Source: Nitratireductor sp. ZSWI3
GTDB lineage: Bacteria; Pseudomonadota; Alphaproteobacteria; Rhizobiales; Rhizobiaceae
Direction: 5' to 3'
Length of the DNA: 61,715 bases
NCBI RefSeq assembly: GCF_024655565.1
Contig: NZ_JANKOF010000020.1
Span: 1-61,715 of the forward strand
Shown piece by piece: positions 1-61,715 of the stretch (positions within the stretch are counted from its first letter, which is position 1; the number at the start of each line of letters is the position of its first letter). The position numbers were made by a program, and so were the translations under genes. The notes beneath the pieces are model-generated. The model ran no database searches, had not been told where the DNA came from, and was given only the letters and a program-made list of their open reading frames with translations.

Positions 1-1
1 G

Positions 2-169
2 GGGGCGGGCGAGCAGCGGCCGGTGGTCAAGGACGGCGCGGTGGGCATCGCCACCGTCATGTCGGTGACGCTGTCGACCGACCACCGGGCGGTGGACGGG
101 GCGCTGGGCGCCGAGCTCCTGGCCGCCTTCAAGACCATCGTCGAAAACCCGCTGGCCATGCTGGTGTAG
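2..169 (+). CDS. pdhC: Pyruvate dehydrogenase E2 (dihydrolipoamide acetyltransferase), C-terminal end
   Basis: Only the last 55 codons are inside the window; the gene is cut by the left edge and ends at TAG 167-169. The visible tail contains STDHRAVDGALGAELL, the DHRxxDG catalytic signature of the 2-oxoacid dehydrogenase acyltransferase domain, whose histidine transfers the acetyl group from the lipoyl arm to CoA. The last residues (ENPLAMLV) are typical of alphaproteobacterial PdhC. Its downstream neighbours include lpdA (E3) and lipA (lipoyl synthase), which fits the pyruvate dehydrogenase assignment better than the 2-oxoglutarate one, but the tail alone cannot fully separate the two. Confidence 0.9.
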   Translation, partial: GAGEQRPVVKDGAVGIATVMSVTLSTDHRAVDGALGAELLAAFKTIVENPLAMLV

Positions 170-198
170 GTTCGGATGCGAACGGTCCGGGGGCGCGC

Positions 199-837
199 AT
201 GAAGACCATCCTGTGCTACGGCGATTCGCTGACATGGGGGTATGATCCGCTCGGCCCCGGACGGCATCCGTTCGAGGACCGCTGGCCGAGCGTCCTGCAG
301 CGCGCACTGGGCGAGGGCGCGCGGGTGATCGCCGAGGGGCTGAACGGCCGGACGACGGCCTTCGACGACTTTGCCGCGGGCGCCGACCGCAACGGTGCGC
401 GCCTCCTGCCGACGCTGCTGACAAGCCATGCACCGCTCGACCTCGTCGTCATCATGCTCGGCACCAACGACATGAAGCCCTTCATCTGCGGCCGGGCGAT
501 CGGCGCCAAGCAGGGCATGCGGCGGCTGGTCGACATCGTGCGCCGGCACGACTATCCGACGGAGGGGCCGGCACCGGCGATCCTGCTGGTCGCCCCGCCG
601 CCCTGCGGCGAGACCAACAATCCCGATTTTGCACTGACCTTCGAAGGCGCGCTGGACGAATCGTCGAAGCTGGCGCGTCTTTATGCGCTGCTGGCCGCCG
701 ATACGGGCACGGGTTTTTTCGATGCCGGTTCCGTGGCTCATACGAGCCCGCTCGACGGCGTTCATCTCGACGCGCACAACACGCGCGCCATCGGCGCGGG
801 CCTTGCGCCCGTCGTGAGAGACATGCTTGGACTTTGA
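199..837 (+). CDS. SGNH/GDSL-family hydrolase
   Basis: A 212-residue protein with the SGNH blocks. Block I is GDS at residues 8-10 (nucleophile Ser10), block III is GTND at 88-91, and block V is DGVH at 186-189 (catalytic Asp186 and His189). There is no signal peptide, so it is probably cytoplasmic. Family members are esterases, thioesterases or arylesterases; the substrate cannot be read from the sequence. It starts 30 bp after pdhC and its TGA lies 17 bp before the next gene's ATG, so it is probably cotranscribed with the pyruvate dehydrogenase genes, where an ester or thioester hydrolase is an unexplained passenger. Confidence 0.88.
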   Translation: MKTILCYGDSLTWGYDPLGPGRHPFEDRWPSVLQRALGEGARVIAEGLNGRTTAFDDFAAGADRNGARLLPTLLTSHAPLDLVVIMLGTNDMKPFICGRAIGAKQGMRRLVDIVRRHDYPTEGPAPAILLVAPPPCGETNNPDFALTFEGALDESSKLARLYALLAADTGTGFFDAGSVAHTSPLDGVHLDAHNTRAIGAGLAPVVRDMLGL

Positions 838-854
838 CCAAAGGAGGAATGAGC

Positions 855-1406
855 ATGGTGAACACTGGCGCACATCAATCGGTACACGCCTCCTGGGGCT
901 GGCTTGCCCTGCTCGGCGCGATCTCGCTGATCGGCGGGATCCTGGCGCTCGCCAACCCCTTTGCGGCGACGCTGACGGCGGCGCTGCTCGCCGCCTGGAC
1001 CTTCGTCCTGTTCGGCATCCTGCAGATCGTTCAGGCGTTCCGGGTGCGCGACTGGCCGGGGTTCCTGTGGTCGCTGCTCCTCGGCGTGCTGACGCTCGCC
1101 GTCGGGCTTTCCATTCTCGTGCGGCCGGGCGCCGGCATCGTCTCGCTGACGCTGCTCGTGGCGATCATGTTCCTCGTGCTCGGCGTGGTGAAGCTGATGT
1201 ACGCCTTCGCGCTCCGGCCGATCTCCGGCTGGGTCTGGGTGCTCGTGTCGGGCCTCATCTCGCTGGTGCTCGGCGTCATGATCCTTGCCGACATGCCGTG
1301 GTCGGCGGCGGCCGTGCTGGGCATCCTGCTTGCCATCGAACTGTTGTCGAACGGTGTCTTCCTGCTGCTCGTGGCCTTCGGCCTGCGGGCGGCAAGACAG
1401 GCCTGA
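855..1406 (+). CDS. HdeD-family membrane protein (DUF308)
   Basis: A small integral membrane protein of about 183 residues. It is almost entirely hydrophobic, with roughly six membrane segments separated by short loops such as RVRDWPGF and LRPISGW, as in HdeD/DUF308 proteins linked to acid stress in enterobacteria. I chose ATG 855 because AAGGAGG at 841-847 sits 7 nt upstream of it. The in-frame TTG at 834 and ATG at 849 lie before or too close to that ribosome-binding site. It lies between the SGNH hydrolase and lpdA in the same orientation. The biochemical role is unknown. Confidence 0.8.
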   Translation: MVNTGAHQSVHASWGWLALLGAISLIGGILALANPFAATLTAALLAAWTFVLFGILQIVQAFRVRDWPGFLWSLLLGVLTLAVGLSILVRPGAGIVSLTLLVAIMFLVLGVVKLMYAFALRPISGWVWVLVSGLISLVLGVMILADMPWSAAAVLGILLAIELLSNGVFLLLVAFGLRAARQA

Positions 1407-1471
1407 AGATTGTTTCCCCGGGGATGCTCATGCGTCTCCGGGACCTGAATTGACCAAAGGAGAGACCAGCC

Positions 1472-2917
1472 GTGGCTGAAAACTACGACGTCATCATCAT
1501 CGGGTCGGGCCCGGGCGGCTATGTCACGGCCGTCCGCTCGGCGCAGCTCGGCTTCAAGACGGCGATCGTCGAACGCGAACATCTGGGTGGCATCTGCCTG
1601 AACTGGGGCTGCATCCCGACCAAGGCGCTGCTGCGCTCGGCAGAGATCAAGCACTATGCCGAGAACGGTAAGGATTACGGCCTGACAATCGAGGGCAAGG
1701 TGTCGGCCGACGTCGCCGCCGTGGTTGACCGCTCGCGAAAAGTCTCTCTCAGGCTGAACGGCGGCGTCGGTTTCCTGATGAAGAAGAACAAGGTCGACGT
1801 GATCTGGGGCGAGGCGAAGCTCTCCAAGCCGGGCGAGGTGGTGGTCTCGAAGCCGGCCAAGAAGGCGATGCAGCCGCAGCCGCCGGAGCCGAAGGGCACC
1901 AAGGGGCCGGGCACCTATACGGCCAAGCACGTCATCCTCGCCACCGGCGCGCGGCCGCGTGCCCTGCCGGGCATCGAGCCCGACGGCGACAAGATCTGGA
2001 CCTATTTCGAGGCGATGGTGCCGAAGACGATGCCGAAATCGCTGGTCGTCATGGGCTCGGGTGCCATCGGCATGGAGTTCGCCTCCTTCTACCGCACCAT
2101 GGGCGCCGACGTTACGGTGGTCGAACTGATGCCGCAGATCCTGCCGGTGGAGGACGCCGAGGTGTCGAAATTCGCCAAGCGGCAGTTCGAGAAGCAGGGC
2201 ATCAAGTTCCATCTCGATGCCAAGGTGACGAAGGTCGAGAAGGGCAAGGACGCCATCACCGCGCATGTGGAGATGAAGGATGGCAAGGTCGAGAAGATCA
2301 CGGCCGAGAAGCTGATCTCCGCCGTCGGCGTGCAGGGCAACATCGAAAATCTCGGCCTCGAGGGGCTCGGCGTGAAGACCGATCGGGGCTGCGTCGTGGT
2401 CGACGGCTACGGCCGCACCAACGTTGCCGGCCTCTACGCCATCGGCGACGTGGCGGGCCCGCCCATGCTGGCGCACAAGGCCGAGCATGAAGGCGTCATC
2501 TGCGTCGAGAAGATCGCCGGCGTGCCGGGCGTCCACGCGCTCGACAAGGGGCTGATCCCCGGCTGCACCTATTGCCAGCCGCAGGTGGCCTCGGTCGGCC
2601 TGACGGAAGAGAAGGCGAAGGCCGCCGGCCGCGACATCCGCGTCGGCCGCTTCCAGTTCGCCGCCAATGGCAAGGCCATCGCGCTCGGCGAGGACCAGGG
2701 CTTCGTCAAGACGATTTTTGACAAGAAGACGGGCGAGCTTCTGGGTGCCCACATGATCGGCGCGGAAGTGACGGAGCTGATCCAGGGCTTCGTCGTCGCC
2801 ATGAACCTTGAGACGACCGAGGAAGAGCTGATGCACACCGTCTTCCCGCATCCGACCCTGTCGGAGATGATGAAGGAGAGCGTGCTCGATGCCTATGGGC
2901 GGACGCTGAACGCCTGA
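1472..2917 (+). CDS. lpdA: Dihydrolipoyl dehydrogenase (E3)
   Basis: A flavoprotein of 481 residues that reoxidises the dihydrolipoyl arm of 2-oxoacid dehydrogenase complexes with NAD+. The N-terminus has the FAD-binding GSGPGG (11-16). The redox disulfide is Cys42/Cys47 in GGICLNWGCIPTK. A second Rossmann motif (GSGAIGMEFA) binds NAD, and the C-terminal dimer domain has HTVFPHPTLSE with the catalytic His-Glu pair. A lysine- and proline-rich stretch near residues 128-148 is an insertion relative to many E3 enzymes that I have seen in rhizobial PDH-type E3s. The start is GTG with AAGGAG upstream. Its position after pdhC makes it the PDH-linked E3. Confidence 0.97.
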   Translation: MAENYDVIIIGSGPGGYVTAVRSAQLGFKTAIVEREHLGGICLNWGCIPTKALLRSAEIKHYAENGKDYGLTIEGKVSADVAAVVDRSRKVSLRLNGGVGFLMKKNKVDVIWGEAKLSKPGEVVVSKPAKKAMQPQPPEPKGTKGPGTYTAKHVILATGARPRALPGIEPDGDKIWTYFEAMVPKTMPKSLVVMGSGAIGMEFASFYRTMGADVTVVELMPQILPVEDAEVSKFAKRQFEKQGIKFHLDAKVTKVEKGKDAITAHVEMKDGKVEKITAEKLISAVGVQGNIENLGLEGLGVKTDRGCVVVDGYGRTNVAGLYAIGDVAGPPMLAHKAEHEGVICVEKIAGVPGVHALDKGLIPGCTYCQPQVASVGLTEEKAKAAGRDIRVGRFQFAANGKAIALGEDQGFVKTIFDKKTGELLGAHMIGAEVTELIQGFVVAMNLETTEEELMHTVFPHPTLSEMMKESVLDAYGRTLNA

Positions 2918-2984
2918 GGCGGGCGGCGCCCCCTGTTTCCCCGCACCGTTCTGGACTATATGCGGGGAGCGCGAAACGAGGTCG

Positions 2985-3275
2985 ATGGCGATGGAACAGG
3001 GCTATGGGATCATGGGGATGCCGGGAGTGGGCTTTTTCGGCCTGCTGGTGATCGGCTTCCTCGCCGGATACGTGGCCGAGAAAACCATGAACCGCGAACA
3101 TGGTTTCCTCACCAACATCCTCGTCGGCATTGCCGGCTCCTTCGTCGGCGGCACGCTGGCGGGGCTGGTCGGCATCTCCTTTTATGGTTTTCTGGGCAAT
3201 CTGGTTGTCGCCATCCTCGGCGCCATCCTGATCCTGTGGATTTTTGGCCGTTCGGAATCCCGCCGGACGCGATAG
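2985..3275 (+). CDS. GlsB/YeaQ/YmgE-family small membrane protein
   Basis: A protein of 96 residues with three hydrophobic segments and the glycine-rich pattern of the transglycosylase-associated (YeaQ/YmgE) family: [10 protein letters not shown], then [13 protein letters not shown] and [13 protein letters not shown]. Members are small inner-membrane proteins often linked to stress; no enzymatic role is established. ATG 2985 gives MAMEQ; an ATG at 2991 is an alternative. It ends 7 bp before the lipA ATG, so the two are likely cotranscribed. Confidence 0.8.
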
Positions 3276-3282
3276 GACAAAC

Positions 3283-4251
3283 ATGGTCACCGTTCTCGAC
3301 ACCGTCAGCAACAAGCCGCGCGTGCGGCACCCGGAAAAGGCGCACCGGCCCGACCAGGAGGTGTTGCGCAAGCCCGAATGGATCCGCGTCAAGGCGCCGA
3401 CCTCCAAGGGGTATCTGGAAACGCGCGAGATCGTGAAGTCCAACAAGCTGGTGACGGTGTGCGAGGAGGCCGGCTGCCCGAACATCGGCGAGTGCTGGGA
3501 CAAGAAGCACGCCACCTTCATGATCCTCGGTGAGATCTGCACGCGCGCCTGCGCCTTCTGCAACGTGGCGACGGGCATTCCAGGTCCCGTGGATGCGAAC
3601 GAGCCCGAGAACGTCGCCAAGGCGGTGCGCGAGATGGGGCTCAATCACGTGGTCATCACCTCGGTCGACCGCGACGACCTCGCCGATGGCGGCGCGCAGC
3701 ATTTCGCCGACGTGATCGGCGCCATCCGCGCCTCGTCCCCCGGCACGACGATCGAGATCCTGACGCCGGACTTCTTGCGCAAGGACGGGGCAGGGGCGCT
3801 GGAGACGGTGGTGGCGGCCAGGCCCGACGTCTTCAACCACAATCTGGAGACCGTGCCGTCGAACTATCTGAAGGTGCGGCCGGGCGCGCGCTACTTCCAT
3901 TCGCTGCGCCTCCTGCAGCGGGTGAAGGAGCTCGACCCCGGCATGTTCACCAAGTCCGGCATCATGGTCGGGCTCGGCGAGGAGCGCAACGAGGTGCTGC
4001 AGCTGATGGATGATCTGCGCTCCGCCGATGTCGACTTCATGACCATCGGCCAGTATCTGCAGCCGACGCGCAAGCATCATCCGGTGAAGGCGTTCGTTAC
4101 CCCGGAGGAATTCAAGTCCTACGAGACGGTCGCCTACACCAAGGGCTTCCTGATGGTCTCGTCGAGCCCGCTGACGCGTTCCTCGCACCATGCCGGTGAC
4201 GATTTTGCGAAACTCAAGGCCGCGCGCGAGGCGCGTCTGCAGTCGGCCTAG
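3283..4251 (+). CDS. lipA: Lipoyl synthase
   Basis: A radical-SAM enzyme of 322 residues that inserts two sulfurs into octanoyl groups on lipoyl domains. The auxiliary iron-sulfur cluster ligands are Cys60, Cys65 and Cys71 ([12 protein letters not shown]). The SAM-binding cluster is CTRACAFC (Cys86, Cys90, Cys93). The C-terminus carries the conserved SSPLTRSS with the serine that ligates the auxiliary cluster. ATG 3283 was chosen over an upstream in-frame start at 3244, which would lie inside the preceding gene. Its place beside pdhC and lpdA puts cofactor maturation next to its client enzymes. Confidence 0.97.
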
Positions 4252-4362
4252 AGCGGGATGAGGAAAAGTGTGAAACGGTTTTCCGCCCGCATCCCGCTCC
4301 AACTTATTGAAAGCGATCGCGTTCATGACTTTGGATTGAATCAATCCAAAGTCATCGCGATC
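4251..4362. repeat. Two adjacent intergenic palindromic elements
   Basis: The first palindrome pairs GAGCGGGATG (4251-4260) with CATCCCGCTC (4290-4299), with an inner GGAAAA/TTTTCC pair. The second has perfect 15-bp arms at 4325-4339 and 4341-4355 (ATGACTTTGGATTGA and its complement) and outer arms GATCGCG (4315-4321) and CGCGATC (4356-4362). They fill the gap between lipA and the RatA-like gene. Similar modules are common between genes in Mesorhizobium-like genomes (from memory). They could fold as RNA hairpins and end or stabilise the lipA transcript; neither has a following T-run. Confidence 0.75.
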
Positions 4363-4373
4363 TAAGCGTATCG

Positions 4374-4829
4374 ATGCCGAAATTCGAGACCGTACGCCGT
4401 GTCGCCCACGGGCCGGAAGAGATGTTCGCGCTGGTGGCCGACGTGGAGAAATATCCCGAATTTGTGCCCATGTGCGAGGCGCTGAAGGTGCGCACGCGCA
4501 GGGAGCGCGACGGGGTGACGCTGCTCGTCGCCGACATGACGGTGGGCTACAAGGCGCTGCGCGAGACCTTCACCAGCCAGGTGACGCTGAAGCCGGCCGA
4601 ACTGGAGATCGACGTGCGCTATGTCGACGGGCCGTTCCGCTTCCTGAAGAACGAATGGCGCTTCGACCCGGCCGGCGAGGGCGCCTGCGACATCCACTTC
4701 TTCATCGAATACGAGTTCAAGAGCCGCATGCTCGGCGCATTGATGGGCGCCATGTTCGACCGGGCGTTCCGGATGTTCTCCGAGGCGTTCGAGCGGCGGG
4801 CCGACATGGTTTACGGGGCAGGGGGATAA
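4374..4829 (+). CDS. RatA/COQ10-like START-domain protein
   Basis: A protein of 151 residues that matches the polyketide cyclase/COQ10/RatA family throughout: the opening MPKFETVRRV, then FALVADVEKYPEFVPMCEALKV, and a middle YVDGPFRFLKNEW. Mitochondrial COQ10 binds ubiquinone and helps respiration; bacterial RatA was described as a ribosome-association toxin, a role that should not be transferred here without evidence. In Hyphomicrobiales it usually lies directly after lipA, as here. No partner antitoxin gene is present, and I favour a lipid- or quinone-binding role. Confidence 0.88.
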   Translation: MPKFETVRRVAHGPEEMFALVADVEKYPEFVPMCEALKVRTRRERDGVTLLVADMTVGYKALRETFTSQVTLKPAELEIDVRYVDGPFRFLKNEWRFDPAGEGACDIHFFIEYEFKSRMLGALMGAMFDRAFRMFSEAFERRADMVYGAGG

Positions 4830-4883
4830 GGGGCGCCCCGAGCCTGGCATCCAGGCCGGGAGACCTGACGAAAGGTATCGGCG

Positions 4884-5375
4884 CTACGCCGCCTCCAGCG
4901 CCTTGAGCACCATGCGCAGCGCGTGCTCCACCGTGGCGCGGCGGACGCCGGCGCGGTCGAGGCCGGCGAAATGCTGCTTTTCGGCCATCGCAGGCCGGCC
5001 TTTGAACGCCAATCCGAACCAGACCAGGCCGACCGGCTTTTCGGGCGAGCCGCCGCCGGGACCGGCGACACCGGTGACGGCGACGGCGATGCCGGCACGC
5101 GAATGCGTGAGCGCCCCCGAGGCCATCTCCAGCGCCGTTTGGCGCGACACGGCGCCATGGGCGGCGAGCGTTTCGGCGGAAACGCCGAGCATCTCCATCT
5201 TGGCTTGGTTGGAATAGGTCACGAACCCGCGGTCGACCACCGTGGAGGAGCCGGCGATGTCGGTGAGGGCGGCGGCGATCATGCCGCCGGTGCAGGATTC
5301 GGCCGTCGCTAGGAGGATGCCGCGCTTTTCGCACGCTTCGAGCACGGCGCGCGACAGGGTCTCGCGGCCGCTCAT
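4884..5375 (-). CDS. pncC: Nicotinamide-nucleotide amidase (CinA C-terminal domain protein)
   Basis: A protein of 163 residues that consists only of the CinA C-terminal domain. Signature segments are ATAESCTGG (catalytic Ser region), [15 protein letters not shown] and [16 protein letters not shown]. The family hydrolyses nicotinamide mononucleotide to nicotinate mononucleotide in pyridine nucleotide recycling. The N-terminal molybdopterin-like domain of full CinA is absent, which is usual in this group. Its ATG overlaps the ispDF stop by 4 bp (ATGA), so the two are translationally coupled. Confidence 0.92.
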
Positions 5376-6610
5376 GCGGGAACCTCGCCCGGATAGATCA
5401 CGCTGGCCGTGGCGATCGCCGCGATGCCTTCCTCGCGGCCGACGAAGCCCAGCCTTTCGTTGGTCGTCGCCTTGATGGAAACGCGGGTCTCGGCGATGCC
5501 CAGCATGGCCGCGATGGCCGCCGTCATGGCGGCGCGGTGCGGGCCGATCTTTGGCGCCTCGCAGATCAGCGTGATGTCGGCGTTGGCGATGCGTCCGCCT
5601 GCCTCGCGCACGATCCTTGCCGCGTGCTCGACGAAGATGCGTGAGGCGGCTCCCTTCCACTGCGGGTCCGAGGGAGGGAAATGCGTGCCGATGTCGCCGG
5701 CGCCGCAGGTGGCGAGCAGCGCGTCGGTGAGCGCGTGCAGGCCGACATCGGCATCGGAATGACCGGCGAGGCGCTTCGAATGCGGGATCGCCACGCCGCA
5801 CAGCGTGACGGCATCGCCATCGGTGAAGGAATGGACGTCATAGCCGTTGCCGGTGCGCACGTCCGGAAACGAAGAGGCGCGGGAGAGCCGCTGGTCGGCC
5901 AGCGCGATGTCGCGCGCCCAGGTGAGCTTGATGTTGTCGACCGAGCCGGCGACGATGCGCACCGGGATCCGCGCCCATTCGGCGATCGCCGCATCGTCGG
6001 TGAAATCGTCGCGCCCGAGGTGAAAGGCGCGGTCATGGGCGGCGGCGATCAGCGCGAAGGGGAAGCCTTGCGGCGTCTGGGCGGCGTGAAGGTCGTGGCG
6101 CGGCACCGTCTCCTCGATGTCGCCGGCCGGTCCGGCCCGCTTCAGCGTCTCGGCGACGGGCAGGGCGGGCAACGCCCCCTTGCCCTCCTCGACGGCGTTG
6201 ATGATGCGGTCTATCAACTCGCGGTCGATGAACGGGCGCACCCCGTCATGAATCAGCACCGTCTGCGGCGCCGGATCATGCAGTGCGAGCAGCGCAAGCC
6301 GGGTGGAGGCCTGCCGCGAGGCGCCGCCGTGCAGCGCGATCACCCGGTCGGCAAGGCCGTGCGCCGCTTCGGCGAACAGCGCCTCGTCGTCTGGGTGAAT
6401 GGCGACGACGACGCGGCCGATGCGGGGATCTGCAAGGAAGGTCTCCAGCGTGTGGCGCAGCACCGGCTTGCCGCCGATCAGGCGGTATTGCTTCGGACCC
6501 TCGGCGGACTGGCCGGCGCGCTCGCCGCGCCCGGCGGCGACGATGACGGCGGCGACTTCGCCCGCCTTGCCACCCGCAACGCTCTCCTGCCGTGTCATGT
6601 GCTTGTCCAT
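5372..6610 (-). CDS. ispDF: Bifunctional IspD/IspF (MEP isoprenoid pathway)
   Basis: A 412-residue fusion of two non-consecutive MEP-pathway enzymes. The N-terminal half is MEP cytidylyltransferase (IspD), with [14 protein letters not shown] and HDGVRPF. The C-terminal half is 2-C-methyl-D-erythritol 2,4-cyclodiphosphate synthase (IspF), with GNGYDVHSF (metal-binding DxH), [17 protein letters not shown] and [11 protein letters not shown]. The intervening CMK enzyme (IspE) is not nearby. Fusion is the normal state in many alphaproteobacteria. ATG 6610 is taken; ATG 6598 is an in-frame alternative. The gene diverges from dusB across about 155 bp. Confidence 0.96.
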
Positions 6611-6765
6611 GGGCCAGACGCATAATAAGAGGCGCGTCGAAAGGCCAGCCGAATTTGCAGATTATACCGGCGACCGTCAAAACGTGGTTGCGGGGCGCCG
6701 GCAAAATGGCTAAAGAATAAGCAATCAGAATGGGTGCTTGAATTTTGTGCACATCCCCGGTTGAC

Positions 6766-7761
6766 ATGCTGTCGCAACCGCTCCGGCTTGGGCCGGTGAC
6801 CATCCGCAACAGGGTTTTCCTGGCGCCCATGTCCGGCGTCACGGACATCGCCTTCCGAACCCGCGCCCACGCGCATGGCGCCGGGCTCGTGGTCTCCGAA
6901 ATGGTGGCCAGCGGGGAACTGGCGCGCGGCAGCGCCGAATCGGCCCGGCGGCTGAGGCGGCCCGATATCGACGTGCATATGGTACAGCTCGCCGGACGTG
7001 AGGCGCGCTGGATGGGCGAGGCGGCGCGGATCGCGGCCGATCAGGGCGCCGACATCATCGACATCAACATGGGCTGCCCGGCCAAGAAGGTGACGGGCGG
7101 TTATTCAGGCTCGGCGCTGATGCGCGAGCCCGACCACGCGCTGAGCCTCATCGAGGCGGTGGTGAGCGCCGTCGACGTGCCGGTGACGGTGAAGATGCGG
7201 CTCGGCTGGGACGAAAGCACGCTCAACGCTCCCGCGCTGGCGCGCCGGGCGGAAGAAGCGGGCGTCCGCATGGTGACGATCCACGGCCGCACACGGTGCC
7301 AGTTCTACAAGGGCAGGGCCGACTGGCGGGCGATCGCCCGCGTCAAGGAGGCGGTGAGCATCCCCGTCGTCGCCAATGGCGACGTCGCGACGCTGGGGGA
7401 CGCGCGGCAGATTGTTCAGCAATCGGGCGCCGACGCCATCATGGTTGGCCGCGCCCATTACGGGGCGCCCTGGACGGCCGGTGCGATCGCAGCCGCGGCC
7501 GATGGTTCCGCGCGCACCGCGGTGCCGGCTTCGGCGCTCGGCGACTATGTCATCGAGCACTATGAAGCGATGCTCGGGCTCTACGGGATCGAGCATGGGG
7601 TGCGGCACGCGCGCAAACATCTCGGCTGGTATCTGGAGCGCCATGCGCCGGGAACATCGCAGGAAGACCGCAAGGCGATCATGACCGGAACGGACCATTG
7701 TGTCGTGATCGATCGCCTGCGCGACGTCTTCGAGCGCGGCGAAGGCATGCTGGCCGCATGA
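6766..7761 (+). CDS. dusB: tRNA-dihydrouridine synthase B (NifR3)
   Basis: An FMN enzyme of 331 residues that reduces uridines in the tRNA D-loop. Diagnostic segments are [12 protein letters not shown] (20-31), NMGCPAKKV with the catalytic Cys104, [21 protein letters not shown] and VVANGDV. It is the first gene of the nifR3-ntrB-ntrC arrangement known from Rhodobacter, Azospirillum and rhizobia. I prefer ATG 6766 ([10 protein letters not shown]), which matches family starts; an upstream in-frame GTG at 6745 would add seven residues. Its stop overlaps the ntrB start. Confidence 0.96.
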
Positions 7762-8899
7762 GTGGAGACGGGGCGATGATGTCGGAAGCGGCGACCGCGC
7801 AGATGCTGCTCAACACGCTCAGGCACCCGGTGGTGATGATCGACGACGATGGCTTCATCGTCCAGGCCAACGCCGAAGCCGAGGATTTCTTCCGCTCGGG
7901 CGCCGCCTTCCTGGCGCGCAGCCGCTTGTCGGACTTCGTCCCCTTCGGCAGCCCGTTGATCGCGCTCGTCGAGCAGGTCAGGGCGCAGCGCGTGGCGATC
8001 AACGAGTATCGGGTCGACATCTCCTCGCCGCGGCTCGGGCCTGAGCGCATGGTCGACATCCATGCCGCTCCGGTGTCGGAGGTTCCCGGTGCGGTGGCGC
8101 TGCTCCTGCAGGAGCGCTCGATGGCCGACAAGATCGACCGGCAGATGGTGCATCGCGGCGCGGCGCGCTCGGTGACCGGCCTCGCCGCCATGCTGGCGCA
8201 CGAGATCAAGAATCCCCTGGCGGGCATCCGCGGCGCGGCGCAGCTTCTCGAACACGCCGTGACCGACGAGGACCGGGCGCTGACGCGGCTCATCACCGAG
8301 GAGACGGATCGCATCGTGGCGCTGGTCGACCGGATGGAGGTGTTTTCCGACGAGCGGCCCGTGGAGCGCGCGCCGATCAACATCCATCTGGTGCTCGATC
8401 ACGTCAAGGCGGCCGCGAAGAACGGATTTGCGAGGAAAATCAGCATATTGGAGGAATATGATCCATCATTGCCTCCGGTCTGGGCGAACCGCGACCAGCT
8501 CGTCCAGGTGTTCCTGAACCTGGTGAAGAACGCCGCCGAGGCGATCGGGGACCGGGACGATGGCGAGATCCGGCTGACCACGGCCTTCCGGCCGGGCATC
8601 CGCCTGTCGGTGCCGGGCTCGGTGGACCGCGTGGCGCTGCCGCTCGAGTTCTGCGTCTACGACAACGGGCCGGGGATCCCCGAGGACATGCGGCCGATCA
8701 TCTTCGATCCCTTCGTCACCTCCAAGCAGAACGGCTCCGGCTTGGGCTTGGCGCTGGTGGCGAAGATCGTCGGCGCGCATGGCGGGGTCATCGAATGCGA
8801 ATCGTCGGGCCAGCGCGGCACCATGTTCCGCATCCTGATGCCGGCCTGGCGCGAAGCGCGCCGCGGCGTGATCCATTCCGACGAAGAGGACGCTTCATC

Positions 8900-8903
<4 letters not shown>
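7758..8903 (+). CDS. ntrB: Nitrogen regulation sensor kinase/phosphatase NtrB
   Basis: A soluble histidine kinase of 381 residues. It has an N-terminal PAS domain (about 15-120, [19 protein letters not shown]), a HisKA domain with His148 in [12 protein letters not shown], and an ATPase domain with the N box ([10 protein letters not shown]), G1 ([11 protein letters not shown]) and G2 (GSGLGLALV). Under nitrogen limitation it phosphorylates NtrC, and it is controlled by PII proteins (family knowledge). ATG 7758 overlaps the dusB TGA by 4 bp, and the stop overlaps the ntrC ATG in the same way, which points to tight cotranslation of dusB, ntrB and ntrC. Confidence 0.97.
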
Positions 8904-10351
<1,448 letters not shown>

Positions 10352-10637
10352 GCGGCGGCCGCCGAATCATGCGGTCCCCGCTCGGGCGCAGCGGTCCAGG
10401 ACGCCTTGCCCGCAGGGGTGGCAGGAGGACGCTGTAAGTCTTTCGAACCTGCGCGTCGTGCTTTCCGAAAATCGATTCCGATTTTCGAGCCGATGCGCTA
10501 GCTTGCAAAACCACCACATCCCCAGATTGCCCCAGCATTGCCGCATTGTTCGGTGATGGAACTGTTGCTCGGAGGCTACAGTCGTTGCATATATGCAACG
10601 ATTCCTAGAGTAAAGCCGCAGCTGTGCGCCGGAATGG
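10352..10637. other. ntrC-ntrY intergenic region with an intergenic repeat
   Basis: This 286-bp gap holds a palindrome at 10466-10487 (CGAAAATCG, loop ATTC, CGATTTTCG) with partly matching outer arms (GCGCGTCG near 10451 and CGATGCGC near 10492). This is a sequence type I recognise as widespread between genes of Mesorhizobium-like genomes. It also contains a separate 18-bp palindrome, listed on its own. I see no credible gene. The gap probably separates the dusB-ntrBC unit from a distinct ntrYX promoter. Confidence 0.6.
10583..10600. promoter_or_regulatory. Perfect 18-bp palindrome upstream of ntrY (candidate operator)
   Basis: The sequence CGTTGCATATATGCAACG is identical to its own reverse complement. 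It has an AT centre and GC edges and lies 38 bp before the first possible ntrY start. Perfect two-fold symmetry with no loop suggests a homodimeric DNA-binding protein rather than an RNA terminator. It does not match the NtrC consensus (TGCACC-N5-GGTGCA). The regulator is unknown. Confidence 0.45.
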
Positions 10638-12941
10638 ATGCACGGGGCTGTAGGCCGTTCGGGGACGTTTGTCGGGGTGATGGTGAGCTTGTCGGAAAGT
10701 TCCACAGTTGAGCCGCTTGCCGCTGCGCCTGCAAAGCGCGGCCGCTCGGCGGCGCTTTATCTCGGCATCGCGGCCGCCGTCGGCGCGCTGGTGACGGCGG
10801 CGGTCTCGTTCGCCGTGCTCCTGGGCCTCACGCCATTGACGCCCGACGCCAACACCACCCTGCTGCTGATCGCCATCAATCTCGGCTTCATCCTGCTTCT
10901 GCTCGGCCTGATCGCGGCGGAGGGCCTGCGCATCTATCGCAGCCGGCAGGGCGCGCGCGCCGCCTCGCGGCTCCATGTGCGCATCATCCTGATGTTCTCC
11001 CTGGTGGCGGCGATCCCGGCCATCCTCGTCGCCGTGATCGCCTCGGTGACGCTGGAGCTCGGCCTCGACCGCTGGTTCGAGATCCGCACCAAGGTGATCA
11101 TCTATTCCTCGCTGTCGATCGCCGACGCCTATGTGCAGCAGAATGCGCGCAGCCTGCAGGGGACGACCGAGAGCATGGCGGTGCGCCTCGACCAGGCGCG
11201 CACGCTCTACAATCTCGATCGCTATGGGTTCCGCGATTTCATGACCCGGCAGGCGGTGCTGCGCGGACTGGCCGACGCCGAGCTGGTGCGCGAGGACGGC
11301 TCGGTGATCATGAGCGCGCAAATGACGGAGGATATTCCGCTGCCGCGGCCGGAGAAGGCGGCCATGGACATCGCCAACCGTTCGGAGATCGCCTTCAAGG
11401 AAATCGGCGGCACCAACCTCGTCACCGCCGTCTACAAGCTGCAGGAAATCCCCGACGCCTATCTCTATACCGGCGCGCTGCTCGATCCGGAGGTCTTGAA
11501 GGCGCGCCAGATCGTCCGCTCCAACACGGATGAATACCGTTCGCTGGAGGACAATCGCGGCAACACGCAGCTCGCCTTCGCGCTGCTTTACCTGGTGGTG
11601 ACGCTGGCGATCGTGCTGGCGGCGATCTGGACCGGCATCGCGGTGGCCGACCGGCTGGTGCGCCCGATCCGGCAACTGATCGGCGCCGCCGGCGCCGTCT
11701 CGACCGGCAATCTCGACGTTTCCGTGCCGGTGCGCGCCTCGGACGGCGATGTCGGGCTGCTCGGCGACACGTTCAACCAGATGACGCAGCAGCTCAAATC
11801 GCAGCGCGACGAGCTGATCGCCGCCAAGGACATGATCGACGAGCGCCGCCGCTTCACCGAAGCGGTCCTGTCCGGGGTCAGTGCCGGCGTGATCGGCGTC
11901 GATGCGCAGGGCACGGTCGCCATGGTCAACCGGTCGGCGGAGGCAATGCTCGGCATTTCGGCGCGCAGCGCCGTCGCCAAGAACCTGTCGGTCGTGCTGC
12001 CGCATGTGGGGCGTGTGTTCGAGACCGGCCGCAAATCGGGCAGGCCGGTCTACCGCGAGCAGGCGACCTTTTATCGCGGCGGCGTCGAGCGCACCTTCAA
12101 CATCCAGATCACCACGGAGGAGGGCGTCAACGAGGCGGACGAGCATTCCTACGTGGTCACCGTGGACGACATCACGGACCTGATGCAGGCGCAGCGCTCG
12201 ATGGCCTGGGCGGACGTGGCGCGGCGCATCGCCCACGAGATCAAGAATCCGCTGACGCCGATCCAGCTTTCGGCGGAGCGCATCCGCCGCCGTTTCGGCA
12301 AGGTGATCGAGCAGGACCGCGATATCTTCGACCAGTGCACCGACACGATCATCCGCCAGGTCGGCGACATCGGCCGCATGGTGGACGAGTTCTCGGCCTT
12401 CGCGCGGATGCCGAAGCCCGACATCCAGCTTCTCGACCTGCGCGAGCCGCTGCGCGAGGCTTCGTTCCTGGTCGAGGTGGCGCGCAACGAGATCGCCTTC
12501 GAACGCGATTTCTCCAACGCGCCGTTGATGGGCCGCTTCGATGCGCGCCTGATGGGCCAGGCCTTCGGCAACGTGATCAAGAACGCCGCCGAGGCGATCG
12601 AGGCGGCCGAACGCACCCATGGCCAGCCGGGTGCGATCCGCGTGGTGGCGCGCCGGTCCGGCCGCTTCATCGAGGTGGAGGTGATGGACAACGGCAAGGG
12701 GCTGCCGCGCGACAACCGGCAAAGGCTGCTCGAGCCCTATATGACGACGCGCGAGAAAGGCACCGGGCTCGGCCTCGCCATCGTCAAGAAAATCATCGAG
12801 GACCATGGCGGAAGGCTGGAGCTGCATGACGCTCCGGCGGATTTCCACGGTGGTGTCGGTGCAATGATCCGAATGATCCTTCCCGCCGCCCAGCAGGCCG
12901 AAAAGGTCGCGGACGGCGCTGCAGAGACGACGAAAAGGTAG
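10638..12941 (+). CDS. ntrY: Membrane nitrogen/redox sensor kinase NtrY
   Basis: A membrane histidine kinase of 767 residues. Three N-terminal membrane segments and a fourth near residues 310-335 flank a large extracytoplasmic domain. HAMP (VADRLVRPIRQLIGAAGAV), PAS (GVDAQGTVAMVNRSAEAML) and HisKA domains follow; the phospho-acceptor is His533 in [12 protein letters not shown]. The ATPase has NVIKNAAEAIEA, DNGKGLP and GTGLGLAIVKK. ATG 10638 gives the longest form; ATG 10680 (MVSLSESS) is an equally possible start. It signals to NtrX, whose gene begins 3 bp after its stop. In related bacteria NtrYX responds to nitrogen and redox conditions and affects the cell envelope. Confidence 0.95.
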   Translation: MHGAVGRSGTFVGVMVSLSESSTVEPLAAAPAKRGRSAALYLGIAAAVGALVTAAVSFAVLLGLTPLTPDANTTLLLIAINLGFILLLLGLIAAEGLRIYRSRQGARAASRLHVRIILMFSLVAAIPAILVAVIASVTLELGLDRWFEIRTKVIIYSSLSIADAYVQQNARSLQGTTESMAVRLDQARTLYNLDRYGFRDFMTRQAVLRGLADAELVREDGSVIMSAQMTEDIPLPRPEKAAMDIANRSEIAFKEIGGTNLVTAVYKLQEIPDAYLYTGALLDPEVLKARQIVRSNTDEYRSLEDNRGNTQLAFALLYLVVTLAIVLAAIWTGIAVADRLVRPIRQLIGAAGAVSTGNLDVSVPVRASDGDVGLLGDTFNQMTQQLKSQRDELIAAKDMIDERRRFTEAVLSGVSAGVIGVDAQGTVAMVNRSAEAMLGISARSAVAKNLSVVLPHVGRVFETGRKSGRPVYREQATFYRGGVERTFNIQITTEEGVNEADEHSYVVTVDDITDLMQAQRSMAWADVARRIAHEIKNPLTPIQLSAERIRRRFGKVIEQDRDIFDQCTDTIIRQVGDIGRMVDEFSAFARMPKPDIQLLDLREPLREASFLVEVARNEIAFERDFSNAPLMGRFDARLMGQAFGNVIKNAAEAIEAAERTHGQPGAIRVVARRSGRFIEVEVMDNGKGLPRDNRQRLLEPYMTTREKGTGLGLAIVKKIIEDHGGRLELHDAPADFHGGVGAMIRMILPAAQQAEKVADGAAETTKR

Positions 12942-12944
12942 AAC

Positions 12945-14306
<1,362 letters not shown>

Positions 14307-14403
14307 GGCACGCGCCGGCATTTCCTCCCTGTTCCCTTGCCCCCGAAAAAGGGCTAGAGCAGTGCCATTGCCAGGACCCCGTGCGCGGGGCAGGGAGTGA
14401 ACG

Positions 14404-15780
14404 ATGAAGGTCATCATTTGTGGCGCCGGCCAGGTCGGCTACGGCATTGCCGAGCGTCTCGCCTCCGAACAGAACGACGTCTCGGTGATCGATACGGCGC
14501 CCGAGTTGATCCGTGCCGTGCGCGACACGCTCGACGTGCGCGGTTTCGTCGGCCACGGCGCCCATCCGGACGTGCTGGCCGCCGCCGGCGCCAGCGAGGC
14601 GGACATGATCATCGCCGTCACCCTGTTCGACGAGGTCAACATGGTGGCCTGCCAGGTGGCCCATTCGCTGTTCAACGTGCCGACCAAGATCGCCCGCATC
14701 CGCTCGCAGTCCTATCTGCAGGCGCACTACATGGACCTGTTTTCGCGCGATCACCTGCCGATCGACGTCATCATCTCGCCCGAGGTCGAGGTCGGCGAGA
14801 TGGTCATGCGGCGCATAGCATTGCCCGGCGCGACCGATGTGGTGCGTTTTGCCGACGACCACGTGGCGATGGTGGCGATCGAATGCCTCGAGGAATGCCC
14901 GGTCATCAACACGCCGCTGTCGCAGCTTACCGAGCTTTTTCCGGACCTTCCGTCCACCGTGGTCGGCGTTTCGCGCGGCGAAAAGCTGTTCATTCCGCAT
15001 TCCCGCGACCAGCTCGTGGCGGGCGATCTCGCGTATGTGGTGACGACGCGCGAGCAGGTGCGCCGCACGCTCGGGCTGTTCGGCCATGAGGAGCGCGAGG
15101 CGACACGCATCGTGATCGCCGGCGGCGGCAACATCGGCCTCTATGTGGCGCGCGCCATGGAGAAGAAGCAGAGCCGCACCAAGGTCAAGATCATCGAGAG
15201 CACGCGCGAGCGCGCCGTGGCGCTGGCCGACAAGCTGCGCCGCACCGTGGTGCTGCACGGCAGCGCGCTCGACCAGAAGCTGCTGCTCGAGGCCGATATC
15301 CAGCATGCCGATCTGATGGTGGCGCTGACCAATGACGATCAGGTGAACATCCTGTCGAGCGTGATCGCCAAGCGGCTCGGCTGCCGCTCCAACCTCGTCC
15401 TGATCAACAACCCGACCTATCACGATTTCGCAAAGACGCTCGGCATCGACGCGCATGTGAACCCGCGCTCGGTGACCATCTCCAAGGTTTTGCAGCATGT
15501 GCGCCGCGGACGCATCCGGGCCGTTCACAACATCCAGAAGGGTGCTGCCGAGGTCATCGAGGCGGAGGCGCTGGAAACGTCGCCGCTGGTCGGCCCGCCG
15601 CTGAGCGAGGTGGAGATTCCCGACGGGATGCGCATCGGCGCCGTCTATCGCGACGGCGCGGTGATCAAGCCGAGCGGCTCGCTGCGAATCAAGCCCAAGG
15701 ACCGGGTCGTCATCTTCGCGCTGGAAAGCGCCGTGCGCCAGGTGGAGCAGATGTTCCGCGTGAGCCTTGAGTTCTTCTGA
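14404..15780 (+). CDS. trkA: Trk potassium uptake regulatory subunit TrkA
   Basis: A peripheral membrane protein of 458 residues built as two repeats of an NAD-binding RCK-N (TrkA-N) plus RCK-C module. The two Rossmann loops are GAGQVGYGIAE (7-17) and IAGGGNIGLYVA (about 239-250). The C-terminus (GAVIKPSGSLRIKPKDRVVIFA) is a typical RCK-C ending. TrkA gates the TrkH/G potassium channel in response to nucleotides. In alphaproteobacteria it commonly follows ntrX, as here. About 97 bp separate the two genes. Confidence 0.96.
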   Translation: MKVIICGAGQVGYGIAERLASEQNDVSVIDTAPELIRAVRDTLDVRGFVGHGAHPDVLAAAGASEADMIIAVTLFDEVNMVACQVAHSLFNVPTKIARIRSQSYLQAHYMDLFSRDHLPIDVIISPEVEVGEMVMRRIALPGATDVVRFADDHVAMVAIECLEECPVINTPLSQLTELFPDLPSTVVGVSRGEKLFIPHSRDQLVAGDLAYVVTTREQVRRTLGLFGHEEREATRIVIAGGGNIGLYVARAMEKKQSRTKVKIIESTRERAVALADKLRRTVVLHGSALDQKLLLEADIQHADLMVALTNDDQVNILSSVIAKRLGCRSNLVLINNPTYHDFAKTLGIDAHVNPRSVTISKVLQHVRRGRIRAVHNIQKGAAEVIEAEALETSPLVGPPLSEVEIPDGMRIGAVYRDGAVIKPSGSLRIKPKDRVVIFALESAVRQVEQMFRVSLEFF

Positions 15781-15938
15781 GACGCGCCGCGGGACCGGCG
15801 CTTGGCCCAGCCTCAAACACGCTGTGTGCGACTTGAAAATCCGGCCGCTGCGCTGCAATACAGGCTGGAGGCCTTTTCGCATGCCTTTTCCGGAGCCGGC
15901 CCGTCCGGGCCGTTGCGCCAGCATAATGGAGATTTGAA

Positions 15939-16805
15939 ATGCCACGCATTGCCTATGTGAACGGGCGCTACGTCCGGCACGCCGCCGCCGCAGTCCATGT
16001 GGAGGATCGGGGCTATCAGCTCGCGGACGGCGTCTACGAGGTGTGCGAGATCGCCCGGGGCTTCATCATCGACGAGACGGGGCATCTCGACCGGCTCGAC
16101 CGTTCGCTCAGGGAATTGCGCATGGACTGGCCGCTCGACCGCAGGGCCCTGCAACTCGTCATGCGCGAGGTGGTGCGCCGCAACCATGTGGTCAACGGCC
16201 TGGTCTATCTGCAAGTCACACGCGGCGTCGCGCCGCGCGATCACGCTTTTCCCACCAAGCCGGTGCGGCCGGCGCTGGTGGTGACGGCGAAGCGGATGGA
16301 CCCGCGCGCCGCGCAGAAGAAGGCGGACAAGGGGATGAGCGTGATCACCGTTCCCGAGAACCGCTGGGAGCGCGTCGACATCAAGACCATCGGCCTGCTG
16401 CCGAATGTCCTGGCGCGGCAGGCGGCGATCGAGGCGGGTGCGCAGGAGGCCTGGTTCGTCGATCCCGACGGCACGGTGAAGGAGGGCGCCTCGACCAACG
16501 CATGGATCGTCACCGCCGACGGAACGCTGGTGACGCGCCCGGCGGATTTCGGAATCCTGCGGGGAATCACGCGCGGCACGGTGATGAAGGTGGCCGACAG
16601 CCTCGGTCTTGCGGTCGAGGAGCGGACCTTCACGGTCGAGGAGGCGCAGGAGGCCCGCGAGGCCTTCGTCACCAGCGCCACGTCGCTTGTGACGCCCGTG
16701 GTCAGCATCGACGGCAAGCCCGTCGCCAACGGCCATCCGGGCTCCGTCGCCCGCTCGCTGAGGGATGCATTTTTTGCGATTGCGGAAAAAAGTCCTAGCT
16801 GTTAA
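15939..16805 (+). CDS. dat: D-amino-acid aminotransferase (PLP fold type IV)
   Basis: A PLP enzyme of 288 residues, fold class IV. Lys149 in ERVDIKTIGLLPNVLA forms the Schiff base. EGASTNAWIV and ILRGITRGTVM carry the phosphate-binding residues. Its length and the motif NRWERVDIKT match D-alanine/D-amino acid aminotransferases rather than branched-chain aminotransferase or aminodeoxychorismate lyase, though fold IV enzymes are hard to separate by eye. It would interconvert D-amino acids and 2-oxo acids, supplying or recycling D-Ala and D-Glu for peptidoglycan. Confidence 0.88.
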   Translation: MPRIAYVNGRYVRHAAAAVHVEDRGYQLADGVYEVCEIARGFIIDETGHLDRLDRSLRELRMDWPLDRRALQLVMREVVRRNHVVNGLVYLQVTRGVAPRDHAFPTKPVRPALVVTAKRMDPRAAQKKADKGMSVITVPENRWERVDIKTIGLLPNVLARQAAIEAGAQEAWFVDPDGTVKEGASTNAWIVTADGTLVTRPADFGILRGITRGTVMKVADSLGLAVEERTFTVEEAQEAREAFVTSATSLVTPVVSIDGKPVANGHPGSVARSLRDAFFAIAEKSPSC

Positions 16806-16866
16806 CCAACGGGCATGGTGGTGGCGGCCAGCACGACCGAATTACCGGGGCCAACTGTGTGTGCGC

Positions 16867-16893
16867 CTTCTGTCAGGTGATTCTTGACAGAAG
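16867..16893. promoter_or_regulatory. Inverted repeat overlapping a TTGACA box upstream of hfq
   Basis: The arms CTTCTGTCA (16867-16875) and TGACAGAAG (16885-16893) are perfect complements around a 9-nt centre. The right arm overlaps a TTGACA hexamer (16884-16889), which resembles a sigma-70 -35 box about 65 bp before the hfq ATG. No convincing -10 was found at the right distance. No T-run follows, so a terminator for the upstream aminotransferase gene is less likely than an operator or a hairpin in the hfq leader. Confidence 0.4.
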
Positions 16894-16951
16894 CGTGTGA
16901 TATTTGCGCTACTGGCTGCCTTGAGGCAGCGAATGGGTGAAAGACCAAGAA

Positions 16952-17200
16952 ATGGCGGAACGATCTCAAAACCTGCAGGACCTGTTCCTGAATACCGTTC
17001 GCAAGAGCAAGAACCCCCTGACGATCTTTCTCATCAACGGTGTCAAACTGACGGGCATTGTCACATCCTTCGATAATTTCTGCGTGCTTCTGCGCCGCGA
17101 CGGCCATTCGCAGCTTGTCTACAAGCATGCGATCTCGACGATCATGCCGAGCCAGCCCGTACAGCTCTACGAAGCCGAGGACAACAATCGGGAATCCTGA
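16952..17200 (+). CDS. hfq: RNA chaperone Hfq
   Basis: A protein of 82 residues that matches Hfq almost end to end: [17 protein letters not shown] at the N-terminus, Sm1 motif [20 protein letters not shown] and Sm2 motif [10 protein letters not shown]. It forms hexamers that pair small RNAs with mRNAs. ATG 16952 gives the standard MAERSQ start; an upstream in-frame GTG at 16937 would add five residues not seen in the family. hflX begins directly after the stop codon, as in many proteobacteria. Confidence 0.98.
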
Positions 17201-18568
17201 TTGGGCGAGCCACGCAAGCCGGAGGGCAAGGGGCAGACAGGTGAGGGGATGACGCGCGCGGCAGCACCCACGCGCGCCGTCGTGATCACGCCCGTCCTTG
17301 CCGCGGAACGACGCGCCGCCGAAAGGGGGGCGGTCGTGCGCGCGCCGGAAGCGCGCTCCGAGGAAGCCGTCGGTCTTGCCGAGGCGATCGATCTCGACGT
17401 GGTCTTGGCCGACATCGTGCCGGTGAGCGCACCACGTCCGGCGACGCTGATCGGCACCGGAAAGCTCGAGGAACTGGCGGGGCGCGTCGCCGAGGCGGAG
17501 GCCGAGGTGGTCATTATCGATCATCCGCTGACGCCCGTGCAGCAGCGCAACCTGGAAAAGGCGCTGGACGCCAAGGTGCTCGACCGCACCGGCCTCATTC
17601 TCGAAATCTTCGGCCGCCGCGCCCGCACCAAGGAAGGTAGGCTGCAGGTCGATCTCGCGCATCTCGAATATCAGCGCGGTCGGCTCGTGCGCAGCTGGAC
17701 GCACCTCGAACGGCAGCGCGGCGGCGGCGGCTTCATGGGCGGCCCCGGCGAAACGCAGATCGAAGCCGACCGGCGCCTGCTGCAGGACCGGATCGTGCGC
17801 CTGAAGCGCGAGCTCGAGACCGTGCGGCGCACCCGCGATCTGCACCGTTCCAAGCGGCGCAAGGTGCCGTTCCCGATCGTCGCCATCGTCGGCTACACCA
17901 ATGCCGGCAAGTCGACCCTGTTCAACCGGCTGACGGGTGCCGAGGTGATGGCCGAGGACATGCTCTTTGCCACGCTGGACCCGACGCTCAGGCGCGTGCA
18001 GTTGCCGCACGGGACGACGGTGATCCTGTCCGACACGGTCGGCTTCATCTCGGACCTGCCGACCCATCTGGTGGCGGCGTTCCGGGCGACGCTGGAAGAG
18101 GTGGTGGAGGCCGATCTCATTATCCACCTGCGCGACATTTCCGATCCCGATTCGAGCGCCCAGGCGAGCGACGTCGCTGCGATCCTTGGCGATCTCGGCG
18201 TCGACGCGGCCGACAAGAAGCGCGTCCTGGAGGTGCTGAACAAGGTCGACAATCTGGGCGAGGAGCAGCGCCAAGCGCTGCTGGAGGCTGCCCGTGGGCC
18301 GGAGGCACCGATCGCCATCTCGGCGGTGACGGGCGAGGGGATCGCCGGCCTTTTGTCGACGGTGGAGGAGCGCATCTCCGGCGATCTGGCACCGGTGACG
18401 CTCAGGCTGTCGCCGCAGCAGATGCCGCTTCTCGACTGGATCTACCGGCACGGCGACGTGACCGAACGGGCCGACAACGAGGACGGCAGCATCACCGTGA
18501 CCGTGCGCGCGACGGATATGGCCCGGCGAGAGATCAGTGAGAAATTACTAAATAATAACAGATGGTAG
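17201..18568 (+). CDS. hflX: Ribosome-associated GTPase HflX
   Basis: A GTPase of up to 455 residues. It has the N-terminal HflX domain (RPATLIGTGKLEELA), a glycine-rich linker (ERQRGGGGFMGGPGETQIE) and a G domain with G1 GYTNAGKSTLFN, G3 DTVGFISDLP and G4 NKVDN. HflX splits or rescues stalled 70S ribosomes after stress. The TTG at 17201 follows the hfq stop directly. ATG 17249, preceded by AGGTGAGGG, is a strong alternative start that shortens the protein by 16 residues. The 3' end is only 6 bp from the convergent mazG stop. Confidence 0.95.
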   Translation: MGEPRKPEGKGQTGEGMTRAAAPTRAVVITPVLAAERRAAERGAVVRAPEARSEEAVGLAEAIDLDVVLADIVPVSAPRPATLIGTGKLEELAGRVAEAEAEVVIIDHPLTPVQQRNLEKALDAKVLDRTGLILEIFGRRARTKEGRLQVDLAHLEYQRGRLVRSWTHLERQRGGGGFMGGPGETQIEADRRLLQDRIVRLKRELETVRRTRDLHRSKRRKVPFPIVAIVGYTNAGKSTLFNRLTGAEVMAEDMLFATLDPTLRRVQLPHGTTVILSDTVGFISDLPTHLVAAFRATLEEVVEADLIIHLRDISDPDSSAQASDVAAILGDLGVDAADKKRVLEVLNKVDNLGEEQRQALLEAARGPEAPIAISAVTGEGIAGLLSTVEERISGDLAPVTLRLSPQQMPLLDWIYRHGDVTERADNEDGSITVTVRATDMARREISEKLLNNNRW

Positions 18569-18589
18569 AAGTCGTTACTTCAACGACTT
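18569..18589. terminator. Hairpin between convergent hflX and mazG
   Basis: The arms AAGTCGTT (18569-18576) and AACGACTT (18582-18589) enclose a 5-nt loop, exactly at the junction of the two convergent genes. The hairpin overlaps the last codons of mazG. On the plus strand only a short T-run follows. A bidirectional terminator is plausible because there is no other space for one. Confidence 0.4.
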
Positions 18590-19393
18590 TGCCTGCTGCC
18601 ACAGCGCCTCCATGTCGGCCAGGCTCGCTTCTTCCAGCGAGCGTCCGGCCGCGTTCAGGGCGCGCTCGACATGGCCGAAGCGCTTGCGGAACTTGTCGTT
18701 GGCGGCGGCCAGGGACGCTTCGGGATCGTGCCCCAGATGGCGGCCGAGATTGGCGAGTGCGAAGAGCAGGTCGCCGTATTCCTCGGCCACATGGGCGTCG
18801 TCGCCGCTGGTGATGGCCTGGCGCAGCTCGCCGATCTCCTCCTCGATCTTGTCGAGAACGGGCCCGGCTTCGCCCCAGTCGAAGCCGACGCGCGCGGCGC
18901 GCTGCTGCAGCTTCAGGGCGCGCATCAAGGCGGGCAGGGCGCGGGGAACCTCGTCAAGATGGGCCGGCTTTTCCGCCGTCGGCTGATGGGCGGCGCGCCG
19001 GGCCTGGCGCTCGGCTTTCTCGTCGGCCTTGATCTTGTCCCACATGCCCTTCGCCATTCCCTTGCCGCGCGCTGCGGCGTCGCCGAAGACATGAGGATGG
19101 CGGCGGATCATCTTGGCGGTGATGGCCTGAACGACGTCGCCGAAGGCGAAGTGCTGCTTCTCCTCGGCCATGCGGGCATGGAAGACGACCTGCAGCAGGA
19201 GATCGCCCAGTTCCTCGCGCAGATCGTCCATGTCGCCGCGCTCGATGGCATCGGCCACCTCGTAGGCTTCCTCGATCGTGTAGGGCGCGATGGAGGCGAA
19301 ATCCTGCTCGACATCCCAAGGGCAGCCGGTTCCGGGCGTGCGCAGGGCCGCCATGATCTCCAGCAGTCTGGCAATGTCGGTCGATGGCTGCAT
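18575..19393 (-). CDS. mazG: Nucleoside triphosphate pyrophosphohydrolase MazG
   Basis: A protein of 272 residues with two MazG all-alpha NTP-PPase domains. The first has CPWDVEQDFASIAPYTIEEAYEVADAI and EELGDLLLQVVFH, carrying the acidic metal ligands. The second has IEEEIGELRQAI and EEYGDLLFALANL. It hydrolyses (d)NTPs to monophosphates and clears aberrant nucleotides. ATG 19393 begins MQPSTDIARLLEIMAALR, the usual N-terminus; upstream in-frame codons lack family similarity. It marks the last clearly syntenic core gene on the left. Confidence 0.95.
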   Translation of the reverse strand: MQPSTDIARLLEIMAALRTPGTGCPWDVEQDFASIAPYTIEEAYEVADAIERGDMDDLREELGDLLLQVVFHARMAEEKQHFAFGDVVQAITAKMIRRHPHVFGDAAARGKGMAKGMWDKIKADEKAERQARRAAHQPTAEKPAHLDEVPRALPALMRALKLQQRAARVGFDWGEAGPVLDKIEEEIGELRQAITSGDDAHVAEEYGDLLFALANLGRHLGHDPEASLAAANDKFRKRFGHVERALNAAGRSLEEASLADMEALWQQAKSLK

Positions 19394-19420
19394 GGTGCTG
19401 TCCTTCCCGGATTGGCGGCG

Positions 19421-19442
19421 ATCGGCGGCTTGAGCCGCCGAT
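19421..19442. terminator. GC-rich dyad just upstream of mazG
   Basis: The arms ATCGGCGGCT (19421-19430) and AGCCGCCGAT (19433-19442) are perfect complements with only 2 nt between them. It lies between the avidin-like gene and mazG, 28 bp before the mazG ATG on the minus strand. There is no T-run. It could be a protein-binding dyad or a weak terminator. Confidence 0.35.
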
Positions 19443-19514
19443 ACTGTGCCTGTGATATCATGGATCGACAGCGGAGCCAGCCGGCACGAGAATCGTCCCC
19501 AGGCTTCCTCGATG

Positions 19515-19544
19515 GCCGAGCGCAACCGACATGCTGCGCTCGGC
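19515..19544 (-). terminator. Strong hairpin after the avidin-like gene
   Basis: Ten-bp arms GCCGAGCGCA (19515-19524) and TGCGCTCGGC (19535-19544) with a 10-nt loop lie about 20 nt past the stop of the avidin-like gene. The stem is very GC-rich, but no U-tract follows on the minus strand, so termination would be weak or factor-assisted. It could also protect the 3' end of the mRNA. Confidence 0.45.
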
Positions 19545-19564
19545 GAAGGTCGGCATTTTGCGGA

Positions 19565-20044
19565 TCATTTCTTCATCGGCTTGTCGCCGGTGGCCGGCGC
19601 CATGTAGGTGAAGACATCGCTGCCGCTTTCGATGGCGGGACCCGATCCGCCTTCGTAGGAAAGGTTCCATTGGGTGACGATTTCCAGTGAGCCGTCACCG
19701 GTGCTGCCCGCATAACCTGACCAGCCGGTGGCCGAGTTGCAGTTTTCCGAGCCGTTGGACCAGGCCACCGAAAAGGCGATGAAATTGCCGTTCACCCGGC
19801 CGGAGACGGGATAGGGCGAATTCTGGCAGCCGGTGCCCTGGGCGTGGTTGACGTAATGGCCGGAGACTTCTCCGGTCGTGCTCACCGAGATTGTCATGGT
19901 GGAGCCGTACTCGTTGACCCAGCTGGTCGACGTGGCGACCAGGCTGGAAAAGCCGTCGAACGAGGCCGGATCGAACGGCTCCAGCGCCGAAGCCGGGACG
20001 GTGAGGACGAGAGCGAAGCCGATGACGACAGGAATGCGAACCAT
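19565..20044 (-). CDS. Secreted avidin-family biotin-binding protein (rhizavidin-like)
   Basis: A protein of 159 residues with a signal peptide (MVRIPVVIGFALVLTVPASA) and an avidin barrel. Residues aligned by eye with streptavidin's biotin pocket are Asn44 and Ser48 (NEYGSTMTI), Tyr64 (SGHYVN), Trp95 (VAWSN), Ser104, Thr106 and Trp108 (NSATGWSG), Trp126 (TQWNL) and Asp143 (SDVFTY). Cys73 and Cys102 sit in the two loops bridged by a disulfide in dimeric rhizavidin. The tryptophan that tetrameric avidins lend to a neighbour is replaced (GSGPAIESG). As recalled, it tracks the Rhizobium etli rhizavidin sequence closely. ATG 20044 has GGAGGA upstream. It should be periplasmic or secreted; its natural role is unknown. 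Confidence 0.93.
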   Translation of the reverse strand: MVRIPVVIGFALVLTVPASALEPFDPASFDGFSSLVATSTSWVNEYGSTMTISVSTTGEVSGHYVNHAQGTGCQNSPYPVSGRVNGNFIAFSVAWSNGSENCNSATGWSGYAGSTGDGSLEIVTQWNLSYEGGSGPAIESGSDVFTYMAPATGDKPMKK

Positions 20045-20475
20045 GGCGGAGTCCTCCATTAGCCTTGCCATGAGGTTTTGCGAAATCCGATGTCGATGTG
20101 GCTGGAGAGGCTGCAGGAACATGGGTTCCGACATGCAGTCTGACACCGGACGGCAACGCCGTAAAGCGGGAACCGGCCGGGCATCGAACGCCCAGCGCCG
20201 CAACAGCGCCACGCGTCCTGTCAGACGCCTCCGTGTGTGACTTCTAATGTAAATGCAACAAGGGCTTAAACGCCATCCTAGGGCAGGGAGGTCAGCCCCC
20301 GGTCAGGTGTGCTGGTCGGGGTTGCTAAGCCTGTCCGGGGGCGGATGGTGACACGGTTAAAGAAGGTCTGCTACGCGGACAAAGCTGACCACGCCATGCC
20401 GAGCTGTTGCAGATTGGAGGCAGTGGGCTACATTGCCGTTCAATCTGCCCCTCAGCCCCTATAAAGGAAGCCACA
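20045..20475. other. Intergenic region between the avidin-like and NIPSNAP genes
   Basis: About 430 bp separate two divergent genes. It holds the avidin-like leader (GGAGGA before ATG 20044) and, near 20464-20469, AAGGAA before the NIPSNAP gene. The stretch 20278-20345 is rich in CCCCGG and GGGG runs. I find no gene, repeat or RNA with support. Both promoters must lie here, but I could not place them. Confidence 0.5.
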
Positions 20476-20799
20476 TTGATCACGTGTTATGTTCGGTACG
20501 AACTAAATCCCGCAAAAATCGTCGAATTCGAAGAGTATGCGCGGATGTGGATTCCGTTGGTAGAAAAATTCGGCGGAATTCACCATGGGTATTATCTGCC
20601 TCATGAGAGCGCAAACGATCTCGCGGTTTGTCTGTTTTCCTTCCAATCGCTAGCGGACTACGAAGTCTATCGAACGAAGAGCTTAACGGATCCCGAGTGT
20701 CAAGCAGCCTTTGAATTTGCGGAGAACATGGATTGCATCAGAAGATATGACCGGCATTTTCTGCGCCCACTCGCTGGAACTGATAGAAACATCCTTTAG
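20476..20799 (+). CDS. NIPSNAP-family protein
   Basis: A protein of 107 residues with a single NIPSNAP ferredoxin-like domain: ITCYVRYELNPAKIVEFEEYARMWIPLVEKFGG, then HHGYYLP and the closing CIRRYDRHFLRPL. The start is TTG 20476 with AAGGAA seven bases upstream, which gives the usual family length; the longer reading frame has no similarity at its N-terminus. Members form small dimers with no established reaction. It has a lower GC content than the core genes to its left. It ends 60 bp before the transposase remnant, so it may belong to the accessory island. Confidence 0.85.
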   Translation: MITCYVRYELNPAKIVEFEEYARMWIPLVEKFGGIHHGYYLPHESANDLAVCLFSFQSLADYEVYRTKSLTDPECQAAFEFAENMDCIRRYDRHFLRPLAGTDRNIL

Positions 20800-20859
20800 C
20801 CATCAGGTCGTCCAGTGGGAAGCGGGCATTTTTTCATTCCCGGATAGGGCTCGAAGCCG

Positions 20860-21684
20860 TCATTTGGTCACTTCGCGTCTGAACACTTCAGCAGGAGTGT
20901 AAAAACTAAGGCACTTCCTCGGCGTGTTATTCAACCGGTCGATCAGTGACCGTATCTCTCCTTCAGGGACTGACAAAACAGCGGTATCCCGCGGCAGATA
21001 ACGCCGGATCCGTCGGTTCATGTTCTCAACGGAGCCTTTCTGCCAGGGTGCCGACGGATCGCAGAACCAGGCATCCGTTCCCATACCTTGCTTGAGCCGT
21101 CGCCAGGAGACGAATTCAAAGCCGCGATCGAATGTCAGACTTTGCCGGGCATGCCTGGGCAGGGGACCGAGTACATTGATAAGCCGGTCCATGATCGGTT
21201 TGGATTGCCGTTCATTGTTCTTGAACAGTACGGTGAACCGGCTGGTCCGCTCAACGACCGTCGCGACATTGGCGTCTCCGTGCACCCTCTGAAAGATCAT
21301 TAAATCAGCCTCCCAGTGGCCAAATTCCTTGCGTTCGTTGATGATTTTCGGTCGATGCTTGATTGAGCGCGCTTCCGGAAAAACCGGATTCTGCGGCTTG
21401 CGTGCGTATCTTGGTCGGCGCTCTTCCAGCTTTCCAATCACTGCGGTCCGCAGATCCTCGCGCCGAAAGAGCCTGCCGACACGCCGCCGCCGGTCGCGCG
21501 CCATATCGTTGGCGGTCATCGCCCAGTAGCCATAGGCATCGGGGAACTCACGGTCGTGCCAATAGTTGCGCCTGATCTCCCGGGAGATCGTCGCACGGTC
21601 ACGGCCGAGGCGTCTGGCGATCTCTGACTGGCTGCATTTCTGCTCCCGCATCCGGGAAATCGTTTTGCGTTCTTCAAAACTCAA
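20860..21684 (-). pseudogene. IS30-family transposase with an internal in-frame deletion
   Basis: The reading frame is open for 274 residues, but IS30 transposases of this type are about 320-350. The N-terminal HTH is present (CSQSEIARRLGRDRATISREI). The DDE core is present too: GHWEADLM (first Asp), TFDRGFEF (second Asp) and KGSVENMNRRIRRYLP (Glu). Between KLEE and RRPRYARK the usual segment of roughly 65-70 residues (WTPEQI...ETIYR...HLP) is missing, so the linker domain is lost without a frameshift. Whether this copy can transpose is doubtful. I could not define terminal inverted repeats or a target duplication. Confidence 0.8.
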
Positions 21685-22090
21685 AACATCGCTCCCGAAA
21701 AGCAGGCAGCTTAGCGCCTTTGTTGCAGTTCGGGATAGAATGTGCCGTGGCTGAACATCAAAGTCGCATAAGATAGATTATGGAACTTATTGGTGGTTCG
21801 CGTGTGTTGCTTTCCGGCTCCAAACCGCAGTTTTCCATGTCGCCGCTTTCGGCGAAAGTTTGCGGTTAGTGTTGTTGCCATTCATCGGCAATCAGAATGT
21901 CTGGAAAGTCCGCATGTGCGCCTCACCGATGGATTCAGCAAACGCAAAGTCATACGCCTAGTGGTTGCAAATATGACACAACTATAAGGTAACTACCCGA
22001 TGGTGTGAACAATGGCTGGAACGTGCTTGCCCGCCATAAAGCCAGTGGTTAATCCGGAACCTGACGATGCGGAAACCTTCAGGAGGAGCG
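21685..22090. other. Intergenic region upstream of the polysaccharide export gene
   Basis: About 400 bp with no supported gene. It contains AACCGCA near 21825 and TGCGGTT near 21867, which can pair around a CGCCGCTTTCGGCG hairpin. It is less GC-rich than the core. It may hold the right end of the IS30 element and the promoter of the export lipoprotein; neither could be placed. Confidence 0.4.
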
Positions 22091-23221
22091 ATGCGGCGGA
22101 TTGCAGCCATCTTGGTCGTTGGTCTTTTGAGTGCATGCGGCAGCCCGTCGGCCGGACCGACCGTCGGCGACATCACCTCAGCCACACTTCCAAATTCCAG
22201 CGAGCGCATCCCCGTCATCAATCTGATGGATGCCCCGATCGATTTTCCGGCGACCGCCACCGCCTACCAGGCGACCGATCACGGGCTCAGCCGGTTTCGG
22301 TCCGGCGGCAGCATGGATTCGCGCTTGCGGCGCGGCGACGTGATCGAGGTCACGATCCTCGACACCGGCGAGGACGGCCTATTTTCCGCGACAGACAGCA
22401 AGACGCTCAATCTTGGCCGTTTCACCATCGACGAAGGCGGGTTCGTCAATCTGCCTTTCGTCGGCCGCCAGCGTGTCATCGATTCGACGCCTGAGGGATT
22501 GCAGAACCGAATCGTCAGCAAGCTGCGCAGCTCGTCGGTCAATCCGCAGGCGGTGGTCACCGTGGTCGAAAAGCCCACCAGCAGTGTGACCGTCAACGGC
22601 AAGGTGCGTTCCGCAGGGCGTTTCCCGCTCACCAGCAACCGCGAACGGGTGCTCGATGCGCTGGCGCTTGCCGGCGGTGCGGAAGGCGCGCCGGGGTCCA
22701 CCACCGTCACGCTCGTGCGCGGCCAGCACCGCGCCAGCACGACGCTGGATCGCATCCTGAATGAGGAAAGCCAGAACATCCGGCTTATGCCTGAGGACCA
22801 GCTTTTCATCGACGGCGACGCGGCAAGCTTCACGGCCTTCGGTGCTTTCAAGAGCACCGGCGAATTCCAGTTCGAACCGGGCAAGATGACGCTGGCGCAG
22901 GCTGTGGGCCGAGCCGGTGGCCTGCTGGACGACCAGGCGAATGCACGCCACGTCTATCTGATGCGCAACCAGCCGGTTCACTCCAATGTCGCCGCCGCTT
23001 CAGCGGGCAAGAACCCGGGAGCTCCCTTTATTACCACGAAGCCGGTCGTCTATCGCGTGGACATGAAAGAAGTGGCAAACCTTCTGCTCATGCAGAAGTT
23101 CCAGATGCGCGACGGCGACCTGCTGGTCGCGACCAACGCGATGATGGTAGATGCGGCGAAGCTGATGACGGTGTTCCAGAAGAGCCAGGCCTTGCCCGCC
23201 GCTGCGCCTCCAGGCAACTGA
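22091..23221 (+). CDS. Wza-type polysaccharide export lipoprotein
   Basis: An outer-membrane lipoprotein of 376 residues. The N-terminus MRRIAAILVVGLLSACGS is a lipoprotein signal with the lipobox LSAC. A Poly_export domain (LRRGDVIEVTIL, GRFTIDEGGFVNLPFVG) is followed by SLBB beta-grasp segments (VTVNGKVRSAGRFPLTSN). ATG 22091 has AGGAGCG upstream. Members form the outer-membrane channel for capsule or exopolysaccharide. Here it stands alone, with no glycosyltransferase, Wzc kinase or flippase gene nearby. It converges on the last T6SS gene with a 4-bp gap. Confidence 0.9.
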   Translation: MRRIAAILVVGLLSACGSPSAGPTVGDITSATLPNSSERIPVINLMDAPIDFPATATAYQATDHGLSRFRSGGSMDSRLRRGDVIEVTILDTGEDGLFSATDSKTLNLGRFTIDEGGFVNLPFVGRQRVIDSTPEGLQNRIVSKLRSSSVNPQAVVTVVEKPTSSVTVNGKVRSAGRFPLTSNRERVLDALALAGGAEGAPGSTTVTLVRGQHRASTTLDRILNEESQNIRLMPEDQLFIDGDAASFTAFGAFKSTGEFQFEPGKMTLAQAVGRAGGLLDDQANARHVYLMRNQPVHSNVAAASAGKNPGAPFITTKPVVYRVDMKEVANLLLMQKFQMRDGDLLVATNAMMVDAAKLMTVFQKSQALPAAAPPGN

Positions 23222-23225
23222 TCGC

Positions 23226-24125
23226 TCAGGCTGCGCCCAGCCTGGCGAGGGCATCACGTGCAGTGATGCCCTTCCCTTCTTGAAGCATTGCCGCGATTTC
23301 CCGCAGTGCCGATGATCCGCCTTCCGAAGCGAGACGCTCCAGCATCAGCGCAACGATCTTGCCGGCCGCGCGCAGATCACGTTCAGGGTTCGCGGTCCGG
23401 TTCTCGTCGTCGAAGCCTGGCGTACCGCCCCTTCGGATACCCAGAGAAGCAAGGCTTTCGTTTGCTTCGAGTGCGATGCCGAAATCCGCGATTTTGAGCG
23501 CGGGATCATCCCCTTTTGTAAGCAGCAGATTTTGCGGCGATATGTCGGCGTGGACGAGCCCCGCTTCGTGGATTGCGGCAAGGCCACCAAGAAGGCCGGA
23601 GACGATCCGGCGCAGGGCCGTCGCGCCGATTGGGCCGCCGCTTCTCAATAGATTGGCGATGCTTCCGCCGCCCATCCATTCCATCACGAGTGCGGGACGC
23701 CCGTCCGACAGGCGCAACAGCACGTCGGCGGCGACGATCGCGGGATGGCGCAGGCGCTGCATGATGCGCGCCTCGCGCAGGATGAAACCGGCTGAGACAA
23801 CATCGGCAGCATTATCGGGCACAAGCGTCTTCATAGCGTGGTGTGTGCCGAGATCGCGATGGCGCAGGCGATGCATTTGGACGCGGTCGCCCGCATGGAC
23901 GACGCCCTCGTCCCAGAAGCTGTTCGCGATGAGATCGCACCCGTCGTCACCGGCCAAGTCGGAGACGTGGCGGTCGAGTGCGGAACGCACCTGATCGAGA
24001 AGAAACTGGACGTCTGTTTGCGAGCGGGGAACGCCCTCATGCAAGCGCACGGCCCGCCAGAGCTCGGCATAGCGGGAGGCGACGACATCCATGCCGGGCG
24101 GGAGGCCCTCCCCCGCAACGTTCAT
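23226..24125 (-). CDS. ppkA: T6SS serine/threonine protein kinase (PpkA/ImpN-like)
   Basis: A protein of 299 residues with a Hanks-type kinase core: Lys99 (HHAMKTL), Glu118 (REARIM), the catalytic loop HADISPQN with Asp194 and Asn199, and Asp214 of DFG. The canonical glycine-rich loop is not visible before Lys99, and HRD is replaced by HAD. There is no membrane segment or sensor domain, so it is shorter than Pseudomonas PpkA. It is the last imp gene, and its start overlaps the tagF-pppA stop by 4 bp. In Agrobacterium, PpkA phosphorylates TssL to turn secretion on; the same is inferred here. Confidence 0.88.
   Translation of the reverse strand: MNVAGEGLPPGMDVVASRYAELWRAVRLHEGVPRSQTDVQFLLDQVRSALDRHVSDLAGDDGCDLIANSFWDEGVVHAGDRVQMHRLRHRDLGTHHAMKTLVPDNAADVVSAGFILREARIMQRLRHPAIVAADVLLRLSDGRPALVMEWMGGGSIANLLRSGGPIGATALRRIVSGLLGGLAAIHEAGLVHADISPQNLLLTKGDDPALKIADFGIALEANESLASLGIRRGGTPGFDDENRTANPERDLRAAGKIVALMLERLASEGGSSALREIAAMLQEGKGITARDALARLGAA
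23249..23282 (+). terminator. Probable rho-independent terminator for the export gene
   Basis: The arms GGGCATCAC (23249-23257) and GTGATGCCC (23263-23271) enclose a 5-nt loop and are followed by the pyrimidine-rich TTCCCTTCTT. It lies 28 bp after the stop of the export gene, inside the 3' coding end of the convergent kinase gene. A second, weaker hairpin (CAGGCTG/CAGCCTG) sits at 23227-23244. Confidence 0.5.
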
Positions 24126-25492
24126 TGTGCCAGCTCAACGCCGAGCACGATGGCGCTGACATTTTCCCGGGTTCCGGCAATCAGGCTCTCCTGAACGAGG
24201 GTCGACGCGGCCTCTGCCACCGGCGTCGCGGCGACGATGCCGGCGATCGTGCGCTCATCGAGGACACGCGTCAGGGGCGCGCTGCATAGAAGCAGCCGGT
24301 CGCCGCTTTGAAAGGTATCGACCACCACGTCCGGGACGAGTTGCCGCATTCCGCCGACGCTGCGCGAGAGCCGCCGATGCAAGCCGACCTCGACATGATC
24401 TCGCGTCAATGCCCGCATCGTGCCGTCGCGCATCAGATAGCAGCGCGCATCGCCGGCCCAGATGACGGCGAAATCTTCGCCGAGGCCAGCGAGCGCGACC
24501 ACGCTTGCACGGGGCTCATCCACATCGGCCATCGAAACCTGAAGCAGGCCCTGCGCACGGCCAAGCTTCCCCTTCACCTCCTGGACGAGATTGGCGAGCG
24601 TCTCCTGCGCAACCGTTGCCGACAGCGCGTTTACCACCGTCTTGGCAGCCTCCTTGGCGCGAATGTCGTCGCCGATCCCATCGGCGACGACCAGAAGGCT
24701 CGGGCTCCGCGAGACAAGAAGCGCATCGCCGTTCACCGCGTGGCGCGTGCCAGGATGCGTGGCATAGCTGCGCTCGTGAACCGGCGTCTTGCGTGGCGCT
24801 TCAGGGACGACCGCCACCGCCGTCTCGACCGAGGCAGGCCCCTCCTCTCCCGTGGAATCGGCGGCGGTCGGACGCCCTATCTCCAGCAGCTTCATGAAAT
24901 CGGCGGGCGTTGGCGCACCGTCGGTGCTGAAGCCCTGGACCTTGCGGGTCTCGGGTGAGATCGTCCACCACAGGGTCGAATGCGCGAAGCGCGACGAGCC
25001 CTGCTGCCCGCGATCCTCGGCATCCCGCGCGTGAGGCAGCCGCAGGCGCTTGATTGCGGCCGGAAAGCCGGTGAGATCGAACTCGTCGGTCAGAGAGGTC
25101 TCGGCCAGCGCCTCGGCGGCCGTGAACCAGGTGCTGTCGAAACAGAGCTGTCGTGGATCCTCGCGATAGTCGCCGAGTTGGGCGGCAACAACCAGGGGAA
25201 ACTGACGACCGACACGATCCGCATTCGGCAACAGCACGCCGACATGCGTCGCAGGCCCCCAAAGGCCGCGCGGGACGACGAAGCGCCATATCGGCATCGT
25301 CTCGAACCGGTCTTTCCATCGCGGGCCGAGCACTTCACGGCTCATCTCCATCCCCGCCTGCAGCCAGAGGTCGAGGGCTTCCCGGAAGGCGGGACTGACA
25401 CCTGAGGCGACAAAATCGCCGTGGCTCGGCACCTTGCCGAAGAAGCCGATCCTGTCGGATGCTGTCCCGATGCTCGCTTCGCGCTGGTTCAT
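24122..25492 (-). CDS. tagF-pppA: TagF-PppA fusion (T6SS repressor and PP2C phosphatase)
   Basis: A protein of 456 residues with two modules. Residues about 14-210 match TagF (IGFFGKVPSHGDFVASGVS, FDLWLQAG-like helix, FVVPRGLWGP). Residues about 235-456 match a PP2C phosphatase (THPGTRHAVNGDALL, VVADGIGDD, AVIWAGDARCYLMRDG, TRENVSAIVLG) with the metal-binding aspartates. ATG 25492 begins MNQREASIG. The same fusion is known in Agrobacterium ImpM, where it silences T6SS after translation, opposing PpkA. The two opposing activities are encoded side by side and overlap by 4 bp. Confidence 0.93.
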   Translation of the reverse strand: MNQREASIGTASDRIGFFGKVPSHGDFVASGVSPAFREALDLWLQAGMEMSREVLGPRWKDRFETMPIWRFVVPRGLWGPATHVGVLLPNADRVGRQFPLVVAAQLGDYREDPRQLCFDSTWFTAAEALAETSLTDEFDLTGFPAAIKRLRLPHARDAEDRGQQGSSRFAHSTLWWTISPETRKVQGFSTDGAPTPADFMKLLEIGRPTAADSTGEEGPASVETAVAVVPEAPRKTPVHERSYATHPGTRHAVNGDALLVSRSPSLLVVADGIGDDIRAKEAAKTVVNALSATVAQETLANLVQEVKGKLGRAQGLLQVSMADVDEPRASVVALAGLGEDFAVIWAGDARCYLMRDGTMRALTRDHVEVGLHRRLSRSVGGMRQLVPDVVVDTFQSGDRLLLCSAPLTRVLDERTIAGIVAATPVAEAASTLVQESLIAGTRENVSAIVLGVELAQ

Positions 25493-25499
25493 GACAATC

Positions 25500-28400
25500 T
25501 CAGAGTTGCGACGGACAGCGGAAGTCCGCCAAGGCCGTGAGCCGGAAGGGATTGAGCACGGAGCCGAACTGCACCTCGAACTCCGCCTCCAGCCCAGCGT
25601 TCCTGAAGCTGGCGCGGAAGAGGTCGTCCGCCTCGTCCGAGATCTGCGCCCGGTCAAAGAGCCGGAAGACCGACCAGTCGCCATTTTCCGTGATCGCATG
25701 GTCCCAGCCGCCGGGCATGAACAGGAGATGGGAGAGGTTCTTCGATTCCTCGGAGGGCCAGTGAACGGATTTCGACTGGACGCGGCCGTTGTTTGTATAG
25801 ACGACCTTCTCCCCCTCGATCTCCATCATCACGGCTTCCGCCCCGCCGGACAGCGATACGGGCTTGATATTTATGGTCACCGCCGGGCTCCCCGAGCCTT
25901 CGCGGAAGAAAGCGCGCCGGATGCGGTCCGCGTTCTCGAATTGTGCAAGGGCCTCGCTCGGCTCTCCCGGCGCGCCGAACGTGCCACGCCATGTCCAGGG
26001 CGAGACGGTCGTATCGACGAAGGGCTCGAGGCGTTCCTTGAAGAAGCGATCGAAAACGCCGGAAGGCGCGAAGAGCCTGACGAAGTCGCTCATGGCGACG
26101 TCGCGTGATGACTCGCGGACGAATGGATAGCGGCCATCGACGATGTTGGTGCAGACTGCGTTTTGCGAACTCCAGAGGTCATTGAACTGGGCTCGCGCCG
26201 TCTTGACCGCCAGCGAAGCGATATCGGCGGAAATACCCGCCACCCACGTGTCGAGCGGCGCCGGCAATTGTCTGCCCTGCTGCAGCAGATCCTGATTGGC
26301 GGTAACAAGTTGGCTATCCGCATCGAACACCTGCGCCACTTCCGCGGTGGAGGTCGCCGCGCGGGAAAGCCTGTCGTGAAGCGCCGCGATCGACGTCTGC
26401 AACGCGGCCATGGGCGTCGCCTCGTCGGCGCCCTGTGCCTGGGCGTCGCCGTCGGCGGCCTCGACCACTTCGCGGAGCCCGGCGAACGGATCGGGCGGCG
26501 TGAGGCCGGCGGCCAGCGATGCCGCTTCGTTCGCCGCCGGAATGGCCGCGCCCAGTGGATCGAGGTTGGTCGCGGCGGCAATGGATTTCGCCGCCGCCTC
26601 CAGCGGAGCGGGATTGCCCCCTAGCATCCGCACAGTCTCGGCCGCATCCTTCAATGACTGCGAGGATCGGGGGCGCATATCGGTCGCCAGTGCCCGCCAT
26701 CTTCTCTCGAAATTGTCGAAATAAAGCTGGACGGCTGCCCGCGAAACGCTGTCGACGGTCGTGCCGGCAGGGTTCTGCTCGCCGCGCACCCACTCCTCGC
26801 TGAGCGCCTCGCTGGCTGCGGAGGCCAGCGACGGCAGGACCACGGTTTGATAACCGCGCGCGGTGAAGAAGCCGGGCATCCCCTCGCGAAGCGAGGCCCG
26901 GGATGCACGCACGAAGGCCCTTTCGCCGAGCGGACCGAGCGCTTCCGCGGGGACCCAGGCAGGAAGCAGGCGCGCGGCGCGTTGGTCTTCGAGTATATCG
27001 TAGGCACGAGCGGCGACGCTGCGCTCGCGGATGACGGCGCGCGCATCGGCGATCAATCGTTCGTCAAGCGCAATGGGTTGAATGGGTCCGGAGGCCAGGC
27101 TTTCCGCATGGGCGGCGAGCGCCCTGCGGGTGACTGCGCGGCCTTCACCGGGATAGAGCTCGGCGAATATGTCTTGCGCCTGCACGGCGACGAAATCCGG
27201 ATCCGCCGGCCCCATGCCACCGAGCATCGCATAGAGCTTGAGATCGTCGAAGCTGCGTGCGGGGTCTTCTGCCTCGGCCAATCGCGCCTGCAGGTGATAG
27301 AGCATGCGCGGCAGGAGCAGCCCGTTGAGCGCCCGCTGATAGGCCTCGCGCTGACGGCTCCTGATCTTGTTCTCCTGATCGAGGCCGAAACTCACCTGCC
27401 AGACAGGCTTGTCGGCAAAGCCGGCGGTAATGTTGCGCAGGTTGTCGAGCGCCGGCAGGATACGCAGGAAATCCGCGTCGGCGACATCGCGGATCGGGAT
27501 GTTGCGGGCGTGGTCTTCGTAGGCGTCGATCCGCTGCTCGGCCTGCGCCAACGCGCCGAAATTGCGGAAATAGGTGGCCGTCCAGCTCGCCAGGACGACG
27601 ATGGCCACAGCGGCGGCAAGACCGTAAGCGACCTGCCGCAAAACGAACTGGCGTCGCGACAGGCGCCGGTCGCGGGCGACGAGCGCCGCCTCGCCGAAGA
27701 TGACATCGGAGAACAGACGCGACAGGAAATAGCTGCGGCGCGGGCGTGATGCAGCCTCACCGGTCATTGCCTCTTCGGCCTGAGTGCCCGAGGCCAGGTA
27801 GACGCCGCGCAGCAGCGGCGCTTCCACCAGCCTGGAGCCGGAGCAAAGCTCCGTCAGAATCTCGTGCAAACGTTCCTTGAGCGAAGCGAGCTCTGCGGGG
27901 AAACGGAAGATGCGTCCCCTCGCCTCGACATCCTGTTCCTGCTGCATCCGCTCGATCAGCATTGAGCCGACGCGCTCCTGGAGCAGCGCGAATTCTTCCA
28001 CGAAACGATCCGGCAGATCTTGTGCCTTGTAGCTTTCGTCGAGCGCGAAGGTCGCGCCCCAGACCTGTTCGCGGTCGGATTTGTTGAACCCGTCGAAGAA
28101 GTCCACGAAGCCGGTCAGAAGGTCAGCTTTGGTCAGCACCACATAGACCGGCACCCGTGCCTGGAGGATTTCATCAAGCTCCGACAAGCGCTGGCGTATG
28201 GCGCGCATTTCCTCCAGCCGCGCTTCGGATTCGCGGGTCAACAAGTCGCCGATGGAGATCGTGACCAGTGCGCCGTTGATCGGCTGCGAGCGGCGGTATT
28301 TCTTGAGAAGACCGAGAAATCCCTCCCAACCTGCCTTGGATGCACCGTCTAGGTCGTCCTGGGTGGTGTAGCGGCCGGCGGTGTCGATCAGGATGGCGTC

Positions 28401-28961
28401 TTCGGCGAACCACCAATTGCAATTGCGCGTGCCGCCGATCCCCTGCACGGATTTCGTGCCCATCGCCTCGCCGAGCGGGAACTTCAGGCCGGAATTGGTG
28501 AGCGCCGTCGTCTTGCCCGAACCCGGTGCGCCGAAGATCACGTACCAGGGCAGTTCGTAGACATAGCCGAAACGCTTGCGCGTGACCCGGCGCATGAGCG
28601 CCAGCGCTTCCTTTAGCCGGTCGCGGATTTCGCCGACTTCGGCCTGCTGGCGCTGGGCAGCCTCTGCCGCCGTATCGTCCTCCAACCCTTCCGCCAGCGC
28701 CTTGTCGCGCCGGCGCCCGCGGATGATGGAGACAACCAGGTAGATCGCCCACACGGCCACGACGATGCCGATGACCGTCAGTCTCGCGGCGGTGCCGGCG
28801 AGCGGCTTGAAATCGCCATAGCCGAGGAGATGGCCGTAAAACCAGACGACCACGCAGATCGCGACGACCCATATCAGCGACAGGAACCGTGCGCCTAGGA
28901 ACCCGGCATAGGAATCCACATAAGACCGGAGCGTGTAGAAGTAGCTCAGAGGGTTGATCAT
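25500..28961 (-). CDS. tssM: T6SS inner-membrane core protein TssM (IcmF/ImpL)
   Basis: A protein of 1153 residues. Two N-terminal membrane segments (about 27-47 and 60-82) and a third near 440 anchor it. A cytoplasmic NTPase domain carries Walker A GAPGSGKTT (144-152). The rest is the long periplasmic domain and a C-terminal beta domain (WPSEESKNLSHLLF). It forms the trans-envelope complex with TssL, and with TssJ in systems that have one. No TssJ lipoprotein gene is present in this window. Its start overlaps the tssL stop by 4 bp. Confidence 0.97.
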   Translation of the reverse strand: MINPLSYFYTLRSYVDSYAGFLGARFLSLIWVVAICVVVWFYGHLLGYGDFKPLAGTAARLTVIGIVVAVWAIYLVVSIIRGRRRDKALAEGLEDDTAAEAAQRQQAEVGEIRDRLKEALALMRRVTRKRFGYVYELPWYVIFGAPGSGKTTALTNSGLKFPLGEAMGTKSVQGIGGTRNCNWWFAEDAILIDTAGRYTTQDDLDGASKAGWEGFLGLLKKYRRSQPINGALVTISIGDLLTRESEARLEEMRAIRQRLSELDEILQARVPVYVVLTKADLLTGFVDFFDGFNKSDREQVWGATFALDESYKAQDLPDRFVEEFALLQERVGSMLIERMQQEQDVEARGRIFRFPAELASLKERLHEILTELCSGSRLVEAPLLRGVYLASGTQAEEAMTGEAASRPRRSYFLSRLFSDVIFGEAALVARDRRLSRRQFVLRQVAYGLAAAVAIVVLASWTATYFRNFGALAQAEQRIDAYEDHARNIPIRDVADADFLRILPALDNLRNITAGFADKPVWQVSFGLDQENKIRSRQREAYQRALNGLLLPRMLYHLQARLAEAEDPARSFDDLKLYAMLGGMGPADPDFVAVQAQDIFAELYPGEGRAVTRRALAAHAESLASGPIQPIALDERLIADARAVIRERSVAARAYDILEDQRAARLLPAWVPAEALGPLGERAFVRASRASLREGMPGFFTARGYQTVVLPSLASAASEALSEEWVRGEQNPAGTTVDSVSRAAVQLYFDNFERRWRALATDMRPRSSQSLKDAAETVRMLGGNPAPLEAAAKSIAAATNLDPLGAAIPAANEAASLAAGLTPPDPFAGLREVVEAADGDAQAQGADEATPMAALQTSIAALHDRLSRAATSTAEVAQVFDADSQLVTANQDLLQQGRQLPAPLDTWVAGISADIASLAVKTARAQFNDLWSSQNAVCTNIVDGRYPFVRESSRDVAMSDFVRLFAPSGVFDRFFKERLEPFVDTTVSPWTWRGTFGAPGEPSEALAQFENADRIRRAFFREGSGSPAVTINIKPVSLSGGAEAVMMEIEGEKVVYTNNGRVQSKSVHWPSEESKNLSHLLFMPGGWDHAITENGDWSVFRLFDRAQISDEADDLFRASFRNAGLEAEFEVQFGSVLNPFRLTALADFRCPSQL

Positions 28962-30466
28962 GGCCGGCCGCCCTCCTCCGCTCCGCCCTGTACAAGCGGT
29001 GTGCTGCGAAGCGGTGCAATGCCGGCCGCCTCAAGGCTTTCTCTGGGATCGGTGAGAACCAGTATCTCCGTCCGCCGATTGGCTTCGCGGCCCTCCCGCG
29101 TCGAGTTGTCGGCAATCGGATCGCTTTCGGCGCGACCGACCGTCAGGATCGCTTCCGGCCCCGTGAACTGGGCGAGGATGTCTCCCACCGCCTTGGCACG
29201 CGCCTCCGAAAGCTGCCAGTTCGATGGGAATTGCGCGGTGCGAATGGGTCTGTCGTCGGTATAGCCGACCACCAGGGCGCGGAAATCCTCCGAGGCAAGC
29301 GCGGCGCCGATGCGGCTGAAAAGCGCGACGAACTCTTCGCTGACGTCGGCGCTGCCGACATCGAACAGCCCGGTGTTGGCGATGCGGACAAGAAGCCGGC
29401 CATCCGCATCGGCAAGCTGGACGGTCCCGCGTTCGACGTCCGGCTGAAGGAAGGCGAGCAGGTTTTCCAGCGCGCTCGGCCGCTCGGGTTCCGGCGGCGT
29501 CACGATGACGGGTGGCTCCTCCACCGGTTCGGGCACAGGCCGCGGCAATGCGGCAACGCTTGGCGCGTCAGCCGGTCCAACGCTTGCCAGACGCGAGAAA
29601 GTGCCATCCGACGCACGGTTGAGCGACAGCGTGAAAAACAGATAACCAAACGCGAAGACGAGCGCGAGCACGGACAACAAAGTCCACAGGGCCACGGCGG
29701 TGCGCAGCGGCTTGTGGCGCGCGGCAACACCCTTCCAGTGCGGCGACAGCTCGCGTTCGAACACGCCATATTGGCCAAGCAGCGTCTTGTAGAGGTTCTC
29801 GCGGATACGGGAGAGCTCCAGCGTACCGCGCGGCGACACCCGCGTGCGCCCCTCGAAGGCGAGCGAGAGGCACAGATAGATGAGGAGAAGGAGGTCCTTG
29901 CTGGACGCCGGCGTCTTGTGGAAATGGTCGAGCAGGTCGAATACCTTGTCGCCGCCCGTCACGTCCATGTGGAAGGTCGAGACCAGACCGGAACGCGCCC
30001 AGCCTGCCCGCACGCCCCAGGACTTGCTGAGGATCACGTCGTCGACGGTCGCGCACATCACATAGTGCGCCGCTCTCGCTCGCTCGGGACTGATGCGAGC
30101 GCTGGCAAGGTCCCGCTCGTAGCGGCGGATGGCTTCCGTCGTCACCCGGCGAAGCTGTTCGGTGTCGGGCTGTGTGTCGCTCTGCCGGATTGCGTGGGCA
30201 AGATTGAGCAGCGGCGCGGCGGAGGCGACGATGGTCGGCACCTCGCTGCCGCCGAAACGGAAGTCGCGCACCATCGCCTCGACGGACCATGCTTGCGGCG
30301 GCCGACGGTTCGTCGCACCGTCGTTCGCGGTTTCGGATACCGGTTCGATCACGTCGTCGAGGATGTCGGCCATCTGCTGCGCGGTCTTCTGTTTACGCGC
30401 ACTGTCGTCGGTCAACTCGATGACGGTCGGCAGGTCCTGCCAGGAAATGGAGTTCTGCTTGTTCAT
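28958..30466 (-). CDS. tssL: T6SS TssL with C-terminal OmpA/MotB-like domain (ImpK)
   Basis: A protein of 502 residues. It has a cytoplasmic DotU domain (about 85-260), one membrane helix (ALWTLLSVLALVFAFGYLFF), and a periplasmic OmpA-like peptidoglycan-binding domain (LVVGYTDDRPIRTAQFPSNWQLSEARA, NRRTEILV). The OmpA-fused form, termed evolved TssL, lets the membrane complex grip the cell wall directly. The N-terminal extension rich in Thr/Ser/Asp before the DotU domain is where Agrobacterium TssL is phosphorylated by PpkA; I see a Thr at residue 14 (PTVIEL), but the site is not proven. Confidence 0.96.
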   Translation of the reverse strand: MNKQNSISWQDLPTVIELTDDSARKQKTAQQMADILDDVIEPVSETANDGATNRRPPQAWSVEAMVRDFRFGGSEVPTIVASAAPLLNLAHAIRQSDTQPDTEQLRRVTTEAIRRYERDLASARISPERARAAHYVMCATVDDVILSKSWGVRAGWARSGLVSTFHMDVTGGDKVFDLLDHFHKTPASSKDLLLLIYLCLSLAFEGRTRVSPRGTLELSRIRENLYKTLLGQYGVFERELSPHWKGVAARHKPLRTAVALWTLLSVLALVFAFGYLFFTLSLNRASDGTFSRLASVGPADAPSVAALPRPVPEPVEEPPVIVTPPEPERPSALENLLAFLQPDVERGTVQLADADGRLLVRIANTGLFDVGSADVSEEFVALFSRIGAALASEDFRALVVGYTDDRPIRTAQFPSNWQLSEARAKAVGDILAQFTGPEAILTVGRAESDPIADNSTREGREANRRTEILVLTDPRESLEAAGIAPLRSTPLVQGGAEEGGRP

Positions 30467-31803
30467 TCTCTCAGCGCCCAGAGTTCCATTTCGATTTCAG
30501 GGAAATTGCCTGCAAGGTGGATCGCAATCGCGCCCGACGTATCGAGTTGCTTCCAGAGCGAGCTCTTGGTGTCGAGTTCGAAATAGATCGTGCCGGACCG
30601 GTATGGGAGCTGGCGCGGCAGCACCGGCAGCGAGCGTACCGGAATGCCCGGCAGCGCAACGTTGACGAGTTCTGCGATGCGTTCGACCGGACCGACCTTG
30701 ATCTGCGCGGGCAGATTGCGGCGGATATCCTCCGCCGACATCTCGGCGCGCACCGCAAGCACGAACCCGGCATCGCGCAGCAACGAACGATCGTTGATCG
30801 TGCCGACGCGGACACCATGCCGGCGCTCGACCAGATCGATCGCCACCGCTGCCTGTTCGAGCATTGCCGAAAGCGACGTGCGCAGATCGTCGAAGACGAC
30901 GGCGAATGTCGATTTGAGGTCGTCGTGGCGATAGGGCGGGAAGTCCGTCGCACGCTTGGAATCGAAGGTGAAGGTCGCGAGCTCACCTGCGAGCTGAATG
31001 CACAGCTCGTAGAAGGTGATCGGGTGTATGCGGGTCGTGTTCGCCGAAACATGGCGCAGCATCGGATCGGCGCGGTTGAGTATCTGCAGCAGCAGGTAGT
31101 CGCCAACTTCAGCTGTGCCACGGATGGTCGGATCGCCGATGCGCTCGGCGATCGCACCGGCGCGATGGCGCACGATGCCGAGAAGCTCGGTGACGAGCTC
31201 GGCAAGACGCGGCTCGGCCGCGCAGTTGAGCGCCGGTGCGATATAGGCCGGATCGAGGATCACCGCCTTGTCGGAGCGAACCTCGATCACATGCGCAAGG
31301 CCGATAAGCTCGTAACCTGAAAGATCGTCACCCGTCTTGAGGTAACGAAGGTTGAGCCGGCCAACATCGATCTGCGCCATGAAATCGGTTTCGACGTTTG
31401 AATCGGGCGCCTCGTAGGGCGATGCAACCACACGCACGCCGTTGGCCGACGCACCGCCGTTCATCGCCACATCCGCTTTGCCGGAACGGCGCGCCGGCAG
31501 CGCCAGGTAGATGGTCGCGTCGCGAACGGTCTCGTCGAGATCGAGCGGCGGCGGCAAGTCGGCATCGATGGGCGCTTCGAAGAGTGTCCCATCGGGCAGG
31601 ATGCCGCGCAGATGCGACAGCGCGAACTGGCCGATCGCCAGTGCGCTGCGGTCGATGCCGATCTCGGCGACACCCCAGGGATATGGAGACAGCTCACGCA
31701 GGCTCGTGCGCACCAACCTCTCGGTCCAGCGGTCCGACTGCTGGAAGTGCTGCACGCGCAGGAACATACCTTCGTTCCAGGCAACCCTGTTCTCGTACCT
31801 CAT
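30463..31803 (-). CDS. tssK: T6SS baseplate protein TssK (ImpJ/VasE)
   Basis: A protein of 446 residues with the diagnostic opening NRVAWNEGMFLRVQHFQQSDRW and a middle section VLAVRAEMSAEDIRRNLPAQIKVGPVERIAELV. The C-terminus (YFELDTKSSLWKQLDTSGAIAIHLAG) is the TssK receptor-binding-like domain that attaches the baseplate to TssL/TssM. It overlaps tssL and the FHA gene by 4 bp on each side, consistent with coupled translation of baseplate and membrane-complex proteins. Confidence 0.97.
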   Translation of the reverse strand: MRYENRVAWNEGMFLRVQHFQQSDRWTERLVRTSLRELSPYPWGVAEIGIDRSALAIGQFALSHLRGILPDGTLFEAPIDADLPPPLDLDETVRDATIYLALPARRSGKADVAMNGGASANGVRVVASPYEAPDSNVETDFMAQIDVGRLNLRYLKTGDDLSGYELIGLAHVIEVRSDKAVILDPAYIAPALNCAAEPRLAELVTELLGIVRHRAGAIAERIGDPTIRGTAEVGDYLLLQILNRADPMLRHVSANTTRIHPITFYELCIQLAGELATFTFDSKRATDFPPYRHDDLKSTFAVVFDDLRTSLSAMLEQAAVAIDLVERRHGVRVGTINDRSLLRDAGFVLAVRAEMSAEDIRRNLPAQIKVGPVERIAELVNVALPGIPVRSLPVLPRQLPYRSGTIYFELDTKSSLWKQLDTSGAIAIHLAGNFPEIEMELWALRE

Positions 31804-33047
31804 CGGTGGGCGTCAACCTCTCTGTCATCATCCTGCGGTATGGCCTCGGCCGAATCCTGCTCCTGCAGCGCCTGCCGTGCGGCCCGGCAAAGCAGATCGT
31901 GAACCGAGAGCCGACCGCCTTCGTCTTCGAACTGCGCGCAATAAGCCTGCCAGTAAGTGCGATCTCGGAGCCAGGGCAGTTCCCTTCCCCAGGTAAGGCG
32001 GCGCGGTTCCGCATCGATCAGCGCTTCAAGCATCGAGGGATCGAACTGCCGCGTGGCGCGGGCGAACATGCCATCGAGCGCCAAAGCCAGCCGCATCTGG
32101 TCTTGCAGCAGCGCATCGAGCCGCAACGCCAGCGCTTCCGCTCCGCTATCGGAAAATGAAAAGGAAGCGGCAGACGGGCCGTCGGCGTCCATGCCGAGCC
32201 TGGAGAAAAGCTCGCCACTCGCCTCCTCGCAGCGCGCCAGCAGTGTCCCCAGACGGTGCAGGTCCGCAGCCGGAACCGGTGGTGTGTCTGGATGGGTGGT
32301 CCCAGCCACGACCGCCGCTTCCACCTCATCGGTTCCCGGGGCGGTCTCTACGGGGCGCTCAGCCTCTGCCTCTTGCGAAACCGGCGCGCTGCGCACCACG
32401 GCGACCGGTGCGCGCGTCGCAGAAACATGTTCGAAACGTGTGCTCGTCTCGGTCTCCTGGTTCCAGTCGTCAGGCAGCACTGGCGAGAACCCGCCCGTAT
32501 CGGGTGCGCCGTGCCAGCCAATCTCGACGTTTCGCGACGACGGCGTGCCGCTATTTGCCTGCTCGGCGGTCACGCCGGCGAGCCAATCTTCGCCTTCACC
32601 GACCGCGCCCCGCAACCCGCTGGCCGTGCGGGCAGACGGCGCCACGTCCGCGAGGATCGACGAGATCGTCAGATTGTCGTCGCCGAGCCGCAGGTCGGCA
32701 TCCGGGTCGTCATGGGAAGCGTCCCGCTCGCCGCTGATCGCGACGACGAAGCCGAAATCGCCGATCTCGACCACAGATCCGGCATCAAGGGGAACGGTCT
32801 CGTCTTCGTGGACGATCACGCCGTCGACGCGTGATCCGTTCGCGCTCTTGTCGCGCAGAAGAAAGCCGTTGCGGTCGCTTTCGATGACGCAATGGAGCTT
32901 TGAAACGGTGCGCTTGGGATCCGGTATCTGCCAGTCGCAATCGCCCGCTCTGCCGATGGTGCGGTTTCCGGTCTCGAAGTACCAGCGTTGCCGCGGCGCA
33001 CCGTCGCCAAAACCCTTGGCAGGTTTGAGCTCAAGGCGAAGCGTCAT
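31800..33047 (-). CDS. fha: T6SS FHA-domain protein (TagH/ImpI)
   Basis: A protein of 415 residues. The N-terminal FHA domain (RTIGRAGDCDWQIPD, VSKLHCVI, LRDKSANGSRVDG) binds phosphothreonine. A long acidic, low-complexity linker (about 130-280) leads to a C-terminal T6SS-FHA domain (LLQDQMRLALALDGMFARATRQFDPSMLEAL, WGRELPWLRDRTYWQAYCAQF). With PpkA and the TagF-PppA fusion it completes a threonine-phosphorylation switch. In Agrobacterium, phosphorylated TssL recruits Fha. Confidence 0.95.
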   Translation of the reverse strand: MTLRLELKPAKGFGDGAPRQRWYFETGNRTIGRAGDCDWQIPDPKRTVSKLHCVIESDRNGFLLRDKSANGSRVDGVIVHEDETVPLDAGSVVEIGDFGFVVAISGERDASHDDPDADLRLGDDNLTISSILADVAPSARTASGLRGAVGEGEDWLAGVTAEQANSGTPSSRNVEIGWHGAPDTGGFSPVLPDDWNQETETSTRFEHVSATRAPVAVVRSAPVSQEAEAERPVETAPGTDEVEAAVVAGTTHPDTPPVPAADLHRLGTLLARCEEASGELFSRLGMDADGPSAASFSFSDSGAEALALRLDALLQDQMRLALALDGMFARATRQFDPSMLEALIDAEPRRLTWGRELPWLRDRTYWQAYCAQFEDEGGRLSVHDLLCRAARQALQEQDSAEAIPQDDDREVDAHR

Positions 33048-34054
33048 GTCACGCCTCCCCCGCCTTTGCCCAAGATGGCGTGTCGCGTGAGGATTGCATC
33101 GCCGCAGTCGTGGACAGCCGGCGTTCCGAGAGCCCAGCTGTTCCAGCCAAGGCGCGGCCGCTCGCCACCCTTGCCGCCGAGATTGCAGAACGGCACGTCT
33201 TCCTTGCGCAGGATCACCTGCATGTCGAAATCGAGGCCTGAGCCGACAAACAGGCGCGTCAGCGCAAAGAGCTCGCGCGCCGCGCGGCCACCCGGCGCAA
33301 GCGCCAGATAGTCGGCATAGGCCAGCGGGCCGATGACAACGCGGAAGCCACCGCTGAAATCGCGGATGGCAGCTCCTGCCATCGCATCGACGCCGAGCTG
33401 CACGGGCTCATCGCGCGTCATGCGGCTCTGCTCCGCCTCCGGCACCGACAGCCAGCGGCCGCGGAAGAGCTCGACACGCACCGGCAGGCCGGTGAACTCG
33501 CCGAGCATCGCTTCGAGGTTCGAGGCGTTGCGTGTGCGCGCTGCGAAAAAACCGCTGAACCGGAGGACGAGTTCGTCGTCGACCCCGGCCGTCTCCCGCA
33601 GGCGAGCCGTGCGAAAGCCGGTGAGCGCGAACACCGCGTTCCTGAACGTCTCCGCGGCACCGCCGCGCCAGCGCATCAGCCGCGGCAGGCGATACTTTTC
33701 GCTGGCGTCGACGAAGAGCTCGACCATTCGGGCGCTGAGCATGTCGAGGAAGGCTTTGAGGCCGCGCGCCCGATTGCGCTCCTCACGCATGACAACTTCA
33801 TTGTAGGCCGGCGGCAACGCACCGACCGGCCCGAGCAGCCCCGGAAAAGCGGTGCGCAGGCTGGCTTCGCCGCTCCTTCTCCTGAAGCCGTCTACGGCGA
33901 GCGGCGCGGTGGACACACCGACGCCGGATGCGAGGGCGAGCACATCACTCGCCTCCTGGGCCACACGAAAGGCCGTCGTCGGCTCGAAGCGGCCCGGATC
34001 GGCTTCGAGCCGTTCGGCGAGGTCGATCTCTTCGGGTCTGACGGTTTCGTTCAT
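33044..34054 (-). CDS. tssG: T6SS baseplate protein TssG (ImpH)
   Basis: A protein of 336 residues with the TssG hallmarks ERLEADPGRFEPTTAFRVAQ near the N-terminus, AFPGLLGPVGALPPAYNEVVMREERNRARGLKAFLDML and LGWNSWALG at the end. TssG joins TssF, TssE and TssK in the baseplate wedge. It overlaps the FHA gene by 4 bp and follows tssF with a 10-bp gap. Confidence 0.96.
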   Translation of the reverse strand: MNETVRPEEIDLAERLEADPGRFEPTTAFRVAQEASDVLALASGVGVSTAPLAVDGFRRRSGEASLRTAFPGLLGPVGALPPAYNEVVMREERNRARGLKAFLDMLSARMVELFVDASEKYRLPRLMRWRGGAAETFRNAVFALTGFRTARLRETAGVDDELVLRFSGFFAARTRNASNLEAMLGEFTGLPVRVELFRGRWLSVPEAEQSRMTRDEPVQLGVDAMAGAAIRDFSGGFRVVIGPLAYADYLALAPGGRAARELFALTRLFVGSGLDFDMQVILRKEDVPFCNLGGKGGERPRLGWNSWALGTPAVHDCGDAILTRHAILGKGGGGVT

Positions 34055-34064
34055 CGCCCGATCC

Positions 34065-35840
34065 TCAGAGCAGCGGCCGTTCGGCCGCCCGCGCCGGCCA
34101 TTTCGCCACCGGTGTCGACTGGCCGCGCAGCGAGACGGTCAGCCGCGTAAAGCTGTTGATCGATGTGTAGAGGCCGAAGAACCGCTCGAGCACCGCGCCA
34201 AACAAATAGGCCGATCCACGGTCGATCATTGCCGGATCGAAAGTGAGCGCAATTTCCGTCCCAGGCACCAGGCCGCCATGGCCGAGCCGCGCGGTCGAGG
34301 AACGGGCCTCGACGCGGGCTATGGCATCAATGAGCTGTTTCGTCTCCGGCGCATCGCGGAAGGCATAGAGCGACAGGATGTCCTTGAGCGCCGCACCGTC
34401 ATTATCGAACAACGAAAGGTGATTGAGGAGCAGATGCGAGATCAGCCGCCAGTTCCGGCCGTGATGGTCGTGCAACCTCACCGACGGCGTCGGCGGTATC
34501 AGCGCTTCCACCTTCGCCACGCCCTCATGGCCGGAGGCGATCTGGAGATGGGGGTGTCCGCCACCAAAGGGCAGCTTCTCCGGCAGGTCGCGGTTGAGAC
34601 AAAGAGCATCGACGCTGGCGACCGCGTCGAGCCGCGCGGATGCATTCCGCTCGGCATCGACGAAAGCGATGTCGCAAAAGCCCTCCCCATCGTCGAAACG
34701 GCGCTCGATCTGCCAGAAGCGATCGGTCGCGGCGCCGCGCAGCGAACGGCCGAAGAACGGCCGGCACACCTCCTCCTTGCCGACGCGGCTGGTGACCAGG
34801 ACGCGCTCGACGGAATAGATCTCCCGCGTGCGCTGGCGGCGCGAATCCGGCAGCAGACGATGTTCCGTTCGCGTGCCGTCGAGCAAGATCGGCTCGCAGG
34901 CTTGACGGAAGAGATTGACGACAGGCGCCGCGTGGAGAGCGAAATCGCTCGTACCGACGCGGCGCTCGAGTTTCGTGTCGGCCTCGTCGAGATAGATGAA
35001 AATGTCCATCGTCTCGCCGGTCCATCGCTCCAGACCGTTGATCTCCAGAAACAAGAATTTCTGCGGCAGAGCGAAAAACTCCGTCAGCAAGCGGTAGCCC
35101 GTGAAGCTCGACGTCGGATAAGGCAGCATCGCCTCGTCCTTCTCGAAGCCGACACGCTTCAGATGGCTCTTCGGCAGGAGCATGGCATCAGGGTCGTCCG
35201 CATGACGCGCCAGCGCGATGCCGAGCGTGTGATTGGCCAGCAGCTCGTAGAGCGCGTTGGCCTCGCGCCAGCCGCCGGAAAGGTGGAGGCGCAGGCGCCG
35301 CAACGACACTTCCTCGAGCGATTTCGAGCTGTCCGTGTGACGCACCGAAAGACGCAGGCACGATGCGGCACCGCCGAACGAGGAAAGCGGAGCCTCTATG
35401 GGCAGGCCGCCGAGCCGCGCCGCCTCAAGGCGCACCGGCGCGATCTCGACATCCTGCGTCGTACGGAAACGGCAGGTCTCACCGCCAATGGGTTCGGCCA
35501 GAATCTCGGTATGCCGCGGTATGGTCTGCACGCCTGCGAGCGTGTCGCCCGGCGTGAAGTGCACGATGCTCATCGAGGGGATCGGGGCTAGATAGTGCGG
35601 ATAGAGTGTTTCCAGGAGCCCATTCGTCAGCTCGGGAAACTCGTCATCCAGCTTCTGTCGAACGCGCGCGGCCGAATAGGCGAAGCTCTGGATAAGGCGC
35701 TCGACATGCGGGTCGTCGGCGATCTCGCCGGTAAGGCGCAGGCGGCCGGCGATCTTGGGGAAGCTCTCGGCAAAGCGCGATGCTCTGCGCCGCAGTGCGG
35801 CCAGCTCGTCATTGTAGCGCTGGAGGAAGCCTTCAGCCAC
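34065..35840 (-). CDS. tssF: T6SS baseplate protein TssF (ImpG)
   Basis: A protein of 591 residues, the TssF wedge component. It opens AEGFLQRYNDELAALRRRASRFAESFPKIAGRL, contains FPELTNGLLETLYPHYLAPIPSMSIV, and ends PLLERFFGLY-like motifs before the C-terminus. I chose GTG 35840 because it gives the family N-terminus. A longer frame back to 35969 overlaps tssE deeply with no similarity. The start overlaps the tssE stop by 8 bp. Confidence 0.95.
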   Translation of the reverse strand: MAEGFLQRYNDELAALRRRASRFAESFPKIAGRLRLTGEIADDPHVERLIQSFAYSAARVRQKLDDEFPELTNGLLETLYPHYLAPIPSMSIVHFTPGDTLAGVQTIPRHTEILAEPIGGETCRFRTTQDVEIAPVRLEAARLGGLPIEAPLSSFGGAASCLRLSVRHTDSSKSLEEVSLRRLRLHLSGGWREANALYELLANHTLGIALARHADDPDAMLLPKSHLKRVGFEKDEAMLPYPTSSFTGYRLLTEFFALPQKFLFLEINGLERWTGETMDIFIYLDEADTKLERRVGTSDFALHAAPVVNLFRQACEPILLDGTRTEHRLLPDSRRQRTREIYSVERVLVTSRVGKEEVCRPFFGRSLRGAATDRFWQIERRFDDGEGFCDIAFVDAERNASARLDAVASVDALCLNRDLPEKLPFGGGHPHLQIASGHEGVAKVEALIPPTPSVRLHDHHGRNWRLISHLLLNHLSLFDNDGAALKDILSLYAFRDAPETKQLIDAIARVEARSSTARLGHGGLVPGTEIALTFDPAMIDRGSAYLFGAVLERFFGLYTSINSFTRLTVSLRGQSTPVAKWPARAAERPLL

Positions 35841-36342
35841 GCGGCGCCTCCACGAGGAAACGCTGCGTCGACGGATCGATGGTCGATTCGAAGCTGATCG
35901 GCGGCATACCTTCATGCAGCCGAAAGGAGGCCTGTATGCGCAGGCGCAGCGTGCGCTCGGTCGCGGCACGCTTTTGCAGGATGGTCACATGTACGTCCGA
36001 AAGCCGCGTCTCGACCATCGAAATCCGCCGTTCGAGCGAGCGGGCCAACGCCAGCTTGGATTCGTCCGTCACCAGATTGGCCGAGACGATCCCGTCCATG
36101 CCGTAAGTATGGAGGGAGTCCCTCAGTTCGGACATTTCTGCAGGCGGCGCAGAAGGGCATCGGCGCGTGTTGAGGAGCGCTTCGAGGTCACGGCGAATCG
36201 CCTCGCGCATCTCACGGACCTGATCGACCAGGCTTACTTGCGGATCGGCGGCCGACTCCGGGTTTGGATCGACGAGCCGATCCAGGATCGACCGCGCGAG
36301 AACGCGTTCGCCGGGCCGGTAGCGCTCGAGTGGATCAGGCAT
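35833..36342 (-). CDS. tssE: T6SS baseplate protein TssE (gp25-like, ImpF)
   Basis: A protein of 169 residues that resembles phage T4 gp25. It has RAILDRLVDPNP-type opening residues (ARSILDRLVDPNPES), the conserved core REAIRRDLEALLNTRR (gp25-type EYRR equivalent region), and NLVTDESKLALARSLERRISMVETRLSDV. It starts sheath polymerisation on the baseplate. ATG 36342 overlaps the end of the upstream ImpE gene by 8 bp. Confidence 0.93.
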   Translation of the reverse strand: MPDPLERYRPGERVLARSILDRLVDPNPESAADPQVSLVDQVREMREAIRRDLEALLNTRRCPSAPPAEMSELRDSLHTYGMDGIVSANLVTDESKLALARSLERRISMVETRLSDVHVTILQKRAATERTLRLRIQASFRLHEGMPPISFESTIDPSTQRFLVEAPRG

Positions 36343-37156
36343 CGAGCATCCTCTCGCGTTCGCCTTCGGCCTCGACACCAAACGACCTGGCGTCGTGGAA
36401 CGAGACCAATTCATCGCCGGCAAGGAAGCAACGTTGCCCCCGGCCGGTGGTGATGCCGTTCTCCTCGATCCACTGGGTCTCGCGTCCGAGCAGCAAGGTC
36501 GGATCGTCCCTGGTGCCGTGATAGATGGCCGGCAGGAGCACCGGCGCGATCGCGCCATCCTTGAGGGTGAGTTCGGCGCGGCGATAAGCCAGATCGCGCG
36601 GCCGCGCGATCGGCTCCACGGTGACGGAAGCGACCTGCGAGAAATCCACCCACAGATAGGCGCCGCCCGTCATGAGCACTTCGAGCGCATGGGGTAGCCG
36701 ATCGTCGAGATCGCGGAAATCGGCAACCTTCTTTCCGTTCCAGTAGATCGGACGCTCGCCGCGCTGATCGTCAAAGCCCGACAGCGCCGATTGCGCATCG
36801 CCTGCACCTTCACGGACTGTCAGCGCCATGTCGAGCGCCGCACGGTCGAGCGGCGTCGGACCACCTGGGAACGAGGGAACGGCACCGCTTTCAAACCAGG
36901 CTTGCCGCGCAACCATGGCACGGAGCTGGTTGCGCAAAAGCGCGAAACCCATCGTGTCCTGCGGGGAGAATGTCGCGGCAAGACTACATTGCGCATCCGC
37001 CTTTTCCAACTGGCCGGACAGGATCAACAGGTCGATATAGAGATGGCGCGCCTCCTTGTCGGTCGGATCCCCCTTCACATGCTCGCGCGCCTCATCCAGG
37101 GCAGCGGAAAGCGCGTTTTCGCCAAGCAGCGTCGCGATCTTCCTGGAGAGTGTCAT
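36335..37156 (-). CDS. tagJ: T6SS accessory protein TagJ (ImpE)
   Basis: A protein of 273 residues of the ImpE/SciE family. It has an N-terminal helical part (EHVKGDPTDKEARHLYIDLLILSGQLEKADAQ), then a middle DDRLPHALEVLMTGGAYLWVDFSQVASV and the closing RGQRCFLAGDELVSFHDARSFGVEA. TagJ binds the N-terminus of TssB in some systems and may link the sheath to ClpV recycling. It overlaps tssC2 by 4 bp. Confidence 0.92.
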   Translation of the reverse strand: MTLSRKIATLLGENALSAALDEAREHVKGDPTDKEARHLYIDLLILSGQLEKADAQCSLAATFSPQDTMGFALLRNQLRAMVARQAWFESGAVPSFPGGPTPLDRAALDMALTVREGAGDAQSALSGFDDQRGERPIYWNGKKVADFRDLDDRLPHALEVLMTGGAYLWVDFSQVASVTVEPIARPRDLAYRRAELTLKDGAIAPVLLPAIYHGTRDDPTLLLGRETQWIEENGITTGRGQRCFLAGDELVSFHDARSFGVEAEGERERMLDA

Positions 37157-38538
37157 GCGGACATCCTTTGCTCTGTGGGCTGGGCGAATGTGCCGGTCTG
37201 GGCGGCCGTTGTTTCTGCGATGAGATGGAAGCTGGTCGACACGTCGTCGAGCTGATAGTGCGGTTGCAGCCGCACCGTGCAGGAGAACATGCCCGGCTTG
37301 CCCGGTATCTCCTCCACTTCGATGCCGGCCGAGCGCAGCGGAAACCGAGTGCGCAACGACAGGTCGGCATCATCGTTGCCGAGCGTGTAGCCGGTCAACC
37401 AGTCGGAAAGCTTGCGCTGGATGATGCGGGCATCGGACAATTGCCCTATCTCGTCGCGCATGATGACCTTCAGGTAATGCGAGAAGCGCGAGGCACAGAG
37501 CACATATTGCAGCATCGCGGCCAGCCGGGCGTTCTGCCGCGCGTTCTCGTTGGAGTAGTGTTGCGGCGCGTGGATCGACTGATTGGAATTGAAGATCGCG
37601 GACGACGAGAGATAGGTGCTGGCGACGGGGATCAATCCCAGATCGCAGAATTGCTGCTCCTGCGAGGAGGTCAACCTCACCTCGACCGGCGCCTGGGCCG
37701 ACAGGCCATGGCTCTCCGTTCCGAATTCGTAGGGTGCGAGTTCCTGCGCCGAAAGCAGTCCGCCGTCGATGGCATCCTGGGTTACACCGCGAATGTCGGC
37801 GAACCAACCCGATTCGATGAAATTGCGGATGACCACGGCGGCGAAAGCGAACGCACCATTGCCCCACAACAGCGAACTGCCGTCCGCGGCGATCTCCTCG
37901 CGGAACGGAAAACCGTCGTCGCGCCTCGGCGAAAAGGGCTCGTGGGGCGAGCGCATGAGAATGCGGGGCGCGACAAGGCCGACGAACCGCGAATCCTCGC
38001 GCGCCCGTAAGGAATCCCAGCGCATACGGTGCTGCATGTCGACGATGCGGGCGGGGTCGGAGACGCGATTGAGCTCGGCGAAACTCTCCAGGCCCACCAT
38101 CATCGGCGATGCACCCGCAATGAAAGGGCAAAAGGCAGCAGCCGCAAGCATGCCGACATCGCCCAGGACGCCCACCGGATCGTCCCCGCCGTCGGGCGAG
38201 AGGTGGTAATTTCCCACGAGCAACCCGAACGGCTCTCCACCCGGCATGCCGAATTCGCGGCTGTAGACGAGGTCGAACAAGGCACTCTGGTCGAAATCGG
38301 TGGCGCGGCGCATGCTGCGCGTCAGCTCCTGCCAACTGGCGCTCAACACCTTGATCTTCACGTCGGTGCTCTTCGACCCCATGCGCACGAGCATCGCCAG
38401 CCCGCGCCATCCAGCTTCCATTGCCTGGAAATCAGGATGGTGCAGGATGGCGTTGACCTGTCGATTCAGCGCCTCGTCGATCAGGGCGATGACCTGATCG
38501 GCAAGACGCCGCCACGATGTGCTCGGGGCCGTATGCAT
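37153..38538 (-). CDS. tssC2: Second TssC-like sheath protein (TssC40/ImpD)
   Basis: A protein of 461 residues and a paralogue of the TssC gene immediately upstream. Shared segments include HPDFQAMEAGWRGLAMLV, FDQSALFDLVYSREFGMPGGEPFGLLVGNY, SRFVGLVAPRILMR, CASRFSHYLKVIMRDEIG and EEIPGKPGMFSCTVRLQPHYQLDD. It corresponds to the second sheath gene (TssC40) of Agrobacterium and Rhizobium. Its exact structural role, perhaps a sheath cap or minor subunit, is not settled. A 53-bp gap with a strong hairpin separates it from tssC. Confidence 0.93.
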   Translation of the reverse strand: MHTAPSTSWRRLADQVIALIDEALNRQVNAILHHPDFQAMEAGWRGLAMLVRMGSKSTDVKIKVLSASWQELTRSMRRATDFDQSALFDLVYSREFGMPGGEPFGLLVGNYHLSPDGGDDPVGVLGDVGMLAAAAFCPFIAGASPMMVGLESFAELNRVSDPARIVDMQHRMRWDSLRAREDSRFVGLVAPRILMRSPHEPFSPRRDDGFPFREEIAADGSSLLWGNGAFAFAAVVIRNFIESGWFADIRGVTQDAIDGGLLSAQELAPYEFGTESHGLSAQAPVEVRLTSSQEQQFCDLGLIPVASTYLSSSAIFNSNQSIHAPQHYSNENARQNARLAAMLQYVLCASRFSHYLKVIMRDEIGQLSDARIIQRKLSDWLTGYTLGNDDADLSLRTRFPLRSAGIEVEEIPGKPGMFSCTVRLQPHYQLDDVSTSFHLIAETTAAQTGTFAQPTEQRMSA

Positions 38539-38552
38539 CGTCCGGTCCTGTC

Positions 38553-38580
38553 AGCCCGCACCGGCTGGCCGGTGCGGGCT
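38553..38580 (-). terminator. Intercistronic hairpin between tssC and tssC2
   Basis: Perfect 12-bp arms AGCCCGCACCGG (38553-38564) and CCGGTGCGGGCT (38569-38580) around a 4-nt loop fill most of the 53-bp gap, starting 11 bp after the tssC stop. No U-tract follows on the minus strand, so it should pause or partly terminate transcription, or protect upstream tssB-tssC mRNA from 3' decay. Confidence 0.55.
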
Positions 38581-38591
38581 ACTCTGGAGTT

Positions 38592-40073
38592 CTAGTTCTT
38601 AGCCGGAATGCGGGCGACCATGCGCAGCGAGGTGGTGAGTTCCTCCATCTGCAGCCAGGGGCGCATCCATGCGACGGCATTGTAGGAGCCCGGCTTGCCG
38701 GGAATTTCCTGCACCGTCACCCGGGCCTCGCGCAGCGGATATTTCGCCCGCGATTCCTCGCCCGCGTCGTCATTGGCGTTGACGTAGTTCGAGATCCAGC
38801 GGTTCAGCCAGGCCTCGCAGTCCTCCGCCTCCATGAAAGAGCCGATCTTGTCGCGGCCCATGACCTTGAGGTAGTGCGCAAAGCGCGAGGTGGCCATCAT
38901 GTAGGGCAGGCGCGCCGACACGGCCGCGTTGGCGGTCGCCTCAGGCCGGTCGTAGACCTTCGGCTTGTGGACGGTCTGCGCGCCAAAGAACACGGCGTAG
39001 TCGGTGTTCTTATAGTGGCAGAGCGGCAGGAAGCCGAGCTTGCCGAGTTCGGCATCGCGGCGGTCCGTGATCCCCACTTCCGTCGGGCATTTCAGGTCGA
39101 GATCGCCATCGTCGCTGGCGAAGATGTGCATCGGCAGGTTCTCGACCTTGCCGCCGTTCTCGGCCCCGCGGATCGCCGTGCACCAGCCGCTCCTGGCGAA
39201 AGCGTCGGTCAGCCGCGCGCCCATCACATAGGCCGCATTCATCCAGCAATAGCTTTCATGCGGCAGTTCGCCGTTCTTGGAGCCGCCGGTCTCGTCGTAG
39301 TTGAACTCGTCGATCGCGTTGGTCTGCGGACCGTAGGGCATGCGGGCCAGCACCCGGGGCATGGCGAGCGTGACGAAACGGGCGTCGTCGCTGTCGCGCA
39401 GCGAGCGCCATTTTGCATATTCGACGGTCTCGAAGATCTTTTCGAGATCGCGCGGACGCGCGAGATCGCGGAAATCCTCGAAGCCGAACATGTGCGGGCT
39501 TGCGGCCGCGATGAACGGGGCGAAGGCGGCGGCGGCGATGGACGACATGCTTTGCAGCATCTGCACGTCCTCGAACGAGTTGTCGAACTCGTAATCGCCG
39601 ACGATGGCCCCCAGCGGTTCACCGCCCGGCGTGCCGAACTCGTCCTCGTAGATCGCCTTGAACAGGCGCGACTGGTCGAATTCGACCGCCTTGGACAGGT
39701 CCTTGGAGATTTCGCGCTTGGTTGCGTTGAGCACACGGATCTTCAGGTTCGCACTCGTTTCCGAGTTCGAGACGAGATAGTGCAGACCTCGCCAGGCGCC
39801 CTCGAGCTTGGTGAATTCCGGCGCCTGCATGATGACCGAGAGCTGCTTGGAGATGGTGCGATCGATCTCGGCGATCGCATTGTTGAGGGTGATCGTCAGA
39901 TTGCGATCGTAGACGACAGTGCCCTTCAACGCCTGGTCGGTCAGCGTCTGCAGCAGGTTATGGGCACGCTCCGGCTCGGTCTGACGGGTCGCCGCGACGA
40001 CCTTTGAGAGCAGGCCTTCCTCGCCGTCGAGAGCAGTGGTCTCGCCGGACTTGACTTGAGTTTCAACGCTCAT
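38592..40073 (-). CDS. tssC: T6SS contractile sheath large subunit TssC (TssC41/ImpC)
   Basis: A protein of 493 residues, the main sheath subunit. It contains IMQAPEFTKLEGAWRGLHYLV, FDQSRLFKAIYEDEFGTPGGEPLGAIVGDYEFD, AAFAPFIAAASPHMFGFEDF, ATSRFAHYLKVMGRDKIGSFM and VQEIPGKPGSYNAVAWMRPWLQMEELTTSLRMVARIP, all close to consensus. It pairs with TssB to form the tubular sheath that contracts and drives Hcp/VgrG outward. It starts 24 bp after tssB. Its GC-rich, conserved sequence contrasts with the more diverged tssC2. Confidence 0.97.
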   Translation of the reverse strand: MSVETQVKSGETTALDGEEGLLSKVVAATRQTEPERAHNLLQTLTDQALKGTVVYDRNLTITLNNAIAEIDRTISKQLSVIMQAPEFTKLEGAWRGLHYLVSNSETSANLKIRVLNATKREISKDLSKAVEFDQSRLFKAIYEDEFGTPGGEPLGAIVGDYEFDNSFEDVQMLQSMSSIAAAAFAPFIAAASPHMFGFEDFRDLARPRDLEKIFETVEYAKWRSLRDSDDARFVTLAMPRVLARMPYGPQTNAIDEFNYDETGGSKNGELPHESYCWMNAAYVMGARLTDAFARSGWCTAIRGAENGGKVENLPMHIFASDDGDLDLKCPTEVGITDRRDAELGKLGFLPLCHYKNTDYAVFFGAQTVHKPKVYDRPEATANAAVSARLPYMMATSRFAHYLKVMGRDKIGSFMEAEDCEAWLNRWISNYVNANDDAGEESRAKYPLREARVTVQEIPGKPGSYNAVAWMRPWLQMEELTTSLRMVARIPAKN

Positions 40074-40097
40074 CGTATCGCCCTTTCGTCAACGCCG

Positions 40098-40613
40098 TCA
40101 GTTGCCGGCGGTGCCGCCGTTGCGGCTCTGGAGTTCACTCACCAGCTTGCTGAGATCTGTCTGGTTCTGCAGGATGTCTTCCAGCATGCGCTCGAGGTCT
40201 TCCGAACGGTCGGCCTTGCTCATCAGATCGCGAAGCTGATTGCGGGCGTCGAGCAGCGACTTGAGTGCCGGAACCTGATCGACGACCGATCCGGGTTCGA
40301 AATCCTCGAGGCTCTCGAACTTCAGCGACACGTCCATGTTCGTGCCGTTGTCTTCGAGCGTGTTCTCGACGGAGATGTTGAGGCCCGGGGTCATCCGGCG
40401 CATCACGTCGTCGAAATTGTCACGGTCGATCTGGACGAACTTGCGCTCGCCGAACGGCTTCAGCGGCTGGGTCGGATCGCCCGAGAAATCGCCGAGCACA
40501 CCGACGACGAAGGGTAACTCCTTCACCACCATGGCGCCCTCGGTCTCGACTTCGTATTTGATGTGAACGCGGGGCTTGCGTACCCGCTCCAGCTTTTCGT
40601 GAACACTTGCCAT
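40098..40613 (-). CDS. tssB: T6SS contractile sheath small subunit TssB (ImpB)
   Basis: A protein of 171 residues. The N-terminus has [42 protein letters not shown], followed by [24 protein letters not shown] and the C-terminal helix [22 protein letters not shown], all typical of TssB. It binds TssC to form the sheath. GGGAG precedes ATG 40613. About 100 bp separate it from tssA. Confidence 0.97.
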
Positions 40614-40715
40614 TCTCGATGGTCTCCCTCATTCGCAACCACCGCCGGGTGGCCCATTTCTTGGTAATGTCTTCAAGGCCTCGCACCGCTCGGCCCCCTG
40701 ATCGCTGTCGTGGTG

Positions 40716-41783
40716 TCAGCTTTCACCCTCTGATTTCGGCTGGATGCCCGCCGCCGTCAGGACAGACTTTCGTGCCTGCGGCTCCGGCAGGAGTTCAGCG
40801 AGCAGTTCAGAAAAATCCATGCGACCGCGCCGCACCAGCGTCTCGATCGACATCGAGATCGGCGAATGCGGTTCGCTGCGGCGGAAGAAGCGGGCAACTG
40901 ACAGGAGAATCTCGAAAGCTTCTTCGCGCGAATTGATCATGTGCGGAAGGTGCTCGCCAACGGTGTTGCCACCGGGGTCGGCCTGGTCTGGCGCCGCCGT
41001 CTCCGCCGCGGCGGCTTCGCTGACCGGCGCCACCTGCACCTGATCCGAAAGCCCCGCCAGCACGCGAATTGCTGCCGCGGCCTCGAAAAGCACGTTGCGC
41101 GTATTCGCACTGGGCGGTGCTGCATCGCCGCACTGCTCGTCGAGGATGGACACGAGACGTTCATACGCTTCGAGGCAGCCGGTGACGGTCTTCAGATGCT
41201 CGGCCATAGCCGCCTGGCCGACCTCCTGGGCTTCGTCGTAAAGCATCTCGCGCCGCTCGATCTCATTCTCGCGCTGCGCAAGCTGGTAGTCCCAAAGCGT
41301 GAACCGGGCAAAGCCCGCACCTGGGATCAGCGGGGCAAGGCGTATCGCCTGGATAAGGGTCCCCTCGCCGCTCACTCCATTGAGACCTGCAAACGGTCCG
41401 ACTTTTTCCGCGACGTCATCGGTTTCCACAGAATGAATATCTTCCCAGTGCTCGGCAAAAAGTGAACAACATGACAAGAATAAATCACGCAGCCCGGAAA
41501 AGCCGTTCAGCCGGATCTGCGCCTCAGCCACCCAGGCGAGGATTTCGACGTCCTTGCTGACGTGCTCCAGAACTTGCAATCCGAAGTTGTTTACGTCGTG
41601 CCACTCGGGTGCGAGCCGCATCGGCTCGCCCGGCCCAACGTTACGCTCGAGACTCCTGGCGGAACTTCTTGCATCTTTTATTTTGTAGTATATTTCGCTA
41701 TGCTTAGAGTCATTTCTGATATTGATGCCGCAATAGGCCTCTCTATTTATCCTCTTTGAAATATCTCCACGCTTCGCAAGCAT
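40716..41783 (-). CDS. tssA: T6SS cap/priming protein TssA (ImpA)
   Basis: A protein of 355 residues with the ImpA N-terminal domain (about 50-170: LEHVSKDVEILAWVAEAQIRLNGFSGLRDLFLSCCSLFAEHWEDIHSVE). It ends in a shorter, non-enzymatic tail (SREEAFEILLSVARFFRRSEPHSPISMSIETLVRRGRMDFSELLAELLPE), which resembles the short TssA class. TssA primes and coordinates tube and sheath assembly. It is the first gene of the imp operon; GGAGG lies just before ATG 41783. The 5' end is noticeably AT-rich compared with the rest. Confidence 0.93.
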   Translation of the reverse strand: MLAKRGDISKRINREAYCGINIRNDSKHSEIYYKIKDARSSARSLERNVGPGEPMRLAPEWHDVNNFGLQVLEHVSKDVEILAWVAEAQIRLNGFSGLRDLFLSCCSLFAEHWEDIHSVETDDVAEKVGPFAGLNGVSGEGTLIQAIRLAPLIPGAGFARFTLWDYQLAQRENEIERREMLYDEAQEVGQAAMAEHLKTVTGCLEAYERLVSILDEQCGDAAPPSANTRNVLFEAAAAIRVLAGLSDQVQVAPVSEAAAAETAAPDQADPGGNTVGEHLPHMINSREEAFEILLSVARFFRRSEPHSPISMSIETLVRRGRMDFSELLAELLPEPQARKSVLTAAGIQPKSEGES

Positions 41784-42005
41784 GGCGCCTCCGAATTCAT
41801 GTCAGCTTAAGCCGTTTTTTTGATTTTCACCTTAATGATGTAGATTGTCAAATATGACAGATGCGTGACCGAGTCAAAGTATTACATGAAATTTTCCGTA
41901 ACAATTCGTGATTGCTGCATTTCTACCCAAGCTATCTTTAACATCGTAATTGTCGCCGGAATTGCTGCGTAAGGTTGTATTCAACGAAGGCGGGGAACCC
42001 GGGCA
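41784..42005. promoter_or_regulatory. Divergent tssA / clpV promoter region
   Basis: This AT-rich 222-bp region separates the imp and hcp operons and must hold both promoters. I see two symmetrical sites: TGTCA-AATA-TGACA at 41846-41859 and TGAC-CGA-GTCA at 41866-41876, which share a TGAC half-site on both arms. They lie roughly midway and could coordinate both operons. I could not assign a -10/-35 pair or a sigma-54 site with confidence. Confidence 0.55.
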
Positions 42006-44762
42006 ATGCCGGCAAACATTGATCTCAATCGTCTGGTGAGGACGCTTGATGTTGATTCCAGCGTTTCCCTTGAAGCGGCAGCCTCCCTTGCAGCGCGCCA
42101 CGCGCATAGTACAGTTGAACTATTTCACTGGCTAAGGAGTCTCATTGACCTCGAGGAGCCACGCGCCCTCGTCAGCTCCATCGGTATCAATTCTTCGCAA
42201 TTATTACAGGAACTTGACATTGCGGTGCAGGATCTCCCACGCGGAGACGGCGCCGCGTTGACCCTGTCGCAGAACACGCTGACCCTTGCCCGCGAGGCTT
42301 GGCTTGTCGCTTCGCTGCAGTTCGGTCGCGACCGCATTGTCCCGGGAGACATCATCAGCGCGCTTCTGAGCGAACAGAGCTTGCGATTGCTCGCGCGCTC
42401 GACGCTTCCGTCCCTCCGCGATGCCGATCTTCGCAAGCTGGAGGCAGAACTGGCTTCGCAGGCGACCGACGAGCGATCTGCAGCCGGCATGGGCGCGCCC
42501 GTCGCAGGCCCGGGTGATGATTTCCTGACCCTTTATACGCAGGACATGACGGCGGATGCGCGCGCCGGGCGGATCGATCCGGTGATTGGGCGGGATCGTG
42601 AGTTGCGGCAGGTCATCGATGTGCTCATGCGGCGCCGGCAGAACAATCCGATCCTGGTCGGTGAAGCCGGTGTCGGCAAGACTGCCGTCGCCGAGGCGCT
42701 GGCGCTTGCGATCGCCTCCGGCGACGTGCCGAGAATGCTGGCTGATATCCGCTTGCTGTCGCTCGATCTCACCCTGCTGCAGGCAGGTGCCGGGGTGAAG
42801 GGCGAATTCGAGCGGCGCCTGCACGGCGTTGTCGAAGCGGTGAAGAAATCGGCCCAGCCGATCATTCTCTTCATCGATGAAGCGCACAGCCTGATCGGCG
42901 CCGGCGGCCAGGCCGGTCAGGGCGATGCAGCCAACATCCTCAAGCCGTCGCTGGCGCGCGGCGAACTGCGCACGGTCGCCGCGACCACTTGGAGCGAATA
43001 CAAGCGCTATATCGAACGGGATGCCGCCCTCACCCGGCGTTTCCAGACGGTGAAGATCGACGAACCCGATGAGGAAACGGCGATCCGTATGCTGCGCGGC
43101 GTCGCCGACGCGTTCATGCGTCACCACGGCGTGAAGGTCCGTGACGACGCGCTCGCCGCTGCCGTCCAGCTTTCCGCGCGCTACATCCCTGCTCGGCAGC
43201 TTCCCGACAAGGCGATCAGCCTCATCGATACGGCCGCAGCCTCGGTGGCGCTTGCCCGCCAGACCTTGCCGGAGGCCTTGACGGCCCTCGATGCAGAGGC
43301 CGGATTGCTGGGCAAGGAAGCCGACTGGCTTGCGCGCGAACCGGCGACCGAGGAAAACCGCGCCAGAGCCACCGAGATCGAGACCCGCCTTGCCGCGCTG
43401 CAGGAAGAGCGTGCGGACATCGCAGGGCGCTACGACGAGGAAATGCAGCTCGTCCGCGAAGCCGACCGTATCGAGGCGCTGCTTGCCTGCGACAACCAGG
43501 CGGAAGGAACGGGAACCCCTGCGCCCGACAACATCGCCCCCTTCCCAGACAATACGGGCGATGGCGCGCGAGCGGCGCTCGCGGCGGCCGAACGCAAGCT
43601 TGCGCAGGCAAGGCAGGAGACGGCGCTGGTCCCCCGTGTCGTCGACCGATCGGTCATCGCCGCTCTGGTGTCGCGCTGGACGGGCATTCCCGTCGGCAAG
43701 CTGCTTTCCGACCAGATCAACGCCGTCAAGACGCTGGACGAACGATTGAAGGCGCGCGTCATCGGCCAGGATGCCGCGATCGACCGGATAAGCGCCGCCA
43801 TGCGCAGCGCGCGCGCCGGCCTCAACGATCCACGGCGCCCGCCTGCCGTGTTCCTGCTTATCGGCATGTCGGGCACCGGCAAGACCGAGACGGCGCTGGC
43901 GCTGGCCGACGTGCTTTATGGCGGCAGCCAGCACCTGACAACGATCAACATGTCGGAGTTCAAGGAAGAACATAAGATCTCCATGCTCCTCGGCTCGCCG
44001 CCCGGCTATGTCGGATATGGCGAGGGCGGCGTTCTGACGGAAGCCGTGCGCCGCCGCCCCTTTGGTGTGTTGCTCCTCGACGAGATCGACAAGGCGCATC
44101 CTGGCGTCCAGGAAATCTTCTACCAGGTGTTCGACAAGGGTACGCTGCGCGACGGCGAAGGCCGCGACATCGACTTCAAGAACACGACCATCCTGATGAC
44201 CGCCAACACGGGTTCTGAAACCTTGGCGGCGCTGGCGGCGGATCCGGAATCCATGCCGGAAGGCGAAGCGCTCGAAAAGCTGCTGCTGCCCGAACTGCAA
44301 AAGCACTTCAAGCCGGCCTTCGTCGGGCGCACGACCGTACTGCCCTTCATGCCGCTCGGCGCCGATGTCCTGTCGAAGATCATCGACATCCAGCTTTCGC
44401 GGATAGCGGCCCGTCTGCGGGCGGCCTACGGGACGGAACTGGCGATGAGCGCGAAGGCGCGCGAGGCGTTGCTCGCGCGCGCGCAGACGAGCGAACTGGG
44501 CGCCCGCGCCATTGAAAGCATGATCGCACGCGATCTGCTGCCCGTCCTTTCGACCTTCTTCCTGGATGCCCTGGCCGGGCGGGAGAAGTTCGCGCATGTC
44601 GAAGTTGGGTTTGACGACCAGGGGTTCCGCATCGCGCAGGCCGAACCCAGGGTCGAAAGCGAATTCGCCGACGCACAGTCGCGACGGGCGAATGAAGCCG
44701 CACCGGATGAGGAAGATGCAGCTCCGGGTGCAGCATCCATCAGAAAGGCGACGAAGCCTTGA
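42006..44762 (+). CDS. clpV: T6SS sheath-recycling AAA+ ATPase ClpV (TssH)
   Basis: A protein of 918 residues. The Clp-N repeat domain (about 1-150) is followed by AAA1 with Walker A GEAGVGKTA and Walker B IILFIDEAHSLIGAGG, a middle coiled region (about 420-520), and AAA2 with Walker A GMSGTGKTE and GVLLLDEIDKAHP. QDMTADARAGRIDPVIGRD is the usual ClpV linker. It unfolds contracted TssB/TssC sheaths. It heads the hcp operon as in Agrobacterium. The C-terminal 40 residues are acidic and rich in Ala/Glu/Asp. Confidence 0.97.
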   Translation: MPANIDLNRLVRTLDVDSSVSLEAAASLAARHAHSTVELFHWLRSLIDLEEPRALVSSIGINSSQLLQELDIAVQDLPRGDGAALTLSQNTLTLAREAWLVASLQFGRDRIVPGDIISALLSEQSLRLLARSTLPSLRDADLRKLEAELASQATDERSAAGMGAPVAGPGDDFLTLYTQDMTADARAGRIDPVIGRDRELRQVIDVLMRRRQNNPILVGEAGVGKTAVAEALALAIASGDVPRMLADIRLLSLDLTLLQAGAGVKGEFERRLHGVVEAVKKSAQPIILFIDEAHSLIGAGGQAGQGDAANILKPSLARGELRTVAATTWSEYKRYIERDAALTRRFQTVKIDEPDEETAIRMLRGVADAFMRHHGVKVRDDALAAAVQLSARYIPARQLPDKAISLIDTAAASVALARQTLPEALTALDAEAGLLGKEADWLAREPATEENRARATEIETRLAALQEERADIAGRYDEEMQLVREADRIEALLACDNQAEGTGTPAPDNIAPFPDNTGDGARAALAAAERKLAQARQETALVPRVVDRSVIAALVSRWTGIPVGKLLSDQINAVKTLDERLKARVIGQDAAIDRISAAMRSARAGLNDPRRPPAVFLLIGMSGTGKTETALALADVLYGGSQHLTTINMSEFKEEHKISMLLGSPPGYVGYGEGGVLTEAVRRRPFGVLLLDEIDKAHPGVQEIFYQVFDKGTLRDGEGRDIDFKNTTILMTANTGSETLAALAADPESMPEGEALEKLLLPELQKHFKPAFVGRTTVLPFMPLGADVLSKIIDIQLSRIAARLRAAYGTELAMSAKAREALLARAQTSELGARAIESMIARDLLPVLSTFFLDALAGREKFAHVEVGFDDQGFRIAQAEPRVESEFADAQSRRANEAAPDEEDAAPGAASIRKATKP

Positions 44763-44796
44763 CGCAACCAGGCGATTGAACAGGAGAGATTAGAGC

Positions 44797-45273
44797 ATGC
44801 CGATTTATCTGCAGATCGACGGCATTCAGGGCGATGCCACGCATGAGCAGCACCGCAAGTGGATGGATATCGAGGCGATTCACTGGGATGTCACCCGCAA
44901 CATGAACACGTCTGCGGGCTCTGCCGCAAACCGCGAGGCCTCTGAGCCTTCGGTCTCGGAGATCGTCCTCACCAAGGTGAGCGACTCGTCCTCCACCAAG
45001 CTTTTCCAGGAAGCATGCTCCGGCCGTACCGGCAAACGTGCCGTCATCCATATGGTGACGACCGGCAACCCGGGCGACACCTATATTGAGTACGCGCTGA
45101 CCAACACGCTGATCGCCAGCTACTCGGTCGATTCCACCGGCGACCGTCCGGTCGAGACGGTGCGGCTCAACTTCACCAAAATGGAAGTCAAGTACACCCC
45201 GTACGACGACAACCACTCGCCGCAGTCGCCGATGATAGCGTCCTACGACCTGGCTACGACCAAAGCTGCCTGA
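44797..45273 (+). CDS. hcp: T6SS tube protein Hcp
   Basis: A protein of 158 residues with Hcp signatures: MPIYLQIDGIQGDATHEQHRKWMDI, IHWDVTRNMNTSAGSAANREASEPSVSEIVLTK, SSTKLFQEACSG and RLNFTKMEVKYTPYD. Hexamers stack into the inner tube. It follows clpV with a 34-bp gap, and an unusually strong hairpin follows it. Its expression is expected to exceed that of the flanking genes. Confidence 0.97.
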   Translation: MPIYLQIDGIQGDATHEQHRKWMDIEAIHWDVTRNMNTSAGSAANREASEPSVSEIVLTKVSDSSSTKLFQEACSGRTGKRAVIHMVTTGNPGDTYIEYALTNTLIASYSVDSTGDRPVETVRLNFTKMEVKYTPYDDNHSPQSPMIASYDLATTKAA

Positions 45274-45289
45274 CCGGCGCACGCCAAGG

Positions 45290-45320
45290 CCGATACGGGG
45301 TCGTTCCGACCCCGTATCGG
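45290..45320 (+). terminator. Strong hairpin downstream of hcp
   Basis: Perfect 14-bp arms CCGATACGGGGTCG (45290-45303) and CGACCCCGTATCGG (45307-45320) with a 3-nt loop begin 17 bp after the hcp stop. The following bases are TGAGGTTTCG, so there is no U-tract. This favours an attenuator or an mRNA-stabilising stem over a full terminator, since the next gene in the same direction begins about 107 bp later. Confidence 0.7.
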
Positions 45321-45427
45321 TGAGGTTTCGGCGTCAGATGAGCGACGAGCGCGAAGTTCGAGCGATTGCTCGATGAGTTGGAAAGAACGCCGACAAACGC
45401 AGTCATCAGCAGGGAAGGATTGCAACA

Positions 45428-46018
45428 ATGGGCGCATTACCAATCGACAAGGTGTCACTGACGCCGCAACACCTCATCGTGGAATACACGTCGACCGAAA
45501 GCCTCTTCGGCATGGTTGCACCCAGCATCAAGACGCGCGGCATCAAGGCTGTGGGAACACAGCATCTTCAGGTGATGCGCTATGTCTACACATTGGCGCG
45601 GGTCGAGGACATCTACTTCAAGGGCGAAAAGCTTCAAAACATGCCGGGGTTTCGCGAGCTGCTCACCGAGTGGATAACGCCGGGCAAGCAGCTTGTCAGC
45701 GTGCCCAACGGCAAGTTGTCGATCATGCATGTGTATACCGGCAAGAAGAATATCTTCCGGGCATCGGCGCTTGAGAAGTTCAAGAGAAGCGTCTCGCTGA
45801 ATTTCATCGATCTTTATGGCGAGGACCCCGCCCCGCGCAGGGTTCTCTACGGCAACGATTCGGTGCCGTTCATTCAGCGCGGTGAAGAAACCCCGATGGC
45901 CGCCGCCTACTACAACAGCGAAACCGACCGTTTCCGCGTGCTGCAGCAATTCGACCGACGCACCTTGCTTGAAAATTTTCAGCGGGCGTTTGCGAACGAG
46001 TATTCGGCGGTCGGCTGA
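45428..46018 (+). CDS. Unrecognised protein encoded between hcp and vgrG
   Basis: A protein of 196 residues that I do not recognise. It contains no cysteine at all, so it cannot be a Cys-dependent Tae amidase, the usual effector at this position in Agrobacterium. It has no signal peptide or membrane segment. It is mixed alpha/beta in appearance with many aromatic residues (MRYVYTLARVEDIYFKGEKLQ, SLNFIDLYGED). It is GC-rich and in step with its neighbours, so probably long resident. It could be a structural or loading factor for Hcp/VgrG or a phospholipase-free effector; no immunity gene is adjacent. Confidence 0.75.
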   Translation: MGALPIDKVSLTPQHLIVEYTSTESLFGMVAPSIKTRGIKAVGTQHLQVMRYVYTLARVEDIYFKGEKLQNMPGFRELLTEWITPGKQLVSVPNGKLSIMHVYTGKKNIFRASALEKFKRSVSLNFIDLYGEDPAPRRVLYGNDSVPFIQRGEETPMAAAYYNSETDRFRVLQQFDRRTLLENFQRAFANEYSAVG

Positions 46019-46072
46019 AGAGATCGGCCTATGTTTCACCCGCTTCCCTGAAGCAAGGAGCACCTCTTTGCG

Positions 46073-48223
46073 ATGAACGATCAGCCCCCCGCAGCCGATT
46101 TCATCCAGGCAAATCGCATTCTGAGGATCATATCGCCGCTCGGCGAGGATCAGCTTCTGCCGGAACGCGCGACGATCGCCGAGGGCGTATCGTCCCTCTT
46201 TGAGATCGTCGTTTCGGCGCGCGCCAAACGCGACGACATCAAACCTGAAGAACTGATCGGCAGGCTGGTCGACGTTTCGCTCGAAGTGCAGCAGGACGAT
46301 GACGGCGGCGTACGCCGCCCCTTCAACGGCCTGGTCACCGAACTGAGCGAGGGACCACCGGTCACGCGCGGCATGCGCTCCTACACGCTCGTCCTTCGCC
46401 CCCAGCTGTGGCTGCTCTCGCGACGCTCGAACTGTCGTATCTGGATGGACAAGACGTCGCTCGACATCGTCCAGGAACTGCTGTCGGAACACGGTCTGCC
46501 GACACCCGACGTATCCGGTGTCATCACCCCGCCACCGGCCCAGCACTATTCGGTGCAATGGAACGAGACGGATCTCGACTATCTGCTGCGGCGCTTCGAG
46601 GAAGACGGCCTCTTCTTCTGGTTCAGCCACGAGGACGGCAGCCACCGCCTGCAGGTGGCCGACAGCCCGGGCTCCTGGGCGGGTCCCTCCCCTTCTGCAC
46701 AGGGCGAGGCGCGGGTGCGTTTCTCCTACGGCTCGACCGACCGCAACCACATCACGAGCTGGACCCGGCGCTTCGCCTATGTGCCGGGCCAGCGCGCCGG
46801 CGCGGACTGGAACTTCGAGACCCCCAAGATCGTCCCGATCTCGGCCACGCCGTCGCTGGTCCAGATGCCGGATGCGATCAAGCGCGAGCTCTATGAGTTC
46901 CCGGCGCGCGCACCGTCGATGGAGGCCGCCGAGCGCGCCGAGAAGCTGCGCATGCAATCGACCGAAGCCGACCATCTGCGCGTTTCGGGGGCGTCGACCG
47001 TCCGCGTGATCGAGCCCGGCCGACGCTTTACGCCTTATGACGTCGCCAATCCGGAAGCCGCTTTCGAAGAGCACGTGATCGTTTCGATCCGCCACGAGGT
47101 GGTCGACCGCTCCTACGAGACCAACGCCGACAGCCTGGAGTACAAGAACGAATTCCAAGCCATTCCGTCCAGTGTTCCGGGCACCCCGCATCGTGCGACG
47201 AGAAGACCACGCATCGAGGGAACGCAGGTTGCCATCGTGGCCGGCCCCGCCGGCGAGGAAATCCACCCCGATCAGTACGGCCGCGTGAAGCTGTGGTTTC
47301 CGTGGGACCGTTACGCCAAGAAGGATGGAACCGACACCTGCTGGGTGCGGGTGGCGCAGAACTGGGCGGGCGGTGGCTGGGGCGGCCAGATCGTCCCGCG
47401 TATCGGCATGGAGGTGATGGTCGCTTTCATCGACGGCGATCCCGACAAGCCGCTGATTGTCGGTTTCGTGCCCAATCCGGACAACAAGGTTCCCTATGAC
47501 CTGCCCGCCAACAAGACGAAGAGCGTGTTCCGGACCAACACCCACAAGGGACAAGGCTTCAACGAGCTTTCCTTCGAGGACGAGGCGGGGCGCGAGGAAG
47601 TCTACCTGCATGCTCAGCGTGACAATCGCATCCACGTCGAGAATTCCCGCTCCAAGCGGATAGACAACAACCAGTCGGAATCGATCGGCCACAACAAGAC
47701 GATAGAGGTGGGCAACAACCATCATGAAATCATCGGTGGCAACATGACGCTCATGGTTGGCCCCAACATTCTTCAAAAAGGCGTGACAGCCGCAATGGGA
47801 ATACTGCGCGATAAAATGGGCAACCTGCTGACGGATAAACTTGGAGTTTTCACCGACAGGCTCGGCTTCCTCTCACCAGCTACCATGGGTGAGGGCAACA
47901 TGGTCATCGGCGTCGGTAAGAACAAGGCGGAAACGGTAATGCTTTCGTCGACCGAGATCGTCGGAGCCGCGAAGGCGCTGACCATTGGAGGCGGCTACCA
48001 AGTGACAGTTGGAGGGGTGATCAACGAGAGCATTGCCGTTGCTGCTTGGCAGGAAGTTGGGAACAATAAGGTTACACACGTAGGCGAGAAATACGAACTA
48101 GTTGTTGGGAAATCCTCTCTAGTTCTGGATCGCGATGGGAACATTACCCTGAAAGGGGTCAATATAGTCGTAGAAGGCTCATCTTCTATCAAGATGGACA
48201 GCAAGAAAATAGACCTCAACTAG
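46073..48223 (+). CDS. vgrG: T6SS spike protein VgrG (TssI)
   Basis: A protein of 716 residues. The gp27-like part (about 1-370) includes YTLVLRPQLWLLSRRSNCRIW and QWNETDLDYLLRRFEEDGLFFWF. The gp5-OB domain follows (GEEIHPDQYGRVKLWFPWDRY, CWVRVAQNWAGGGWGGQIVPRIGMEVMVAFIDGDPDKPLIVG). The tail (from about residue 560) is a beta-helix-like stretch that differs from the upstream repeats and ends SLVLDRDGNITLKG through KIDLN. No catalytic extension is visible, so cargo is probably non-covalent. AAGGAG precedes ATG 46073. From about 47.8 kb the base composition drifts toward AT. Confidence 0.97.
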   Translation: MNDQPPAADFIQANRILRIISPLGEDQLLPERATIAEGVSSLFEIVVSARAKRDDIKPEELIGRLVDVSLEVQQDDDGGVRRPFNGLVTELSEGPPVTRGMRSYTLVLRPQLWLLSRRSNCRIWMDKTSLDIVQELLSEHGLPTPDVSGVITPPPAQHYSVQWNETDLDYLLRRFEEDGLFFWFSHEDGSHRLQVADSPGSWAGPSPSAQGEARVRFSYGSTDRNHITSWTRRFAYVPGQRAGADWNFETPKIVPISATPSLVQMPDAIKRELYEFPARAPSMEAAERAEKLRMQSTEADHLRVSGASTVRVIEPGRRFTPYDVANPEAAFEEHVIVSIRHEVVDRSYETNADSLEYKNEFQAIPSSVPGTPHRATRRPRIEGTQVAIVAGPAGEEIHPDQYGRVKLWFPWDRYAKKDGTDTCWVRVAQNWAGGGWGGQIVPRIGMEVMVAFIDGDPDKPLIVGFVPNPDNKVPYDLPANKTKSVFRTNTHKGQGFNELSFEDEAGREEVYLHAQRDNRIHVENSRSKRIDNNQSESIGHNKTIEVGNNHHEIIGGNMTLMVGPNILQKGVTAAMGILRDKMGNLLTDKLGVFTDRLGFLSPATMGEGNMVIGVGKNKAETVMLSSTEIVGAAKALTIGGGYQVTVGGVINESIAVAAWQEVGNNKVTHVGEKYELVVGKSSLVLDRDGNITLKGVNIVVEGSSSIKMDSKKIDLN

Positions 48224-48237
48224 ATTAGCAAACGGCC

Positions 48238-48627
48238 ATGGCACTCAAGATAATCTCCGGGGCTTGGATATCGGCCAACAGGGAAAATCTCGCGCAGCGG
48301 AACGCGAAGCGTCGAAATCTCTTCGATGCTGCTGGTGTCAAACCAGCCTCAAGCATGCGGGATATATATGTATCAGGACAATCGCGACTCGAGAAAACCA
48401 TGGCGCTGTTCGCCGATGCGGCTGGAAGTCGGATTGAAGACCCGAACCTTGCTGCAGTTATGGCGATCATGGTGGCCGAACTCGGCATATCGGGCTTAGC
48501 GGCTCCAGCCGTTATGCCGTTGATCGAACGGCAGTCGCTTGGTGTCATCGGCCTCTCTCCTGAAGTTCTCCAAGCCTTCTTTAATACCGATCATCTGACT
48601 TCCCTTGAGCGGTCGATCACGGATTGA
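48238..48627 (+). CDS. Small unrecognised protein upstream of the putative toxin
   Basis: A protein of 129 residues with no family I recognise. It has a basic N-terminus (NRENLAQRNAKRRNLFD) and a C-terminal half rich in Ala/Met/Leu (AAVMAIMVAELGISGLAAPAVMPLIE), predicted helical. Between vgrG and the large cargo gene, and overlapping that gene's possible TTG start by 4 bp, it sits where T6SS adaptors or effector chaperones are usually encoded. I infer such a role only from position. No ribosome-binding site is obvious. Confidence 0.65.
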   Translation: MALKIISGAWISANRENLAQRNAKRRNLFDAAGVKPASSMRDIYVSGQSRLEKTMALFADAAGSRIEDPNLAAVMAIMVAELGISGLAAPAVMPLIERQSLGVIGLSPEVLQAFFNTDHLTSLERSITD

Positions 48628-50105
48628 ACGGCATGGCCGAACCAGATCGCCTGGACGAAGCGCGTTTCCTGCGAGAGAAGCAGGAGTATCTGGACGCGCG
48701 ATTGGCATATGAGCAAACCCTCAATCGAGTGGGGGCTGGGATGCCGATCCCGGCAGTGATGGAAGCGAACTACAGCGTCCAAAGCGGTGGTTACGAACGT
48801 GCGGCAACCGACCCCTGGATTCGCGAGAGCCATCCCGAACTTGCGGAAGCTGCTGCTAGGCTCGCGCGCGAAGAACGGGAATATCTGGCGCTCGACGAGC
48901 CGGTTTCAAACCACGCGCAGGCCAATTGCTCAATCATCGACTACACGGCTGCAAAATTCTATGAATATGCCGCGCTTGCGGAGATGCTCTACAAGCTCGC
49001 AACGGATGAGGCGTTTCGCAATGCAATCGCGACCGCGCTGGGCGAAGCCGTCGAGAGCGGAGGTTGGCTAAGCGATCTTGCGATACTGATTGGCGCTGGA
49101 TTTGGGGGCAGTCAACGCGCGATCGCCGGTGCCGTCAACGAAGATATTGCTGAATCCAATCGGCAACTTAATGAGGCCGCGCAAGCAGCGGCTGCAAGAA
49201 CCGCAGATCGCATCAGCTCATACTTCTCAGAGAAGTGGCAAGCCTTCGTCAAGGCGTGGGAAGAATGCGGTCTAGCGAATGCGGTAGCTAAGACCGGAAT
49301 AGACGGCCTTTTTCTCGCAGGCGAAATCGTGATAGGCGGGGTAGCTCTGAAAGGCGTGCGTTTTGCCTATCGGTTGACGCGGGAGGGGCTCCATAAGGTC
49401 GATATCATATCAATCGACAAAGGAAGGAGCATCGGCTCACAGTCCTGGTCGACCGCTGCTCTTGAGGGAAAATACGGCAAACCACAAGAGAATCAGGTCG
49501 GCGGCGTTCTTCCGGATCGTAACAACACGATCAAGGACGGTCCTGCGACCGAACCGCGACCCGATGGGCAAAATGGCCGAAGCAGGGATAACGACAATAG
49601 TCCGGCCCCTGCCATGCGCACCAAAGACGAACTGGTGCCGAACGGAAAGGTTCCATCCTATTCCAGTGGCGAGTTCAATTCTTGGTGGAATGATCTCAGC
49701 CCAGAAGAGCTCGATATGCTTTGGAAGGACCGAGCTATCAGGAATAAGATCAAGGCAGAGGTGAGATCTCCCGGCGGCCTTCACGAGTGGCTGATGACCA
49801 GCATGGGACCGAAGCTGAAGGAACTGGGCTTCACCATGGATGAGATCAAGGCGATGACAACACCCACCAAGGAAGCTGCCGGGCCAATTCCGGGAACCAA
49901 CGAAAGATGGCGGCACACGACCGATGAAGGCAAGACCGGTGAAGGGGCGGGTAGGATGCACAACGCGCTAAAAAAAGCGATTGAGGACGCTACCGATCGA
50001 AATGACTTGTTGAGCCGTCTGGAAGAGTTCTCCTATGGATGGCTCGATGATGGCCCCAACAGCTTTCCCGCCCCCTTGAGAGATCTGATACTCGACTCTC
50101 ACTGA
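48624..50105 (+). CDS. Putative T6SS cargo effector with a C-terminal polymorphic-toxin-like domain
   Basis: A protein of up to 493 residues. ATG 48633 (MAEPDRLDEARFL) and TTG 48624 are both possible starts. The N-terminal half is helical and ends in a hydrophobic stretch near 230-250 (LFLAGEIVIGGVALKG). A low-complexity linker (about 300-340, rich in Asn/Asp/Pro/Gly) leads to a compact C-terminal domain with FNSWWNDLSPEELDMLW, SPGGLHEWLM and GAGRMHNALKKAIED. That last block resembles C-terminal modules I recall from Rhs-type polymorphic toxins, with invariant-looking His-Glu-Trp and a later His, but I cannot name the family or activity. The following gene is its likely immunity gene. Confidence 0.65.
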   Translation: MNGMAEPDRLDEARFLREKQEYLDARLAYEQTLNRVGAGMPIPAVMEANYSVQSGGYERAATDPWIRESHPELAEAAARLAREEREYLALDEPVSNHAQANCSIIDYTAAKFYEYAALAEMLYKLATDEAFRNAIATALGEAVESGGWLSDLAILIGAGFGGSQRAIAGAVNEDIAESNRQLNEAAQAAAARTADRISSYFSEKWQAFVKAWEECGLANAVAKTGIDGLFLAGEIVIGGVALKGVRFAYRLTREGLHKVDIISIDKGRSIGSQSWSTAALEGKYGKPQENQVGGVLPDRNNTIKDGPATEPRPDGQNGRSRDNDNSPAPAMRTKDELVPNGKVPSYSSGEFNSWWNDLSPEELDMLWKDRAIRNKIKAEVRSPGGLHEWLMTSMGPKLKELGFTMDEIKAMTTPTKEAAGPIPGTNERWRHTTDEGKTGEGAGRMHNALKKAIEDATDRNDLLSRLEEFSYGWLDDGPNSFPAPLRDLILDSH

Positions 50106-50120
50106 CGAGGAGAATTTTCA

Positions 50121-50762
50121 ATGGCAACACTGCAAGATTGGAAGCGCGAGCTGGAAGGCGAGAGCGAACTTGATGAGAGTGAGTTCGCGGACTTTATCCC
50201 GCGTAACGGAGATGACGCCTTTCTCCAAGAAGCATTCGCAAGTCTGCCTAACGGTCAGATACTTATTAAACGATTGCAGGAACTACTCTCGGAGAACGAT
50301 AACTCCGGCCTTTATGTGGTTCCCAGGAAAGAGAACTGGCGCCCTCTTTCCAGCATACGAGAATTTGCTGAAGAATATAGACGGAATTTATCAAAATATC
50401 TTATAAGTATTGGTCAAGCTCACGTGTCCAATGAAGTTCTTTCCGAGAAATTTCAAATTGTGTATAGAAATTCAGATTTCTATGACGCTATCAGAGGTGA
50501 ACCATTCCCTCACTCAGAGGCTTTGAGCGTAATTGAGAATAGATTCATTGATGAATTGAATTCGCTCGGGTCTTATATGTTTGCTCTTAATGAGGCTGTG
50601 CTTTTTCTTACAAAATACCCTGGGATAACGCGGTACATAATTGAGAGCACCATAAAATTCCCCCTTAATCATGAGCCATATTACAAATTGTGGAGATCCG
50701 GTGGCGATATCTATTTTTTCAAAGAACGCGTCCTCCTGCTTTGCGAATACGGAGCTGATTAA
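50121..50762 (+). CDS. Probable immunity protein for the upstream cargo protein
   Basis: A protein of 213 residues that I do not recognise. It is acidic at the N-terminus (LEGESELDESEFADF), mixed helical, with no signal peptide and no convincing membrane span. It starts 15 bp after the cargo gene with AGGAG before ATG 50121. The DNA is strikingly AT-rich, especially from 50330 onward, unlike vgrG. Cytoplasmic, acidic, adjacent and compositionally foreign are the usual marks of a toxin-specific immunity gene, so the assignment is positional. If it is right, the toxin acts in the cytoplasm. Confidence 0.6.
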   Translation: MATLQDWKRELEGESELDESEFADFIPRNGDDAFLQEAFASLPNGQILIKRLQELLSENDNSGLYVVPRKENWRPLSSIREFAEEYRRNLSKYLISIGQAHVSNEVLSEKFQIVYRNSDFYDAIRGEPFPHSEALSVIENRFIDELNSLGSYMFALNEAVLFLTKYPGITRYIIESTIKFPLNHEPYYKLWRSGGDIYFFKERVLLLCEYGAD

Positions 50763-50824
50763 AGGCTTCTCTGAAATTTCCGCGATTAAATGTGCACCTA
50801 GGGCCGAATATTTCAATGAGGCTA

Positions 50825-51412
50825 ATGAATTACGCTCCGTCCATGAAGAACTATGAAGAAGCGATCCGCCGCCTGAGAGACGCCGGCATCGAGATTTTCT
50901 CGACAGTCAGCGCAACCAGTGCAGATATTGCCGCCATCGAGGCTCGGCTCGGTGTCAGTTTGCCGCTGTCTTATCGGGCTATGCTGTCGCAGTTCGGCAT
51001 CATGAGCTTTGAAGGCATTGAGGTCTACGGATGGACCCCAAGCGGGGTCGACGGCAAGAGCATACCCAATGTTGTCTTCGCAACCGAAGAAGACAGAAAG
51101 AAAGGACTTATCTCCGACCAAATGGTCGATTTTATGGTTGCGGGCTACGGTCCCACCTTCGTCCTTGATTGCGCCGAGACCGGTACGGACGGCGAAGCAC
51201 CAGTCTACGAAATACCGGCGGGTGGCATCAAGCATGGCAAGGACAGGCTTGCAGATAGTTTTGGCGCCTTCTTACTGAAGGAGGTTGAACGGGTCGTACA
51301 GGATTTGCGAAGTGAACAGGCCGCAGCAAGCGCGGGAGAAGACGTGGGCAACGAGACGTCGCGTAAATGGATGGCGGATTACTGGAAACAACGCGCCAAG
51401 GATTTCGAATGA
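50825..51412 (+). CDS. SMI1/KNR4 (SUKH) family immunity-type protein
   Basis: A SUKH-fold protein of about 195 residues: YEEAIRRLRDAGIEIFSTVSATSADIAAIEARLGVSLPLSYRAMLSQFGIMSFEGIEVYGW-type opening in pieces (IEARLGVSLPLSYRAML and FGIMSFEGIEVYGW), then FVLDCAETGTDGEAPVYE and the closing WMADYWKQRAKDFE. The start is uncertain: ATG 50816, 50825 and 50843 are all in frame and none has a good ribosome-binding site. SUKH proteins neutralise diverse nuclease toxins. Here no matching toxin precedes it directly, so it may be a second or orphan immunity gene left from an older cargo. Confidence 0.8.
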   Translation: MNYAPSMKNYEEAIRRLRDAGIEIFSTVSATSADIAAIEARLGVSLPLSYRAMLSQFGIMSFEGIEVYGWTPSGVDGKSIPNVVFATEEDRKKGLISDQMVDFMVAGYGPTFVLDCAETGTDGEAPVYEIPAGGIKHGKDRLADSFGAFLLKEVERVVQDLRSEQAAASAGEDVGNETSRKWMADYWKQRAKDFE

Positions 51413-51538
51413 ACGATAAGAGGATGTGATGCCTGCCGCTCATCGCGGCGTCCGCGTTGGTACTTATGGAGCTTACATATGGAGTAACGTAATGCCGCAA
51501 CAGGTATTTTCTCCTATGATAGAATATTGATCGATTCT

Positions 51539-51727
51539 ATGCTTTCAAACAAGAAAAGACTTATAAATGCAGCGATATTTCTGGTGGTGTATGTGATTTT
51601 AATTTATTTCTTTTCGTCGACGGCACTGGTTGGATACAATGACAACCTGATATTTTATTCTTCTATTTTTGCCTTGCTCGTTGTGGCTATCAGCCCGATT
51701 TACGTGCTCATTAGAAGGAGGAAATAG
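51539..51727 (+). CDS. Very small membrane protein
   Basis: A peptide of about 62 residues with two membrane-spanning stretches (INAAIFLVVYVILIYFF and FYSSIFALLVVAISPIYVLI) and a basic tail (RRRK). ATG 51539 is taken; a TTG at 51527 is in frame. The DNA is AT-rich like the immunity genes before it. It could be a membrane immunity protein or a remnant of a larger gene. I am unsure that it is expressed. Confidence 0.45.
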   Translation: MLSNKKRLINAAIFLVVYVILIYFFSSTALVGYNDNLIFYSSIFALLVVAISPIYVLIRRRK

Positions 51728-52022
51728 ATCAAAAATTGAAAAACAATGATGACGATGACAACAGGGAAGTCACATATAGGGACGGCTGGCGAAGGTTTCG
51801 AATGATATTGGCCCTTACAATTCACGCCGCAAAATCGAAGCTTCGACGCCGAAGCCCAGGACCTGCTTTTCAGAGCCGGGTGGTTGGCACCTCTGCCCAT
51901 GCAGCCATTCGCCTGTCCCTGATGTACGGTCCGCAAGACTTTCTCGACGGGCTGAATTTTAGACCCCTGGGACACTGACCCGTCTCTCCGCTTCCGCCGC
52001 CAACCAGTTCTGGATCAAGCAG
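51728..52022. other. Junction between the two cargo modules
   Basis: A stretch of 295 bp with no supported gene. From 51728 to about 51825 it is AT-rich like the preceding small membrane gene; after about 51830 it becomes GC-rich like the DUF6484 gene that follows. The GC-rich half has short open frames in several phases and may be a decayed 3' end of a former cargo gene. I could not identify it. The abrupt change marks a probable recombination joint. Confidence 0.5.
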
Positions 52023-52478
52023 ATGAAACATGAGCTTTCTCTCAGCACTTCCACTCTGTTGACACAGGTCAGGGACCGGACAGGGACAACGCTTCCCCTC
52101 GTTCTCCATCTTATCAAAGCCGTATCGGCGAACGGAGATGTTCAACTGGCCGACTGCGGCGGAAGACCGGTCCTGTGTCCACAAAAGTTCACCGACGATG
52201 TCGTCGGCAGCTTCGCGGTCTGTGTCGAAATGGATGGCACGTCGACGGCCCTGCTGGTGCTGGGTCATTTGCCGCTCGAGGCGATGGCGACGGCGCTAGC
52301 AGGGAATTCGACAACCGGGCCGACCGGATCGCAACAGATTCAGCCGATCACGCTCAAATGCGGTCGCTCGCAGCTACAATTGCACCCGGATGGTCGAATC
52401 CGCATCACGGGCGACGACATCATTGTCGAGTCAAACGGCCGAGCGGCCCTGCGCGGTGCCATCGTCGATCTCAACTGA
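52023..52478 (+). CDS. DUF6484 protein, VgrG-tip-like
   Basis: A protein of 151 residues of the T6SS-associated DUF6484 type. It has an N-terminal barrel-like half and a C-terminal beta-helical ending (ITLKCGRSQLQLHPDGRIRITG through GAIVDLN). Its last 36 residues align without gaps with the last 36 residues of VgrG in this window, sharing 13 identities by eye (including LxxDGxI, G..I.VE and the terminal DLN). I infer a free-standing VgrG-tip mimic or adaptor for the PAAR protein encoded two genes on. The gene ends 16 bp before the DUF2169 gene. Confidence 0.75.
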   Translation: MKHELSLSTSTLLTQVRDRTGTTLPLVLHLIKAVSANGDVQLADCGGRPVLCPQKFTDDVVGSFAVCVEMDGTSTALLVLGHLPLEAMATALAGNSTTGPTGSQQIQPITLKCGRSQLQLHPDGRIRITGDDIIVESNGRAALRGAIVDLN

Positions 52479-52494
52479 ACCAAGAGGTTTGGAG

Positions 52495-53589
52495 ATGTGG
52501 GACGTCACGAACAGGACGCCATTTTCCGTCTTCTCGGGCTTCGATCGCGACAAGGACGGAAAAGCGTACTGGCTCGTCTGGGTAAAGGCGACATTTCTCA
52601 TGCGCCATGAACGACCATGCCTGTTCGAACCGGAACAGATTGCGCTCTTTCGCGAGCCTGTTTATCGGGGTCCTCCTGAAAGTACGGATCTGCTGGCCGA
52701 CAACGACATCTGCTTCCCAAAGCAGCGACCCGACGTGGTGGTCACCGCCCACAGCCGTCCTCCCCAGAACACGGCCCCTGGTGAATTGTTCGATGCAGGC
52801 GTGTCGATCGGCGACTGGAGCAAGACGGTCACTGTCCTGCCTCCCATGCGCTGGTCGGACCGGCTGCGGCCCGAGCGGATCGGTGACAACGACAGCGTCC
52901 TGCTGGGCTTCTGCAACGCTTTTGGCGGCAGTGACCGGGAGTCCGGCGCGGCCCGCGCGGAGGAATATGCGGAAAATCCCATCGGCCGGGGCTTCTGGAC
53001 CTCCCGGCAGGCGGCCCACGGCAAGCTCCTGCCGCGAATTGTCGAGGCGGGTAAGACCGTGGATCGGTGGGACGAACTGCTGACGCCGGTTTCCCTTGCC
53101 TGTTTGCCCAAGGAGCGGCCGCGGCGGGCGCAATATTCCGGGACCTATGACGAGACATGGATGCGGCGCAAATCGCCGCTGCTGCCGGACGATTTCGATC
53201 TGCGATACTGGCAATGCGTCGACGCGGACCAGCAGTTGGAGGCCGAACCCGCCGCGGGATCTCGTGTCACGCTCACCAACATCATGGTGAAAAACGCCGA
53301 ACCCGACGCGGGCGTATTCGTCGGCGAGCTTCCAAGGCTCGAGTTCGAGCTGTTCACGCGCTTCAAGGGCAAGTGGCAGGAAACCGAAATGAGGCTCCAG
53401 ACAATCCATCTGCTTGCTGCCCAGGGGCTGGTGACGCTGACCTATTGCGGCGCCCTGCCCATACAGGCGGCTGCCAATGATGTTCTGGTGGACGAAAGCG
53501 AGATCGCCTTGCGTGGACACACGGGCTTTCGCGTCCGTCCACAAGATGTGGGCCGCTTCGATCCGATGAGTGCGGAGATGCCGACATGA
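52495..53589 (+). CDS. DUF2169 T6SS effector adaptor
   Basis: A protein of 364 residues that opens MWDVTNRTPFSVFSGFDRDKDGKAYWLVWVKATF, written here as the recognisable DUF2169 start WDVTNRTPF plus KAYWLVWVKATF. Internal repeats include LPPMRWSDRLRPERIGDN. DUF2169 proteins bind and stabilise PAAR-effector proteins and load them onto VgrG, as shown for Tde2 delivery in Agrobacterium. ATG 52495 follows GAGGTTTGGAG. Its stop overlaps the PAAR-effector start by 4 bp, as expected for coupled partners. Confidence 0.85.
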   Translation: MWDVTNRTPFSVFSGFDRDKDGKAYWLVWVKATFLMRHERPCLFEPEQIALFREPVYRGPPESTDLLADNDICFPKQRPDVVVTAHSRPPQNTAPGELFDAGVSIGDWSKTVTVLPPMRWSDRLRPERIGDNDSVLLGFCNAFGGSDRESGAARAEEYAENPIGRGFWTSRQAAHGKLLPRIVEAGKTVDRWDELLTPVSLACLPKERPRRAQYSGTYDETWMRRKSPLLPDDFDLRYWQCVDADQQLEAEPAAGSRVTLTNIMVKNAEPDAGVFVGELPRLEFELFTRFKGKWQETEMRLQTIHLLAAQGLVTLTYCGALPIQAAANDVLVDESEIALRGHTGFRVRPQDVGRFDPMSAEMPT

Positions 53590-54692
53590 GTCATACAGTC
53601 GTCGCCAATGGCTTCACGGTCTCCCACAAGGGAACGCCCGGATACGAGAAGAACTCGACTCCCGACGTCTGCCTGACGCCCTCGGGACCCGTCCCGGTCC
53701 CTTACAGCATCATCTCCTACTCGCGGGATCTGATCCGCGGCTCGCGCACGGTCTTTGCCGACGGCGGAAACTCCATCGCCATCAAGGGTTCGGCGCATAC
53801 GCCGGGCTATGGCGACCAGTCGGGCACACAGAAAGGTGTCGCATCAGGCACCAACATGCACGAATCCACGTGGATCACCTACTCCCCCAACGTCTATGTC
53901 GAGGGAAAGAACATCTGTCGGCTCTCCGACAAGCTGTTCATGAACAACAAGAACTGCATCTCCGGCGTCGGAGGCCATTACGAACCGCCAGCCGGTCTCA
54001 GCGACGTGATGAAGGAGCTCTGCAAGATCTTCTGTCAGACCCGTGAGGAATGGCACGCCTGCAAGCGACGGGGCGGTCAGTGCCCAAAACCCTCGGAGGT
54101 CGCTAAACAGAGAACCAACGCTGCGCTTTCGCGACGCAACGGCCCGCTCTCGCGCGCGATCGGGCAACGCTATCCGGGAGCGGTCGGCCGCGCCGAGAAA
54201 GCGTTCTACGCCACGGCCGACAAGCTTTTTGACGGCGCGCGCAAGATTTACGATCGGGCTGGCCTGGAAAGAGCCATCAAGCGGCAGGTCGACAAGCTCA
54301 TTAAACGCAAGATCGTCCAGAAAGCCACGAAGATGGCGGGCAAAGCCTGGCTCAAACTGGTCCCGGGCCTCAACGTCATTTCCACCATCGTCGATGTGGC
54401 CGACGCCGTCTACACGGGCTACGAAATCTACGACATGATCAAGAAGTCCGACATGATCATGGACCAGGCTATAAAGGTGGTTCCCGACGTAGCGATCGAA
54501 GGGCCCAACGGCGAGCTCCTCGACATCTACGACTATAAGTTCGATGACCCGGCAACGGGCTATCAGGACGATTGGCAAAACAAGCAGAAGCAAGAGGAAG
54601 CCTACAGAAAAGCCTCCGGACAGCAGCCCAAGAAAGTCGACAACGCTACATGCGCATGTGACAAGAAGGGCCGCGTTGTCCCATCCGCATAA
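53586..54692 (+). CDS. PAAR-like (DUF4150) effector with C-terminal VRR-NUC/PD-(D/E)xK nuclease domain
   Basis: A protein of 368 residues. Residues about 1-135 form a DUF4150 PAAR-like tip (VVANGFTVSHKGTPG, TPSGPVPVPYSI, GSAHTPGYGDQSGTQKGV, CRLSDKLFMNNKN). A basic middle part with a hydrophobic helix (LKLVPGLNVISTIVDVADAVYTG) follows. The C-terminus has Pro300-Asp301 and Asp316-Tyr317-Lys318 (IYDYKF), the PD...(D/E)xK pattern of VRR-NUC nucleases, then GYQDDW and EEAYRKASG with the late Gln/Tyr motif. This matches TseV-type T6SS DNases. The neighbouring DUF3396-like gene is the known immunity partner type. I infer a DNA-damaging antibacterial effector. Confidence 0.85.
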   Translation: MSHTVVANGFTVSHKGTPGYEKNSTPDVCLTPSGPVPVPYSIISYSRDLIRGSRTVFADGGNSIAIKGSAHTPGYGDQSGTQKGVASGTNMHESTWITYSPNVYVEGKNICRLSDKLFMNNKNCISGVGGHYEPPAGLSDVMKELCKIFCQTREEWHACKRRGGQCPKPSEVAKQRTNAALSRRNGPLSRAIGQRYPGAVGRAEKAFYATADKLFDGARKIYDRAGLERAIKRQVDKLIKRKIVQKATKMAGKAWLKLVPGLNVISTIVDVADAVYTGYEIYDMIKKSDMIMDQAIKVVPDVAIEGPNGELLDIYDYKFDDPATGYQDDWQNKQKQEEAYRKASGQQPKKVDNATCACDKKGRVVPSA

Positions 54693-54711
54693 CGCTAAGA
54701 AGGAGGTCTCG

Positions 54712-55650
54712 ATGGTTGACTTTCTCATCTATGAAGGCGAGCCGATCGCCGTGCCTGCATTCCGAGTTATCGCCATATTGGCGGGCGAGATCCATGCCGC
54801 GAAAAACAAGCCGGCATTGGCAGGGACCTACGAGCTCTTTGAGGCTTCGTTCGGCGAAGCGGCGAACGTGACCTCCTACAATTTCCCGGGGCACGCCGGA
54901 AAAATACGATGGATGAATCCCACTCTGCAGAAGCAGGGGCGGCAATTCTTCGACAGCAATGCCACCGAATACGGCCAGGGATTGCGCAGATACGGCTATG
55001 CGCTGGATGCGTTCGAGGAGCCCGCTCTGCCTTATTTCGCGGTGGAGCAGCGCAGCGACGTCTGCTTCCTTGAGATCGACATCCGCGACGATGCCGCGCT
55101 TGCGGTTGCCTTTGCCGATGACATCACGCGGCTGCTGATGGATGCGCAAGTCATATGGGGCGTCATGGGAATGGGCATGTTCCTGCCTCCCTACAAGAGC
55201 AGCCTCGAGTTCAAGCTTGGAGAAGGCGTTCGCCGCTATCGAACCAGCATAGAGATCAGCCCGTCGATGGTCATGGACGGGATTCGGCGGGAAGGGTCGT
55301 CCCATCGCTGGCAGAAGGACGAGAAGCCGGGCATCGCCGACATCGGCTGGAGAACGCTGATCGGGCGCGAATACTGGTCGAGAATTCCTGATGCGATTCC
55401 TGCGTTGCGGGAGGCAGAGAACATCTCCGTCGAACAGTCGGAACACGTTTTGGCCATAACGGCCGGGGTCCAACCCATCTGGGGAGATGTCAATCGGGGC
55501 GAGGACATTACCGCATACAGCACGGTTGCCAAACAACTCGCACCGATCCGCTATCCGGAGAGCGCGGCGAAGGCATTCATGTTCGGCGGAAACACTCACG
55601 ATCCACACCATGCCGACAAGATCGAGACCTATTTGGCGCGCTTGTTGTAG
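54712..55650 (+). CDS. DUF3396-type immunity protein (TsiV-like) for the VRR-NUC effector
   Basis: A protein of 312 residues of the type VI immunity family (DUF3396), which as I recall is the cognate family for VRR-NUC effectors (TsiV). Recognisable parts are VWGVMGMGMFLPP-type Gly/Met-rich centre (VIWGVMGMGMFLPPY), WRTLIGREYWSRIP and ITAGVQPIWGDVNRGED. It starts with AAGGAGG six bases before ATG 54712, a strong site that would allow high translation, sensible for immunity. It is cytoplasmic with no signal peptide. It would bind and block the nuclease domain of the preceding protein. Confidence 0.8.
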   Translation: MVDFLIYEGEPIAVPAFRVIAILAGEIHAAKNKPALAGTYELFEASFGEAANVTSYNFPGHAGKIRWMNPTLQKQGRQFFDSNATEYGQGLRRYGYALDAFEEPALPYFAVEQRSDVCFLEIDIRDDAALAVAFADDITRLLMDAQVIWGVMGMGMFLPPYKSSLEFKLGEGVRRYRTSIEISPSMVMDGIRREGSSHRWQKDEKPGIADIGWRTLIGREYWSRIPDAIPALREAENISVEQSEHVLAITAGVQPIWGDVNRGEDITAYSTVAKQLAPIRYPESAAKAFMFGGNTHDPHHADKIETYLARLL

Positions 55651-55701
55651 GCACCACGAAAACCACATCGTTCGCTCCCACGATCCAGGAAAGTGCAAGG
55701 C

Positions 55702-56541
55702 ATGGCTGCAGATCAGCTCGCTTCAATCCTGACCGGACCAGCCGGTCCCATTCCGCTCTATCTGCACAGGTTCGCGATCGAGGTCGGATATTCCTCTTCG
55801 TATTCCGGTGAAAATCGCGAATCCATCGAGGACGGAGTTCGGGATCTGGAAAGCGCCCTGCGAGCGGGTTTCTTCGCGTGGTCGCACTTCCCCCAACGGA
55901 ACACCGCTTCGCTGTCGCTCGACTGGTCACCAGCCAATGGGTTCGTACTGACAGCTAAAGCCAGCGGTCTTCATCATAACGTCCTGGTCGCCGCCGTGCG
56001 GATGATCGCCAATTTGCATCACACGCCCTTGGCCGCCCATGAAAGCGCCAAGGCGACCCTGGGTGACGATGCCGATGCGCTACCGGCCAGGCTGGTCTTC
56101 TCCGAAGTCGTCACCTCCATTCGCATCGCGTCCCTTAAGGGTGTCGATAGCCGTCTTTCCACCCGCCAGGATTTTGACGTCTACCTGGCGGATGATGAAA
56201 TCGTCATTCCCCAAGGCGACTTGCCCGCCGATGTCACGACATGTTGCGAGGGCGAGCGTCTCACCGTCGCGTCCAACGCATCGGCGCCTGCGTTTCCCGA
56301 TGCAGACCTTGATGCCCTCGAAGATGCGTTTCTTCGACTTTGCGACAGCGGCTGTTTTCGCAGCGTCTCCAAGATCGACGAGTTCGGAGGCGATGCAGAG
56401 CTGTTCGCGCGCTCGGCAGATGACGATAGAACCGAGATCGTCGTGGACGACTATAGGGACGAGTACTACGGAATTGTAGAGCTCGCCAACTGCTTGTCCG
56501 GAGGAAGAGCTGCAGGCCTGACAATTTCCGTAGATGCTTGA
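55702..56541 (+). CDS. Unrecognised protein in the second cargo module
   Basis: A protein of 279 residues with no family I recognise. ATG 55702 (MAADQLASIL) with AGGA upstream is chosen over a GTG at 55693. It is acidic with no signal peptide. The central VVTSIRIASLKGVDSRLSTRQDFDVYL and the late DEYYGIVELANCLSGG are soluble in character. Its stop overlaps the start of the next gene by 8 bp, so the two are probably made together, perhaps as a complex with the KAS-like protein. It may be a chaperone or a second immunity protein. Confidence 0.65.
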   Translation: MAADQLASILTGPAGPIPLYLHRFAIEVGYSSSYSGENRESIEDGVRDLESALRAGFFAWSHFPQRNTASLSLDWSPANGFVLTAKASGLHHNVLVAAVRMIANLHHTPLAAHESAKATLGDDADALPARLVFSEVVTSIRIASLKGVDSRLSTRQDFDVYLADDEIVIPQGDLPADVTTCCEGERLTVASNASAPAFPDADLDALEDAFLRLCDSGCFRSVSKIDEFGGDAELFARSADDDRTEIVVDDYRDEYYGIVELANCLSGGRAAGLTISVDA

Positions 56542-57676
56542 AATGAGCGATACCTTGCGGCTGAAACTCATCGAAAGTGGGCTGTCCAGCGCCTTTGCTC
56601 CCACGTTTGAGGAGACATTCGCCAAGCAAGCGGAACTCAGATCCGCTTTCTTCGCCAATGAAGCTTTCCTCGACAGCAACTTCCGCCCGCAGCTCTGTGC
56701 CTTCCGCGACGGCCGAACGATCTCGTCCTTCGACGTCCGCGCGACGGAGCTGATGGCGGAAGCAATCGACGACCTGGTGACGCGGTTGGGCAGCAGCGTC
56801 CATGTCGACGGGCTGCGCGGAAGAAGGGCCTCCTTGATGCTCATCCTCCCAGAGGTCAGTGAGAATGAGGGGCTGACGCGATCCGGCCTCGCTCTCCTCG
56901 GCGAAGCACTCTGTGCCAACATCCGGCAGGCGCTGGCCGCAGGCCCTGGCTTGATAGTGGAAGACGAAAGCATAAGGGCATCGGGACATGCAGGGGTTGG
57001 CTCCGCGCTGACGGATGCCCTGAAAGCCCCCCGGAGCGCTGAGGGACCGTTTTTTCTGATCGCCGCTGTCGACAGCTACAACGATAGATCACGCCTCAAC
57101 GCATTGAATGACGAACGGCGACTTTTCAGCAAGACCACGCAATTCGGCCTGGTCCCGGGGGAAGCGGCCGGGCTGATGCTGTTGGCACCGATGCAGGCGG
57201 ACGACCCCGGTACGGACGGCATTGTCGTTTGCGGGGCTGGAAACGCGATAGAGGACGTCACGGAGCTCGCGGAAGACGAAACACGCTTCAGCGCCCTGAG
57301 CGATGCCGCCTTCGCCGCCTGCGAGATGGCCCTTGAATCAAGGGGCACGCGAAGGATCGCGCAGTGGTATTCCGATTGGAACAACAGCAGATATAGAGCA
57401 ACTGAGTTGTCCTTTTCCATTCATCGGCTCAATTCATTCTTTCTTTCCGATCATATTGAGCCGATATATCCGGCATTATATTTTGGAGATACAGGTTCAG
57501 CATCTTCAATATTGTCTGTCCTCCTCACCATGACCGAATACATCGAAAATCAAAAGCAAACGGAAGCGCATGTGGAGCATGGTGAGCCGTCCGATATCTC
57601 CTACACGCTGATTTCAGCCGGCAGCGTGATTAGAGGGCTACGTTCGGTTTTTATTGTTTCGCAACCCGCCTGGTAA
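56534..57676 (+). CDS. Ketoacyl-synthase-like protein without a visible active-site cysteine
   Basis: A protein of 380 residues. The block AAVDSYNDRSRLNALNDERR with FGLVPGEAAGLMLL is very like the ketoacyl synthase (FabB/FabF) pattern GxVDSY...L..ERRL...PGEGAG. Later, YFGDTGSASSILSVLL resembles the GD.GAA region. The usual nucleophile context (ACsS) is not seen, and HTGT/GHTLGAA-type histidine motifs are absent, so it looks catalytically dead. ATG 56534 overlaps the previous gene; ATG 56543 is an alternative. I recall KAS-like genes in other T6SS effector clusters, where function is unknown. The 3' third is more AT-rich. Confidence 0.7.
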   Translation: MLEMSDTLRLKLIESGLSSAFAPTFEETFAKQAELRSAFFANEAFLDSNFRPQLCAFRDGRTISSFDVRATELMAEAIDDLVTRLGSSVHVDGLRGRRASLMLILPEVSENEGLTRSGLALLGEALCANIRQALAAGPGLIVEDESIRASGHAGVGSALTDALKAPRSAEGPFFLIAAVDSYNDRSRLNALNDERRLFSKTTQFGLVPGEAAGLMLLAPMQADDPGTDGIVVCGAGNAIEDVTELAEDETRFSALSDAAFAACEMALESRGTRRIAQWYSDWNNSRYRATELSFSIHRLNSFFLSDHIEPIYPALYFGDTGSASSILSVLLTMTEYIENQKQTEAHVEHGEPSDISYTLISAGSVIRGLRSVFIVSQPAW

Positions 57677-57788
57677 TGAGCGGCCGCTCGGCAGCCGCGC
57701 GGAGCGACGCCAGTACCTGCTTTGATGTCAAGCGGTTACAGTCATGCCGTCGCGTTGCGATCGGGCCAGCGCCCGTATGGGGCCGTGG

Positions 57789-58259
57789 TCACGTGACGAT
57801 GTCGCTCGAGCGCACGTTGGCGGCACGGAACAAGGCACCGGGTTCGGCGGCGAACACGGCGTCGTGCGCGCCGGCTGCCGCCCAGACGATGTCGAAGCCC
57901 AGCAAGGACTCGTCGCCGAAGCGCGGCACGTTGTCCGGCTGACCGAGCGGCGAAACGCCGCCGATGGCAAAGCCGGTCTCGTCGCGGATGCGCCGCGGAT
58001 CGGCGCGCCTCAGAGCCTCGCCGACGAGCGTCGCCGCCTTGGCGAGATCGAGCTGATGAATGCCGGAAACCAGAAACAGGTGGAGCCTGCCGCTCTCTTC
58101 GCCTTCGAAGATGAGCGATTTGACGATCTGCGCGACGCTGCAGCCGCATTGCCGGGCCGCTTCCTCGGCCGTGCGCGTCGAGTCTCCCATGCGCCTGATC
58201 TCGATCGCAAGGCCGGCAGCATCGGCGGAGGCTTGCACGCGATTGAGGCTCTTGCTCAT
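57789..58259 (-). CDS. ybaK: YbaK/EbsC-type aminoacyl-tRNA deacylase
   Basis: A protein of 156 residues of the YbaK/ProX editing fold. It has EEAARQCGCSVAQIVKSLIFEG, LFLVSGIHQLDLAKAATLVGE and GFAIGGVSPLGQPD with the GGxxPxG motif. It clears mischarged tRNAs such as Cys- or Ala-tRNA(Pro); the exact specificity cannot be read. It converges on the KAS-like gene with about 110 bp between stops, so this is the right boundary of the T6SS island. It is the last gene of the metG-tatD-hydrolase run. Confidence 0.9.
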   Translation of the reverse strand: MSKSLNRVQASADAAGLAIEIRRMGDSTRTAEEAARQCGCSVAQIVKSLIFEGEESGRLHLFLVSGIHQLDLAKAATLVGEALRRADPRRIRDETGFAIGGVSPLGQPDNVPRFGDESLLGFDIVWAAAGAHDAVFAAEPGALFRAANVRSSDIVT

Positions 58260-58275
58260 GGATTATCCTTGCATA

Positions 58276-59094
58276 TCAATGCTGTGATACAGGAAGCTCA
58301 ACCACCAGGCCATCATAGGCAGGTTCGACGTGATCCGGCGTTTCGCGTTGAACCGTGTCGTAGTCGAGCGGCGTGTGCATGTGGGTCAGGATGGCACGGC
58401 GCGGCGTGAGCCTGTCGATCCATTGCAGCGCCTCGCTCAGCGAGAAATGGCTCGGATGCGTCCGATATTGCAGCGCATCGATGACCAGCACGTCGGCATC
58501 TTTAAGAAGCGGCACCGTCTCGCGGGGGAAATCGCTGACATCGGGGCAATAGGCGAGGCCGCCGATGCGGTAGCCGAGCGAGAGGATGTCGCCATGGATC
58601 TGCGGCAGCGGCCGAAAGGTCAGAGGACCGCCCTCACCCGTGATCGTGAACGCTTCCTCGTGGCTGATGGCGTTGGCGCGCAGGATCGGCGGATAGTTGC
58701 TGCCCGGCGGCGTCTCGAAGCAGTAGTTGAAGGCCTCGCGCAGCCGCGAGAGCGTCGGCCGGTCGGCATAGACGTCCATCAGCTGCCGCTGGCTGATGAC
58801 GAAGCCGCGCAGGTCGTCAATGCCGTGGATGTGGTCCGCGTGCGGATGGGTGTAGACGGCGGCATCGAGCGCGGTGACGCCGGCATCAATCATCTGCTCG
58901 CGGAAATCAGGCCCGGTGTCGACGGCGACGCTCGTCACACCGCCATCGGCCGCGATGCGCTGGATCAGAGCCGCGCAGCGGCGGCGGCGATTTTTCGGAT
59001 TGGCGGGGTCGCAGGCACCCCAGTCGCCGGTGATGCGCGGCGTGCCGGGCGAGGAGCCGCATCCCAATATGGTGAGGCGCAGCAGGTCGCTCAC
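58276..59094 (-). CDS. MBL-fold metal hydrolase (PhnP-like)
   Basis: A protein of 272 residues with a metallo-beta-lactamase fold. It opens LRLTILGCGSSPGTPRITGDWGACDP and has the zinc motif THPHADHIHGIDDLRG; later ligands lie in HGDILSLGYRIGGLAYCPDVSD and THMHTPLDYD. It resembles phosphodiesterase PhnP and related cyclic-phosphate hydrolases, a common companion of tatD in alphaproteobacteria. The start is GTG 59094, overlapping the tatD TGA by 4 bp. A longer frame to 59418 lacks family sequence. Its substrate is unknown. Confidence 0.9.
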   Translation of the reverse strand: MSDLLRLTILGCGSSPGTPRITGDWGACDPANPKNRRRRCAALIQRIAADGGVTSVAVDTGPDFREQMIDAGVTALDAAVYTHPHADHIHGIDDLRGFVISQRQLMDVYADRPTLSRLREAFNYCFETPPGSNYPPILRANAISHEEAFTITGEGGPLTFRPLPQIHGDILSLGYRIGGLAYCPDVSDFPRETVPLLKDADVLVIDALQYRTHPSHFSLSEALQWIDRLTPRRAILTHMHTPLDYDTVQRETPDHVEPAYDGLVVELPVSQH

Positions 59095-59879
59095 GGACGC
59101 CGTTCCCGAGGCACTTTCCGGAAGAGCCGGAAGAAATTTCCGGTTGTCAGATCGGCGAGCGCGGCGTCGTCGAGGCCGATGGTCTCGGCCAGAACATGTG
59201 CCGTATGGGCGACGAAAGCCGGCTCGTTGCGCTTGCCGCGCTTGGGAACCGGGGCAAGATAAGGCGCGTCGGTCTCCACCAGCAGCCGCTCGTGCGGAAC
59301 CGTGGCGGCGATGGCGCGCAGCGCCTCGGAATTCCTGAAGGTCAGGATGCCCGAGAAGGAGACATAACCGCCGAGCCGGACGCCGGCGGCGGCGAGGGCC
59401 GCGCCGGAGGAAAAGCAATGCAGGATGAAGGGGAAGGCCCCCTTCCCCGTTTCCTCCTCGAGGATGGCGATCATGTCGTCGTCGGCGTTGCGCGCGTGGA
59501 TGACGAGCGGCAGACCGGTCTGGCGTGCCGCGGCGATGTGGGTGCGAAACCCTTGCGCCTGCGCCGCGCGCGGCGCCTTGTCGTAAAAATAGTCGAGCCC
59601 GGCCTCGCCGATCGCCACCACCTTCGGATGCTCGGCGAGCCGCACGAGATCCTCGACGGTGACGTCGAGCTCCTCGTCGGCATTGTGCGGATGGGTGCCG
59701 ACCGAGCAGAAGACGTCCTCATGCGCCTCGGCGATGGCGCGCACGCCGTCGAAGCGGCGCACACGCGTCGAGATCGTCACCATCAGGCCGACGCCCGCCT
59801 GGCGCGCGCGCTCGATGACGTCCTGCCGCTCCTCCTCGAAATCGGGGAAATCGAGATGGCAATGGCTGTCGATCAGCAT
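59091..59879 (-). CDS. tatD: TatD-family metal-dependent deoxyribonuclease
   Basis: A protein of 262 residues of the TatD/TIM-barrel amidohydrolase group. The metal motif IDSHCHLDFPDF (3-14) opens it. SVGTHPHNADE, IGEAGLDYFYD, LPLVIHARNADDD, ILHCFSSG and LLVETDAPYLAP follow in family order. It acts as a 3'-5' DNase or quality-control nuclease. ATG 59879 was chosen because it starts the conserved region. It lies 4 bp after metG and overlaps the hydrolase gene, as is standard in this order. Confidence 0.95.
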   Translation of the reverse strand: MLIDSHCHLDFPDFEEERQDVIERARQAGVGLMVTISTRVRRFDGVRAIAEAHEDVFCSVGTHPHNADEELDVTVEDLVRLAEHPKVVAIGEAGLDYFYDKAPRAAQAQGFRTHIAAARQTGLPLVIHARNADDDMIAILEEETGKGAFPFILHCFSSGAALAAAGVRLGGYVSFSGILTFRNSEALRAIAATVPHERLLVETDAPYLAPVPKRGKRNEPAFVAHTAHVLAETIGLDDAALADLTTGNFFRLFRKVPRERRP

Positions 59880-59883
59880 CCGG

Positions 59884-61446
59884 CTATGCCTCCTCGCCTT
59901 CCTTCTTCGGCTCCACATAGCGCGGGAAGATCGGCTGGGGCGCCGGCAGCGGGGCGCCCGAGGCGAGCATCGCATCGGCGTCGGCAACCGCGGCGAAACC
60001 GCGCATTTGTGCCGGCACGGCAAGTGTGTCGAGCAGCTTGCCGGCGGAGGCCGGAATGAAGGGCTGGCAGAGGATGGCGACGCGGCGCAGGATCTCGGCG
60101 GTGGTGTAGAGCACCGTCTGCATGCGCGCCGGGTCCGTCTTCTTCAGCGCCCAGGGCTCCTGAGCGGCGAAATAGCGGTTGGCATCGGCGACGACGGCGA
60201 AGATCGCCGCCAGGGCGGTGTGGATCGCCTGGCTGTCCATGGCCTTGCGCGCTGCCGGCAACGCTTCGGCGGCGGCCGCCAGGATGGCACGGTCCGCTTC
60301 GGCGAGCTCGCCCTTCTCGGGCACCTTGCCGTCGCAATTCTTAGCAATCATCGACAGCGAGCGCTGCGCCAGATTGCCGAGATCGTTGGCAAGATCGGCA
60401 TTGGTACGGTTGACGATGGCATCGTGGCTGTAGCTGCCGTCCTGGCCGAACGGCACCTCGCGCAGGAAGAAATAGCGCACCTGGTCGAGCCCGTAATGCT
60501 CGATCAGCGCGAAGGGATCGACGACGTTGCCGACCGATTTCGACATCTTCTCGCCGCGGTTGAACAGGAAGCCGTGGGCATAGACGCGGCTGGGAAGCGC
60601 GATCCCGGCCGACATCAGGAACGCCGGCCAGTACACGGCGTGGAAGCGGACGATGTCCTTGCCGATCACATGGACGTCGGCTGGCCAATAGGCCCAGCTC
60701 TTGGACGTCGTGTCGGGATAGCCGGCGGCGGTGATGTAGTTGGTCAGCGCGTCGACCCAGACATACATCACGTGCTTCTCGTCGCCAGGCACGGGAATGC
60801 CCCATTTGAAGGTCGAGCGGGAGATGGACAGGTCTTTCAGGCCCGAGCGCACGAAGCTCATCACCTCATTGCGCCGTTCGGCCGGGCCGATGAAGTCCGG
60901 ATTTTCCTCGTAATGGGCGATGAGGCGGTCCTGATAGGCCGAGAGACGGAAGAAATAGGTCTCCTCCTCGTTCCATTCGACCGGCGAGCCGAGCGGCTCG
61001 CGGCGCACGCCGTCTTCGCCGACCGTCGTCTCGCTCTCGTCGAAATAGGCTTCCTGGCGGACGGAGTACCAGCCCGAATAACGGTCCAGGTAGATGTCGC
61101 CATTGTCGGCCATCTTCTGCCAGATGGCCTGGCAGGCATCGCGGTGGCGCGCCTCGGTCGTGCGGATGAACTGGTCGTTGGAGCCGCCGACAGCCTCGAC
61201 CATGGTGCGGAAGATGGCGGAGTTGCGGTCGGCCAGCTCCTGGGCGGTGAGGCCTTCCTTGTCGGCCGTCTGCTGCATTTTCAGCCCGTGCTCGTCGGTG
61301 CCGGACAGGAAGAACACATCCTTGCCGTCGAGCCGCTGGAAGCGCGCCATCGCGTCGGTCGCAATGACGGTGTAGGCGTGGCCGATATGCGGCTTGCCGT
61401 TCGGGTAGAAAATGGGGGTCGTGATGTAGAACTTGTCGCGGGCCAT
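59884..61446 (-). CDS. metG: Methionyl-tRNA synthetase
   Basis: A class I synthetase of 520 residues. The HIGH-type motif is PHIGHAY (19-25) and KMSKS is at [21 protein letters not shown] and [16 protein letters not shown] are typical. The zinc-knuckle cysteines of some MetG types are absent, and there is no C-terminal tRNA-binding EMAPII-like domain, so it belongs to the short alphaproteobacterial class. It charges tRNA(Met) and tRNA(fMet). GGAGGG precedes the ATG at 61446 on the minus strand. Confidence 0.97.
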
Positions 61447-61561
61447 AAGGGAGGGTTTCCAAGGCGTCTGGGGTATGGTCGAAAGCGTCGGGTCTCGTCC
61501 CGACGAAATTCAACAGCGGGCATAGCGCATCGGGCCGGCGCATGCCAGCCCGAGATGCCTG

Positions 61562-61715
61562 TCAGGTCCGGAAAGCGGCGTTGAGGCGGGCCGCCAGCCC
61601 GGCCGCATGCTGCTTGCGGTCGAGGTTGAAGGTCTCCGCCTCGCGGATCGTAGCGTTCACCTCTTCCCACAGTTCGGCGGCCCGCGCGGCGCGCGGCGCA
61701 TCGCCCCGCGCGGCC
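61562..61715 (-). CDS. holB: DNA polymerase III subunit delta', C-terminal end
   Basis: Only the last 51 codons are inside the window; the gene is cut at the right edge. The visible tail is ELWEEVNATIREAETFNLDRKQ followed by LAARLNAAFRT and TGA, close to the usual end of alphaproteobacterial HolB (AETFNLDRKQ is diagnostic). The clamp-loader subunit delta' helps place the sliding clamp. holB-metG-tatD is the expected order in this group, which supports the call. Confidence 0.85.
   Translation of the reverse strand, partial: AARGDAPRAARAAELWEEVNATIREAETFNLDRKQHAAGLAARLNAAFRT

Follow-up and report, generated by a model that had tools for sequence, protein, structure and literature searches.

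A rhizavidin-type avidin gene in a core neighbourhood of Nitratireductor sp. ZSWI3 and its probable role in biotin storage

An avidin gene of the rhizavidin type was found in the window, which is the whole analysed stretch of 61,715 nucleotides from Nitratireductor sp. ZSWI3 (NZ_JANKOF010000020.1). The gene is located between mazG and an inserted island with T6SS genes, and the features of the locus are the following.

19565..20044 (stop codon included), minus strand: avidin gene, rhizavidin type, 159 amino acids; Pfam, PDB sequence and Foldseek matches
20052..20057, minus strand: GGAGGA, likely ribosome-binding site 7 bases ahead of the ATG; read from the sequence
19985..20044, minus strand: codons 1–20, likely Sec signal peptide, a hydrophobic stretch followed by A18-S19-A20; judged by eye
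19826..19828, minus strand: Cys73 codon, corresponding to rhizavidin Cys50 in the L3,4 loop by alignment
19739..19741, minus strand: Cys102 codon, corresponding to rhizavidin Cys79 by alignment
19568..19609, minus strand: C-terminal tail, codons 146–159, past the last strand; possible intrinsic ligand, judged from the tails of relatives
18575..19390, minus strand: mazG, conserved neighbour; ATG start inferred
20476..20799, plus strand: NIPSNAP-family gene between avidin and island; 46.9% GC versus 63.1% for the window
20860..21684, minus strand: IS30-like transposase; HTH_38 56.4 bits (above cut-off), rve 27.7 bits (below cut-off)
21764..21790, plus strand: dif-like site between avidin and island; same 27 bases in N. 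soli
22067..57673, no strand: inserted island, limits approximate; polysaccharide-export gene, T6SS genes, VgrG and PAAR-like genes
57792..58259, minus strand: YbaK-like gene, at which the core order resumes; 78.8% identity to N. soli

The avidin and its relatives

The minus strand from 20044 to 19565 formed a single frame of 159 codons and a stop, and the plus strand of the same stretch was interrupted by stops when its frames were read. The score of the product with Pfam Avidin (PF01382) was 57.5 bits, the cut-off being 24. With the NCBIfam streptavidin model NF047623, 37.6 bits were obtained, which is below the cut-off of 300. Among the best 60 of 152 PDB sequence matches, rhizavidin (3ew1) was at the top with 179.7 bits and an E value of 3.6e-52, followed by agroavidin (147.6 bits), afifavidin (123.7 bits), and then hoefavidin and shwanavidin. 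When the mature part was aligned with rhizavidin, 83 of 135 residues were identical. The close rhizavidin homologue that a previous sequence-only reading had placed at these positions was thereby confirmed, and the minus strand was added to its description.

The residues Asn44, Ser48, Tyr64, Trp95, Ser104, Thr106, Trp108, Trp126 and Asp143 were the same in rhizavidin and invariant across the seven aligned avidins, leaving the pocket proposed in that reading unbroken. Its assignment of Cys73 and Cys102 to the positions of the rhizavidin disulfide also held, as the two aligned with Cys50 and Cys79 and were both invariant in the seven-avidin alignment. The full translation contained no tryptophan downstream of Trp126 and hence lacks the L7,8-loop tryptophan found in tetrameric avidins, in agreement with the earlier remark on the inter-subunit tryptophan. 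The cysteine pair, the biotin-pocket residues and the missing L7,8 tryptophan are those of the rhizavidin type, and at the sequence level they support a rhizavidin homologue with dimer-type features.

The structure prediction suggested together with these claims was run with AlphaFold on a shallow 7-row alignment. The model had a mean pLDDT of 72.3 and eight strands, as in an eight-stranded barrel, with pLDDT below 50 at residues 6–30 and 156–159. The top Foldseek ranks were agroavidin and then rhizavidin, with E 2.2e-14 each, and the best 50 rows were avidin structures throughout. The TM-score with a rhizavidin–biotin chain was 0.92 by target length.

Avidin relatives were detected at 36 loci with an alignment-based genome scan; the scan with a single-protein query recovered none. 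The best named relatives in the former were from Nitratireductor soli and N. pacificus, with 66% and 62% identity, respectively. The avidin was carried by three of the ten Nitratireductor genomes, in one copy in that of ZSWI3. The three proteins formed one tree group (support 96/91), as is expected under vertical descent, and the dN/dS values of the three Nitratireductor pairs, 0.20–0.29 with a custom Nei-Gojobori script, indicate purifying selection. The short avidin-like proteins of loci L014 and L016–L023 had neither the cysteine pair nor an obvious signal peptide, and their genomes mostly contained bioB; judged by these sequences, they are possibly cytoplasmic.

Avidin relatives were also present in 41 of 72,556 plasmid records, e.g. 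NC_004041.2. Rhizobium accounted for 37 of the 41, and Phaseolus was given as the source in 33 of these 37, so rhizavidin looks tied to the plasmids of bean rhizobia. A phage origin was also considered, but none of 50,697 phage records gave a match and no match to viral contigs was confirmed.

Genomic neighbourhood and the T6SS island

The gene order in N. soli and N. pacificus was hflX, mazG, MFS gene, avidin, dif-like site, YbaK, MBL, tatD, metG and holB. The corresponding order in the window was hflX, mazG, avidin, NIPSNAP gene, IS30-like transposase, dif-like site, T6SS island, YbaK, MBL, tatD and metG. The island begins about 2 kb from the avidin, past the NIPSNAP gene, the transposase and the dif-like site. 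By this order the dif-like site separates it from the avidin, and YbaK follows at its other end. T6SS genes were absent from the mazG–YbaK interval around both avidin orthologues (N. soli and N. pacificus). With the 501-residue TssL query, a full-length match was obtained in ZSWI3 alone among the ten Nitratireductor genomes; in the other nine, the matches listed started at residue 296 or later and covered the OmpA-like C-terminal part. In the avidin-free species, the metG block was reversed in L101, L106 and L107; it falls outside the stretches of L102, L103 and L105, and L104 covers the RlpA end only.

The 27 bases of the dif-like site were identical in N. soli (L029:11214-11240), where they are next to YbaK, and the N. 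pacificus copy (L030:5311-5337) had 5 mismatches. Of the three Nitratireductor species, the window alone has the T6SS island between the site and YbaK. The window contains the motif CATAA-N6-TTATG once, against 0.008 occurrences expected from base composition. In the loci of relatives (1.1 Mb, many overlapping) it was found in five, all from N. soli or N. pacificus. PMC5357621 describes the dif form as two arms with a 6-base centre, and by this form the sequence is a putative dif site. The site stands at the left of the island, which may have entered by Xer-type insertion, but near 56.5–58.0 kb the best match to the 21-base core of the site had 9 mismatches. GC skew had no clean switch there.

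Within the island, two adjoining genes at 37153-40073 each matched the T6SS tail-sheath families VipB and VipB_2. Behind VgrG, the stretch 48624-57673 contained SUKH-family, DUF2169 and PAAR-like genes and several ORFs with no Pfam match, a cargo of possible effector and immunity genes.

The MFS gene adjoins the avidin in N. soli (L029:8600-9808) and N. pacificus (L030:10316-11506), and it had no match in the window. The N. soli gene scored 624.9 bits with the CmlA/FloR chloramphenicol-efflux model (cut-off 450). Across genera, no conserved partner gene was found within about 10 kb of the avidin. The GTPase neighbours in Roseibium, Stappia, Hongsoonwoonella and a Rhodobacter MAG were rejected as a shared partner, being LepA, two EF-G-like proteins and RF3. 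A GcvT/DAO-type oxidoreductase adjoins the avidin in both Afifella and R. cremeum, and Peteryoungia and R. cremeum had a few other ORFs in common near it.

Biotin genes of the host and of other avidin carriers

No bioB above the cut-off was found in the ZSWI3 genome. The sole match of the model scored 38.6 bits (cut-off 225), is located at 3535-4068 of the window and fits another radical-SAM enzyme, which we take to be probably lipoyl synthase. There was no match for bioD, and two BioY importers were detected. From this gene content the host is predicted to require outside biotin. Among the Nitratireductor genomes, bioB was present in one of three avidin carriers and in none of the seven others, and BioY in all ten; the avidin thus does not track auxotrophy within the genus. 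The bioB carrier is N. pacificus, in which bioD was not found either. Its bioB (L071, G400:C19:89953-91328) adjoins bioY with BioR-like boxes, as if this species imported dethiobiotin.

The searches for BioR sites were performed with a putative consensus box. With this box, no site with up to 2 mismatches was found in the 300 bases upstream of the window avidin and its two Nitratireductor orthologues. Perfect copies of the box were present at two of ten bioY loci and at the N. pacificus bioB locus, and none was found at the one ZSWI3 bioY locus examined.

For a broader comparison, 25 alphaproteobacterial genomes that encode a rhizavidin-like avidin were combined from two genome sets (8 + 17, duplicates removed; G281 and G415, with the same coordinates, were counted once). 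Of the 36 scan loci, 28 were entered, 7 were in genomes already searched, and L069 was a fragment. The 11 genomes whose alphaproteobacterial affiliation was not clear (8 with bioB above cut-off) and the 15 genomes with avidins below 40% identity (bioB in 13) were left out. Among the 25 carriers, bioB exceeded the cut-off in three, namely N. pacificus, R. chutanense and Rhizobiales R129_A, and BioY was present in 24, a count made among carriers alone. In the order sample, 139 of 397 genomes had bioB above the cut-off, and the difference from the carriers gave a two-sided Fisher p of 0.017 with kinship ignored; nearly one and the same Rhizobium protein occurs in many of the 25. The association of rhizavidin-like avidins with auxotrophy is treated as a lead only. 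In Gammaproteobacteria, the three relatives that keep the cysteine pair had bioB without exception and no BioY, and two f35-family genomes that encode cysteine-pair avidins also contained bioB. According to the available text of PMC8914248, avidins adjoin transport genes in Rhizobium and synthesis genes in Bradyrhizobium.

Role of the avidin and comparison with known systems

The literature search for avidin in Nitratireductor found no paper. Published physiology comes from the biotin auxotroph R. etli CFN42, in which a rhizavidin insertion mutant in serial biotin-free subculture was weaker in the second passage and did not grow in the third, growth being restored by the gene in trans or by biotin (PMC8914248). 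In the available text of that study, its authors concluded biotin storage and argued against sequestration in R. etli, so the previous statement that the natural role of such proteins is unknown is out of date. The words "in rhizobia" in that statement hold for the family or the order and not below it, as the host is Nitratireductor. Further, the available part of PMC9666465 reports that biotin was the largest vitamin store of leaf auxotrophs and cites rhizavidin in support.

The role best supported for the Nitratireductor protein is storage, by analogy with R. etli, from which the physiology is taken. The protein would be exported to the periplasm, the Cys73–Cys102 disulfide would keep the binding loop closed, and free biotin would be bound tightly by a dimer or a dimer-based assembly. 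Since it would be exported, loop-closed and tightly binding, it could capture biotin and store it for a cell that has no synthesis of its own and imports the vitamin via BioY. We infer biotin binding, the dimer, the disulfide, the periplasmic location and storage, and consider periplasmic capture and storage in a BioY-importing auxotroph rather probable. The kinship with rhizavidin, the retained pocket and cysteines, the lack of bioB above the cut-off and of bioD, and the two BioY importers favour it. Against it stand the mismatch between avidin and auxotrophy in the genus, bioB in the gammaproteobacterial and f35 carriers, and the lack of a BioR box.

The neighbouring island had raised another explanation, a released protein starving rivals of biotin, perhaps together with the adjoining T6SS. 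The signal-like N-terminus and the intact pocket would suit this role, and two gene-ontology terms with defence-pathway genes were significantly associated with bacterial avidins in PMC8033661, the available text of which also reports avidin neighbours without clear association to particular pathways and an association of mobile-element terms. However, the N. soli and N. pacificus orthologues hold the same core interval without T6SS, and a full TssL match was found in one of ten genomes. The link to T6SS is thus unsupported, the island looks like a chance neighbour, and the tie to competition that the sequence-only reading saw in the island edge is not retained. A host seemingly without biotin synthesis would moreover starve along with its rivals. 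No outer-membrane export signal was evident, and Sec export ends in the periplasm. With the arguments against sequestration in R. etli (PMC8914248) added, competition is considered unlikely. The protein could instead be a scavenger that raises uptake by handing biotin to BioY at the inner membrane with no storage, a role consistent with BioY in 24 of the 25 alphaproteobacterial carriers. BioY was also present in all seven avidin-free Nitratireductor searched and is thus independent of the avidin, and avidin–biotin complexes dissociate very slowly (PMC8914248), which fits a store better than a shuttle; this role is quite unlikely.

The gene could also be a passenger of the T6SS or an IS-borne insertion with no settled role in the host. 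The IS30-like transposase is 0.8 kb off, avidin genes are plasmid-borne in other rhizobia (the 41 of 72,556 plasmid records), and the GC3 of the avidin gene, 80.6%, is closer to that of the listed T6SS genes (76–80%) than to that of the genes left of it (85–90%). In contrast, the gene occupies the same interval in three species, the tree group has support 96/91, dN/dS is 0.20–0.29, and GC3 is 77.6 and 83.6% in the two orthologues, beside which there is no island. The common place and the tree weaken this explanation and composition does not decide, so a passenger is very improbable.

Storage, the preferred role, has a difficulty of its own, since a protein that binds biotin very tightly stores it poorly if nothing sets it free. 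Biotin might be released as the protein is turned over, or the C-terminal tail might displace it by competition. In most rhizavidin-like relatives, about 12 residues come after the conserved D-x-F, and leucine or lysine is frequent close to the C-terminus; the exceptions are L056, L012 and L015, which have no such tail. C-terminal tails fill the ligand site in hoefavidin (PMC5398887) and bradavidin (PMC3344845), and by analogy the tail of the Nitratireductor avidin possibly frees biotin. A wider conjecture, which we hold to be doubtful, is that BioY-dependent auxotrophs among Alphaproteobacteria generally use rhizavidin-type avidins as a periplasmic biotin reservoir, with the tail competing for the pocket and discharge directed towards BioY. 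If true, a seemingly irreversible trap would act as a buffer; tail-driven release would be its new part, the storage role itself being already published.

Nitratireductor thus joins the hosts of rhizavidin-type avidins, with the gene in a settled core neighbourhood of a predicted biotin auxotroph, and a tempting but unsupported link between avidin and T6SS is removed. It offers a lineage outside bean-nodulating Rhizobium for testing the storage role and the release of biotin by a tight binder.

Rhizavidin (R. etli CFN42 plasmid p42d; PDB 3ew1, 3ew2) has the fold, the pocket residues and the cysteine pair in common with the Nitratireductor avidin, and likewise has a signal-like N-terminus and no L7,8 tryptophan. 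In contrast, rhizavidin is plasmid-borne whereas the Nitratireductor gene is in a chromosome-type core neighbourhood, and the C-terminal tails are unlike. Agroavidin (8amh, 8an6), second by sequence among the best 60 of 152 matches and first by Foldseek, was about 55% identical in the structural alignment. Hoefavidin (4z6j; 104.5 bits) and afifavidin (6hdv; 123.7 bits) are also cysteine-pair avidins with C-terminal tails and are more distant than rhizavidin. Streptavidin and other tetrameric avidins have the avidin fold and the pocket positions in common with the window protein, in which the tetramer-type tryptophan is absent.
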